Position numbers and translations under genes: made by a program
Notes under the pieces: model-generated
Seen by the model: the letters and a program-made list of their open reading frames with translations, nothing else
Databases searched by the model: none
What the model was told of the DNA's origin: nothing
Part shown: one piece after another, positions 1-64,000 of the stretch
How the letters are laid out: the number at the start of each line of letters is the position of its first letter
How positions within the stretch are numbered: the first letter of the stretch is position 1
NCBI GenBank assembly: GCA_029964075.1
Contig: CM057135.1
Coordinates: forward strand, 17,510,863-17,574,862
From: Patiria pectinifera
Lineage: Eukaryota > Echinodermata > Asteroidea > Valvatida > Asterinidae
Direction: 5' to 3'
DNA length: 64,000 nt

Positions 1-480
1 TTAATGACGATCTCAAGCATCTTGTAAAATTATGGCACCTGGTGTGAAGTCATTTTCAAGAAAATGGTATTTTTGTATACATTTCCATTTACGGTGGTCG
101 GCCGACCAGCGTTGGAAAAAAACCTAACTATTTTTCAACTACTGCTCCAAATTGACCATTTTTTCAGTCCAAATTTTGTTTGCTATTGGTTACATGTTCA
201 CGAACGGGTGCAGGCCAGCTAGACTGGTTCAATTGCCTTACAATTTTCCATCATCTATAAATTGATCCATTTTATCTTTTGTGGAGTCAGGGAACCAGAC
301 TACTTGAACATTGTTGTTTTTCTTGGTTTTTCTAGCATTTTCGAACACAAAACTTCAAACATGTCAGTGTAACAATATTTGATCTATTATACTAACCCCT
401 CAAATAGTTCATTTCTGAAAATTACAGCAAAAGCCAATGATGTACATTCCCTTTAACCTCGTAAACTTTCAAGAATTTTA
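1..480 (+). repeat. Dispersed repeat, copy 1 (truncated by window edge)
   Basis: This stretch is clearly homologous, in the same orientation, to 37,205-37,660. Shared blocks include ATGGCACCTGGTGT, GGTCGGCC(G/A)ACCAGCGTTGG, CAGGCCAGCTAGACTGGTTC and GGAGTCAGG, in the same order and spacing. I see no coding capacity. The second copy lies inside the 11-kb DUF7869 element, so this is an interspersed family rather than a local duplication. Its class is not recognised. Confidence 0.75.
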
Positions 481-1250
481 AACAAAATTTTGATTTAAAT
501 CCTCAACACTGAACAATTTTGAATTCATATTTTATCGGTTGCAAACTTTTCTTCCTTTTTATCTTTCAGTCAAACTCGGACACTTCATCATTTGAAACGT
601 AAATAAAGAAAGTAAATAATCGGGGATGAAATGCTGCCTCAGAACCTTGTTAATACAAATGAATAAACTATTGCACATTAAATAAAATGTTACAGGTTTA
701 AATAATAACCGTATGTGATCCCACACTTTGGGTTCAGTTTCACAATTAGGGCTGTGCCAAATATTCGATCGAGTATCCAACTCTGTTGGAGTTGAATATT
801 CAGAGGTGAAATGCAACGCAATAAGGGGGAACATTTGACTCTTAATGACAAAATTTGAATCCTAGCAATTTATTTCATGGTGATTCCCGACATTTAAATC
901 AGCTGATATGTCAACAGGACCCGTCTAAGAATTATGGAGATAAAACTCAAAAATGTGCAAAGTTAGCATTTTTCTTTAAAGTTCGTTTGGCCTTTTGACC
1001 CCAAACCAATCCAAACTTGCCTGCTCCCAGGGGCAACCTTCTACTGAAGTCATAAACCCAAAGCACATTTCTAACTCAAGTTATCGGGCTGCCTGGATGC
1101 CAAGACGCCTGGTCAGACAGACGGAACATTATGTAGACGATGACAATACCCCTCCAGCCTCCTACTAAGGGGTACAGAAGCTGTTTGATTTACATTTTTA
1201 TAAGGCCAAACTTTATTTTCAAGTTCATGCATCACACGTTTAATAGTATA
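481..1250. other. Non-coding, nothing recognised
   Basis: AT-rich sequence with only short open frames that match nothing I know. No repeat pair, RNA gene or splice-supported exon was seen here. Confidence 0.5.
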
Positions 1251-1385
1251 CAAATATTGAATGCTTCGAGTGGTGTAGTAAAACTAGCCTCCCGGGTGAT
1301 CCATGACGAGGGAAAATAGAATGGTCCATGGATCACCGAGGGAGGCTAGTTTTACTTCACCACGAGATAAAGCATTCAATATTTG
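1251..1385. repeat. Long imperfect hairpin
   Basis: Two arms of about 55 bp are inverted copies of each other. The left arm runs from ATATTGAATGCTT through AAAACTAGCCTCCCGGGTGAT. The right arm runs from ATCACCGAGGGAGGCTAGTTTT to AAGCATTCAATAT. The loop is about 20 bp. It abuts the MITE that begins at about 1,388 and may be a fold-back element of its own. Confidence 0.75.
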
Positions 1386-1387
1386 TT

Positions 1388-1731
1388 TTGTAACACTTCA
1401 CCCACAGATTCTGCTTGATTTTAATATTTTACATTATTTAAATCTGAACACAGTTGAAATAAACTTCAATTTCAATACAAAATTGGTGGAAAATGTATTT
1501 CTCTCTTAAAAACTAACCCTTCACGAAATGTTTGACGCGCACACCAGCATGCATTTGCACACAAATACCGCGCCGTGGAAATAGTACTTTGGTTGCTAAT
1601 GGTATAGCACTTTGGTTGCTATGCGCATAGTACTTTTGGCCGTGCACAGAAAGATAGCAAAATTAGAAAGTAACATGTGACTCGCTCTCGGCCAATCAAG
1701 ACACAAAATCTGTGGGTGAGGTGTTATAACA
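1388..1731. mobile_element. MITE-like element with terminal inverted repeats
   Basis: The left end reads TAACACTTCACCCACAGATT. The right end is its inverse, AATCTGTGGGTGAGGTGTTA, with one mismatch. The interval is about 345 bp and has no convincing coding potential, so it fits a non-autonomous DNA transposon. The family is unknown, and I could not fix a target-site duplication. Confidence 0.65.
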
Positions 1732-1992
1732 GCCTCTATTTCTAAGTATTAAAGTATCGCAATAGACAATTTTGTATCGCGATACCTTATTGTGGCATTT
1801 CAGAATCTTGATTATTGATGCAATGGTGAAGCAACGGTCGAGTTGTCACAACGGACGATTTGTTCCGAGTCCAGTTGGGCAAGGGTTGAGTTGTCGGAGT
1901 CTCTTGAATATAAGCCATTTGCACGTAACCTTTACCCTTTGCGATTTAAATTTCAATAATAGCTGGTATACACTGTCTTGCTTAAAATTTTA

Positions 1993-2206
1993 ATTCTCCA
2001 AAGACACTGTTCCTATATATCACATGATTCGGGGCAAGCTCTTGCATAGTTACGAAAGAGACGCTCAGCACCAATTCATTGTCCACAATAAGTGAGAGTG
2101 GCACGCAGACACCAGACCATGCTGGAGCTGGGGGTTGCTGGTGTAAGGCTTGCCCTGAATCACGTGATATAGCAAAAGTCTCTTTGGTCTGGGGAATTCA
2201 AAGTTA
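1993..2206. mobile_element. Short MITE, related to 52,535-52,740
   Basis: The ends are about 50-bp inverted repeats. The left arm carries CCAAAGACACTGTT, ATCACATGATTC and GGGCAAGC. The right arm carries GGCTTGCCCTGAATCACGTG and TCTCTTTGGTCTGG. The interior includes GCTCAGCACCAAT. The element at 52,535-52,740 has the same parts in the opposite orientation, so this is a repeated family present twice in the window. Confidence 0.75.
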
Positions 2207-2800
2207 CTATGCTCAGCATTTGAGTGAGTTAGTGTACCAGATTTTATTCAAATTTTACTTGCAAATGGCTTATTGACATAAACTAATATTCTAAACAAAC
2301 TGATGTCTTAAACAACCGATGTCTTAAACAAACCCCTCTCAATCATTGTTGCCTCTTCGCTGCCGGCCACCATTTCTATCAGCTGCATGTTTGAACCATG
2401 ATTTCATTACTGCCTCTACTTCGGCCAAAGATGCAGCTGAAGTTAATGGGTTCTTCTGTACAGCTTCTGAAAGTTGAATGGGATAAAATCATGGACATGT
2501 AAGTATTCCTGCGCTACGTTTTCACACAAAAAATCGAAAATTTCACCTGAATGCATTGAGAGCTAGAACCTTACGTGCCTTTTTTTTATACTTGTTCAGC
2601 TGATACCTTAAGTACATTTTGCCACCAAATTAATAAAAATCTGATGTATGGTTCTTGTGCAATGTAATATTTACACAGATGCACTGACTGCTTCAATGAC
2701 CTTGTGCACATAAATTGTGCACCGTAGAACATAGTATGACAAATATAATTTACCATACACAATGCCTTCTTCTAATTAGAATGAAATTTTAGTGGAGGCT
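2207..2800. other. Non-coding, nothing recognised
   Basis: AT-rich intergenic sequence. A direct CTTAAACAA repeat near 2,310 is trivial. No gene or repeat family was recognised. Confidence 0.5.
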
Positions 2801-3153
2801 GGTGGAGTGCTGTGGCCTCGTAGTTAAGGGCATATTATTAGATACGTGGTCTGCGGGTAAAGTGCAGGTTGTGGGTTTGAGTCCAGCCTGGGGTTATGGT
2901 GCGTGTGCCCTAGCTTGGTCAAGGCACTTTGCCACTCAATTTGGGTACCTGTGAGGGCAAAGATGTTTGTGGTTAATTTAGCTGCTGTGTGCCGAAATTG
3001 CAGCCGCAAGTTGTACTCCCCAGGGAGCTGATATGGTATTGGGAATGTTTCATGTGCCCAATGAGCAGTGGTAATAATGATGTAGTGCCTTGAGCACCTG
3101 TCCTGGTGGATTGACGCGCTTTATAAACAACCATTATTATTATTATCATATAT
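2801..3153 (+). mobile_element. tRNA-derived SINE
   Basis: The head looks like a tRNA-derived pol III promoter. It has an A-box-like TGGCCTCGTAGTTAAGGG near 2,812 and a B-box-like GGGTTTGAGTCC near 2,873. The 3' end is GACGCGCTTTATAAACAACC followed by an (ATT)n tail, a tail type seen in SINEs that borrow a LINE 3' end. Length is about 350 bp. It lies just downstream of the DUF4806 gene on the opposite strand. SINE identity is well supported; the family name is not known to me. Confidence 0.85.
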
Positions 3154-3210
3154 TTTACATTGGTAATTATTCCAGTTATACTCATTTGCATATCCCATTT
3201 CATAACAATC

Positions 3211-6200
3211 CTAATTCCTATCTGACCGAGATTGGGTAATGGGGTTGCAGGGAACACTTGCTGCAATTAAGCCAGTTTTGGTGACATTAAACGACATTCC
3301 CTTATTCAGACAACTGATTCAGGATTTTTGCATGGATGGAGAAACAATTACATACTACTTACTAAATATCGCTGTCTTGAGGGCAAGGGTCGAAAAGGCT
3401 CTCTTCTCTCCATTTCCCTTCCCTAACCAGTTGAAGGCGATGGCTACATCCTGGGTCAAACAGTATGTCAAAATGCGACGAACAGTGGTAGCCAAGTTGG
3501 TGCCGCCTATGTGTGAAAGCTGTTGCACCTACATGTATTTTTGTTTTTTAAAAGCACAAAACAATTAATTAGTCAGATTGCTTTCCTTTAAGGAGGTGTG
3601 ATGAGAAGAGTGATTTTGTGTTGGTCTCTTTTTCCCTTCCTTCAAATAAAAAGCCACCGAGCCATAAAATATCAAGTTAACATGAAACAAAAATCAAAAC
3701 TTGTTGGCCACCCCCCTTGCTCCCCCCCCCCCCAAAAAAAAATGGTTCCAGATCTGTCCTTGGCAATAGGCACCCAATCCAGCCCGTTTGAGCTTATTTG
3801 TTCATACATGTCATAAGCCTGTTTTACTGGTTTGTGAATATGCAGCAATTAGAATCCAGTTTCTTGATCATGTGTGGTGTACATGTGATCATCTTGGTCC
3901 ATTCCAACCTCATTCCCCATGCTGTTTCCCATCACGGGTTGCACGATCTTAACTCTCTGGTACTGATTAATTCAAACCTCTCACTGTTATGGCCAATGAG
4001 CTTCGCGCAATCAGCAAGAAACATGAACCATTTGTTGCTTTCAGGGTGCTCCACTGGGGGGGAAATTAACACAGGGCGGCAGCATCAGCAGGGCATTTTG
4101 TAGAATAAACCAAAGGTAATTTTTGACATATACAATACAGTGTATTATGTACATGTACAGTGCAGCTTACCAGGCGTTTATGCTTGCTGACATCTTTCAC
4201 GGTCTGCTCCAGGGCATCCACCTCTTCAAGTGTTTTCAAAGGAAAAACTGCATCCGCTTCGTCAGGTTCTCTATTTCTGGTTCTCTCAGCAATGATGAGC
4301 TTTGTGTTATGCTCCACCTGAGCTTTAATGTCCAAAAGCAAGGTTACGACACGTAGTTCAAAAGCTGTGGAGAAGAAATGAAAAACAAATAGACAGTATG
4401 AATGGTATATAACAACATCTCTTCAAATTGAACCATCACCGTTTGCTACATCCCTTAGAACACTTTGCCCACATGCAACACATTGGTATGATACGTATTT
4501 CTCTAAACCATGGAATCCAAGAAAACGTCTCCACTTACAAGATGTCATTGGTCAGCATTGTGGCGCTATGATTTGGTTGACGAATACTACTGTCAATTCA
4601 GGTTAATCACAACTTTGCAAACATATACACTGTGCAAGCCTATACTAATTATGACCCACCTTTTGGTAAATAATTATTATGGCTTAAAGTGAAAAGTTAA
4701 AAATTACAGAATCTTTGCTACACATTTAAAAAACCTCCCAAAGAGTGGCAAAAGCATATGGTAACATATCTTGTTACATTATTTGATACTGAACATATGA
4801 GGCTAGGGGCTTATTTTAAGCAGCTAATTTTGCACTACAGCCCTATTTATAAAAAAAAAAGGTTCCTTTAACTATTATCTCCTTTTGGTGAGTTTGTGAG
4901 TTTCTGAAAAGCACTTGGGAAGACTCAATGTTTCGGACAGTATGCTCTGCCGATCCTCTTGACGACAGGCAGAGCATACTGTCCGAAACATTGAATTCAT
5001 TCGATTCTTTTCATAACCTGTCACATGGTGCTTCTGTAAACCCATATCTTATTGCTACCTTCACCGTGTAAACCTTCAAATCGTATTCACCATTATCATT
5101 CCTGGAGGCTGCCACAGGTGAGGAAGGGGGTGCAGGTGGTCCAGGTAGACTGGCACGTGATGTACTAGCCGACAAACCGGTATGAGTCTTGGTCGAACGC
5201 ATTGAAGGTAGTGCAGGCAGACTAGCACGTGATGTACTAGCCATGGTTTGAGTCTTGGTTAAAGGTGTTGCAGTTGATGGTGTAGACAGAGTGGCAAGTG
5301 ATGTACTAGCAGAGGTGCGAGGCCTGGTTGGTTCCGGACTGCTTGGGTAATTACTGTCACTATCACCGCTGCTGCTGTCCTCGTTGTCACTTACATAGCG
5401 CTTGTTTAGCCTGAAGACAACAAATTTGTATTTTTTTAATTATACTTACATGTAACCCCAAAAGTTACATGCCTGATCAAGTTAACATGCATCTGAAGAC
5501 ACTCATTATCAATACAAAGGTGAAGTACAATAGTACTTTCTACGCTGGTGCATCAATAAATGTAAAAAATTAAAAAAATAAACGACTAGCAAAATAAACG
5601 ACTAAAATAAACAACTAGCAAAGTGAGTTTGTGCAACTTTTAAAAGCATGATTCTTGTCACAAATGAATGTAAAAGCACAATTTTAAACAGGTTCTCCAC
5701 TGAGAAAAAATTAAGTACTTGTGCTATGTATAGGCAGGGAATCATCCATGTCATGCACTCCAACTGTGCCATGAGACAATTAGATTTAGGTTGGGGGTGG
5801 GGGAAATTTACGCATGGCGGAAAATATAACAGGATTGGCCAGCCCCTGGAGACCCGTGCTTAGTTATTTTGTCTTAGCATGGTTAGTGAAATGACAATTC
5901 TACCTTCTTTTTCTGGGTTCCCCCTCTTCTGCTGTTTGTAAATCTGACTCGCTCTCGGCCTGCCGCAACTTCCCTCTCGCTTTTTCATATGAGTCTGTGA
6001 AAGGAAAACAAAAAACTGCATATTGTTATTTAGGCCACAAAAAAAAATAGTTCTGCCCTGATTTCATGGCATTTGAAAAATAGGGTAGGTAGGTGGCAAT
6101 GTTTTTTTGTGTACGATCATATGGAGGCGTCTGCATGTAGTCAAGGGCAAAAGGTAGAAATTGAGGGTTTGTGGATGTTTTTTTCCCTCATTTTGCCAAT

Positions 6201-6692
6201 ACAAAAATTAGGGTAAGGGCTGTCAAACTAGGGTAGGTAGGGAAACCGGAAGCAGAACTATTTTTTTTTGGCCTCATCACCCTCCGTTCAAAGCACAGCA
6301 TGCAATACAAACATTTTGGTTATGGACCAGAAAGAGACATTTTCTTTTCCCTTTAAAGAGAAATCGACCATCTTTTTCATGCATATGGCTCTCATTTCCA
6401 TGCATATGTAAACGGTTTCATGAAATGTGTTGTATTTAAAATGCACAATGCATTGGATTTTAAATGAAAAAACAAACATATACTTACTTGATGAGTACAG
6501 CACCCTAACACTGAACGTACCCCAGCTTTCTTGAGGGTTCATTGCAGAGATAAGAGCTTTATTTATCACACTTGAAGAGCGAAAATTTGGCCAACGGACA
6601 AGGTCGGTTGAATTTTCTACCATCCATTTTGAATGAACAATGGCCACCTCTCCTTCTTCTTTGAATTCCACGACCCTGTACATGCAATCCAT
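3211..6692 (-). CDS. DUF4806-domain protein, six exons, apparently intact
   Basis: Exons (minus strand): 6,692-6,488, 5,994-5,904, 5,410-5,091, 4,364-4,171, 3,450-3,363 and 3,260-3,211. All junctions use GT-AG sites and stay in phase; together they give 948 nt, or 315 aa plus stop. The N-terminus (MDCMYRVVEFKEEGEV, then SKWM and RWPNF) is the short module often found at the start of invertebrate DUF4806 proteins. The middle is an acidic then Ser/Thr/Pro-rich linker with a repeated ASTSRASLP. The C-terminal part (ELRVVTLLLDIKAQV, FPLKTLEEVDALEQ, AFNWLGKGNGEKRAFSTLAL) matches DUF4806 as I recall it, though the domain seems short in the middle and a small exon may be missed. Function is unknown. 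It lies about 400 bp downstream of a tnp2-like transposase on the same strand and may be an accessory gene of that element. The donor at 5,091 was chosen by phase; a competing one lies about 25 bp downstream. Confidence 0.7.
4925..4994. repeat. Perfect 27-bp inverted repeat (hairpin)
   Basis: Arms 4,925-4,951 and 4,968-4,994 are exact inverse copies (core TTTCGGACAGTATGCTCTGC) around a 16-bp loop. It sits in an intron of the DUF4806 gene. Perfect arms of this length in otherwise diverged non-coding DNA suggest a recent fold-back insertion or a conserved RNA hairpin. Confidence 0.9.
6060..6275 (+). repeat. Dispersed repeat, copy A (copy B at 50,740-50,882)
   Basis: Shared blocks with 50,740-50,882 in the same order are AAATTGAGGGTTTG(T), ATTAGGGTAAGGGCTGT, GTAGGTAGGGAAAC and GAAGCAGAA, followed by a T-run. 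It lies inside intron 1 of the DUF4806 gene. The T-run suggests a retroposed family, but it is too short to classify. Confidence 0.65.
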
Positions 6693-7107
6693 CGTTCCAA
6701 ACTTACATGTAAATGTACATGTAGGCACGCTGGGGGGAAATAGTTGCAAGATGGTTGTGAACAGGATCGTCTCAAACTTTGTGCATTTTAGCCTTTAACC
6801 CACACTTACAGACTTTGCTAATACAGGTAATACATGCAACTTCCAATGTTTAAGAAAATCACTATCAGTCATCAGTTGTCAACCCACTTTCTTTTTTCAA
6901 AATAAAGTCAAATCAGAATTACAGTGTGCCTGCACAGAAATAAAAAAAAATGGATAAACAAACTTTTGCCAAACTTTGTACAAATTTAAGTTTAAAAAGC
7001 CTTTGTCTCAACCCTCAAAGATACACGTTATTTTGGACAATCTCACAGGGGATACCCCCAATTTTCACAATTGACTTGTCTACAAAAGTTGCCATTGATT
7101 GGCCAAC

Positions 7108-9175
7108 TTAGGCGCAGTGAGGTACAATCCTATTTCTAATTCTGATTAGAAATTTATAATTCCAATGCAGAACCACACTCGTGAAGCATAGGAATGGCAA
7201 CATGGACACCACTTTTATCTTTTTTTTATCTTCAAGTTCAAACAGAACATACTTTCCTTCAATGTCTGCAGAAGCTGACACACATGAGAAGTCATTGCTT
7301 AGCCTTGAAACTTTGAAAATTCCCAATAATTGGGAATTGATGGGGTATTTGAAGAACCGACGCTTGCGACGGAAGACCTTGTACACTACGTATGTAGTAT
7401 CTCCTTGCATGAAAATATTAAAAACCAAACATATGTCTCCTCTAATCTTAACACAGTTATCACCACTTTTGGTCGCTATGCAACAATTGTTCAAGACCAA
7501 TTTCTTGTACTGTATCGTTGCAATGTACCCCTGTGGTACAGGGCCACTGCTATGTTCTCCTTGAAGCTGGTTTTGGCTACACCTGTCATGCCTGTGGGTT
7601 TCAATGAATTCTTTTCTTTCCGATAAACGACGCACCACTTGTTGCAGTGGCAAGATTGGAGACCTGACCATCTTTTTCAATTGACCAAGGAAGTTCTCGA
7701 AAGGGAATGCCGATATCGCATCCAAAGGCCCGTAATTCCTAACATCATCTGCCAGATGTACAAGTCCGTGAACGTTGTACACAACCATCTCTTTCCCATA
7801 CACTTCTGTATAGTGCTTAACAAAAAGAACAAGCAACTTCTCAGCAAAATCCACATACGTTGGAAAGTAACAGAGATTGGGACTAAGAAGAATAAAAATA
7901 GCAACAGAGAGTAACATGAAGTTTTTGTAAAGCACTCCCGATAACCTCCCAAGCAGAGTAACTGGGCCGGTGTAGATCAGAAACTGGCGAAATTCAGTGG
8001 CTTTTCATCTGTTGACTTCTTCAAGGGGTCTTGGCTTTCTTGCAAATTCGCATGGTATGCAACTTTTAAAACCTTCCAGTGAAGTAGAAACTTCAGTCAC
8101 CACCCTTGACTGAATTCTTGTACCTAGTGGTCCTTTCATCCACAGGTGCAACAGTCTTCTCATCACCCCAAGGCATACGAGATGCATGTAATCAAGTGGG
8201 AATTGTGAAACCATTCCTATAGAAGTACCCTCAAGTGGGGATGGGCCATGATGGTGATCATCATCCTGCATTAGGTTGAATAAGTCATCTGTCCGCCTTG
8301 ATGCATCAGTGTCAGGAAATGTAACTTTACCCTTCCAAACACCCGTTTGTGTACATTTCTCACAGCTTGAATAACCAGAGTGTCCCTTGACATTTTTTGT
8401 AAAAGCTCGAGCAGGGGCATCACACACAAAAGCTGATACATGAAACTTATAGCTATTAGATTTGTATACAACACCATCCTTTTCTAATGAAATAACTTCT
8501 GCAACAAATTGTTGCAGAAACTCCTTTGCTGAAGAAGGCTTGGAGTTCCCCGAAAACAGACCAATTACGAAGGGAAGTTTTACAGGAAGTTGATCAATTA
8601 TGCCTAAAATTGGCCAGAACTGGGCATTAGAACTTTTGAATAATGGTAATCCATCCACATGTACTTTGACAGATATTGTGTTTCCTTTAACATCAGAACT
8701 TACACCAAGTTTTGATTGGATTCCATTAAGCAGACCAAAATGATAATATAAACCACCCGCTACACTCTGTAAATCAATGTGTCTTATTGTTCCAGTCAGC
8801 AAGACATGTTGCAACTGAAACATTTTCATCTTCCAATTCGCACTTATCACTTGCACAACTTGTATCCTCATCAGAACTACAACAATCATCTATCTGATTA
8901 AAAGAGCATGAGGGTGCATGAAGGAGAGAAGCATGGAATGACGCAGATGCAACATCAATAATTGACTCCGAGTTTTCAGCCACCAAACTAGTACCATCAG
9001 ACAGAGCACCTCCAACATCATGGTGGTTGTCCTTTCTTTGGATGTTTTGATATTGTCCAGCAACAACATGTGATTCATTAGGCCTGGGTCCCTGCCTTGC
9101 CACATGGAAATCCAAAAGCTCATGCTGTATTTTACGTCTCTTTGCCCAGTATGACAGCGGTTTCACATAAGCCAT
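7108..9175 (-). pseudogene. tnp2/CACTA-like transposase, decayed
   Basis: Reading on the minus strand, an acidic N-terminal part (MAYVKPLSYWAKRRK, 9,175-8,778) is followed by the catalytic region. That region has HVDGLPLFKSSNAQFWPIL, which recalls the DG-PL/F-KSS-WP motif of tnp2-type transposases, then CDAPARAF, a zinc-type SGYSSCEKC, and FPLDYMHLVCLGVMRRLL. The distal part has FRQFLIYTGPV, VYNVHGLVHLADDV and AFPFENFLGQLKK. The N-terminal and catalytic parts are in different frames near 8.8 kb, with an apparent internal deletion. An in-frame TGA at 8,005-8,007 replaces a Trp expected in the R-W-K-A motif. Placement in the EnSpm/CACTA superfamily comes from memory. No terminal CACTA repeats were located. 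The copy is very likely inactive. Confidence 0.75.
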
Positions 9176-10560
9176 TTACTGAAAAATACTCCAATCAACC
9201 AAAGCAGATGCAAAAGCTGATGTAAAAGTATGCTGTGTTGGGCTATGCCTACATGGCCTATGCTTCATCATGCTTGAATTACACACAATATGCCTATCCA
9301 ATAATAAACGCTGTGCCAGTTGCACAAAAACAAAATTGAGAAAAAAGTTGGTATAGTGTGCTTATTACAGAACTATTTATAGGACATGTGTAAAACAGAC
9401 ATGGCAAAGACACAAGGTTTGAGACAGTCAGGTCACTGTGCCAGTAGGCCTACCCAAACCGCAGTATTGGGATCATAGGCCTAGGCCTTATATGTATACT
9501 ATTACTAGTATTATACACTGTACTACTACTACTAATGCTACTAGGCGTCTGTCCCGCCAACAGGGTACTACTATTATTTAATGCTAAAGCCTAGGTTTAA
9601 GCCTATTAACTTACCCCTGCTGACATCGGTAAAGTCTTGACCTTTTCAGGAGACAGACGCCTCTAACCCTAGCCTAAGTAATTGATAATCTACGCTGTAC
9701 ATGCTGTAACTAGGTCCCTACCTGACACAGTGACCCAAGCAAAACACCACGGATCCCGGCCTCTCGACCTCACAACCACTGACAACTAAAGGCGCACCGA
9801 TCACCGGTACCGAGGTCTAGCTCGATATGCAAGCACTACTACTGTCTGACTGTACTAGTACTAGCATCCGCGCGATCCCGAGCGATGAAGATCAGAATGG
9901 CCGCGCCGGGCGTAGTAGTACTTGTACACATGGGTACATGTACATAAAATGTCATGTATGTACATGTACATGCGAACGTACGCACGTGCACGCGCGCGCA
10001 CGATATACCATAATAATTCAGGGCGCGCAGCAACCTTCCTCATCCAATAAAATCGTCGATAAGGTCACGCCACTTTAGTGTTTCGAAAACTTGTGACCAA
10101 CTGAAAATAGAACACTCAAGATTGCAGAGTTTCATTTATTTACTAAGATTATCCTTAATCTTTATCAGACACATATAAAACCCTACCTAAGAATCCGAAT
10201 TTCTTAGATAACTACCTAATTCATTACCAAATAATATATATTTGCAGCTAAACCCATATTTCGCGAAAACTACATTTTATGTCACACCATTAGCGCACAT
10301 CGGGACCGCGCGTGCGCACCAGTGACAAAAAAATAGCATTACCAACATAAAAAGCCCGCGAACGGCACTTTTCAGACTGGAGACCTGCCCTTTTATTATT
10401 GAATGCGGGTAAGTGGCGGGTTGTAAACGTTCGTGACGCGCTAAAATATGCAATTAAATATGACAATTACAATACAAAACAGGATTCAAATTCATTACAT
10501 AAACTTTTAACGGGATTTTCACCCCGGCTTTCGCTTACCCGCCCGCTGCGAGTTTTCTTT
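9176..10560. other. Upstream of the transposase; non-coding
   Basis: No gene is supported. It holds runs of TACATGTACAT and CACGCGCGCG near 9,925-10,005 and CTACTACTACTA near 9,520. A short inverted pair (AGGCGTCTGTC near 9,543, GACAGACGCCT near 9,653) is too short to call a terminus. Confidence 0.5.
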
Positions 10561-10574
10561 TCCCAAACCGCAAA

Positions 10575-11900
10575 TCATTTATGGTCCGACGAAATTGATT
10601 GGACGTGTCGGCTGTAAATCATCAGGCCGACGTCGGCGGGAATCTGAATCTAACGGGAATCTAACGTCGAATCTAACGGGAATCTAACGTCTAGCGGGAA
10701 TCTAACGTCGGCCTGAAAAACGATAGCTGACGTCGGTGGACCGGCGTCGGCAAAACGGTAACAACCCGACGTTGGCTGTAGGACTGTGCCAGGACTACGG
10801 TTCGACGTAATTGATTGGACGTGTCGGCTGTAAATCATCAGGCCGACGTCGGCGGGAATCTGAATAATATGTCGTCGGCCTGAAAAACGATAGCCGACGT
10901 CGGCGGACCGGCTTCTATAAGTCCTAACGGTTAGCCGTTTTCCCACCAACGTCGGCAAAACGGTAACAACCCGACGTTGGCTGTAGGACTATGCCAGGAC
11001 TACGGTCCGACGTAATTGATTGGACGTGTCGGCTGTAAATCATCAGGCCGACGTCGGCGGGAATCTGAATAATATGACGTCGGCCTGAAAAACGAAAGCC
11101 GACGTCGGCGGACCGGCTTCTATAAGTCCTAACGGTTAGCCGTTTTCCCACCAACGTCGGCAAAACGGTAACAACCCGACGTTGGCTGTAGGACTGTGCC
11201 AGGACTACGGTCCGACGTAATTGATTGGACGCGTCGGCTGTAAATCATCAGGCCGACGTCGGCGGGAATCTGAATAATATGACGTCGGCCTGAAAAACGA
11301 TAGCTGACGTCGGCAGACCGGCTTCTATAGGTCCTAACGGTTAGCCGTTTTCCCACCAACGTCGGCAAAACGGTAACAACCCGACGTTGGCTGTAGGACT
11401 GTGCCAGGACTACGGTCCGACGTAATTGATTGGAGGTGTCGGCTGTACATCATCAGGCCGACGTCGGCGGGAATCTGAATAATATGACGTCGGCCTGAAA
11501 AACGAAAGCCGACGTCGGTGGACCGGTTTCTATAAGTCCTAACGGTTAGCCGTTTTCCCACCAACGTCGGCAAAACGGTAACAACCCGACGTTGGCTGTA
11601 GGACTGTGCCAGGACTACGGTCCGACGTAATTGATTGAACGCTTCGGCTATAAATCATCCCGCCGACGTCGGCGGGAATCTGAATAATATGACGTCGGCC
11701 AGAAGAACGACAGCCGACGTCGGCTGACCGTTTTTGTTTTGGCATGTCGATGAACTGCATTCCCACCAACGTCGGCAAGACGGTAAGAGCCCAACGTCCG
11801 TTTCAGGGACGTTGGTACGACTTCCGTGCGACTGCCTTTGGCCGACTGCGACCATTTACCGACTTTGCCGACTGATCCCCGACTGAACACGACGTCGGGC
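10575..11900. repeat. 205-bp satellite array, about six copies
   Basis: Unit boundaries recur every 205 bp; for example CCACCAACGTCGGCAAAACG recurs at 10,947, 11,152, 11,357 and 11,562. Central copies are nearly identical. The first carries extra TCTAACGGGAA repeats and the last is diverged. Each unit contains several copies of the palindrome-rich motif GCCGACGTCGGC, so each monomer can fold repeatedly. 205 is not a multiple of three, so the 79-residue open frame that recurs in each unit is unlikely to be coding. Confidence 0.95.
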
Positions 11901-12169
11901 CGACGTCAGTGTGCTGGCTGGGTATGTACAGGCTATACATAAAAAATACATGTCATGCATGTGTAATCGAATTATCACATGCATTCGTGCAAATAGCACC
12001 TTTGGGTAGCTCAATAATACAGGCCCTACTTTGACATGTTGTACTTCGACTAGCCTATACGCCTAGGCCTAATCAATGTGAAAGGGGCAGCAAAGCTGAA
12101 TATAGGCCCTATAACAAAATGGAAAATAAATGTACAATGACAAGATCGAAAATATGTTGCAATAATATT

Positions 12170-13115
12170 TTGTATTGTTTTATTAATTAATATTTACAAT
12201 TATTTACATTTAATTCCCAGAATTTTACTCAACAACAAACTTCCAGTCCATGTTCGTCGTGCATTTATAATTCACATAGGCCTACATCATGTACTTTTAC
12301 ATGTACACATGTAAAAATGTTTGTGTTTACATCCATACAATAATGACGTACTGTCTGTATGTTGGTATATGTACATGTACACTTGGTACATATTTATTAA
12401 TATTTACATTATTTTACATTTAGGCCTAATTCCCTTATCCCAAAATTTTACTCAACCACAAACTTCCAGTCATGCCAGTCCATGTTCGTTGTGCATAATC
12501 ATAAATCATGCATGTACTTTTACATGAACATGTAAACAATGTTTGTGTTTATGTGTACATTCACAGGAATGTGACCTTTTATTTTTGCCTTGTACTTTCC
12601 ATCTGACATGAAAAGTATGCACATGTTATGATGACGTATACGTGTACACGGTACATACATGTATGTATGGATTTTTACATTATTTTACTTTTAATTCCCT
12701 GAATTTTACTCGACCAAAAACTTCCAGTTCATCATGTTCGTCGTGCATTTATAAATCAAGGACCTCATGTACTTTTACATGCACACGTAAAATGTGTATG
12801 TGCACAGGAATGTGACTTTTTATTGCCGTGTACTTTCTGTCTTACATGAAAATGTATGCACTTGTAATAATGACGTATGATACAGTACATAATATACATA
12901 CATATTTATTAATATTTACATTGCTTTACATTTAATTCCCAGAATTTTACTCAACCACAAACTTCCAGTCCATGTTCCTCGTGCATAATCATGTACTTTT
13001 CTGTGTACACATGTACATGAAGAAATGTTTGTGTTTATGTGTATACATTCACAGGAATGTGACCTTTTATTTGCCTTGTACTTTCCGTCTGACATGAAAA
13101 TGTATGTTCCTGCAC
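12170..13115. repeat. Diverged tandem array, about four copies of 220-260 bp
   Basis: Units share TATTTACATT, ATTTAATTCCCAGAATTTTA, CACAAACTTCCAGTCCATG and TTCACAGGAATGTGAC. The ACTTCCAGT marker recurs near 12,239, 12,461, 12,720 and 12,960. Copies differ by substitutions and indels, so the array is older than the 205-bp satellite beside it. Confidence 0.8.
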
Positions 13116-13630
13116 ATGTAATGGTGTTTATATGTGGTACATGTACATATTTGTACATATGTACATGTATGTTTCAAACTACATGTATGTGTCTTTGCCT
13201 TTAAAGAGTTAATGTCTTTTCAACGTGGCAAAGTATAAGTTTGCTGAACATTTGTGTTTAAATCCAAAACATCCTCTACCCAGGAAAGCTGTCATGAATG
13301 AACTTGAAACTAACAAAATTTATTCCCCTTCCCCCCCCCCCCCCCAACCAAAAAAAATATGTTACATTAAAATAAAATAAAACAAAAGAATAATCAACAA
13401 ATATCAAGTACAAACATTCATCCACAGGAATACCATGGGCCAATTCAGGTGCGAAATGTAGCCAGCCATAATTAAATTACTTTTGCATGTAAAAAGCATG
13501 GTGTAACTACATTACATTAGAATGCACAGTTATACATGTATGCACAGGGGCCTTGTTTTGTCAATTTTGTGTGCACTATGCAGCTGAAAGATGCATATAT
13601 TTTGTATTACTATTTGTATATTTGAGGAAT

Positions 13631-16600
13631 TTACTGCTCGTTTATTCCGATTTTACTGTTGGAAACCTCAGGTGTCGTACTGATGTGATGACGTCTCATG
13701 ATGGCCATCAACCTCTCAACATCATCTTTCATGCCATGTACTACTCGGCCAATTCTGTTGAAGTCACAGTGGATGAGCTCGCCACCTTGCTCATTAAGCA
13801 GCCCAAAACCAGCTCTGAAGTGGCGCAGTTGATCAACCGCATGATCTTCCAGCAGATGGAGCTTTGGTGCGACATTTTGACTCGGGAAGAGTCCCCGATA
13901 GCTGCTTAAGAGCTCCTGAATGGTCACTTCTGCAAAATGAAGGAATGAATTGAATTTTGTTGGTGAGAGTGAGTGGGTATAATATTCGTGCTCATCATAG
14001 CTTTAAAAAAATCATTTACTGAATATGTGTATAAACTGTAAAATGCATTTACCATACAATGGATGTCACTGTCAGTGACAGCACGGGTGTGGTTGATGCC
14101 TTTGTGCACATCTGCAAATTTGAGGAAAATATCCTCAAACTTTTCCTGGATGGTTGCAGCTTTCCTCCTTAGTCTATCTAGTGCTGCTAAAGGCATGTTG
14201 TCTGTCAGGTGCTTCTCGATGACTTTGGATGGAGTTTTTGTGAGGGCCTCTATCACTTTAGGCTTAAGAAAAATTGAAGAAAAGTACATTTCAATTGTTC
14301 CAATTTTTTTTTCAAGTCCAACACAATTTGCATATAAGTTAAACAATGTTGTTATAATACACGTATGTGTAAATAAGTTGTGGACGTGGTTACCCACAAA
14401 GGCCTTTCCGTGGTAAGCCTGTCGCTGAACCTTGAATGTGTTGAGCACCTTATCCAGAGAGCTAGCCACAGGCCCAGTTGCATATGAGAGCTGTGATGTT
14501 TCAGCCTCCTTTTCCTATGTGACACAAATGTAAGAATGATTTACAGCATAATTTTGTTCGTCTAATTGTAGCATTGTAATGGCTTTCATACAGGTGCAAT
14601 TGTGATTCTTTACATCTGGAATGGCCTCCCTGCTGCCAAAATGAATGAAACGATGCTCTAATGCCCTTGGACATGGCAACATTCTTGGCAGCTTGAAAGA
14701 GTAAATGATGTACAAGTGTAGCCTGTGTGTTGACGTTCTATTCAGTAATCAGTACTGTACATGTGGTACATGTATGTTGCCTGCTTCTAAAAGTGTTCCC
14801 TTTTCTTTGTTTAGCAGCCGTTTTGCCAAAAAACATGGAGGAAAACAAGTTATTTAAACTATACCAAATTCTGAATGTCATTCCGGAGTTTCAAGGCTAG
14901 AGAGGCAGCATCACGGAACCTGTCATCTTTCTCTTCCATCTCATTTTGCAGGATGTAGAGTGGAAGATCTTCTTCAGCACTTTCAAGCGCAGACCTCTTG
15001 TCATCAAGTTGCTCTTGGATTTTACTGAGCCTCTCTATTTCATTGGCAACTTGGTCATCAAAGTTGCTCAAATCCGAGTTGTCCTGAGCCTTGAAACGAA
15101 GATGGAATAATTCCAGATCAAGATCATGGCAGTCTCTCTCAAACAAGATCGTACAGCTTCTTGAAGACGCCAAGTGAAATGTGCAAGGTGGGTAGAACAA
15201 CCTAAAAGGACTTAAGATTTTCGAACCAATGTTACATTTCAACATTTCATAACATTTCTTTATGAAGGGACTGTGCAAGAAGAGGCCATGTGGTTTTAAC
15301 ATGCAAAGTACATGCCTATGTACCGTACCAGGATATGTGGTAAGGAACATGGTAATAAAAGCTGTGGAGATAGGGTGTATAGTGTGTTGTCTGTCAGTAT
15401 GGCAAAAAGAAAGATTCACAACTGTTCTTGCAATGCATCTATAAATTTGGCATTCTTCTTATCCATTTTGTTAATATTGTTTTCATCTGTACAATATTCT
15501 TGGATAGTTATTAAATTAACTTACATGGTCAATTTCAACTGGTATCAATGGTCGGTTCACCACACTGAAGGAAATATCTTTGGCTCGTGGTCGTCTTGCG
15601 CCATCCTGTAGGAACGGCTGATGGTGTTCTCTGATACTCTTCAGAGAACGCGGCTGGCACTTGCCCCGCTCATGGAGTGGCTGTTGCATGTCGTTTTTGC
15701 TTGCCAGGCAATATATGCAACAGTAACGAGCTGAGAAAGCACAAGAAAAGGTAGTTCATTAATATACAATTTTTGCTTTGAAGGTTTATGATGGTGAAAC
15801 GACTGTTAGAGGAAGACTTGGAAACAACCTCTCCACATGGCCTGCCAACACAGTTTGCATCACCCATGTGAGTACATGTGCTCAGTTGAATAACGTTCAA
15901 ACTATTTCTGCTTACCATTGCAGCCACATTGTCCATACATCTTATTCAGCAGTTCATAGTCTCCAAAGCAGAAAACACGGATGAACCGTTCACTGAGGAA
16001 AAACATGAAATTGTGTTTCACCTTGTTAATGATGTAGTAGTGAAAGGGGGGGGGGGCTGGAATTGAAAGTGGCAACACAAAATTGGCACTAGTAGACCAA
16101 AAAGAATGGGGTTGTATTCTAAAGATATAAAACTGTTTTGCTCCCCCAACTAAACCCTAGACTTGTGACATGTCACTGAATAGGACAATAAAGTTTAAAC
16201 ATTAGCTTCATTCAAAATGTTACTCCAAATGTTCACTTTCCTTTTATCTCTGTTTTGTATTGATAATGCAGGAAGAGCCCAATTCAGTGATTCGGACAAA
16301 TGAGGGTCGGAATAACTTACCACCATTTTGCAGAGGTAAGTCCTGAAATCTGTTCAAGAATTGGGGGAGAGCTCGCTCGATATTGGCCATTGAATCTGTT
16401 GCCTCAAAGCAAGCAAACACGACGGTGTTCTGAAGGGAGTTGGGGTGTGCCACATTGACAACTTGAAAGTCCATCTTGAATGAGTCCCCTCCTTTGTCTC
16501 CTCCTATCTATATCCAAACTTCGTCCTTGGGGATTATGCCATTGTGCCATGTGAGGGTTCCCTGACTGCAGAGAAAGATGGATGAAGATAATTTTAGGAA

Positions 16601-18767
16601 AAATATAATTTTGAAATGAAAATTATGTACTTTGTGTACATGTACACACTTACACTGATCTCCTGCAATTAAGAAAAATTACCGTTCAAAGCGGTCCAAG
16701 TAGTCCAATATCATAGGAGGCACATCTTTGACAAAGACAAATGGCACCTCTCTGATTTCATAGCCATTCATTCCATCAGCTTTGTCACTGTTAAAAAGCA
16801 GCTTGATCTTCTGGCCTATCAGGTTGTCTTTCAGCAACTGTTTCTGTTTCCTGATGGCTCGCTCTGAGGGAATCATGCTCCTGCTATTTAGATACCTGTC
16901 AACATTAGAAATTAGTAAAACCTATGTTGTTAAAAACTGCTTCATAGTTCATGTGGGTACAAAGGATCGTTGACAGTTTAAGCAACTTTGTGCATAATGT
17001 TTATATTGTGTTTATGAAATGCATAAGTGTTGTAGTTTCTCTTTGGGAGGGGATGTCAAAGACTCGGTATTTGAAATCAGATTAATGTGCAAGGCAAATG
17101 AAGCTCTCAGTCTCAAGGATTCTTATAATTTTGTTGTGTATGATGTAGGTACCTTCGAAGTTTCCTGAGTTGATCCCATGCCAAATGGCAGTCCCGCATC
17201 ATCGCCATGGATCTCTCTACAGTCAGAGGAGTGTCTGTGGATGTTGGACTTGACAGCGAGTTGCTACGCTTCCTCTTACTACATGGTGGTCCATTGAGCT
17301 TGGAAGACTTTACAGTCCGCTGGATATATGCTGGCTAAAAAAAAAAGGGAAAAAAAATGTCGCACTGTTTTCGAACTTTGAATACTTAGTATGCAGTGTG
17401 TCATTTTCTGTAGCTTAATGGTTTAAAAGAACCACAAAACACTGTGTTGTTAAAAATCCAGTAATTGGTCAGCTTTCTGAAAATTTAAGTAAAATAAGTC
17501 AATTTGCCTTGAAGCAATGAAAATGCTGCACCTAACAAAGTGAAGTAAAAAAAATAGGTTGATGTTTTTAGTGCTTACCTATAAATGATAATGAAAAAAG
17601 GCTTCAAGTCATTTCTTTGAGTGTGTATTTGGTGTTTGCATATACATGTATGGGCCAAGTATTTTTAGTTATCTTACTTGACAAAACTCACTTTAATATG
17701 GACCCCCGGCAAATAAAAATGAAAATTCAGAAGTCTATGCTTACCCGACCTCCTGTTTTGAGAGAAGAAATACATCCATCACGGTTTAATTTAAACCATG
17801 TCCATCGGTCTGCGACCTCTTCTACCTCAAGTGGTATTGGTGTTCCAGGTTGATGGCATGCTGCAAGATCTTTAAGGACTTGAGCTGCATTTGTTACCTC
17901 ATTTACAGCTGATGATTTGGCATTGAAGGGTAGAGAATATTGTGCCTTGACAATTGTTACTTGAGGGGTTGGGGGTTTAATTGGGGAGCACGAATGCTGA
18001 ACTTGCTGCTCCAATCTCCCTATCCTGTTGCATTTACAGCAAACAACTATTAAATTGTCAAGTTGAACTGTTAACACTCGTGGACTCTTGGTGATTTCAT
18101 TGTAACTTATTATTGAACTGCACACTGGACATTTTATGTTATCACTTCGTGAGTGCTGGAAGCAAGCTGTAAGACATACAACACAAAAATTGTGTTTGCA
18201 AGTTGTCTGCACAGCAGGTCTACTTAAGATGCATTGGCACACACAGCAGATGAAAATACTTTCCTCCCCTTTGTGACTGATGATGTCCAAATCGACCGAA
18301 ACTGCACACGTCGTTGTTCCCAAATGTTCAAAAATGTTGCTGCCTGTCGTGTCGAAGGAGCAAGTTGGATAAACCGCAGGTTTTTGTGTTACAGATAATT
18401 TTCTCTTGTGAGAACCTCCCCCCTTGGCCTGCTGTTTCACTGTATCACACACGAAACAAGAACCTGTCCTTGAGTGCTTTGGCCAGTCAAACTGAATTTT
18501 CTGATTCTGGGCCAATTTATCCGGATCAATATCTCTCGTACCTGCAGTATAATGTCTTACTTGTCTGGAGCACTTCTCACAGAGAGATGGAGGGTGCTGA
18601 TCCAGTGTGTCATCCCATATGCTCACTCTAAACACGCTGTAAATCTCCTTCGTAAGATTGCTGCAAAGTACTGGTTTTCGTGTCGTTTTTTGTACTCCTG
18701 GATGAATTCTATTTGTACAAACTCTACAAATGTTCCCTAGTGAAGTTTGATGGAATTTAAAACTCAT
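13631..18767 (-). pseudogene. N-RAG-TP-like transposase (RAG1-like N-terminal zinc/RING region plus DDE core)
   Basis: Exons (minus): 18,767-17,745, 17,334-17,153, 16,895-16,683, 16,565-16,321, 15,992-15,916, 15,730-15,525, 15,201-14,865, 14,514-14,053 and 13,929-13,631. The first four junctions and those at 15,916/15,730, 15,525/15,201 and 14,865/14,514 are phase-consistent. Exon 1 has paired cysteines (NICRVC, LCEKC, CFVC), a RING-like C3HC4 run (CCVC...CKHNFCVVC...CPVC) and a further CCKC...H zinc site, the order seen in the RAG1 N-terminus. The core has DIGGDKGG (first acidic site), RVFCFGDYELL (second), RYCCIYC (zinc), and LHLLEDHAV with GLLNEQGGELIH (likely third). This layout matches the N-RAG-TP element described in Aplysia. 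A one-base insertion near 15,145 shifts frame after KKLYDL. The junctions 16,321/15,992 and 14,053/13,929 are not phase-consistent. It is therefore probably a dead copy. Terminal repeats were not found. Confidence 0.8.
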
Positions 18768-18776
18768 TTTATCCAA

Positions 18777-20400
18777 TAAAGGACTGAAATAAATTTTGAA
18801 TCGAACATAATAATTCAGACTGTGTTGTACGCATCACACAGTCGGTGAAGTTGTAAATAAACAAGTTTGTATAGCGCGCCTTAATGCGCTGGTTCCCGCA
18901 CGTCATTATAAACGTGTACTAAAACTATGGCATGACGCGCACCAACGAAAACTTCGCGAAATCTCGACGATTGCCGCGTCACTTTTGTGCATTTTTTTCT
19001 TGAAGTATTTTTTGTCAACTACCTGTCCCAGACACAAGAATTTCAAAATTCATTGTAAAAAGAATTTAACTACAGTTGCCATTTATCAGTTATTTTATAA
19101 CCACTGTATCCTCATTGTTTTAGGAGAAAATTTCAGTCCATTTTTCGTGCAGACGTACGACGAAATTAGCACCTCAAAAAACACTAAAACTTAAATGTTA
19201 AATCAGGGACCTCGATTTTATTGAAGGTTTCTCAAAGGTATTAAACACATATATCTTATTTCTTCATAAACAAATACATGTACGGTGAATAACGTGTTTA
19301 AATCTTTGTTTCTTTGTCACGAAAACTACGACACTCTCGCTCGTGGAGAGCGCCATGTTTTCGCGTGACGTCACAATAATTACTGGAGTGAAGATTTTCC
19401 AAACGTACGCGCAGCGTATACTTTATTAATACGCGCGCTACGCATATGAAACAGCCGTGACACGTACGTTACGCACATACATCGTATGTCAGTCAGCCTG
19501 CAGAGCACGTGTTGCCGAGGTCAAATCCTGTCCACATCACAGTGACCGTTTTAGCCGATTTTCGGCTAACTTTGACAGATTTTATGTTCATGCATGCGCA
19601 TAGTCAGGGACGTATCAAAAAAATAATAATGCCGAAAAGCCCTATGTTACGTATTTAAAAGGTGCAGTTTTTCTGCAGTGGGATTTTCCACAAGTCTTTT
19701 CCTATACAACACTGATATCTTACTGAGTAGTTCTGAACTTCAGCCGAGAATTACTTTGAGAAGGAAAGAGAAATCGTATTTTTTTGCGCTGTCATTCAAT
19801 TGAACATATTCCTTAGGGTCAGAATATGAAGTAATATTTCATAAAAATGTTTCAGTTCAAAGGCAAATTACAAATTTAAATTGAACATATTTCTAAGGGT
19901 CAGAATATCAAGTAATATTTCATAAAAATGTTTCAGTTCAAAGGCAAATTACAAATTTAAAGGTGCAATTATTTTGCAATGGGATTTTTTTTAGTCCGTT
20001 AACTTTGTACACGTGTTAGCCCATTGATTTTGTACACGTTTTCAAGCCACCATTTCTATAACTTGGCGATCTGGAATCGTCATCAATGTTACAGCAAAGG
20101 AAGACCCTCATACAAAAGTTATGCCAAGACTATGACGTCATGATGACCTCATACCTAAAGGGCAAAAACCTAAAATTCAACATTTCCCCGACGCAAACAC
20201 ATCTTTGGAAATAAAAGCCTATATCCAATTAGCTGGCATAACTCTGTCAAAATGTAAGTAAAGCAGATTGAAAGTCCTACACATTGCAATGTGCATTGAT
20301 GATCACTTTCATCTAAATCCTTTGTGACATTGTTTCCAAGATATTCTACACATGTTATACTTACAGCTAATATTAGGTATTAAATACTTTTTCCAATCTT
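18777..20400. other. Intergenic, no gene seen
   Basis: Upstream region of the N-RAG-TP-like gene. It contains the short tandem duplication listed at 19,800-19,961 and a related pair AGGTGCA(G/A)TT...GGGATTTT near 19,661 and 19,961. It may hold the element's 5' terminus, but no inverted partner was recognised. Confidence 0.45.
19800..19961. repeat. 81-bp tandem duplication
   Basis: Two adjacent copies (19,800-19,880 and 19,881-19,961) share TTGAACATATT, GGGTCAGAATAT and AAGTAATATTTCATAAAAAT, differing at only a few bases. Confidence 0.95.
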
Positions 20401-20416
20401 GTATAATTGTTTACAG

Positions 20417-20621
20417 GCACACACGACTCCAAGATCTAAGTTCATCTGAAGAAATTGTCACTATAAAACATGCATTCACTGAAACACCTCGACAAAGTGG
20501 ATGCTCCATCGAATTTGAAGAATCGTGCCAGGAGCTCCTGAGAATCTACAACAGAGTACTGCCATCTTCTCTCCAAGAGGGAGTTGACCTATTTCAGTGG
20601 TTGTTGGGGCAACTGCTGTGA
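20417..20621 (+). CDS. Possible terminal exon of an unrecognised gene
   Basis: A good acceptor (TTGTTTACAG) precedes an open frame ending in TGA. It encodes a compact acidic peptide with RLQDLSSSEEIVTIKHAF and ELLRIYNRVLPSSLQEGVDL. No upstream exon in phase was identified and I do not recognise the sequence. It could be a chance open frame. Confidence 0.25.
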
Positions 20622-20689
20622 TTATATTGGATTACAAAGGTGGTTCCTAGGTGTTACAGTTGTTCATGAAAGTTTGACCAGTAACAATA

Positions 20690-20855
20690 TATAGACCTTT
20701 GCAGCTAGCTTGGGGTACTTGAAGTTGACCACGCTGGATAGCAAACATTCAAGTGGAGGTCAAGTTCCTTGATGCTCGACCTCTAATGGACTGTTAGAAG
20801 ACATGTTTACTCTCCAGTATGGTCACGTGACCCCACAGCTGCACAGTGCCCATTA
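20690..20855. mobile_element. Probable MITE related to 21,617-21,761
   Basis: The ends resemble an inverted pair (CCTTTGCAGCTAGCTTGGGGT and AGTATGGTCACGTGACCCCA). The AGTATGGTCA(C/T)GTGAC end is shared with the element at 21.6 kb. The interior differs. Confidence 0.4.
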
Positions 20856-21616
20856 TACATGTGTGATGGCCAAAGTCTTCTCAATGCCTACCACATTGTA
20901 AATCTGTTAGTGCCAAGTTCTCTAAATTTTCCAATTCTTTTATTCTGTTCCAACAGTGGAAAATCTTCCCGCACCTTTCATTTATTCCCCACAACAAGAC
21001 ACTTTTTAAATGAATGCAACAAGCAATTTTGTGCCAACGCTTTTATTCAATAAATCATCATTTTGTCCCAAAAGTGTTCCTGAACATGCGTTGTCATGAC
21101 GGTTGTAAGAAATGTAAAAGTTATAGTTACATCTTGGCAAAGTCATGAAACCGTTGATTTTTCATGCATCCTCTGTCATTTTTTATGTTATAGCCATGAG
21201 ATGTAGTCAATCTCCTAAATGCTCTGCAAAGTCTGTAATTGAAATTATGAAAACAGACTGGTTTTCAAAATTTTGCAATTACTTTTGCATGAGCAAGTAA
21301 CTTGTAATTTTTCAGAGCCCACCAAGTGTTGTTGATTTTGTTTTGCATCGTTCCAAAACTGTATTTTCTCGAAGCATCCCCTGTATTGAACAGTTACCTT
21401 CTAATTTAATTTGTGTGGAAAGAAAAGCATGTATAAAAACGTTGTTTTTGATCTACAAAATGGTCCTTCTAAACTACTTTTCAGAAAATGTATAAAAAGG
21501 ATAACATATTCAGTCATGGAAACAAAAGAAATAAAGGCCAATAACATCAGATAAAGCTTTTGTCTGCGCACTTATCCAGTTATGTGCTGTGTCAAGAATT
21601 CTTTACAACGTAGTGG

Positions 21617-21761
21617 ACCCTTTGCAGGTAGGGGTCACACAGCCATACTTGAGAGCATTTCAGCACTCGCTGTTCAGCACAAAAGTTGCTTTACCTAGAC
21701 TCGACTCTTTAGAATGTTTGCTGTCCTTAGTATGGTCATGTGACTCCTGCAAAGGGCCTAT
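21617..21761. mobile_element. Short MITE with about 30-bp inverted ends
   Basis: The left end CCTTTGCAGGTAGGGGTCAC with GCCATACT is mirrored by AGTATGGTCATGTGACTCCT and GCAAAGGG on the right. Length is about 145 bp. The open frame crossing it (21,589-21,918) has no recognised domain and is not called. Confidence 0.6.
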
Positions 21762-24700
21762 TAAACATCAAGACAATTACGCTAGTCCTTGTCATTGTGA
21801 CTGGGATGTTTTCACATGCTCCAATGAGGAAAAAATGTACTTCTGTCCCTGCAACACTTGTCGCGATCACAAAATAATGATGTCACACTATTGTGACACC
21901 AGTGGCAATGACTTTTAATAGGTGTGAAATGTTTTATTGAAATTACTCATTTCTCTATCAAGCCGACCACCCCCTAAATTATTACCTGGGGCGTGATCAT
22001 CAGTTCACACAACTTGATTTGATGCTAAGGCATTACCTATGCATGTATTTAACGAACCAAAATGGGAATAAGTACACAACCAACCAGCATGATTGAACTT
22101 TACAAGTAAAGGTTACTTGTCATATGGAAATGCCAGTGTAGAGCCATTTAGACTTTCCCAAATCCTCGGGTCTCAAGAATAGCGTATGTTAGGAGCTGTT
22201 GAAGGCTGTCAGGGTCTTCAAACCTCCCAATGAATCCACAGAATTAGTCCACAGGTGCTGCTGCTTGGCAAACGACGTACTCCAGTGACACGGGGGTAGA
22301 ACTGGATTTCCATGTCGTGTGAAAATCCTCCTGGGGTGGTCTATCTGCCCGTCCAAAAATCGAGGACTTGTGACAAAGCGACCTCGGTGTCCTTGACTGC
22401 ACAGGCATAAGGAAAATTAAAATATACTTTAAAGCCTAAATAAACTGCATATAACATATACTGTTTTGTTGAACATTAACTGTTTTGTAGAACATTAACT
22501 TCAAAATAATCTTCCACCTCGTGGTGCTGGCAAAGTGCCAGTGAGCCTATACTGTTGCAATTTACCAGGCTTCATATCCAAAAACTCGCGGTGCAGTTAA
22601 TGTGTTTACCAATTTAATACAGATCTAGCAGGCATTTTTAATGAGCACGACTATTAAGATCGAAAATCTGCTCATAGTTTCACAAGAAGTTATGAATTTG
22701 TCAATCATTTTAACAAATTTGAAAAGGGAAACCTCTTGTAACCAACACCATGTTTGGCATCATACATTTTATCACAATATTGTGTAACTAAGAATATATT
22801 TATTTCGATTAAAAAAGGACAGCTCACGACCATGTTTGCATTAGAAATCAAAAAGTGACCATAGACAACATTCTGCTTACGTTTGGTCAGATGTTGAAAT
22901 TGCATGTACATGGGCCACACTATCAACATGATGTGGCAGTTGTAGTTTGTATGTTTTATTGTCACAGTTGAAACGATGTACTGATAACCGAACATCCAGA
23001 CAATTTTGCTCGTTAATGACCACTTTTGTCATTGGTTTTGCTTCCTTTTTAAAGTAGCAAGAAGTATACCACAATGGTGATGAAATCACTGATAAATCCT
23101 TCATATTCTGATGTTGCCAATTACTGATGATGAATAACTTTTCGTGGAAAGTGTTTCATTGAGACATACCTGCACATTTCTGCAAAAACAATTCCCAACT
23201 GTACACCGTGTCCTCTTCCCCATTTCTGATGTTGGATCCCTCAGGTGAATACATGATCTTGTACAACTTCCTGAAGCTTTCCAAAGTCAAGGGGTTCTTA
23301 CTATAGATAAACAGACGCTCGACTGCTTTGTGGTTATATAGAATATCAACAGACAGTGGACCAAGGCCTTCCATGAACTGCTCAACACAGGTCTTGACGC
23401 TGCAAAGTTAAACATGTTTTTCCCTCTGAATTGTCTCTTTGTGCTTGAAACAAACGCTATGCTTTGAGTTGCCATGTCTGTTTGCATGAACTTAAAGTAA
23501 ACAGCTAGTAACTGAAAAGGTTTGTGTGCTTCCATTGCGCAGTACGTCATTCATTAACATTAATTTTCATGATTTGCCTATAACCAATGACAGCTTCAGA
23601 CAATGACAATGACAGTTATTATCTTGCGTAGCATAAAACATCAGCTACAATGGGCCATCCTCAATCTGTTGATGTGGGCAACAGGAATTATTAACTATAA
23701 AAGGGAATTACGGTGATTTTTCAAATAAAAAATATAAAAAACTGTGTACAAGTTGTACTGCGATTTATCATACGGCAGTGTGTCTGCAGATGCCATTCTC
23801 AAAAAACTACCGGTAGTACAGCCAGTGAGTTAGCAATTCTTTTACAAGTTGATCACTGTCGGCCAGTTGAATTCCTCGTACTCTGCTCACACATTGGTCC
23901 ACGATCCATTCCAAAACCTCTTGTATGGTGCTGGATAACTCTTCTTGAGATTGACAAGACATCAACTGAAAAGAGAAATAAAACTGAGGTTTAGTTACAT
24001 ACCGTTTAATTAAAAGACACATACAAAAAAATTGTTTTAAAGAAGGTTATCCAGGGAACTGAGACCTACTACAATGAATAGTTATTAGCATCTTTCTCAA
24101 CTGCATGATATTTGGTAAAAAAATTTGAACTTATTACAAACGGACAAAGGGACCCATTGTATCCACTATGTAAAGCCCTGCCAACATTTCATAATTCAAA
24201 ATTCAGCTAATGTGTATTTGGAGAAGCATAGGCAAGTTTAATCCGTATTGTTGGGGGAACGTAAACCACTAGATATATAAATGTGATTCACAAGATATAT
24301 GAACTGATTTGAATTTCAGGCTTTTGCATGAGGCTACTTCTTTCATACTTCTTTCAGGGTGCGATGATTCTTTCTCGCTTAAATAGATTTCACAAAATAT
24401 TTGAGTGATTTTGTGAAAGCTGTGCATCGCAATGTGCCGACTACTTTGTTGTTTAGCTTTATTGATGATTACTTAGACATTGCCAATACCAAGCGAAAAG
24501 TTTCATAATAAGAGAAATTATGTATTTCCTTATCTATGTTGCAGCAACTAATACTTCTTTTTGGAGGTTGCAGACCTTTCATCATAGATGTAGCAACAGT
24601 TACAAGCAATTACTGCTGCACCAGTGTCAAGCGTCAACCAGTCATACATGTATAAATCATGATATATGCATGTGCATGTACCTTCTGCAGGTTTCTTCTG

Positions 24701-26077
24701 GTTTTCTCTGTCGGTGACAGACTTTATGTCTTCAAGAGAAACATCCTTGCCAGACATGGAAGCATACAAACTAGGACAAAGAGCATAAAGTCCTGGGCCA
24801 CCGTTTGCAACACTCCAAGTTACAAACTGACCAACGAGCTTATAAAAACTGCCCTGCCGAAAAGTTCGCAATCCCATCTTCTGATGTGTTGAAAACTCCT
24901 GCAGTTCTGACTATCTCCTTCATCAACAGCCTACGAATGAGAATACATTACAAAATGAACAAAAGGGATTAGTAGTCAACTCATGACACACAGATTTTTC
25001 ACCAACACCGGTTGTGGAAGTGACCGGGGGGGGGGCAGTGACCCTCACTAATTCGATAGGGGGCTGGCCTCCCACTTTTTGTGACTCGTTTTCATTTCAT
25101 TTTCGCAACATGTATTTTTTGTCTGGTTTTAGGTCTCATGGTCCACCCAGTTTGAAAATCATTCCACAGCTGCTGGTCACTTAGCCGTACTAGGATGAAC
25201 ACAACCAATTTCTCGTCTCTTGGAAACTGAATTAACAAATTAAACCATACTTTCAGACACACAGTGAAATGTCACTTGCTTTTTTGTTAATAGTGCGGGT
25301 TCACAGGATGTAAAATGTAACTTGATTATCTAAATCGAAAAAGAGGGATTTTATTACAACCAAGAAAAAGAAAAGTTGCCCAAGGTGGGAGTTGAGGTTA
25401 AAAACAAACGGGAATTGTTCCAATGCTTTAACAAATGAGGTATGCATCTCTGACGTTACCGACCGTCCCAAATTGTCAACACTGTTTCAAGGCTGGAAGT
25501 CGGAAGCCATGCAACTAATCTGCCGTCAAGCAATGCATGCACGTGAGGAAACACGGAAAAAAAACTGTTTCATTTTTTATACTTCTAAAAAACCTGTCAA
25601 CTACAAAAACGAGTTGGTACACAACCACATATCCTCATAGATTAATCCCTTTACATCAATCCCTCCAAGTTTGCAGCATCGCCGATGCTGAGTGTATTCT
25701 AAGGTGTGTCCATGGCTGAGTGGCAGATAAGAATTCAATGGGTTCCACCTGGTAACCTTAAAATACAGCATTGACTGGTGGGCCATCCACTAATGTGATG
25801 TAGCTGCTAAAGTAATGGAGTGTCACGATGGTTGAAGAGTCACATTACACCCAGTCAACCTGTTAATGACTGAAAATCACAACACGTACTTGTAAAATTC
25901 CCGCCTTGGTCCACCTCCATCTTCTGCATCTTCTCCAGCAAATCTCACACAGACAAGTTTCCAAAAGGAGTCCGAAGAGACTGCTCTCATCGTTGATGTC
26001 AGCAGACGTCTCCGATGTACTATTATCGTCACAATTTCAGCATCATCACCCACAAAAGTATCAAGTTTCTCACATAC

Positions 26078-26122
26078 CACAGTGGTTTAAAACCCTACCT
26101 GACCCAGACATCAGCAAAAACA
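26078..26122. repeat. Left terminal inverted repeat of the RAG1-like element
   Basis: Heptamer CACAGTG at 26,078-26,084, then GTTTAAAACCC, nine extra bases, CAGACAT, and an A-rich GCAAAAACA starting 29 bp after the heptamer. The A-rich block loosely resembles an RSS nonamer, but the spacing is neither 12 nor 23, so I do not call it an RSS. Confidence 0.8.
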
Positions 26123-28007
26123 GGGGAGTTATGTTCATGTACAATCAATATAACAATTTAGCAAGTGTTTAGAACTTATTTAGAGTCTTCCTGAGCGTCA
26201 TGGGTTCTCAATTCGGCCTCAGAAAGACGTCTCTGCAAGGATCGCTTCGAGGGAGCGCGCTTCAACGATAGCGCCCTCTGTTGACAATTATTTAATTTTT
26301 GCAAAGACAGAGCACCATGGCCGCGCCGCGCCGTACCGCACCGCCGCGATAATAAAATAGAAATGTTCGTGCATTATACAAAGGCAGTTTTATTTTAATA
26401 CTTTTAATTTCAACATAATAGTACAGGGAATGAGTGGAAAAGGAAGTGACAAAAAGAAACAAATGCTAAATCTGAGAGGTATGATTTTAATAAAGTGATG
26501 TTCTTGTCTAGTCTCAGATTTTTAAAATTGTGAACACCTTGTTTCTTCTTGGTATAAAAAATAAAACGCAAAAACCATGTATTGATTGAAACACAGTGGA
26601 TGAACATCGACAGTGGCATTCTCTTGATCGTTTCTCTGGGAAGCGTTAAACTTACCTGTTCGGAAATGGTTTAATCTAGACAAGAAAGGAACTGAACAGC
26701 TCGTCCTCAACGTGTACTCCAAAATCTGCTGTTTTCTTGGGACAAGATCGCACGTGATGATCGCCGTCACAGTATGTACATTTCTTGATGTGACGAAACG
26801 AGCGCACGACTGGGTCTGATTTCAACCAGAGACGATGAAAAACATCAGTCAAATTGTCCTCTTGTGTGGTTTTGCGAGACAGGTGTTCTCGATACCTGCG
26901 GATATTTTTGTTGTTGTTCTCCAGTGCCTCTTCAGACAGTGTTCCCAAGCCGCAGCTCTTGTTGCCTGCAATTAGCTCTGAACTGTGGGCTAGAACCTGG
27001 TGAACGGAGGGGGTAAATTTGAAGCTAGGGAACTGTTCGAGAAACACTCGGCTTGTATCCTTGCAAAGTGAATCAAGCTTATCTGAATTTACAAAGTCTG
27101 AGCACGAGACTAGACGCAGAATAACTGACATGTTTTTGACGATCTGGCCAAATTGTGTCCTGTCTTCACCCCTGTCCGGGACGCAGTTGATCAGAGCTTG
27201 GCGTATGGGAATATCATGGAGCAAACGCTTGCTAATTGGACCTGTCGTCGAGGTTCCGCCTTTCCTACGGGGTCGGGCTCGTCCACTCGTATTCCAGTTC
27301 GTTCGTATACGGAGGCCCTCACGTTGTCTTTAGCCCTTTTGATTTTAGCTTCATTTTGCAGGTTTTCCTTCCAGGTCCTTACACCAGCACTTAAGTGGTA
27401 GATGACCTTTAGAGTCCAATCCATTGTACGAAGAGTAGCATGGAGGATAGGAAAGACCTTAATGTCACATGTTGTTATGGGTTTCTGGGTAAGTCCCCGT
27501 CGTTCAGCATAATCACCAGGTTTTGGCTTAATTTCCCCCTTGTCAAATTAAATTCAAATCTGAAGTGATATGATGCACCAGAGATGTTGATCTCAATTCC
27601 AGTAGTTGACAGAGCTGTTTTTTCTGCTTCAATTGGAGGTATGATTGATTTTAGGAGCTCTCTATCTTCTTTGCCCTTCACGAGGAATAGGGGAACAGCA
27701 GCCTCTGGACTATTGGCTGCGCTTTCCTTCCACACGGTCAATCCTGCAGGTGTTGACAAAATTATGAATTACAAATCAATTAGTGTATTCTTTATAAATG
27801 TACGGTACAGAAAAGTGAAACAAATTTAAACAACTCTACTCGGTTAACTTCAAAATGTTTACTTGAAATAAACAAACATACATGTAGGCCTACATTTAGT
27901 TCAATAGATATAATGAACGTACCTGATGCTTGGGATGACCCCTCTCCAGATGAACTTTCTCCAGATGGACCAGCTTCTTTGATGACTTCCAGCAGTATCC
28001 ACATATA

Positions 28008-28280
28008 TCGTCGGCGTTTTCACGAAGTGGCGAATCCGTCCAAAATCAGGGTTTTTTGCAATTTTGTTTTTTGGGCTATTTTGACATAACTATGTCTCCT
28101 TAACATTTCTGCAAAGTTTTAAGACTGGAAAATGTTTAATTACTTAGTTACGCTAATTGCATAAGTGGCGAATCCGTTGCCCTCTGCATTTTGCGTTTTC
28201 ACGAAGTGGCGAATCCCCGATTCGCCACTTCGTGAAAACGCGCCATGGTCTTCCCGCGTTTTCACGAAGTGGCGAATAAA
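28008..28280. repeat. Left terminal and subterminal repeats of the 11-kb element
   Basis: TTTTCACGAAGTGGCGAAT occurs at about 28,017, 28,195 and 28,258, and inverted at about 28,218-28,240. The copies at 28,195 and 28,218 form a head-to-head palindrome. A partial AAGTGGCGAATCCG lies near 28,163. These look like transposase-binding sites. Confidence 0.9.
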
Positions 28281-28366
28281 CCTTCATCTCAGGGCTGCTT
28301 TATAATATACCATTACGTTGCGCGTGCGGCAACAGCAGTACGTGCTTGACTTCACCTCGTACCAAC

Positions 28367-31300
28367 ATGGCTGCGAGAAACCTGGGGAGAATGTCCGGAG
28401 AAGCAGGTAACAACCAACCCTTAAGTTCTGGCATTTTCCGTCCTATATAACTGTGATTTTTTTATACTGTCTTGATAACCTTTATTTCTTTTCGAAAAAT
28501 GCAAGTTAAAGAGTTACGCAACAGTTAACGTTGCTGTGTCGGTGTGTTTTTCTTGCACGAAATACGTGTCGGAAATACACGCTTTATGTATTACGTGCTG
28601 TGTACATGGTGTAGGGGAGGTACTGCAAATGCCGTGCTCGTACTATCGACGGCGATAGCCCCTAATGCATCGATTGTTACTTAGGCCGATTATGTTAAAA
28701 TATGTTGGACGTCATGAATAAAAGATAGAAGACATTTTGGAAAGAATGTTGCATCCTTTAGCGGTTGTGTTCTTCTATGGAATGGAGAGTCAACATGTTA
28801 CAACATGTACAATACATCACCATGATCACCCCTGGTCAAGAAAATGTTCTCACAAAATTGGAAATGGTTCTCAGATTCTATTCTTTTTAAACATATTTTT
28901 GCATGCTTGACCTTTATTTTATCCTATCTGGCAACATCCTTTCTGGCATATCTGAGTAGAGTAGGCCTACTGTCATGACTGTCAGCAGTCAGTGATACAC
29001 AGACATGACAGATAAGATAAAACAGTCAACTTTTCAACTAGCTTGAGTAGCTCCAGCTTTAAAATAGTCTAATGCTCATCGCTGGAGCTACAGCTACGAT
29101 AAAAACTATGCCTACGTACTGGCCATTTCATTGTGGGTATGAAAATTTGTTTACGTTATCATCTGCAGGGTAATGTAGATTGTAGCTACAGGTGGTCTTC
29201 AACATGTTCAAGCATGTCAAGGATGCAGAAACAAACAAAAAATGTAAGTAAAAATATCATGTTTCTGAGATTCAAGTCTTTTCCAACATATTTTTGCACG
29301 ATTGACCTCTCTCTATGGAGAAGATACATTAACAACAAAAAGGCGTCAGATTGCAACATCCTTCGGAAATGTTATCTTCTGGCATGTCTGAGTACTGTCA
29401 GTGTCACACAGTTAAGATGAAACAGTTTCAACTTTTCAACTAGCTTGAGTAACTCCAGCTAACCCCAACAGTCTTGAATCCTCCAATTTTAATACGATTT
29501 TACATACCCCTAGGGAGTTAGGCTCATTGCTGGATACAACTACATTATAAAAACTATGCGTACGTGCTGGCCATTTCATTAAAGAGTATGACAATTTGTT
29601 TACGTTATCATCTGCAGGGTAATGTAGATTGCAGCCTAACGGGTGGTCTTCAAGAATGCTGAAACAAAAAACGTAAGTTGAAATGGATCATGTTTCTGAG
29701 ATTCAAGTCTTCTCCAACATATTTTTGGATGATTGACCTCTATGGAGAAGATACATTAAGAAAAAAAAGAGGCGTCGGATTGCAACATCCTTCCGAAATT
29801 TTACCCTCTGGCATGTCTGAGTACTGTCAGTGTCACACTGTTAAGATACAACAGTTTCAATTTTTTTTACTACAGCTTGAGTAACTCCAGCTTTAATAGT
29901 CTAATGCTCATTGCTGGAGATACAACTACGATATAAAAATGTGTACGTGCTGTCCATTTGATTGTAAGTGTGAATATTTCTTCATGTTATCATCTGCAGG
30001 GTAATGTAGATTTCTACTTGTGTCTGGTAGCCTAACGCCTGGTCTTCAAAGATGCAGAAACAAAAAACTTAAGTTGAAATGGATCATTAGCCCAAGTCTT
30101 GTCAACCTGCATATTGTGTGTATCAATTTAATTAGTAGGAAATTGGGTACAGCCAATCTATAAATAAATGACAATAGCAGGTGAAAAAGTCTGTGCACTC
30201 CCCTGATGTCACTTGTTTGACATAGTCTTCCCTGACAATTTTTTTTTAGGTCGATTCCAGATCGAGATGTGCTCGTCCAGTGGGAAGATAATTCAAAGAA
30301 TGTTGTAGCTGTGAAGGACTTGTCCTTTTCAACTGGGAAACTCACACAGGGTGCAACGGTTTCCATGAAATGGGAAGGGACAACATGGATGGGACATGTT
30401 TTGGACATCGATGACTGCTCATCATCTGAAGACGATTATGATTCAGACCCTGATGCGGATGTTCCCTTGTCAAAGCTCCTCAAAAAGAAAGGAGGTAGGC
30501 TTTATCTGTTCAGACTGTGCTTTATTTGGCTCTGACTATTGATGTGCATCTGGTCGTGTTAAAGAGGCCAAACCGACCAGAGACATTTATTTCATAAAAC
30601 AGAATCCAAACCAAATCCGAACTGGACTACCTAAAACCGACCCTACCTGACCTGACAACAATTCAAATAAATTGAACCGACCCGGAACCGAACCAACCAG
30701 AAAAAAAAACCGAATAAGTGGCTTCGGCAAATGTGTCCACTTTTTGCGCCTGAACTGTGACCTACTTGTGGGCCTACATAATATGGATTGTTGAAACAGA
30801 CAGCAGACCATTTTTAGTCGCACCGCGCAGTGATTCTTGCACTATAATTTTCGGCTTCGGGTCGGGTTTACACAACATTAGCTCTGACTTGATAAGTAAT
30901 ACAACAGTATAGTTTAAATTTGGCGTACATCTACAGAATGCTTGCAAAATGGGTCAGTGTGGTGCACTTATTAGTGCCCTAGTAATTCATAGGCATTCGG
31001 TTTGATTAACATGAAGTCCATCCTGTGACAATGGCAAGAGCTAGGTGTTGTTCACAATAAGAAGTAATTTTAAGACCTGCACCCGATTTCACTTAACGAT
31101 GCGACGTGTCGCAACTCGAGTTACGGTGTGTAACACATCGCAAATCGCGTTCCTTGACAACGGCTTTAAACATGTCGCAAGTTACGTGTTTAGTGGTCAT
31201 CGCAATACAAGAAGAGTCCTTTTCTTAGCCTGTTTTATGCCTGAAACATCACATAAACAAGATTATAATACCGAGGCAATATGCGTAAAGTTGTAAATAG

Positions 31301-34300
31301 AAAATTAATTGAATAACTATGAAACAACCTGGAATATTGCAGTTTAAATTTCAAAGTAGCTATACAGTCGACTGAGAGCTTGTTTTCCTTAAAAGTTGCA
31401 TCACACGGCCGCCATTTTATTTGACGTTTTTAACAATTTTTGGGCGGAGATCCGCCAACTCTTTGTTGAATATCAGACGACTATTTACTGTACGCTGACT
31501 AAAGACATAAAACAGTCACCGAGTTGTGCTATAATACACCTATGACGTGTCGCACTTAACGACGTGTTTTGTGAAATGGATTGCAGGACGCGTCGCAGCT
31601 GCGACGCATCATAGAGATACGACGTGTCGCAGCGCTGCAATGCATCCTAAGTTACAAAGAGTTTGATGAAATCGGGTGCAACACACACACAAAAATACTT
31701 TAAAAATCAGTCACTCTTTTTAAGCTGAATTTTCTACATTATTTAAATTTGAGCCTTTACTGCTGTTAACTGATATTTTTTCCCCGCGAAAACATGCTCA
31801 TTAACACATTTATGTTTTCTTCTTTCATTTTATCTTCAGTTGACGATTCACATTCCACTAAGGACCTGACACCAGCTTCCTGTGATAACTTCTTCTGCAA
31901 TCAAGAAGTATTTGCAGCATGCAATAAGTGCTTGTGTTTTTTGTGCTTTGACCATTTTGAAACAAATGACAGATGCACGTCGCATAATGTTCATCTTTGT
32001 GCTTATAATGTGAATGAACAGTTTGCAATTGAAGGTCAAACTGAAGTAGATCACGATCACACAAGGCCGTTGTGTGTTTGCGTACCCAACTCTGTTGCTG
32101 AAGTTCCAATACCAGACATATCTGAGACACAAATTCTAAGGACCAATAACAAACCTTCATCTCAACTCATGCCATCAGTTGGGTCCTTGCCAACTTTCAG
32201 TAGCTGCAGTGAAGCTGCATTACCTACATCTATGTCTGTTGGTTCGTCACCTTCACTTTCAGATGCTGTGAAGGCTCAGATAGTTTCGGCTTGTCTCAGT
32301 GCACTCCAAAGCACCAGGGAGAGATTTGTGTCATCTTTGCCTGTTTCTAGTGCTGTTGATGATGTACATTCATGTTCAAGCATTCTTGATCCTGTAGAGA
32401 TATCTAGATGTGAACTGTTCCCAGTTGGGAGTCATCTTACTCCGACTGTGCCAACTGAGGGGTCCTTGCCATCAGTTGGGTCCTTGCCAACTTTCAGTAG
32501 CTGCAGTGAAGCTGCATTACCTACACCTAAGTCTGTTGGTTCGTCACCTTCACTTTCAGATGCTGTGGATGCTCAGACAGTTTCGGCTTGTCTCAGTGCA
32601 CTTCAAAGCACAAGGGAGAGATTTGTGTCATCTCTGCCTGTTTCTAGTGCTGTTGATGATGTACGTTCATGTTCAAGCATCCTAGATCCTGTAGAGTTAT
32701 CTAGAAGTGAAATGTTCCCAGTTGGGAGTCATCTTACTCCGACAGTGCCAACTGAGGGGTCCTTGCCATCAGTTGGGTCCTTGCCAACTTTCAGTAGTTG
32801 CCGTGAAGCTGCATTACCTACATCTAAGTCTGTTGGTTCGTCACCTTCACTTGCAGATGCTGTGGTTGCTCAGACAGTTCCGGCTTGTCTCAGTGCACTT
32901 CAAAGCACCAGGGAGAGATTTGTGTCATCTTTGCCTGTTTCTAGTGCTGTTGATGATGTACGTTCATGTTCAAGCATTCTTGATCCTGTAGAGTTATCTA
33001 GAAGTGAAATGTTCCCAGTTGGGAGTCATCTTACTCCGACAGTGCCAACTGAGGGGTCCTTGCCATCAGTTGGGTCCTTGCCAACTTTCAGTAGCTGCAG
33101 TGAAGCTGCATTACCTACATCTATGTCTGTTGGTTCGTCACCTTCACTTTCAGATGCTGTGGATGCTCAGACAGTTTCGGCTTGTCTCAGTGCACTTCAA
33201 AGCACCAGGGAGAGATTTGTGTCATCTTTGCCTGTTTCTAGTGCTGTTGATGATGTACGTTCATGTTCAAGCATTCTTGATCCTGTAGAGTTATCTAGAA
33301 GTGAAATGTTCCCAGTTGGGAGTCATCTTACTCCGACAGTGCCAACTGAGGGGTCCTTGCCATCAGTTGGGTCCTTGCCAACTTTCAGTAGCTGCAGTGA
33401 AGCTGCATTACCTACATCTATGTCTGTTGGTTCGTCACCTTCACTTTCAGATGCTGTGGATGCTCGGACAGTTTCGGCTTGTCTCAGTGCACTTCAAAGC
33501 ACCAGGGAGAGATCTGTGTCTTCTTTGCCTGTTTCTAGTGCTCAGCAGCCGAGACCAGATGACTTTCATGTGGATGGGGAGCCAAGGGTTTTTGATCCAC
33601 TTCCAGCAAAACAAAAAAGGAGTCGGAATTCATTGGTGAAAAAGCAAAGGAACAGGGGCCTTGCTTACAGCTCTGAAAAAACGGACAAAGAGATGCCAGC
33701 AAGGAGAAATAGCTCAATAGAGACACCTTGCATAGCCTGCAAGGCAAGAAATCTAGGATGTTGCAAGATAACACAGGATGAACGCAAGTTTCTCCGAAAT
33801 ACCTTCTATGATCTTGGAGATTTGCAGCTCCAGAGAGAATGGTTGAATCGTCATATACAAGTAAGGCCTCTTACTAAAAGAGATGGCAGGAAGAGACTTA
33901 CACGTACATATTTTCTTCCTTGCGGCAATGATGGTTTTCATAAGAGGGTTGTTTGTCGCCTGATGTTTCTGAGGACTCTGGGTATTTCAGAACGGCAAGT
34001 ACGAACAGTAGTGGAGAAACAAAGTCCGTTTGGTACCTTTGATGGGGAGAAGAGGGGCGGTAGACAGAAACCGGAGAAAGATGAACAACTGAGGGCTGAG
34101 GTAAAACAGCACATAAATCTCTTTCCTCGGATGGAATCACATTATTGCAGGGCAAACAGTAAAGCTCAGTATCTTTCCTCTGATCTAAACTACCAAACAA
34201 TGCATAATATGTACAAACAGACCCATCCAAGTGGTGCATCATTGTCGCTGTACAAGTCCGTCTTTAAGGCAATGAATTTAAAATTCCACCAACCCAAGAA

Positions 34301-35318
34301 AGATCTGTGTGGTTTGTGCGATTCGTATCGCCGTGGAACCATGGAACAGAAAGAAAAGCTGAGAGAAGACTACAACAGGCATCACTCAGAAAAAGAGAAG
34401 GTGAGGGAATGTAAGAACATAGCAAAACAGAGAGCAGTAGGTGATACTAAGTTTTGTGCTGCAGTATTCGACCTACAGCAGGTCATTTACCTTCCAAAAT
34501 CCACAAGATCTGAGCTGTTTTATAAACGGCGTCTAGCTTGTTTTAACTTCACATTGTATGATCTTGGAAGCAAGGAGGGCTTTTGTTTTCTTTCGCATGA
34601 AGGACAGACCAAGCGAGGCGCATCTGAAATTGCTTCGCACATTCATCGGTTTCTACAGTTTGCAGATGACAGAGGAGTGAAAGAGGTGAGCTTGTTCAGT
34701 GATGGATGTGTCGGGCAGAATGAAAACTCAATTTTGCCCGCAATGATGTTGTACTTTGTAGGAATCTCAAAGTCTGTAGAGGACATAACTTTGTCCTTTT
34801 TTGAGACCAACCACGGTCAGTCAGAAGGCGACTCAATGCACAGTTGCATTGAGCATGCAGTCAAGCAAGTAAGCGAAATAGTAGTACCATCTCAACTTCT
34901 AACCATATGCAAAATGGCAAGGAAGTCTCCTAGTCCATATCACACCACTCCAGTCAAGTCTTCCGACATTGTAAACTGGAAGTTATACAGCCAACAGAGG
35001 GGAATGCTTCGAGTTAGATCATCAGAAGATGGGAAGAATATCGACTGGACAAAATTCATGGTAATTAAGCTGAAGAAGTCCAAGCCGGATGAAGTGCGAT
35101 TCAAATATTCCCATGCAGATCCAGAGTTTTCTGTTTTGAGAGTTGGTAGCACACGCCGCAGTGGGGATGAAGCAGTTGAACCAAGTGTGCTGTACCACCT
35201 GGGACCTCCAAAAATCCCACAGGCAAAATATGATGACCTGCATAGTTTATGCACAGGGAGAACGCCTGTAGTAAGCCATCCCGATTACCAATCTTTCTTC
35301 TCTAATCTGCCACACTAA
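28367..35318 (+). CDS. DUF7869-like putative transposase, three exons, about 1,250 aa, intact
   Basis: Exons 28,367-28,406, 30,261-30,494 and 31,840-35,318 join in phase (1/2 and 1/2 splits) to 3,753 nt. The start is ATGGCTGCG after ACCAAC. Domains: residues about 15-65 form a Tudor-like small beta module (VLVQWEDNSKNVVAV, VSMKWEGTTWMGHVLDIDD), then an acidic patch. At about 100-145 is a B-box-like Cys/His cluster (CDNFFC, CNKCLCFLC, DHF). At about 200-660 lie 4.6 copies of a Ser-rich 99-aa repeat. A basic linker is followed by zinc-type CIACKARNLGCC and LCGLCDSY. The C-terminal RNase H-like core has AAVFDLQQV (Asp about 969), LFSDGCVGQNEN (Asp about 1046) and NHGQSEGDSMHS (Glu about 1087). 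That D-D-E spacing is what a cut-and-paste transposase would show. DUF7869 is the domain name I recall for this core; catalytic activity is inferred. Lying between matching TIRs, it is probably the element's own transposase. The alternative acceptor at 30,250 does not keep phase with exon 1. Confidence 0.85.
28860..30065. repeat. Three tandem copies of an about 420-bp unit in intron 1
   Basis: Markers recurring in order are GCTTGAGTA(G/A)CTCCAGCT (29,041; 29,441; 29,875), ATCATCTGCAGGGTAATGTAG (29,158; 29,607; 29,990) and AAAAA(C/T)(G/T)TAAGT (29,240; 29,668; 30,064). Copies are clearly diverged. Each has an acceptor-like CTGCAG. The first two keep a donor-like GTAAGT about 80 bp later, framing an exon-like block. 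I could not fit any of these blocks into the reading frame of the flanking exons. Confidence 0.85.
31078..31681. mobile_element. MITE-like insertion in intron 2
   Basis: The left end TGCACCCGATTTCA (31,079-31,092) is mirrored by TGAAATCGGGTGCA (about 31,667-31,680). The interior has GCGACGTGTCGCA-type motifs near both ends (31,101; 31,545; 31,621). About 600 bp, no coding. It must be removed by splicing with intron 2. Confidence 0.75.
32171..33541 (+). repeat. In-frame 297-bp coding repeat, 4.6 copies
   Basis: GCCATCAGTTGGGTCCTTGC recurs at 32,171, 32,468, 32,765, 33,062 and 33,359, exactly 297 bp (99 codons) apart. Copies differ at only a few positions. Each unit encodes a Ser/Pro-rich, probably disordered segment with SVGSLPTFSSC, ACLSALQSTRERFVSSLPVS and SCSSILDP. 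The last unit stops after LPVSSA. High identity implies recent unequal exchange or gene conversion. Confidence 0.97.
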
Positions 35319-37204
35319 ATTGTACAATATTTTGTACAGTTGTTCAAATGGTATCTTAATTTTCATCTTTAACATGGTTGACTATAGCTCTAAAATCTCT
35401 TATTTGTAAAGGTTTTAGTACTTCACAATACCACTTTCAAAAGACGTTTTTATGTATACTTTTCCTCAGCAAACGCTCCTACTATTTCATCAGTCACAAA
35501 CAGTCAACATTTCATCCTTTTCCCGTGCTATACTTTTAACACAGGCTAGTCATCAACAGTCAGATCAAATTAACAGCAACACTTTGACTAATCAAATCGA
35601 GTCAATAGACAAAAGCAAGCAACTGGCAAGCACAGCTGTCTTATCGATATGCATCTGTTAAGGAGAATACATGAGAAAGTATGGATTTGTAATTTAAGAA
35701 TTGACGAGGCACGAAGCGCCGAGTGAATATGTAAATTAAGAATCCACACTTGCGAGTGTTTTCTTTGACTTAAACCATTGCGTCAAAATAAGTATTGTAC
35801 AGTCCAGTGAGTGGAGATGAAAAGACTTGCATACCTCAAGTCGAGTCATGGTAATTACAAGTGAATTACAAGGGAGCTTTTCGAGGTTCTTAATGTCAAT
35901 CAAGCATTGTGGCATGTTTAGCATGTATATCGCCACACCAGTACAACCAAGTCATTTTGTGTGTAGGTTCCTTATGTCAACATGGACAGTTCAGACGAAG
36001 ATTTTTTTCTGACTCAAAAGTAGTTTTTGCAGTGACGGTGGAGAATCTGACAGTGAAGATGCATTGGTGATTTTCGGAAGGAAAGTTTTCATGCAGACGG
36101 TCATATTAATGCTCATTATGTAGAACAATTGTCTGACATGTTCAAAGTGTGGATTCGTAATTCTGAATCCACACTTTTAACAATAGCATGACATCATAGC
36201 ATTGGTTTAAGTACTAATGACGTCACACTTTGTTTACATGTGCACTTTTCTATGGAGCCAGTGGGGGCCCAGGGTCAGCAGGGCACCACAGGAAAGTACA
36301 AACAAAAACAAAGTGTGATGTCTTTAGTACAGAGGGTTATTGCCAACAGTCAATACATAGCTGTCGGCCAATCGATCCTGCTTTATACCATCGAATATAC
36401 TAATTAAGGTAGGCTGGGAGCTCTTAATTGTTAAAACGAGTCGTCTGACTGAAAGGACAACTTTCACTGAATGGCATCTTGTCTGGCAAGCTTGATCCAG
36501 GTTCATATTATTGTGAGCCTGCAATTTGTAAATTGTACCATGTAACGTTGTAATGTTCGATGTTTATAATTTATGTTTTACATTTGCCAGGTGGCCAGTT
36601 GTCACTAGCTTATTATCAGTTCAGGTTTTGAATTGACTGAAGAGTTTTAAGGAGGTTTCAAACAAATTCCTTTTTAAAATTTCAAAAAAAAGTTGTAGCC
36701 CTCATGATGTTGCACATTTTGTACTCGTATTAAAACTAGGATCATAATTGGTCAAGATTTTTTTCGTTCTTGAATTTGACAGAGATGAAATTTATCATAT
36801 TTCCTTGCCTCCTTGCACAAGTCTTATATTGTCATCTTATATTAAATTCCAACATGCAAAATATTATGTTATGCAGTGCATATTATGTTAAATGGAGTAT
36901 ATTTTAGTACATCTACCTCAAAAACAGTGTCAGGGGAAAAAACCAATGCTCACCCTTGTCTACTTTCAGAGCAGTTTACATTATTTTATACATTGCCCCG
37001 ATTATTGCTGAGTGTATGTCAAGTAGATTTTAATTACAGATTATATTTATTTCAATCAAAATTTGAACCGAGGTTGGAAAATCATTTTAATGAATTTAGT
37101 AACATAGACGTCGGATTATACCCGATTTTTATTAAAGGGAAGATACCACATTTGCAAACATCAAAAAAATAAAACTACCAAATTATTTTGAAATACTTTG
37201 CTGG
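35319..37204. other. 3' flank inside the 11-kb element, no gene
   Basis: AT-rich. Holds partial repeats of GAATCCACACTT near 35,740 and 36,165 (the latter beside its inverse AAGTGTGGATTC at 36,145). No supported exon, RNA gene or polyadenylation signal was singled out. Confidence 0.5.
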
Positions 37205-37660
37205 ACTGTTAGTGAATGACAGTCTAAAGCATCCTGTAAAATCATGGCACCTGGTGTACTGTCATTTTCAAGAAAAGTGGTATTTTCGTATCAATTTCCA
37301 ATGCTGGTCGGCCAACCAGCGTTGGAAATAACCTGGCTTTTTTCATATACTGGCCCTAATTGACCATATTTAGTTAGTCTGCATGTGTTTGCAATCGCTT
37401 ACATACCTATGAAACGGTACAGGCCAGCTAGACTGGTTCCCAGACCTTACAATTCCCCAATGTTTATTAATTGCTCCGTTTCATCTTCAACGGAGTCAGG
37501 AAACTAGACTACAGGAAAATGATTGTTTTCTTTGTTTTTATAGCATGTACGAACCAAAAACAAAAAAGCAGTGTAACAATATTTGCTAAATATTACCAAC
37601 CCCCAAATTAAATCCACTTCTGCAAATTTAAGCAAAGGCAAATAATGCATATTACCTTTA
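37205..37660 (+). repeat. Dispersed repeat, copy 2 (copy 1 at 1-480)
   Basis: Collinear with 1-480, with moderate divergence and small indels. Shared blocks include ATGGCACCTGGTGT, CAGGCCAGCTAGACTGGTTC, GGAGTCAGG and AGTGTAACAATATTTG. It lies inside the 11-kb element, so it either inserted there or is a captured piece. Confidence 0.75.
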
Positions 37661-37664
37661 AGGT

Positions 37665-38075
37665 TGTGTACTTGAACTGTTTAATAAACTTTTTTAACAA
37701 TGAACTCTTTAAACAATGAACATTTTAACACAGAGATAATATAACAAATATTCGATTGAGATTGATAAAGGCTTTGTTGTACTCATTTGTTTTGTAGATA
37801 ATTGTACAATACGCTCAATGAAATTTGCAATACTTACACCTGATTTATTAAAAGAAAACGAGAATAATTTAATTTTCATTAAGGCTCTGTAATTGAACTG
37901 TTTAATAATTTTGTTTAACCATGAACTCTATAAACAATGAACATTGTAACAGAGATAATATAACAAATATTCGATTGAGATTGCTAAAGGCTTTGTAATA
38001 CCCATTTGTTAAGTAGATAATACGCTCAATGAAATATGCAATACTTGATTTATAAAAAGCGAACGAGAATTTAAA
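37665..38075. repeat. About 210-bp tandem duplication
   Basis: GAACTGTTTAATAA, AACAATGAACAT, AGATAATATAACAAATATTC, GATTGAGATTG(A/C)TAAAGGC and ATACGCTCAATGAAAT occur in the same order in 37,674-37,880 and 37,893-38,070. Confidence 0.85.
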
Positions 38076-38574
38076 GTGCAGGGTTGTTTTTTTTTACAGT
38101 AGATCTTGTTTTTCTGAATCTCTTGTTGAGAGATTACTGTTTTAAAAAGGAAGCGAATTCTTGTTAATTCCTGAATTAAAAAAAAAATAAGATGATGGCA
38201 TTCTAATAAATCCGAAATTCTCCATCAATATCACCTTGTTATCTGTGTGTGTGTGTTTTAGATGCACTGGAGTACATTGTTGTAATAAGCATTCATTTTT
38301 GATTAACGCACCGCCAGCATTAATTTGGTTGAAGTAATATCATTTCTGCAGTGGGCCCGTAATAATGAACAATAATCTGTAGCTCCCGGAAGACTGCCTT
38401 TTTCAAAAAAGCAATTGTGACTAAAGCATACCCACATACCATCCGCAGCCCGCGGTACCCACTCCACTCCACCCGGCCACACCCCGTGTACAAAATCTCC
38501 CCCCCCCCCTCCTCCCCCTCTCCTCCCCCAAAAAAAGAGTCAATGAAATCAGTGCCTCGCACGTTATTAGGCTG

Positions 38575-38822
38575 ATAATTTTGGCGAATCTATTGACCTC
38601 GGCGTTTTGCGTTTTCACGAAGTGGCGAATCAACGCGCTGTGTGTGGCGAATGTGTTCAGGTCTGCATTTTGCGTTTTCACGAAGTGGCGAATCCGCGCG
38701 CTGTGTGTGGCGAATCATTGACCTCTGCGTTTTGCGTTTTCACGAAGTGGCGAATCGTGCGCTGTGTGTGGCGAATCCGATGAGGTCTGAATTTTGCGTT
38801 TTCACGAAGTGGCGAATCCTTT
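38575..38822. repeat. Right subterminal array, four direct copies
   Basis: GTTTTCACGAAGTGGCGAAT starts at 38,611, 38,674, 38,736 and 38,800, a period of 62-64 bp. Between copies sits GCGCTGTGTGTGGCGAAT, so GGCGAAT recurs about every 30 bp. The array ends 190 bp before the right TIR. Confidence 0.95.
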
Positions 38823-39013
38823 TCTTAATGAACAGCTCTTTAATTACACATCCAAGGGTAGAAATGTGTATATAGTCATGTTATTTAACTAATGAGCTAT
38901 CGTATCAATGGAAAATATTTTGAAATTTGTATTAAAAGTGGGGCGAAATGACAGTTTCAAAAAGTGACCAACTTCAAAGTGGTTTTTCTCAAAACCCAGT
39001 GTGCGTGCTGCGT

Positions 39014-39047
39014 GGACAGATTCGCCACTTCGTGAAAACGCCGACGA
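39014..39047. repeat. Right terminal inverted repeat of the 11-kb element
   Basis: Inverse of 28,008-28,041 with one mismatch in 34 bp. It is followed by TATA, which also precedes the left end. Confidence 0.9.
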
Positions 39048-41094
39048 TATAATATCATGCTATATGTCTGAGCCTGTCCTTTCTGGTGGTAAATGGAATG
39101 GCGCCCCGATCCATCAAGTCCGTCTTTGCAGAGAACTCTATACTGTCCTGGTTGAATTTCTGGATGAGCTTCTATTAGTCTTTTCACATGTATGCTGCAT
39201 GATTCTTTCAGAGAAGCTGTGATACCTTCGTTGTCATCAATGCTATAAGGCTTTAGTTCAGGAGTGATATAATTCTTCTTTTCCATCAACTTGTAGTGGG
39301 CTGGGAGTGTCACGTGCTCATTTAAATCACGTCTGAGATTAGTGTACCCCGTCCTTCCGATATTGTATGAAGACAAAATGTAAAGTCCTTTGTCAACAGA
39401 CATCTCCTTATCAACCAATGACTTGTTGAAAAGCTTCAACCCAACATCCGCTGTTTTCCTGTTGCTGATATAGTTTTCTTTGTGCAGCAAATATCCCATA
39501 AGCTGAGTTGCAGATATTCCATTTTCTTCAGCTTCCTCACGCAAATCGTGTAATAAGGAGTTTGTCCTTCGAAACCGCTGCCGTGGACCTACTTCGTCAA
39601 GGGGAGCCAAGTTTGGACGATCACACTGAGTTTCTTGGTCTCTACGGTTGTCTGGTGACCCCAAGGATGACACAGATGAAAGATTGAGAGCCTCTACCAC
39701 AGTCAGTGACGATGTGTCCACCATCAGTTTTTCCTTGTCTTTTGGGGTGATTTTCAAGAAAGGCTCATCCAACATTTCTTCGAGTTGTTCTTTCCCCTGT
39801 GAACGTCCAGTCTCTTTCAATTTGTTTTTCCATTCTAGGCGAAGCTTCTGAATTCGTCGTGTGATTTTTTCTTCAGTGTGTTCGGTTCCCGCAAGATCAT
39901 AGTCTTGGATTATTTCCCTTGCAATCCCAACGTAACTTGGCCTCTTCCGCCCAACCCATTTTCCCTCAAGTACTTTTCAAGTATTTCCCGGTTTGAAAAG
40001 GACAAACACAATTTGAGAGGCTGATGTATTTTTTTAGTATTATTTACTTCTCAGAATATTTTGTGAAAAAAGTCAGTAACCCCTAAAAAAAACCACACAA
40101 ACTTGTTCAAACATTTTATATTCCACAAGCAAAGAGCTGAGTTCTAATAAGATACTTACTTGGCCTAGCGCCAAGCAGTTTGCAAAACACTCTTATCATA
40201 TTCGGCCTTGCCAGGCCTAAAAACAAGCACAGACTGCAGGAAATGATGTCGTTTCGCTGACCGCGCCTAGTGTGGGCCTACACCAAAAAGTTGTAAAAAG
40301 AAAATTATGATAAAGTCTCTTCATCTCTGCTTCTATCTACATTTCCCATGACAAAGAAAACCATGAACAGCTAAATTTCTTCAACTATAAATCCCAGCCG
40401 AGCTGACTTTCAAGCCCTGAGATAACCACTAACCTCCGTAAACAATTGTCAGAAGTCCACAAGCGACGACACTGAGCTCGGCGATACAGCGACATGCAGT
40501 ACGCTAAAAACATCTCAACAAAAGAGGACGCTGTTCACTTCGTCGGCCATGACAGCGTTTTACGTACTCCCAGCTAGTGACTGCTTACAAAAATGATTTT
40601 TTTTTTCGGCACAACGATGCATTGCGCGACTTTTCCGGTCAATTTTATTTAAAACCGAGTAATCAGTCGACCGATTTCTGAAGAAATTAGACAATTTTAC
40701 TTTGGCCGTTTTCGGCCGATTGTAAAAATGTATCAGCGAACACGTCTTGTTTTTTGGGGGAATATTTCTACATAATTTAGCGTAAGTAAATCCCTGAATT
40801 TCTGCACTTTATGAAACATTTTTTTCATAACAAATTTTATATGAGTGGAAAGGGTACGAAACAAGCTACAAGATGATGCGCAGCTTTTGATCTGAAAATA
40901 TAATTTCGGCATTGAACAACTCTTTTTTTTTTGTTTCCCAAAGTACCTACTGTAATAATTCTAACCATCTTCTAGTTTTGTGTAGCTGTGTACTTACGTG
41001 AAATATGCAGCAAATAAGTTGGAAAAATATTTTTATCCGCTACAGATTTACTCAGTAGATACAACTAAACAATTTTTTAGCATAATATTCAGAA

Positions 41095-41134
41095 TTTTTT
41101 TTTTTTGAAATGTCTGGGTCTTAAACCACTGTGG
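41095..41134. repeat. Right terminal inverted repeat of the RAG1-like element
   Basis: Read inward on the minus strand: CACAGTG, GTTTAAGACCCAGACATTT (19 bp), then CAAAAAAAA. It matches the left end except for the 9-bp length difference. Confidence 0.8.
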
Positions 41135-43573
41135 CATACACCTGTAAGTGCATCATCCCCGACGCCATGTCTATTGAAGATGAGCACAGTGAATGTAAAG
41201 TAGTCGTGATATGCACAAAAATGATAATGCTATTATTTTACAGCATGTCATGGTGTGGATTGATATGACCACTTCCAACCACAGAAAAGACCAAAGCAAG
41301 TAAACTTAATTGTTTGTGTGCTCTGGCTTGTTCATTATCCACGATTATAATGGCAGAGTGGTTTAATATGATTTATTAACAGTTGCAAATTCAAATTTTA
41401 CTACTGGATACTTTTTTTTTGGGGGGGGGGGGTAATCACAGATAAAGAACTGGGTTGTTGTTTGGAGCTAGCTATATAGTGACTTCAGTTATCCAGGCTA
41501 TTCCTGTCAGTTATTACATGGTGTTAATGAAAAAGTTTAAGAACTTTTACTATGTAGGAGGAAAAGTTCAAGTATTTGGTAGTGTGAAGAAAACCACTGA
41601 GAAAACAATACAGAAAAAAAATCGGAAAAAGCGCTTTGGGACCAAGACAACCCAGTATACATTCCCTTGTCCTGACTTATAGCAATTACGTCCCATGTGC
41701 AAGGTGGGAAAAACAAAAAATGCCACCAACCAAAAAAAAAACCCTTTCCATATATTATAACTGTAGGATTCACTCATGTGGATATTCAGATTACTCTAAC
41801 TGGAAGTAGAGGGGGTAACAAAGATATACATGAAAATTGAAAAAAGTACAAAAAATGACACAGTTTTCAATGTGCACCAGTCCGTCTAAAGTGATAACCT
41901 TTGTTATTAACTTTATAAAAACACATACCCAGTGATCTCTTGATGTTCCTCATCAATTAGACTTGCCTCAATGGCAAGTGCAATGTTAGCATCTTCTGCA
42001 GTCTCATCAAAAAGGGTTAAGTAGGCTTCATATGGCTCGTCAGTTGCATCTCTTGCCCTCGGTAAAGAGCTCCATGCTGTGTTTCATCTGTTATCTAACT
42101 CTAAGGAAAAAAACATTCATGACAAACACATGTAACAGAAAATAAGAATAAAAAACATGGTAACTACCGATACCGGTTGCAAAGGAAGGAAGCAATCCAA
42201 AGGCTTAATGCTTGTTCACAAAAACAATTATTGACCCTAAAAACCTCGTCGGGACTTTAATTCTATTGACTTGCAGCCACGTGTTTAAAAGTGCAGGTGT
42301 GGACCTCCCAACAAAACAGGTCTTCATAATAATGTAGGGCTTACAGACAAAGTATGGACTCACACAGGTCCACACTTAAAGGCAATTTGGGGTCAGGGTT
42401 ATCTCTATAAAAAGGAAGAGCATCAATTCAGGAAATCGCTATTAAAAGTCAAGCTCAAAATAGTCATAATTGAGTGTGAAAAAAAGAGAATTTTCCCGGA
42501 GTGTTCTTGACTAAAGGGGAACAAAGGAAAGCCCACAATATGTATGTGAAACAAGTATTTATGTCCACCACCCTGTTTGTTTCTGACAAAGTGATGACAT
42601 TCTTACTCTCATTCATCTGTGATGATTAGGAATGTGGTAAATGCTTTCTTCAGGGAAGGAATACTTTTTAAATTTAGGATGTACAGAAATAAGGAAAGCA
42701 ACATTTAGTTACACTCAAAACACTTACTCTTCTCAGTTCACATGTGGATGAAGACTCCACAGTACCAGTAGACTCTTTGGATCTTATAGGTGTTGCAGTT
42801 TCTGCGCGACTGCTGACGGAATAGCCTTTCTCTGTGGTCATCGACGTAACCAAATATAACAGATGACACGTGACACAAATTTGCCTGTCAACAATTGGGG
42901 TGTTGACTTCCCGTTTAATCTGTGTATAAATCAATAAAATGTTTGTGACATAAATTCTGAAGTGTCAGTGTGTTACAATAAATCAAGGATACAATGCAAC
43001 GTACATAACCCAGCGTTTCAAAGCACATCATTAAATACTGTCCACAATTTGGCAAGAAATTAGACTAAAACAATCAGACTTATAAACTACAAAATATGAA
43101 CTTACGACTCTGCCGAGATAACCGGCTATCCAGCGGCAGAAGTGCAGCTACAAATCGGTAACTACGTGTACATTAAGTCATGTTGACATTGACAAAATGT
43201 CTTCACAAAAACAATAATGTCTGGCGAAGCTAAATACGAGCCGTTGTAGTTAACACCGCACCATGTGCCTCACACGTGAACACGTTGTACATGTACAGAT
43301 TGCATGACACACTTCAAGTGACCTGGAAAGTATATACATTTTGGGCGCGCATTCCGATAAACAGTGCATCGCTAGGTTACGTCTACAGACTTAATGAATG
43401 AATTATGAAACCAAGGTCAAAGGTAAACCTACTACAGTTTGACAATGTGCGCCTGCGTTACACAGGTATGTAGGGTACTTCATCAATACCTTCAGGGTCA
43501 GAAATAGGACTATCCTGCAACAGAAAAAGCAATAGATCGTAACTCTACTGAACAACATATGTGTAATTGTCTA

Positions 43574-44827
43574 TGTAGTGACTTGTTCATCACTGAAAGT
43601 TTTATAGCGCCCTCTGTAGTTTGCTATTGAAAGCTTGAAACTGTGTGTTCCAATATGGCTGCCGACTGAAAAGTCACGTAGAAATAAACAGTGATTGCAA
43701 CTCCCAAATTAGTGTGTTTGCCTGAGTATAACAATTGGCGACGAGGTAAAATGAATACCTTAGGGAATATAAGGGAGTTTCGTGTTGAGAAGGAGACATG
43801 GCAGCTGCATGTGGACCATTTGAGGCAGTTTTTTGAGGCGAATGATGTGAAAGCGCTTGGTAAGAAAAGAGCCATACTGTTGAGTGTCTGTGGGGCGAAT
43901 ACATTCAAGTTGATTTCCAGCCTAGTCGCGCCAGACACACCGGGGATAAGACAATTGATGAACTGCTTTCAATCACCAAGAACCATTTCACCCCCAAACC
44001 ATCTGTCATAATTCAGATATATTAGTTTAACTCCAAAGTTATGCAACCAGGCCAGACAGTTTCTCAGTTTATTGCAGAACTACGTCACCTCGCACTACTC
44101 TTGTACCGATGTCTTCACCAAGGGTGGAGGAGTCGGACAGAAGCAAGCCTAGTCCCAGTAGGAAGGAGGAACCTGCACATCCGGTGGATCCGGACAAATC
44201 TCAGAACAATCCACCAACACCACAACCTTGTCGATCTAAATGCACGCATAACAAACCAGATCGATATGGGTTCCCAAATTCTGTAACTGTTGGCTAGAAC
44301 TCACAGATTGATTGCATGATTTACATGTGCTGTTTAATTGTTGACCTTATTTAGGTTACTCCAGTTTAAATGTTCTGAACTGTTTCAAAGTTGACATTGT
44401 TAAGATTGTTTTGGTTAAAAGTTTAAAGTGTTTCATGGAAATAATTGAAATGCCAGTCAAGAGTTATCACGTGATTATGGGAAAATTGTTTTACGCTCAT
44501 ATTCAAACTTTGGACATTACTTGAACAGTGCCAGTTTTAAGTGCAAAGCATCAAGTCGTTAAGCAACCAAATTTCCGAACTATCCCATGCATGTGTCAGG
44601 AAGAGATGTTTAGTTAAAGTGTAATTCCTAATCTGGCAATGTTAGGTTCAACTAAAGAGGGAGGAGTTGTAGTAACTTGTTCATCACTGAAAGTCTTATA
44701 GCGCCCTCTGTAGTTTGCCATTGAAAGCCTGAAACTGTGTATTCCAATATGGCTGCCGACTGAAAAGTCACGTAGAAATAAACAGTGATTGCAACTCCCA
44801 AATTAGTGTGTTTGCCTGAGTATAACA
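43574..44827 (+). mobile_element. Internally deleted Gypsy-like LTR retrotransposon (fossil)
   Basis: Two 160-bp LTRs (43,574-43,733 and 44,668-44,827) begin TGTAGT, end ATAACA and differ at only a few sites. A primer-binding-like TTGGCGACGAGG follows the 5' LTR and a purine tract (AAAGAGGGAGGAG) precedes the 3' LTR. The interior is about 930 bp and keeps only part of a gag-like region; pol is absent. No target duplication is obvious. It is a broken copy lying in an intron of the HECT gene. The similar LTRs suggest a fairly recent insertion. Confidence 0.9.
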
Positions 44828-46871
44828 GTTCTTCATTTTCATAGGCTGTCAACGTGTTCTGTCATTTCCACACTAAATAAATACATAATAAGCCGCATTG
44901 AAAAAAACCCCAGTAATTTGTATAACTGCTGCAGTTTAAAACATGTACATGTAGGATTATATTTCAGAAACTATGAATGCTTGTTTGGTGGCAGTTACAC
45001 TGTATTCTGGTTTTATGAATGGGAATTTTGAGGGACTTCGATGACAATTGAGTGAGGACTCAAATAAACACAGCTTCATTTCTGTGTTTGTTGTTTGCTG
45101 TTTTTCTTCTTAGGGTTTTGCTTTTAAACTTTTTTGAGGGGCACAGGATTGGTACATGCCTGTGGTTGTGTGCTCAAGATCACATATGTCAATTTGGTTA
45201 GTGTGAAATCTTTGATCACTAATTCTTACGAACTTAACATAACGCAAGTAAAGACAACATTTAAATGACAAAAAAAGATATGGCATAGTGACACATGACC
45301 AGAAAAGCTTCATTTCTTTCTTAAAGCCAATTCCTATTAATGGGCGTGACAAACGGTTTAAAACAAAATGCATATCTCATCCTCATCTGCATACCAGGTT
45401 TCCAAGTAAAGCCTCACTGGATGAGTTTTGATCTCTCTAAAACAAATCATCCAGTGTGAAACTCCCAGAGGGAAAGAAAGACTTAATATTCTCTCCACTG
45501 AACGTTTTGACTGCTGTTTGTAGGTTTGCCAGTTGTAGCTTTTTGGCTTGGTTTCTCCCTTTATGAAAAAAAATCCTAACAAAAGTGATGATGAAGTGTG
45601 TCAGGTGATGCGTCACGAGGGAGGTCCAAATTCTTGATCCCACCACACCGGCTGGCAATAACCTGTCAGGCTGGGCTGTCATTCTTGTCACGATGTTTCT
45701 ATCCCACGTACACACGTAGGGTTTCACTCTCTTTCTTACTGGGACGTGCCTTAGCGTTTGCCTTGCAATTGTTGAAAATTTCCTTTAATTTTTGCACTGC
45801 TGGAAGTGATCTGGTATTTTCTGTGGAATATAAGACAAATTTTCACTTAATCTAACACACCATGAAGAATGAAATAGGTGCAAAAGTCCATTTCTATACC
45901 ACAATTTTGAAACACCAAACAAACAAGAACATGCCCAACAGTAGCCCTATGTGTAATACATTGTTGAAACGCAAGATGCATCATGGGACTTGTCAACTAA
46001 GTAAGAAATCAACCCGCTTTCACATAATCATGTATTGATCTTAATCCATTTCTGAACGAGTGGGTGCATGATGGAAAAAACAAAATGCAATTTTTTTCTC
46101 TGGCTACTTTACTTCTTTACACCACTACAACCAAGCACACCCACCCAGACATAAATGGATCTGAGATTGATAGAAAACAAGCCCAAATTTTCAGCATCAC
46201 AATGGAAAGACAACTTTGCAACTCTATCTCAATTTTTCTGTCTCAAAATTGCGTGTTAACATTTCCCCTTGCTCAGGAATAAAGCTAAGGACAACAAATG
46301 ACACTTTTGTTCTGAAACAACTTCAGGTCATACTCTTTAAACATATATTTCAATCTACCAATGTCCATCTTCAAATGTCATGAAATATGGTGCACCTTCT
46401 TTCCTTTACTCAGTCAAGAGTGCGAAATTATGCTGGTTATGAGAAGGAAGCCTGCATGTGTTTATTAAGTTGCACTAGGATGAAGTCCTGTCTCACTCTA
46501 TTCCACTATACAAATTACCTGTAAACACAACCCTTGTATTCTCAGGTAATACCTATCACTTATCACCTCCCTGCATTTCTGGCGAATCCTTGCCCTGTCG
46601 CCAATTCTCATTACTCCTAACATTAGAAACTCTGAATCCGTCAAAGAGATTACTTCATTACAGCCAACCTAAAGAATAGAATGTAGCAAGCATACATTAT
46701 GGCCATCAATTTGAAACATTTCATTTATATTTAGTCACATTTTACAAACTAAAACTAATTGACATCTGTAAAGAGCAGATAATGATAATGACACCTTTCC
46801 TAAGTGTCTAGACTATAGAGGGTGCTAGTCACACTTGCATGTATTGTCTTGTTGATGTCGAGGCCCAAGGG

Positions 46872-47210
46872 GTGTTGGTAGAGTCGGAGGTAGTCGGAGC
46901 TTGCCGGAGGTAGCATTTAACATTTTATGCCGCACATCTGCAATTTTTGAATATTTGTTCAAGTAAGTCTTAATTAAATCCGATGGGCCTCCAGGTTGCA
47001 ATACACGGACAGAAAAATAATATTGTGGGGAAGTGGGGTTGAGGACAAAATAAATAAACGAATAAATAGCGTTTTTTTGGTTCGGGCACTCATCACATGA
47101 ATTTTTTTCTTTTTAAAATCGTTTCCAGGTGTCCTTTAGTGCAAGTTTATGTGCTGCATTAAATGCTACCTCTGCCTACCAACAGCAAGCTCCGACTACC
47201 TCCAACTTTT
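46872..47210. mobile_element. MITE-like inverted-repeat element
   Basis: The left arm carries GGTGTTGGTAGAGTCGG, GGTAGTCGGAGCTTGC and GGAGGTAGCATTTAA. The right arm is the inverse order and sequence: TTAAATGCTACCTC, GCCTACCAACAGCAAGC and TCCGACTACCTCC. About 340 bp, no coding. Confidence 0.75.
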
Positions 47211-47389
47211 TGCTTTTACCCACAGCCATGACAGTAACCATGGTAACACCCAGGCACAACATGCCCATGCGGGTATAGAAATAACATGCCTCGAACAGTC
47301 AAAGTAATGATGTCTGGTCACCCTGGCTCCTTGTCAACCACTAACCATTATACTAAGTAGAAACAGGATTAAGCTTGCTAGGCCTAAAC

Positions 47390-49012
47390 CTAACGAAGGA
47401 CTGATTCGATATTCCTATTATCTATGGGTATCAAAGTGGTAGTGTCCGGATTGTCCAGGGCACCAACAATAGACACTGCCTTTATTGGCGGGGGTTGGCC
47501 AACATCCGCTCGGGTCGGAAGCTGGCCTCGCTCTCCGACCCGCTGGAGTTTGGCGCATCTTCTTTCATGAAGGAAACAGTTTTCTCTAACTTTGTGCCAG
47601 GACAATCTCGCTTGAAGTGGCCTAGTTTGCCGCACTTGTAGCAGGGGTACTTGAAAATGTCGGGTCCAGGTGACTGGGATCTGTCACGGGGGCCTTGGCT
47701 CCGCAGTGCTTCTGTTAGTTGGTCTAACGAGCGCTGAATAGCGCCAACTTTGTCCTCCAAGGTAGACATTCGTTTCTCAAGAGTGGAGTCATCACCGGTG
47801 TTGGAATTTTTGGGATGAGTGGGTCAGTTGATTTCCACTTTACACAAGTCTGCATCTAACTCTTCGGCAAAAACATGTTTCACTTCCCTTCTAGATCGAC
47901 CATATATGGCTCACTGCGTATGTTGGAACCATTTCACTCGGTCAATGGCTGCTTCAATTGTAGCTGGCCTTGTGTTGATAGCATACTGGCCGGCCTCACG
48001 ATCTAAGCAACCCTGGCAGAACCTTAACATCACCTGTTTCTGCACATGTACTTCAGGTAGGTCAGGAAAGGCCCGCGTAGCCAAGTACAAGACTCGATCT
48101 GCCCAATCTAGAATGGTTTCATCCGTATACTTTCTGGCATAGTTGAATTGCATTTGCGTGGACTCAGGTAGGTCACGTAGTTCAAATCTTTTTTCCATTT
48201 TTTTGAATCAGGTCGAAATAATCTAAGTGAGGTCCCCGCTCAGCAAGCAGGGCATAAAACTCACTCACCTTGGATTCCAGGTACCAACACAGACCAGTTA
48301 CATTCGTTGGCATATGAAGTGAATTTGCCAAAAACTGCTTGCCAGCTGCTCTTGCCATCATAGGTAATGGTCTTGGGTAGGGTGGGATGCCTTGACGAGG
48401 GTGTGTTCTCCCTCCACCTAGTAAGCCCAGGTCCCCTCGGCTCAGCAGAAGTTGAGGTGTCTAGCCCGACTGAAGTCGGAACAACACCCTCATATTCATA
48501 CCGCAAGGCACGTTGGTGCACCGAGTGAAGATAGGTTGACTGTGGTTGGAAGTTGGTCGACTGTGGTTGGAAGGTGGTCGACTGTGGGTGATAGGTAGTC
48601 GACTGTGGTTGTGGTTGGTACCTGTCAAAGCTAGGTCTAGTGCCCCCCGGAACCCAGATGGTTAACAAACCATCTTTTGAGTTCTTTAGGGAGGGTAACG
48701 TTGAGCACCTTCCCACATGACTGGACTCGCTGCATGGGAGGTCCTCGTCAGCACTGGCTTGGCTCGAGGTGATTTTGGCGATGCCATTTCTCCATATCTC
48801 TTTTTCTCGGAGTAGGGTACATATGGCCTGAAGTCAAAGACTTCCAATACAGCGGGCATGCTTGCTAAATGAGGAATGCTCATGAGCAGCTCCGGTGTGA
48901 AATTTCCCCGAGCACTTCTCAAATCAATGATCTTGTTTGCAAGCGCATTTCCAATACCAGGGAAAGCTGCCAGATCCCGATATGAACAGCAATTTATCTG
49001 TATTTTCTCCAT
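47390..49012 (-). mobile_element. LTR-retrotransposon gag region (fossil) with a helix-hairpin-helix-like start
   Basis: Minus-strand pieces in gag order: an N-terminal part with a helix-hairpin-helix-like motif (FPGIGNALANKIIDLRSARG), a Gln/Pro-rich linker with repeated PQST, a capsid-like part, and a CCHC zinc knuckle (CYKCGKLGHFKRDC). The pieces are in different frames, so the copy is broken in several places. No pol, and no LTR pair was identified. Family is probably Gypsy-like. Confidence 0.75.
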
Positions 49013-49269
49013 CTTTTCTTTGTTTGCTTCTATTTATCTTTATTCTCTTATTCTCTTTTTCTTTAATTTTGTCTTTCTCTATGTTTTGTGCTTTTTCGCT
49101 AGGGAAATCAAACAAGCACTCAAACAAGAACGCTAACAATAAACAACCTAACTTTAACTCCTACTAAGATAGCAAAAGGACTAATTTCAAAGGTAAGTAA
49201 CAACACGTACCTTCAAATATACCACAACTGCTGGTACGTAAGTCAAAAATTCAAAAACAACAATTATAC

Positions 49270-49465
49270 GCCGCGTGTGGTTCTGGTAAACAGAGCCTCC
49301 GATTCTGGGTGGAAAACAGTTCTGAGAAACAGAGCTGCCTGGTTCTGGTAAACAGAGCCACCTATATTGGATGCAACAATACGCAGTTCTGAGAAACAGA
49401 GCTGACCGGTTCTGTTACGCAGAGCCTACGATAATGGATTACGATACGCAGTTCTGAGAAAAAGA
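49270..49465. repeat. Minisatellite of CAGTTCTGAGAAACAGAGCTG-type units
   Basis: GGTTCTG(G/-)TAA/TTAC(A/G)CAGAGCC alternates with AGTTCTGAGAAACAGAGCTG three times at about 65-75-bp spacing. It lies just upstream of the gag fossil and could be part of its untranslated leader. Confidence 0.75.
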
Positions 49466-49749
49466 GCTGCGAGTGCCCAAATATAGGATCTATATAGTTA
49501 AATTGAAAACTTGGTATGAATATTTAAAAGATCACCCTACATCTAACAATATGGGCTACAACCCTTCAAATTATTACTGAAAAATGTGAAAATCATGACA
49601 ATGATGGAAAACAATTCAAAGATTAAATCAACTGAGCAGTGTGAATCACATCCACAACTTAAGAAAGATCTACACAACGAATATAATCTTAAATCGGTTC
49701 CATAAAAAAATAATCTCTATTCTTGAGTCAGTTTCCCCCGACTAAAATT

Positions 49750-49885
49750 CTCTTTTTCTGAACACACGTGTTCAGCCGAGGTCACTAAACCCGTAACCCG
49801 TTTCAGCGGATCACTAATTTGCCTTAAGTAATTAACCGTGTTCAGCCGAGGTCACTAAAACCGTAACTCGTTCCCGCTGATCACT
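49750..49885. repeat. Direct repeat pair, about 82 bp apart
   Basis: CGTGTTCAGCCGAGGTCACT followed by AAACCCGTAACCCGTTTC and GATCACTA occurs near 49,767 and again, slightly diverged, near 49,849. Confidence 0.85.
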
Positions 49886-50411
49886 ACCCCCCCCCCCTCT
49901 TTTTTTAACTTTAGAACGCAAAACCCACGTTCTAACAAATGTATAGACTTTAGAAATTACAACACAGTGTTGCCGAATCCCTATGAGGAAATTTCCCTTC
50001 CCCAACTTGGCTCGCCGCACCGCCAATCAATCCATGGATTCCAGCACGCCACAAATGGTCCGTGTCGTATTTCCAAATCCTGTTTACGACGCCAATGTAG
50101 TAATATCCGGGGATAAACTCACCCGTCTTCGGCTTTTCCGACAGGCCGCAAGGGAGTTCTCGCAAGTCCCTGGAAATACTAGGATAACTAAAGGAATCTT
50201 AGAACTGACAAATAGTCTAAACTGGTGTCTTCGTAACGTAAATAGTTGTTCTCAGTTTGTCTCGTTGTAATGAAGTTCTCCAGAGCGCGCGAAAGACGTG
50301 GTCAGAGGGCATCAGGAATCATACTACGCATGCGCAGGACCGCAGGCTAATCCATACCGGAAAATGGGGGTGGTTCCCAATCCCGAGTTTACTACAATAT
50401 AGTTCATCGTC

Positions 50412-50532
50412 ACGACGCGACGGGTGACGGGCGACGGCACGACGCGACGGGCGACGGCACGATGCGACGGGCGACGGCACGACACGACGCGACGGTACGA
50501 CGCGACGGCACGACGTGAAAGCACGACGCGAC
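50412..50532. repeat. GC-rich minisatellite
   Basis: CGACGCGACGGGCGACGGCA-type units of about 22 bp are repeated about five times. Open frames on both strands here are low-complexity artefacts. Confidence 0.9.
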
Positions 50533-50739
50533 GCAGATTTGGCGTCTACAGAACACCACACAGAGCAGACAACACACAAATGCAATTATTGTGGTTAACA
50601 ATGCTGTTCCAATGTGGGACTTGTGGCCCACAAATTTACGCGCCTGCCAAAGATAACTCAAGACAGTTAACATGAAGAAGAGCGAGGTAGGGACGTTTAT
50701 TGGTGGCCAATTATTGTGTGTGCACTACATGTATCATAA

Positions 50740-50882
50740 TCTGCGTGTAGTAAAGGGTAAATGTAAAAATTGATGGTTTGAGGGTTTTTCAATTTTTTTT
50801 CCATAAACAATTAGGGTAGGGGCTGTAAGAATACGGTATGTAGGGAAACTGAAAGCAGAAATATATATATATTTTTTTGCCT
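50740..50882 (+). repeat. Dispersed repeat, copy B (copy A at 6,060-6,275)
   Basis: Same ordered blocks as copy A, including ATTAGGGTAGGGGCTGT, GTATGTAGGGAAACTGAAAG and a terminal T-run. Confidence 0.65.
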
Positions 50883-51480
50883 GGCCGTTTCAAGGCAATG
50901 GCACACCCTCCTCCCGATAAGATGCAATGCCTCGAGTTTTGTTGGAAGTTGCAGCGCACATTTGCGCCAGCTATTGTATGTGTGGACTCCGAGCCATGCC
51001 AACGGTGTTTTGAGAAAGTGCACAGTCTGATCTATACATCTATAATGTGCGTTACTTTGACCCTGCATTACTTTCACCCAGACAAACCCACAAGGTGGAT
51101 GGATCATTACTCATTGGGTGCAACCTTGATTGAAGAAGGAGTGTCTTACTCTTGGACAGTATAAAAGAGTTTTTGCAGATGACTACACTACATACTTGTT
51201 AAATGAGACCTCATATTTTTCAAAAAGATGTATTGGTCATGCAAATATTGTTTTATTTATAATTTAAAATTGGTCTTGTGTCTAGAAAGACTTCAAAGAA
51301 AGAATCACACAGAAGAGAGTTCTTTTTGAAGTTAATAGTAGTTTATTATGTGTACTTGTTTGTATTGACACACATAAGTCCCCTTCAGTTTTTTCTTACA
51401 TGTCATAGAAAGAGCTAAAAAGATAACATACATAAATGTAAGTTAACAAGGAACTTTCATTACTGCATCTTTGCACTTTG

Positions 51481-51633
51481 TAATAGACCTGAGATGCAAT
51501 GACGTTATAGCTTTGATTACATATGCGCTATAAAATGTGAGTGAATTCGGGACGGCAGATTACGTGGGGACCGTCTACTAGATAGGAAGCGTACATGTAA
51601 ACAAGCGTGACGTCATTGCGTCTCAGGCCTATT
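51481..51633. mobile_element. Short MITE with about 25-bp TIRs
   Basis: The left end TAATAGACCTGAGATGCAAT and GACGT is mirrored by GACGTCATTGCGTCTCAGGC and CTATT with few mismatches. Length is about 150 bp. Confidence 0.7.
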
Positions 51634-52520
51634 GCAGGTCCTCCCGATGACTCTATCCACCACAAATTACACTTTGTACGTATACTGTATTTCAATTACA
51701 CTTCAATTACAGTTTAATTTTAGTTGAATTATACATGTAGTTCCATTGTAGTTCAACTGCAATCAAATTATACTTTAAAACTAGTTATAATAAAGGTCAA
51801 TTTACCGTTAAATCCTTTTTCAATTATTGTACAATTATTGTAGTTCAATTATGAGGCGTGAAATCCTCAATTGAGAAAAGGTTGTCATTTAATTGGGGCG
51901 CTTCAATCAAAACGGGCGAATTTGAAAAGATCATATGGTTCATGAACCTGTGGGTTGAATTTATTAACCCTAACCCTCCTCAATTCTCCAAAATCCTCCT
52001 TGTGGTTTTGGAGGATTTTGGTGGATTAAGGCTGAATGGTATTTTTTAGATAAGGATTTCGGAGGATTGAGGCTGAATGGTATTTTTAGGCAGGACTGTC
52101 TGACGATTTTGGAGGATTTAGGGGCTGGGTACCGTTCATTTGAACATAAGGCCTGGGGGTTAGATTAATCAAAATTGAATATTATTTTTCAAGTCAGAGG
52201 AATTGGAAATGGGATGACCTTTGACCTGGTTGATGATATGATCTCGAGATGAACTTGGATAAAAATGGTTCTAACATGTTTGTAAATAAATATAGAAAAA
52301 TGCGGGGGGGGGGATTTTTTATCATTGATTTATAACTCGTATCAAAGTTGGTGTAGTACTTGTTGCAAAATGATGCATGTCCAGCTATAGTTTAATTACA
52401 GTAAAATTATTGTCCAAATATACTTCAATTACAGTTCAATAAGGCATTTGCCAGTTGAATTAGAATAAAGTGTGCGCTGCTGACTTAATCGAATGCTTTG
52501 CATGTCTTAACTTTGCATTC
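51634..52520. other. Low-complexity AT-rich stretch
   Basis: Many TTCAATTA/TAATTGAA units between 51,690 and 51,850 and again near 52,390-52,440. Around 51,980-52,120 there are repeated TTGGAGGATTT and GGCTGAATGGTATTTTT units with an inverted AAATCCTCC. No gene seen. Confidence 0.55.
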
Positions 52521-52534
52521 TCCTGACCAAAGAG

Positions 52535-52740
52535 ACTGTTTTGATATATTCGGGGCAAGCCTTATGCTAGCAACCCGCAGCTCTGCCATGATCTGGTGTC
52601 ATTGTCGACACCATCTGGTGTCATTTTGAGTTTCACCCATTGTGAACAATGTATTGGTGCTGAGCATTTCTTATGTAACTATGCAAGGCTTGCCCAAAAT
52701 CATGTGATTAGCAACAGTGTTTTCGGTCTGGAAAGTACAA
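52535..52740. mobile_element. Short MITE, inverted relative of 1,993-2,206
   Basis: Read on the minus strand it repeats the parts of the 2-kb element: ATCACATGATT, GGCAAGCCTTGCATAGTTAC, GCTCAGCACCAAT, GACACCAGAT, GGCTTGCCCCGAAT and CAAAGAG or its inverse. Arms are about 45 bp. Confidence 0.75.
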
Positions 52741-53476
52741 AGTTGAAACGTGCCAAGTATTTTGAGTAAGTCCGTGTACATCATGTTTTTCAAATTTAAA
52801 TTCCAATGGAAATGGGCTTCATGTACAAGTACCCTATCAACGGCCAGAAAAGGAGAGTTACAAGGTAGACTGGTTCCTGATCGATGCAGTCCGCCGCGTG
52901 TTTTGAATGTATCGAAAGATATTGGAGGCGGGGATTAGTCTGGGAGATCATCACAATTTGAATTCAGGAAGTCATGCGTATTTCGCGCGTAAACCAGTAC
53001 AAAACAGTATGTGCACACTGTGTGTTTTGTCCACGGAGCTCTCAAAGAAGTGAAAATATGCCCCCTTTTGTTGGCAAACGGAACCCACAGGTCACTCTGA
53101 AATATGTTCAAATTATAGTTTATTATAGTTCAAAATAGTTCAACAGTTTTAGCATTAGTCCAAGTAACTAGGACTCTACGGATCGCTTTTTTAACATTTG
53201 GACATGGTTGGGCGATAGTAGAGTCTCTGATCGATGACCCTATTGCGGTTACTAATATTTTTTTGACCATTTTCGCTCGTACCCCCAATCAAAATCGTCT
53301 GATTTCACCCCCAAAACGGTCTTCAAACTGCCTCAGTTTGAAGTGAAAATGGGAAGTGAAAGTGGGAAGTGAAAATACAAATGGTGGTGGTTTAGATTTA
53401 CAAACCTTTGGGAAGAAAAGAGAAATTTCACCTTCAATTCGGAAAACATCCTTGTCACAAACGCCTTGTTTGTAGG

Positions 53477-53680
53477 CTGCCATTTTGAATGGCTCTGGCT
53501 ACACTGTTTCTTGGCAAGCATCAGACAGACCAATCACAGGGCACTTGGATCACAGGGCAGTTTGATTGGTCACCAATCCAGTTGATTTGGCCCTGTGATT
53601 AGTCTGTCTGTTGTTTGCCAGGTAACAGTGTAGCCAGAGAAATGCACAAGTCTGGTTTTCCTTAATTCAAAATGGCAGCT
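53477..53680. repeat. Large inverted repeat, about 65-bp arms
   Basis: Left CTGCCATTTTGAAT...CTCTGGCTACACTGTT...CAGACAGACCAATCACAG is mirrored on the right by CTGTGATTAGTCTGTCTG...AACAGTGTAGCCAGAG...ATTCAAAATGGCAG. The right arm carries a small extra segment. Probably a fold-back MITE. Confidence 0.8.
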
Positions 53681-53989
53681 GTAATGTGTTATTCGCTGAC
53701 GAGCAGCCACAAAATGTATAGTTAAACTAGAGTTACTTCACACAAGACACGATCGTTTCAGAACAAGCTGGTGAACCCCGAAAGTTCAAATTTAATGTAA
53801 CCAACAGAGGGCGGTGTTCAATGTTAGAAATACATCACAACTCCCCCATACAAATTTAAGGGAATATACGTATATCATTTGCTTTTGCTGTGATTTTCAG
53901 AAATGGATGGAATTGGGGTGTTGAAAATATATACCAAATATAGTTACACTGACTTTTTTGAGGTTTTGGGTTCGAAAATGCTATGTATA

Positions 53990-56900
53990 TAGGCCTTTAA
54001 CGTCGATCAACGACGATCAGCACGACGGTGCCTGGTAGCGCGTCTGGCATTGCACTCTTCCATGTAGGTTTGATGGGCAAGGCTGCTCCCCTGGTGTAAT
54101 ACACTACGCCAGCCCAACCTGTTGGCTGCAACGCTCTCCCAGTCAGTCAAGTTGATGGAAAAGGACTGTAGATCACGCTTGACTACATCCTTATACCGCA
54201 GCTTTGGGCGGCCTACTGGACGAGGGGCATTAGGAAGCTCGCCGAAGAGTATGTATTTTGGTAGGCGGGCATCGTCCATCCGTATGACATGGCCTATCCA
54301 GCGCAGCTTACGTTTCTGAAGCAATGTGCGCATGTCAAGGCACTCTGTCCTGCACAGGATCTCAGTGTTAGGGACACGGTCCCGCCAGGTGAGGCCAAGG
54401 ATAGATCGCAGACAACGCAGATGGAATGCATTCAAGCGGCGTTCCTGACGTCTGTATGTTGTCCATCCCTCTGAGCCATACAGGAGGATGCTTAGTATGC
54501 ATGCTTCGTATACCTTGATCTTCAAAGGTAGAGGGAGACGGTTGTTGTCCCACACACGTTTACGCAGGCGTCCAAATGTTGTTGCAGCTTTGCCGATCCG
54601 TAGGTCGAGTTTTTCCTCCAGAGAGTTGTTCGAAGTCACAGTGGAACCAAGATATGTGAACTTGGTGACCGTCTGTAGTGAAGTTTCTTGGAGTGTGATG
54701 ACTGGTGATTCCTGGATGTTAGTGCCAAGCACAACAGTCTTGCGAATGCTGATCTTCATGCCAAAGTCCTGGCATGAGCGGGCAAAAGCATCACAAAGTT
54801 GCTGCAGATCTTCCAGAGAATGCGCAACAAGAGCGGCATCATCAGCATAGAGGAGCTTACGGACCATGACTTTGGAGACCTTCGTTCTTGCACGCAGACG
54901 GGAGAGATTGAACAGACCTCCTGTGAATCGAGTGTGGAGCATGATCCCGCCTGATGTAGGAAAAGCGCTGCGGAGCAAGACAGAGAAGTAGATCCCAAAC
55001 AGCGTAGGAGCCAAAACACAACCCTGCTTCACTCCACAATTTACACTGAAGCCATGAGACACCGACCCGTCATACTGAACAGCGGCCTGCATTCCATCAT
55101 GGAGAGCTCTGATGATAGCCAGCAAAGTTGGTGGACATCCCAGGCGCTCCAAGACTGCAAATAAGCCTGTGCGGCGCACGTGGTCGAATGCTTTAGTCAG
55201 GTCCACAAAGACAGTGTAGAGGGGGCGTCGCTGTTCGACGCATTTCTCTTGCAGTTGACGAAAAGAGAAAATCATGTCCAGTGTGGAGCGGTTTGGTCTA
55301 AAACCGGCCTGACTCTCTGGTAATATTTGATCAGCAAGACAGCGGAGGCGTGGTAGGATGATACGGGCAAGCACTTAGCCGACTGTGCTCAGCAAGGAAA
55401 TGCCCCTGTAGCTATTACAGTCATGACGGTCGCCCTTATTCTTGTACAGTGTAGTTATGCTTGCGTCCCGGAGTTCATCTGGCAATGTACGGGTGTGCCA
55501 GCAGGTACGGAAGAGGTGCAGCAGTTTTCCATTCTGTAATGCACCAATCGCTTGCTTCACCTCGATGGCGGTGATTTCCCGGTCCAGCTCAAGTTTTGCA
55601 GGCAACTGTGGAATTGCCATTGCGATGGCTGTTTGATTAGCATTTACTGGAGTGCCATACAAGGAGCTGTAATGTTCGACCCAGCGGTCTAGTTGTGCCT
55701 GCATGTCGGTTAGAAGCGTACCATCAGATGCACGCAGTGGAGCCGTCTTCTTTGGGACAGGCCCCAGTGCTTCCTTGATGCCTCTGTACATTCCATGCAG
55801 ATTCCCTGCATCAGAGCACCTGCAGATACGCTCACCCAGGTCAAGCCAGTAGCGATGCAGGGCTTGTCTTGTGCAGCGCTGAACTTCAGCCTTAGCGGAC
55901 TGATAAGAGGCTCTGTTCCTGGGAGAAGGCTTGTTAAGGAATGCCAGTCGGGTACTGCGCTTGGACGCAATAGTAGGAAGGAGCACATCGGCACTGTGGC
56001 CAAACCAGTCCGGCTGTTTCCGCACTTGCTTCCCAAGTGAATTCATGGCAGAAGATCTGATGACATGCTTGAGGGATTCCCAGCACTCGGTTGGGTATTG
56101 TGATGGCATCTTCTCAGCTAAACCTTGTGAGATGTTAGATTGGAGCTGTACACGGCGATCCATATCAGCCAGGTTGGAGAGGTCCGGGCGCGGTGGTGGA
56201 GGTGGCTTGGCATTGTTAGTACAGTTGGTCACCTGTGGAAGTGCAGACTGCCTCACAAGTATGTGGTCCAGCTGGTGCCAGTGGCCAGATCTTGGGTGCT
56301 TCCAGGTGACCTTTGCCCTTTCCGAACCATCGAAGAAGGATGAGGGTATGCAGAGGTTGTGACGAGCGCACAGCTCAAGCAGTCTCTGACCATTTTCATT
56401 CATTCTTCCAATGCGGTGGGGGCCAAGGACACCTTCCCAGGCAGTGTAGTTAGACCGTGTCCGGGCATTGAAGTCTCCAAGCAACACCAGGCAATCGCCC
56501 GCCAATGTGTCTTTGATCAAGGCTTCCAGCACGGCATAGAATGAGTCTTTCTCCTCAGGGGATGAGCACAGGGTTGGAGCATAGCAGCTAATGATTTTGA
56601 ACTGGGAGTTGTACAGTTGAAGCTTTGCAGTCATAAGCCTAGGTGAAACTGAGACGGGGGTGAAGTCGCGACCTTTCAAAGAGTTACGGATAGCAAAACC
56701 AACGCCATGATGAGGTCTCTCCCCATCTGGATAGCCATGCCAGTACAGGGTGTAGCTCTCCTCGCAGACAGATCCACTACCAGTTAGCCAAGTTTCACTA
56801 AGAGCTGCAATGTCCACATTAAGACGGGCCAATTCCAGGTCAATGATGGCGGACTTGCGGGGGGTAGAGGCAAAACGGTCAGAGGAGACGCCCAAGGAGC

Positions 56901-57430
56901 GGACGTTCCAAGAACCAAAGTTAATGTAGGCAGTAGCAGGATGTCGACCGAGCGGTGCCTGCCTGGAACACCCACTCTGCCGGGCATTGACAGCCCTCCT
57001 TGTAGCGGGCTGCCAAATTGCCAGTCGCTGTATACATCGTTGAGATTCCATTCCATGATTTGCACGTAACGTCGTGCGCCGAGGCAAGGGATAGAGAGTG
57101 AATGGTTGCCCAGGTCAGACACACTCCTCTGGGCCCAGTCATACTTAACCCTAGTGGACTGCCGAAGCAGGACGACTAGAAGGATGATGGGCTGCCCCGC
57201 AGTGGCAAACTGACTATGCCTGGAAACTGCCAACCGTTGACCGAGGTTCTTCCGCCTGCCAGTTAGCCCACTTGGGCCAGAAAGCCTGATACAATAGACG
57301 TCTGCCCCAGATGGATTGTCTCCTCCTGCTGCCAAGAGACATTTTGAGTTGCAATTGGTCTGGTTCCTACCCTTCGACCTGTCCGGCTTGCTTGGAGCTG
57401 CCAGGGGGACATGGCCCCCAGCCGACTCGC
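53990..57430 (-). mobile_element. LINE (non-LTR retrotransposon), RTE-like, inserted in a Penelope-like element
   Basis: One long minus-strand frame carries an APE-type endonuclease then a reverse transcriptase. The 3' end lies just after the ORF stop at 54,007. The 5' end is set where the surrounding Penelope-like frame loses homology, near 57,430. RTE clade membership is inferred from the endonuclease style (WNVRSL, GVGFAIR, GHWHQLDHILV) and the short 3' tail. Confidence 0.8.
54007..57087 (-). pseudogene. LINE endonuclease-reverse transcriptase ORF with one stop
   Basis: 57,087-55,375 encodes the endonuclease (SWNVRSL, LSETWL, YPDGERPHHGVGFAIR, LLGDFNARTRSN, HPRSGHWHQLDHILV) and the start of the reverse transcriptase. 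An in-frame TAA at 55,375-55,377 stands where a Lys codon is expected between STVG and VLARI. 55,374-54,007 continues with FVDLTKAFDHV, GVKQGCVLAPTLF, LLYADDAALVA and a C-terminal KRKLRWIGHVIRMDDARLPK. Two deletions are apparent. One follows SALPQV, removing the expected catalytic Asp-His of the endonuclease. The other lies after ALQNGK, removing the APGPDG-type motif. The copy cannot be active. Confidence 0.85.
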
Positions 57431-58640
57431 CGATGTAGACTTTGCCGCATTCACATGGAATGCGGTAGACTCCCGCCTTGAAAGAGGAGTCCTGCTTGTC
57501 CTTGTGAGTGTGGAGGCTGCCTTGGAGCTTGTTGCCAGATGAGTGGTACACCTTGATGCCGGCTTGTCGGAGGATGCGTTGCAGATGATGAGAAGCTGAA
57601 CCTATGTAAGGAAGAGTGACTGAGGGAGATACAGTGGAAGGACCTTGGGTATAGCAGACACGTTGGTCAGGTTTGCTGATCGTGATGCGGTTGGGTTTGT
57701 AGCCGTTCCGTTGTAGTGACGCCTGGATGTGCTTGAGTTCACGCTTGAGGTTGTCTTGGTCGCAGACCTCAAAGGCTCTCTGTACTAGGGTGCGGTTGAC
57801 CGATGACTTGATGCTGGGGTGATGAAACGACCGCTGGTGGAGAAAGCGGTCGGTGTGGGTTGGTTTCCTGTAGACGCTATGTCCCAGGGTGCCATCCGGA
57901 TTCCTGGAGATCTTGACGTCCAGGAAAGGAATGGTGCCGTGCTGTTCTTGTTCCATGGTGAAGCTGATGCTGGTGTGTTGCTTGTTGAGGTACTGGAGGA
58001 AGTCTTGGAGTGTGTCCGGGCCATGGGGCCACACTACGAAGGTGTCATAAACGTAGCGTACCCACAGGCTCGGCCGAAGATCCGCTGTGAGGAGGGAGGA
58101 AGACTCGAACTCCTCCATGAAGATGTCGGCTAGGACCGGGGATAAAGGAGATCCCATGGAGATCCCAGCCGTTTGCTCGTAGAACTTGCCTTGCCACTGG
58201 AAACAACTGGAAGAGATACATGTTAGTAACAGATCATGAATTTGGTCGGGGGACAGGTCTGTGCGTTCAGCAAGAGTGGTATCATGTTCAAGTCTTTCCT
58301 TAGCTAGTTTGCAGGCCTCGCCTGTGGGGACATTGGTGAAGAGTGAGACGACGTCAAAACTGACAAGCAAGCCAGTGGGTTGGACAGTGAGGTTTCTGGT
58401 GATGCTGACAAACTGGGAAGAGTTGGACACATGGTGTGGTGTGTGACCCACCAAGGGTTTGAGGATTTTGGCGAAGTTTGTTTTTATGAGATGTATTTTG
58501 TCCACGTTCGTTTTTATGAGATATATTTTTCCCAAGTTCGTTTTTACGAGATTTTCTTGTGTGCAAAGTGTCACGTGCGCGTTGGCGTTCATCACTTGTT
58601 CTTCTGTGAGGACATGCGGGTTCTGGATCGATCCTAGGCC
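57430..58640 (-). mobile_element. Penelope-like element fragment
   Basis: Minus-strand reverse transcriptase of Penelope type (LLVSFDVVSLFTNVPTGEA, AGISMGSPLSPVLADIFMEE, IPFLDVKISRNPDGTLGHSV) is followed by the start of a GIY-YIG endonuclease (AGVYRIPCECGKVYIGES). The endonuclease is cut off by the LINE. The 5' part is missing or diverged. It is a broken copy. Confidence 0.85.
58475..58564. repeat. 30-bp minisatellite, three copies
   Basis: GTTCGTTTTTATGAGAT recurs at 30-bp steps (TTTTTATGAG at 58,481, 58,511 and, with one change, 58,541). It sits at the 5' edge of the Penelope-like reading frame. Confidence 0.85.
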
Positions 58641-58817
58641 TACCTCATAGTACGGGCCCCTGAGTCTTGCGGGAACGAAGCAAAGTTTAATTTGCTGTAG
58701 GCCCCCACCCAGATTCAGTATATCCCGTGTCGCCCTGCTGTATTGACTGGAGGCAGCCCTGCGCTGTCCGCCTTGATCTTCGAAGGTACGGTAAAATGGG
58801 AAGTAATCGACCACTTC

Positions 58818-59390
58818 CGAAAAACTGGCACTGCTTTGTATAAATGAGAATGTGGGATGTTAACCATAATTACTCAAGACATGATCATGTACTAACCATG
58901 ATTTCAGCATAGCATCAACCCTAGTCAGACCCAAGGTTTTTGCTTAGAAACGACTGGTCGAATTCTTCATCAGGTCGTATATTTCCACTTACTGGTAAAC
59001 AGATGGGATGAAAGAATTCGACCGGATAAGGAAAACCAGCACTGACTAGTGTAACTGAGAGAGTGAGATCTTAACTGTTTTTACTTATAACATGACCATG
59101 TACTTATTTTGTTTGCAGTATATAATCAACCCTAGTCAGATTCATGGTTTGTGATTAATAGCCAGAGGTCGAAATCTTCCCCGGTCGAATATTCCCCACT
59201 TACACTCACTGTACACTATAGGTGGCCATTTATTACTCAGATTGGTCAAGGGGTACTGTACTGAAACTGCGCCTGAGAGGGTAAACACATGGTAAATATG
59301 TAAAGCACCTGAGGCTGAGAAAGTGGACATGGTGCTAAACGAAAATGCGTGGAACACTTTCCTTTCTTCTGGCATGATCATGTTAGTACC
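58818..59390. repeat. Two to three diverged direct repeats of about 205 bp
   Basis: Blocks GGCACTG/AGCACTGACT, ATGATCATGTACTAACC or ATGACCATGTACTT, CATCAACCCTAGTCAGA and TGGTCGAATTCTTC or AGGTCGAAATCTTCC repeat in order from 58,825 and 59,035. A partial third copy ends near 59,390. It could be the leader repeats of the Penelope-like element. Confidence 0.6.
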
Positions 59391-59544
59391 AGGGCTTATA
59401 AAATTATGAATAAAGTTTTATATACATGTATACTAGGGCGGTTCAAATGTTCAATGCTTTTAGATTTGGATGTTTTTCCAAATTGTGGGTGGGCAGGTCA
59501 AGGTACATAATTGGAAATGGAAATTCACTTAGTATTTAAAGAAG

Positions 59545-60120
59545 GTAGTGGATATTTTGCTGGAGGTAACGCCGGCAAACTAACGCGTACTAAAGGTTTG
59601 CCGGCGGCAATCCATATCAACAGAGGGCGCTGTACTCTTTAACATAGGGCTGAATTATAACATGTATTAAATTCACACTAAAGTTGTGTAGCACAATCGT
59701 TGCATTGGTTAAGCAATTGCTCTAGAGAGTGGGATGTCCCGAGTTCGAATTCTGATCTCCGCCACATTTTTAAGGTTTTTTTCCCATCCCCAAATAAATA
59801 AGAATATTCTTCTTTTATTATTTTAATATGTCTCAAACATTTTGATTGTTATTGCAGAGTATGACTTTTTCTTTTTCAGATTTGTGGTTCTGGAAGATTT
59901 TTTTTAAAGGGAAATAAAGTACGAAATTATAAAATGGTCTAATTTCCATCTTGTAAATGTGAAGTTACAACGATAATATGGGCATGAAGCCAGACTAAAA
60001 TTTGTCACCGGAAAAAATTGTTAGTACAAAAAAACAGTAACTGCGCATGTTCAGTGCATATCCGGCAAACTAACGTTTACTGAAGGTTTGCCGTCTCCGG
60101 CAAAATATCCACTGCCTTTA
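59545..60120. mobile_element. TIR element of about 575 bp with internal palindromes
   Basis: The left end GGTAGTGGATATTTTGCTGG is mirrored by CCGGCAAAATATCCACTGCC on the right. Both ends also contain GGCAAACTAACG followed by AAGGTTTGCCG in direct orientation. The interior holds a tRNA-like segment at 59,688-59,766. Non-coding, with no transposase. Confidence 0.75.
59688..59766 (+). ncRNA. tRNA-like segment (tRNA pseudogene or SINE head)
   Basis: GTAGCACAATCGTTGCATTGG and GGTTAAGCAATTGC resemble a D-arm/A-box region. GAGTTCGAATTC is a clear B-box and T-loop match. The 3' part GATCTCCGCCAC does not pair well with the 5' end, so it is not a functional tRNA. It lies entirely within the TIR element. 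Confidence 0.6.
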
Positions 60121-60920
60121 AAGAAAAGTCAAAACAAATCAATAAAAGAAAAAAAAACATCGTCCAACTTGGTTTCCAAATGTGAATTGATTTTGTGTAT
60201 AAAGAATACACATGTATAGGCCTACAAGTTGAGGTAGTAGACAGTGCTTTTAAATAGAAAAATGAAGCCAAGTCCTCGTCTAAGCAATCACATGCCATAG
60301 AAGTCAAGTTTTCACATAACAAGACACTTACAATTTCTCAGACCAGTGTCATAACGTTTGTACACGGGGTGTTAAGTGAATTTCGTACTGGAACTCTTTC
60401 TTGAGGCTGTGTACAGCTGGTAACTTGGTATGGTGGATGTACATTGTTATTTGACATTATAAATCAGTTACAGTGAAAAGGCACTGCCAGGTTTGCTGGA
60501 ACCTATCCTGCTGATAGAATCATGTCCTCCCCCCCCCCCGCATTTAGCCTGTCCTAGTTATGCTGCTCACTTCTGCCCACCACCAGCATGCATTATAATC
60601 AAGCTGTACTTAATACTCGGGCTAAATTCAGTGGATTCAACTCTCCCCTTTATCAAGGAGAGAGAAGTTAACAGGTTGGGGAATTTAACCTCCAAAGCAC
60701 TGACTGATATCAAGCATGACAAGCACAGTCAGTGTAGATTTGAGGCTACACAATACTATTGAGGAATATGGGTGAAGACCAATCCCCCAACCGCCCCCCC
60801 CCCCCCCCCCTATGCGTTACTGTTCCATGTCATAGCCCAAAATTCACACCTGTAGTCCTAGGCTCCTAGCACTTACTGTCACCGGCACTGCTGACATGTG
60901 TTCATTATTTTTGGTTTGAA
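60121..60920. other. Intergenic, nothing recognised
   Basis: Contains C-runs near 60,530 and 60,785-60,811. No supported gene. Confidence 0.5.
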
Positions 60921-60924
60921 ACAG

Positions 60925-62336
60925 ATGGCTGAACAAAGGAAAGATGTATACCGGTTTATGCATGAGGAGAGAGAAATACCTGAAGCTCAAATCGACAGGA
61001 TGAAGCAGGAGAAGGTTAGTCAAGTGGTGTTCTGATGCACTTATTACCAGTAGTGTCACTGATGCCATAATGGGTATAATGGCATCATGTCCAACCACCC
61101 TAGTTTTGGCCTCCGACCACAAAATGAAAAAGGCTTTTGTTTTTTTGCCGACCCTGTCAAAAAGACCCTGCCAAGAAAGAATACAAAGTACTGGGGAAAT
61201 TTCTAAGGGCACAAGCAGGAAATATTTCCTGCTAAGGGCACGAGCAGGAAATATGAGATTTTGTGTATGTAACTCCGTGTTGCAGATCAGGTAACGTTTC
61301 TGTGCGAAGCAATTTTATCCTTTTATCTCAGCCAGAAACCAAAATGAACTCATGCGAGTACATACAGCTAGACAATCACACAAAACGCACTTGGCTTAAT
61401 GTTTGTATTTATTTCTACAACAGCAACATGGACTTTTTTATAGTTGAAATGTTACTTTCTTTCGACTGACCGACTGTACTTCAAATGTATAAAAGATATG
61501 AGAACCATCGTATTAAAAAAGAGTGCCCTATTAAAAAGGATGAAACTAATAATGAAATGTTGCACTATGAATCGGTTGTTAATTTATTAATGCAGATATA
61601 GATCTACGTATTCCTTTGCAATGTGTTTGTTTTGTAACCTCCCTCCTTCAGATGGTGAAACTGTAATACCCTTCATGACAGACCAGAATTTGCAAGGGTA
61701 TCTGCCCCTCTTCGGAGACCGGCTGGCAGCAATCAAGTACTGCAAGACTGAGCACAAACATGGAAGAGGTCCAGAGGAGAACAAGTTGATACAAAAGTTA
61801 AGATTGAAAATGAGGAATAGAAGGGGCCAAAAGGAAGCCAGAGACACCTCACAGCATGTACCTAAACTCGGCAATAAGAATGCCAGGGAAGACACACGCA
61901 GATTTGATTTTGGTTGGCTTAATTACAACTCAAAAAGAAAAATCATACAAACAAGTGAGGAAACAACATGGAGGGGGTACACGCCAAATGACCGTGAAGA
62001 AAGACTGTATTGCACATCAGCTTAAGACTGTTGGCGAAGGCCTTTATTTCAAAGAAGGTCAGTCATCTAAGGGTCCCCTCCACAAATTTGAAACAGCACT
62101 TGCAGATTTCACACAGCATGACATTTCTGACAATGAGACAGTGGAGGAAAAGTATAATGCTGCTCACATGCCAGTGCTGCGTTTCTATCTTCTGACCTAA
62201 GAGAAGGATACAAAGGCTGCAAAGCAGGATACCGATGAAGAGGACAGTGCAGATTTCAGCGTATCTGATAATCAGTATTTAGATGTGGGACAAGAGGTTC
62301 AGGTTGAAACTTCTGATGAGGCATCAAACCATCAGG
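60925..62336 (+). pseudogene. N-terminal half of a second HECT-family (G2E3-like) gene copy, broken
   Basis: The exon at 60,925-61,014 (MAEQRKDVYRFMHEER, IPEAQIDRMKQEK) ends at a GTTAGT donor. The exon from 61,652 has FMTDQNLQGYLPLFGDRLAA, completing a SAM-like module. RRFDFGWLNYNSK is then followed, one frame over, by YKQVRKQHGGGTRQMTV and VEEKYNAAHMPVLRFYL, the GGGTR-type module of this family. A TAA at 62,198-62,200 interrupts the frame. An acidic tail then runs to a GTGAGT donor at 62,337. The two exons are not phase-consistent. Compared with the minus-strand copy at 46.7-45.4 kb, the domain order is the same. No HECT exons follow before the window ends. Confidence 0.65.
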
Positions 62337-64000
62337 TGAGTTGAATCGTTACTGGGTATAGTTTTCGAATAATGTTTGAGTGTTTCAATAATTTATCTAC
62401 ATCTGCAGCTGAAATCTCGAATGAAAATCTGTGCAAGATTATGTCTCTCACATTTCATTTTCAACTGTTCGGATAAACATCTCCTTTTCAACCTCAGGCA
62501 GAAGATGCAGACGCCCAAGCATGTTTGAGCAGACTGATACTCCCAACTATTCAGTGAACAAAATGAACAAAATGCGCAAATTACAAATGATGGACTTTCC
62601 CTTTAAGATTACCTTGCTTAAACACATTTCATTTTATAAATGGATGAGTGACTGTTATTCAGTTAATTACGTAATTATTGTTTAAAGAAATGGCTGACAA
62701 TTATACACATGGTTAAATAAATTTTACTTCCAATTGGTAGATAACCTCTAATCAGAGCAGTTTGTTGACTTCAATTCATATTGATTTAATGTTTCTTCAT
62801 AATGTTTACTCGGACATGTCGGACATCACGTTATTCGATTAATCTCAAGAAAAGAAATAATTGCAAAGGTGAGATAGGTAATATAAGTCTAATTCATGAA
62901 ATACTGTTTTGAATGGCTATTTCAATATTTTAAGTTCATTTTAAGTTTTCATTCTTGCAGCTCTTTAGTCATAGTGTTCTAGGACACAATGTACATGGTA
63001 TTATTTCAGTTCAAACAAGCAACTTAATTATTACATTCTTAGTGGGCTGTATACATAGGATCAAAATTTCAAGTGTAACTTCCAAATTAGTTGATTTCCC
63101 TGATAAAATTAGTTTGTTTGGCTTAAATTCACGTGTTTCACATCAAATAGAGTTTCAAGTACATTTTCAAGTGTTATATCCTCATGTACACTTGTGAATT
63201 ATTTGCTTCAAATGTCGGCTGATGACTGCAAATGGTGCCCGACTAAACTTAGTGCAAATATATGGGAGTCCAGAGAGGCCACATAATGCTTCTTCTCGAC
63301 CATAACCCAATCTAAAAACACGATAAAATTGTGCGGCAGCAGGATTCCAGTCAAACCAGTAAGTTTGGCGGTTTTGAGAGATCATTTTTCATTGAAAAAA
63401 AACTTATCCATTTTGCCGACTCGCATGGCTAGGGCGACGCGCGCGCATACCAGAAACCGGATACTTTTATGGGGGGGGGGGTATGGATGCTAAGATGGTT
63501 CAGTTCCTACTGGTACATTTATAAGTTCATTCTCACAACTGTAGTATTTGAATTCATCTTGGACTGAGATATGTCCATGGTAAATTATATCATCACTACT
63601 TGCATGTACTTCATTTGACATGTTTGAATCCATGTGATAATTTCTAAACACATAGTCAAATATCTACAGAAATCCAAATCTCATTTTTAAAACGGTGTAT
63701 GACAGAACTAGTACAAGTTAATGAACATGCCTTTACCAAACAACTTACTGAAGCTACTCTGACTGTTACCTACATTGTACAAATACATATCTGGATACAT
63801 GTATTTTGTGTGTTGTTAGTAACATAAACTGTTTCCTCTATCAAGGGAACAACCCACCTGCATGTATACAAAGCACTCTGGATGAGGGCATATTAGCAAC
63901 AGAGACCATTGGCTTCTCAAAATCAGCAATGTTTGTCTTCACAGTAAAGTTCAAGTGCATATTTTACGCAAGCATTATGTGCATTAAACTGTTCATATAA
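62337..64000. other. No confirmed gene
   Basis: AT-rich with a G-run at 63,472-63,481. A possible short exon at 63,847-63,942 (GNNPPACIQSTLDEGIL, acceptor TCAAG, donor GTAAAG) could belong to the broken HECT-family copy, but it matches nothing I can name. Confidence 0.35.

What the first reader, a model, noticed from the sequence alone, without database searches (positions are those of the whole stretch)
26078..41134. RAG1/Transib-like transposon whose ends begin with the RSS heptamer CACAGTG
Both termini start CACAGTGGTTTAA. The gene has segments that parallel RAG1 around Asp600, the PLCLM...LTAILSPL stretch and Glu962 (SEEALENNNKNIRRYRE). Heptamer-like ends plus a RAG1-core-like recombinase are the expected signature of the transposon lineage from which V(D)J recombination arose.
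Basis: partly seen in the sequence, partly recalled or inferred. Interest (0 to 1): 0.85.

Follow-up and report, generated by a model that had tools for sequence, protein, structure and literature searches.

The report
Broken Transib transposon with lopsided ends
This is the decayed copy of a Transib transposon, a relative of the element behind vertebrate antibody-gene rearrangement, split in two by a second transposon; it belongs to a known family, and its most interesting trait is a pair of unequal ends.

Summary
A 15,058-bp element (26077-41134) has 14-bp inverted ends and a 4-bp (CATA) or 5-bp (CATAC) duplication. Its minus-strand gene is RAG1-related. An unrelated 11,048-bp transposon (28004-39051) sits inside; without it the element is 4,010 bp.

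The C-terminal part matches the solved Transib transposase 6pqn (HzTransib) at E 9.4e-18, against 0.0027 for RAG1L (6b40) and 0.019 for mouse RAG1. A 5-sequence, 82-column tree puts it outside the RAG1/RAG1L clade (support 99). No RAG2-like partner was found. It is therefore a Transib, not a RAG or ProtoRAG element. It is dead: at least three frameshifts, the nested insertion, and a damaged second-Asp/zinc region.

Three traits lean, weakly, to the 'Subgroup I' Transibs of PMC9435367: a middle block that matches vertebrate RAG1 but neither 6pqn nor 6b40, a C-terminal CCHC knuckle (not significant), and asymmetric ends (13-bp and 11-bp blocks separated by 10 bp on one side, 0 bp on the other). 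The asymmetry may be private to this copy. No RSS nonamer exceeds chance. New member of a known kind.

The parts
26073..26076 (+). left target-site duplication CATA (CATAC, 26073-26077, in the 5-bp reading)
   Evidence: sequence; repeated at 41135-41138 (41135-41139 for CATAC)
26077..26090 (+). left terminal inverted repeat CCACAGTGGTTTAA, containing the RSS-heptamer string CACAGTG
   Evidence: exact inverted match to 41121-41134
26091..26100 (+). 10-bp spacer AACCCTACCT present only in the left end
   Evidence: comparison of both ends
26101..26111 (+). second shared end block GACCCAGACAT
   Evidence: exact inverted copy at 41110-41120; 13 of 20001 random pairs of 32-mers share 11 bp or more
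26679..27266 (-). transposase piece C: catalytic Glu (aligned to HzTransib E436; codon 26919-26921), HxxxxH zinc ligands
   Evidence: phmmer 6pqn E 9.4e-18 on ORF 26676-27329; alignment A1; codon checked
26742..26780 (-). C-terminal CCHC zinc knuckle CTYCDGDHHVRSC
   Evidence: the 7 PDB sequences listed for 26679-26810(-) are eIF3G, LIN28 (5) and a nucleocapsid protein; best E 0.25, not significant
27269..27538 (-). transposase piece M3, in another frame; LHA... aligns to 6pqn from chain residue 255
27541..27743 (-). transposase piece M2, RAG1-like block (PLFLV...IEAEKTAL...FRFEF)
   Evidence: 15 of 16 PDB sequences listed are vertebrate RAG1 chains, best E 0.0019; 6pqn and 6b40 (RAG1L) not listed
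27744..27922 (-). GT-AG intron, 179 bp, phase kept
   Evidence: read from sequence and three-frame translations, ends checked; no transcript evidence
27923..28004 (-). transposase piece M1, directly beside the nested insertion
28004..39051 (.). nested unrelated DNA transposon (inverted ends 39 bp, 97%; flanking TATA or TA), interrupts the transposase gene
   Evidence: inverted repeat I2; junction sequence
31770..35318 (+). 1182-aa ORF of the nested element, weak DUF7869 match, in-frame 297-bp tandem repeats
   Evidence: Pfam E 0.0047, below cut-off; repeats
39047..39946 (-). transposase piece N1: N-terminal region with GPRQR and the first catalytic Asp (aligned to HzTransib D126; codon 39113-39115)
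   Evidence: 6pqn chain 9-123 aligned to residues 204-313 of the joined pieces, weak on its own (i-Evalue 4.9); codon checked
39949..40008 (-). transposase piece N0, in another frame from N1; start of the protein not determined
   Evidence: three-frame translation
41110..41120 (-). second shared end block GACCCAGACAT, adjacent to the right TIR with no spacer
41121..41134 (-). right terminal inverted repeat CCACAGTGGTTTAA
41135..41138 (+). right target-site duplication CATA (CATAC to 41139)

Best explanation
It is a fossil copy of a Transib-superfamily cut-and-paste transposon, about 4.0 kb before a second transposon inserted into its gene. When alive, its single RAG1-core-like DDE transposase would have bound both ends, nicked 5' of the CAC of the heptamer-like terminus, formed hairpins on the flanks, and joined the excised element to a new site with a short duplication (mechanism inferred from HzTransib and RAG). 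The C-terminal zinc knuckle would have helped to bind the end just inside the heptamer, as the CTT* of amphioxus RAG1L does (inferred). Within Transib it more likely than not belongs with the RAG1-nearer Subgroup I (about 0.6). Shown here: ends, duplication, gene homology, breaks, nesting. Inferred: mechanism, role of the knuckle, subgroup.
For: 6pqn (HzTransib; the name is recalled, the entry is labelled putative DNA-mediated transposase) is the best solved-structure match: E 9.4e-18 for the C-terminal ORF, 3.6e-21 for the joined pieces. Pfam RAG1 E 5.5e-9 for the joined pieces. On a hand-aligned 82-column block it shares 30 of 81 residues with 6pqn, and the RAG1/RAG1L clade excludes it with support 99. 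The first Asp and the Glu fall on chain residues 109 and 419 of 6pqn, which both differ by 17 from the catalytic D126 and E436 reported for HzTransib (residue numbers from a passage of PMC6941560). Both ends plus duplication plus second block: 1 of 55 pairs in the window, 0 in 60 shuffles. No second gene seen: the stretches outside the transposase pieces are 602 and 1,126 bp and none of 10 ORFs tried from the element gave a Kelch, PHD or other significant Pfam match. Subgroup I traits: RAG1-like middle block, knuckle, asymmetric ends, compared with PMC9435367.
Against: The duplication is not a clean 5 bp around CACAGTG ends, as Transib would predict: it is CATA with CCAC ends, or CATAC with one extra G. 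It is also not GC-rich, the bias reported for these elements (PMC8289069 passage). The second catalytic Asp and the CxxC of the zinc domain cannot be placed: from the nearest candidate Asp to LHA there are 33 residues, against 49 in 6pqn if D225 is chain residue 208. The N-terminal piece alone has no PDB or Pfam match. Only one copy was available. For the subgroup: the RAG1-like middle block does not list RAG1L 6b40 either; the knuckle is CX2CX3HX4C rather than the Cx2Cx3GHx4C of RAG1L, its matches are not significant, and 6b40 is not among them; asymmetric ends also occur in Subgroup II.
Confidence: 0.9

Rival explanations
1. It is the remnant of a RAGL (ProtoRAG-type) element that once carried RAG1L and RAG2L.
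For: Middle block matches vertebrate RAG1 and not 6pqn; zinc knuckle at the C-terminus, as in RAG1L; asymmetric ends as in ProtoRAG (PMC8289069 passages). In the 82-column block it is nearly as identical to RAG1L (27 of 81) as to HzTransib (30 of 81).
Against: By score the C-terminal block is far closer to HzTransib (BLOSUM62 154 against 87 on 72 common columns) and is excluded from the RAG1/RAG1L clade at support 99; no second gene found; no RAG1-type N-terminal zinc region matched in the pieces of this element.
Confidence: 0.06
2. It is a Chapaev-type element: 4-bp duplication with CAC ends.
For: CATA can be read as a 4-bp duplication. That Chapaev uses 4 bp is recalled, not tested. A Chapa/RING-like gene lies nearby at 17727-18833.
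Against: Direct, strong match of the catalytic region to HzTransib with SEEAxExxNK, HxxxxH and SDP motifs; [quoted passage not shown] The Chapa/RING-like gene lies outside the TIR pair.
Confidence: 0.03
3. The element is a Transib, but the asymmetry of the ends is a private 10-bp deletion or insertion in this one copy, not a family trait (compatible with the best explanation, against the novel reading).
For: The left end has ACCC repeated 10 bp apart, so slippage could remove 10 bp; the copy is decayed; no further perfect copy of the ends is in the window.
Against: All Subgroup I Transibs are reported to have asymmetric ends (PMC9435367), if this is one; the right end differs by one base from the simplest slippage product.
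Confidence: 0.4

Closest known systems
HzTransib (Helicoverpa zea Transib; PDB 6pqn; Subgroup II by implication of PMC9435367, which does not say so in the text read)
   Same: Single transposase, catalytic first Asp and Glu, HxxxxH, SEEAxExxNK motif, heptamer-like ends
   Different: Here the protein is longer before the first Asp (at least about 298 residues against 125), has a CCHC tail that did not align to 6pqn, a middle block that hits RAG1 and not 6pqn, and asymmetric ends (HzTransib ends are called symmetric in a passage of PMC8289069)
Transib Subgroup I (Tao et al. 2022, PMC9435367)
   Same: Zinc-bearing C-terminal tail, asymmetric ends, closer to RAG1 than Subgroup II
   Different: Not compared by sequence (no member available); alpha11-alpha12 region not assessable because that stretch is damaged here
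AanRAGL of Aureococcus (PMC9435367)
   Same: Ends made of a 13-bp and a 10-bp element with unequal spacers (4/13); here 13 bp and 11 bp with 0/10
   Different: Different sequences; AanRAGL has RAG1L and RAG2L and 5-bp duplications
ProtoRAG of amphioxus
   Same: CAC heptamer-like ends, asymmetric ends, zinc knuckle tail
   Different: Two genes; spacers 27/31; transposase in the RAG1L clade

Membership tests
Transib superfamily | RAG1-core-like DDE transposase closest to Transib | tested here: met
   6pqn E 9.4e-18 / 3.6e-21; tree of 5 short rows
Transib superfamily | all three catalytic acidic residues | tested here: inconclusive
   first Asp and Glu align; second-Asp region frameshifted and shortened
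Transib superfamily | TIRs starting CAC with heptamer-like sequence | tested here: met
   CACAGTG at both ends, possibly one base inside the true end
Transib superfamily | 5-bp target-site duplication | tested here: inconclusive
   CATAC/CATAC only if the right end carries one extra G; otherwise CATA, 4 bp
Transib Subgroup I | CTT1 zinc tail (Cx2Cx3GHx4C in RAG1L) | tested here: inconclusive
   a CCHC knuckle is present but as CX2CX3HX4C; its PDB matches are not significant and do not include RAG1L
Transib Subgroup I | asymmetric TIRs | tested here: met
   10/0-bp spacer between the 13-bp and 11-bp blocks; single copy; also found in part of Subgroup II
[quoted passage not shown]
   that stretch is shortened and frameshifted in this copy
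Transib Subgroup I | phylogenetic position | not tested
   no Subgroup I sequence reachable; scans confirmed no relative
RAGL / ProtoRAG | RAG2L gene convergent to RAG1L | tested here: not met
   no Kelch or PHD match among 10 ORFs tried; 602 and 1,126 bp outside the transposase pieces
RAGL / ProtoRAG | transposase in the RAG1L/RAG1 clade | tested here: not met
   support 99 for a RAG1/RAG1L clade that excludes it, on 82 columns and 5 rows
V(D)J RSS | A-rich nonamer 12 or 23 bp from the heptamer | tested here: not met
   best left match 7 of 9 at 29 bp, reached by 10.9% of 5000 random 60-mers; best right 6 of 9 (poly-A, at 22-26 bp among others), reached by 43.7%
Chapaev | Chapa/RING domain and Chapaev transposase in the same element | tested here: inconclusive
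   no Chapa/RING match in the Transib pieces; no Chapaev profile available

The most novel reading that the evidence does not exclude
A RAG2-less Transib of the RAG1-nearer branch whose two ends are built from the same two recognition blocks, set apart by 10 bp on one side and 0 bp on the other, about one helical turn of difference, so that a 12/23-like pairing rule existed before RAG2 and before the A-rich nonamer.
Probability: 0.15. Interest if true: 0.6.

Novelty: new member of a known kind. Interest (0 to 1): 0.33.

Why it matters
If the 10/0 asymmetry is shared by intact copies, it adds a lineage with unequal, two-block ends to those already reported (AanRAGL 4/13, PMC9435367; ProtoRAG 27/31 and some insect Transibs 12/23, passages of PMC8289069 and PMC8355894), in an element without RAG2. 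The origin of the 12/23 rule could then be tested with an element outside the RAG line. As a single dead copy it is a normal fossil transposon.

Tried and rejected
RSS nonamer: best matches are not above chance. Other copies of the ends in the window: 6 matches with up to 3 mismatches, the two perfect ones included, against 8.8 expected by chance; the nearest other one (41353-41366, 2 mismatches) was not pursued. Relatives: scans of viral contigs and genome contigs matched some short patterns but confirmed no relative, and one TIR pattern scan found nothing; these collections are viral and prokaryotic, so this says little. The nested element's ORF part also found none. NCBIfam and PHROGs gave nothing for the 4 pieces tried. 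AlphaFold of the N-terminal piece from a single sequence was unusable (mean pLDDT 41.9), so no fold search was made. A nonamer-binding-like GPRQR stretch in the N-terminal piece is suggestive by eye only; the search with that region gave no PDB hit. No paper naming this element turned up in searches (listings only, capped), but the host is unidentified and many Transib descriptions are outside the library, so this is not evidence of novelty. The 2005 paper that defined Transib is not held.
Full report
Observation. CACAGTGGTTTAA stands at 26078 and, inverted, at 41121-41133, and nowhere else in the window. The inverted match is 14 bp, CCACAGTGGTTTAA, from 26077 and to 41134. Outside it lies CATA on both sides (26073-26076 and 41135-41138). 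Taking the C at 26077 as flank instead gives CATAC on both sides, but then the right end of the element carries one extra G. The heptamer alone is common (16 occurrences), and exact inverted 13-mers alone are common (55 pairs at 1-25 kb distance against a shuffled mean of 22.8). Only 1 of the 55 pairs has both a duplication of 4 bp or more and a second shared block of 10 bp or more, and none did in 60 shuffles.

Anatomy of the ends. Inside the shared 13 bp both ends carry GACCCAGACAT, at 26101-26111 and, inverted, at 41110-41120. On the left 10 bp (AACCCTACCT) separate the two blocks; on the right there is no spacer. A match of 11 bp or more between random pairs of 32-mers of the window was seen in 13 of 20001 pairs. 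Both ends then run into A-rich sequence, but no match to the RSS nonamer exceeds chance: the best left match (7 of 9, spacer 29) is reached by 10.9% of 5000 random 60-mers, the best right match (6 of 9) by 43.7%. The left end contains ACCC twice, 10 bp apart, so a private slippage deletion on the right cannot be excluded.

Gene. The transposase is on the minus strand in pieces: N0 39949-40008, N1 39047-39946, M1 27923-28004, a GT-AG intron 27744-27922 (179 bp), M2 27541-27743, M3 27269-27538 and C 26679-27266. Frames change between N0 and N1, M2 and M3, and M3 and C, so there are at least three frameshifts. Between N1 and M1 lies a different transposon, 28004-39051, with 39-bp inverted ends (97%); without it the element is 4,010 bp. 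This copy cannot encode a working transposase.

Homology. The ORF 26676-27329 matches 6pqn (HzTransib; species names of PDB entries are partly recalled) at E 9.4e-18, 6b40 (RAG1L, amphioxus) at 0.0027 and mouse RAG1 at 0.019. The joined pieces match 6pqn at 3.6e-21, 3jbw (zebrafish RAG1) at 9.6e-9 and Pfam RAG1 at 5.5e-9; the C-terminal ORF alone stays just under the Pfam cut-off (E 3.5e-5). In a 5-sequence tree of a hand-aligned 82-column block the RAG1/RAG1L clade excludes the element with support 99. In plain identity the contrast is smaller: 30 of 81 residues with 6pqn and 27 of 81 with RAG1L; by BLOSUM62 on 72 common columns it is 154 against 87. The block is short and the tree has no Chapaev or Subgroup I sequence. 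The first Asp (codon 39113-39115) and the Glu (codon 26919-26921) align with chain residues 109 and 419 of 6pqn, both 17 below the reported catalytic D126 and E436 (numbers from a passage of PMC6941560), though the N-terminal alignment is weak on its own (i-Evalue 4.9). The HxxxxH zinc ligands are kept. The second Asp and the CxxC cannot be placed: the stretch is frameshifted and about 16 residues shorter than in 6pqn.

Which Transib. Three traits lean to the RAG1-nearer Subgroup I of PMC9435367 (whole text read). First, the middle block M2 hits vertebrate RAG1 chains in 15 of the 16 PDB sequences listed (best E 0.0019); neither 6pqn nor RAG1L 6b40 is listed. Second, the C-terminal tail looks like a CCHC zinc knuckle by its PDB matches, 7 of 7 listed being eIF3G, LIN28 or nucleocapsid, though none is significant (best E 0.25) and RAG1L is not among them. 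RAG1L tails are Cx2Cx3GHx4C (PMC7204232 passages); this one is CX2CX3HX4C. Third, the ends are asymmetric. Asymmetric ends also occur in Subgroup II, so this trait is weak alone. The alpha11-alpha12 trait cannot be read here. I put Subgroup I at about 0.6.

Not a RAG element. Outside the transposase pieces the element has only 602 and 1,126 bp. ORFs there were listed, and 10 ORFs, the longer ones of these together with + strand ORFs over the gene, gave no significant Pfam match (best E 0.083). The Transib pieces show no RAG1-type N-terminal zinc region. The Chapa/RING-like gene at 17727-18833 is outside the ends.

Mechanism. By homology to HzTransib and RAG, the living element would be cut by nicking and hairpin formation and pasted with a short duplication. 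This is inference; nothing here tests activity. The duplication (CATA or CATAC) departs a little from the clean, GC-biased 5 bp reported for this superfamily (passages of PMC7204232, and PMC8289069).

Limits. No genome is held for the window, so no second copy could be examined. The host is unidentified; the surroundings (retroelement ORFs and several DNA transposons) and the intron suggest an animal, which is inference. Passages only were seen of PMC7204232, PMC8355894, PMC8289069, PMC6941560 and PMC4411706.

Noticed in passing
17727-18833 (-): A 368-aa ORF resembling the N-terminal part of RAG1: a Chapa-like zinc region followed by a RING. The RING itself is not specific (best hit TRAF6, E 3e-5; RAG1 1rmd E 0.0013; 74 sequences matched, 60 shown), but the part without the RING hits only the RAG1 N-terminal structure 21wb among 177635 PDB sequences (E 0.06). 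It lies 7.2 kb outside the Transib, on the same strand. Possibly a Chapaev or N-RAG-TP type element; its ends were not found.
   Followed up: partly
28004-39051: Nested transposon with TCGTCGGCG... ends flanked by TATA or TA, subterminal repeats with AAGTGGCGAATC units at both ends and an 1182-aa ORF with a weak DUF7869 match (E 0.0047). No paper in the library holds the word DUF7869.
   Followed up: partly
32170-33657: Five copies of a 297-bp (99-aa) repeat within the nested element's ORF, copies 2-4 95-97% and copy 5 70% identical to the first.
   Followed up: no
7108-8889 (-): Adjacent ORFs; 7108-8004 has a DUF4218-like match (E 6e-5, below its cut-off), perhaps part of a DNA transposon.
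   Followed up: no
54007-58859 (-): Endonuclease and reverse transcriptase ORFs (54007-57114) and a further ORF with a reverse transcriptase match and a GIY-YIG-like stretch by eye (56784-58859), i.e. non-LTR and perhaps Penelope-like retroelements.
   Followed up: no
10745-11730: Tandem array of a 205-bp unit, 4.8 copies, 95% matches, with internal GTCGGC inverted repeats.
   Followed up: no
13631-14514 (-): ORFs possibly belonging to a transposase core downstream of the Chapa/RING gene; the one searched in PDB (13631-14002) had no meaningful match, and neither had a Pfam match above cut-off.
   Followed up: partly
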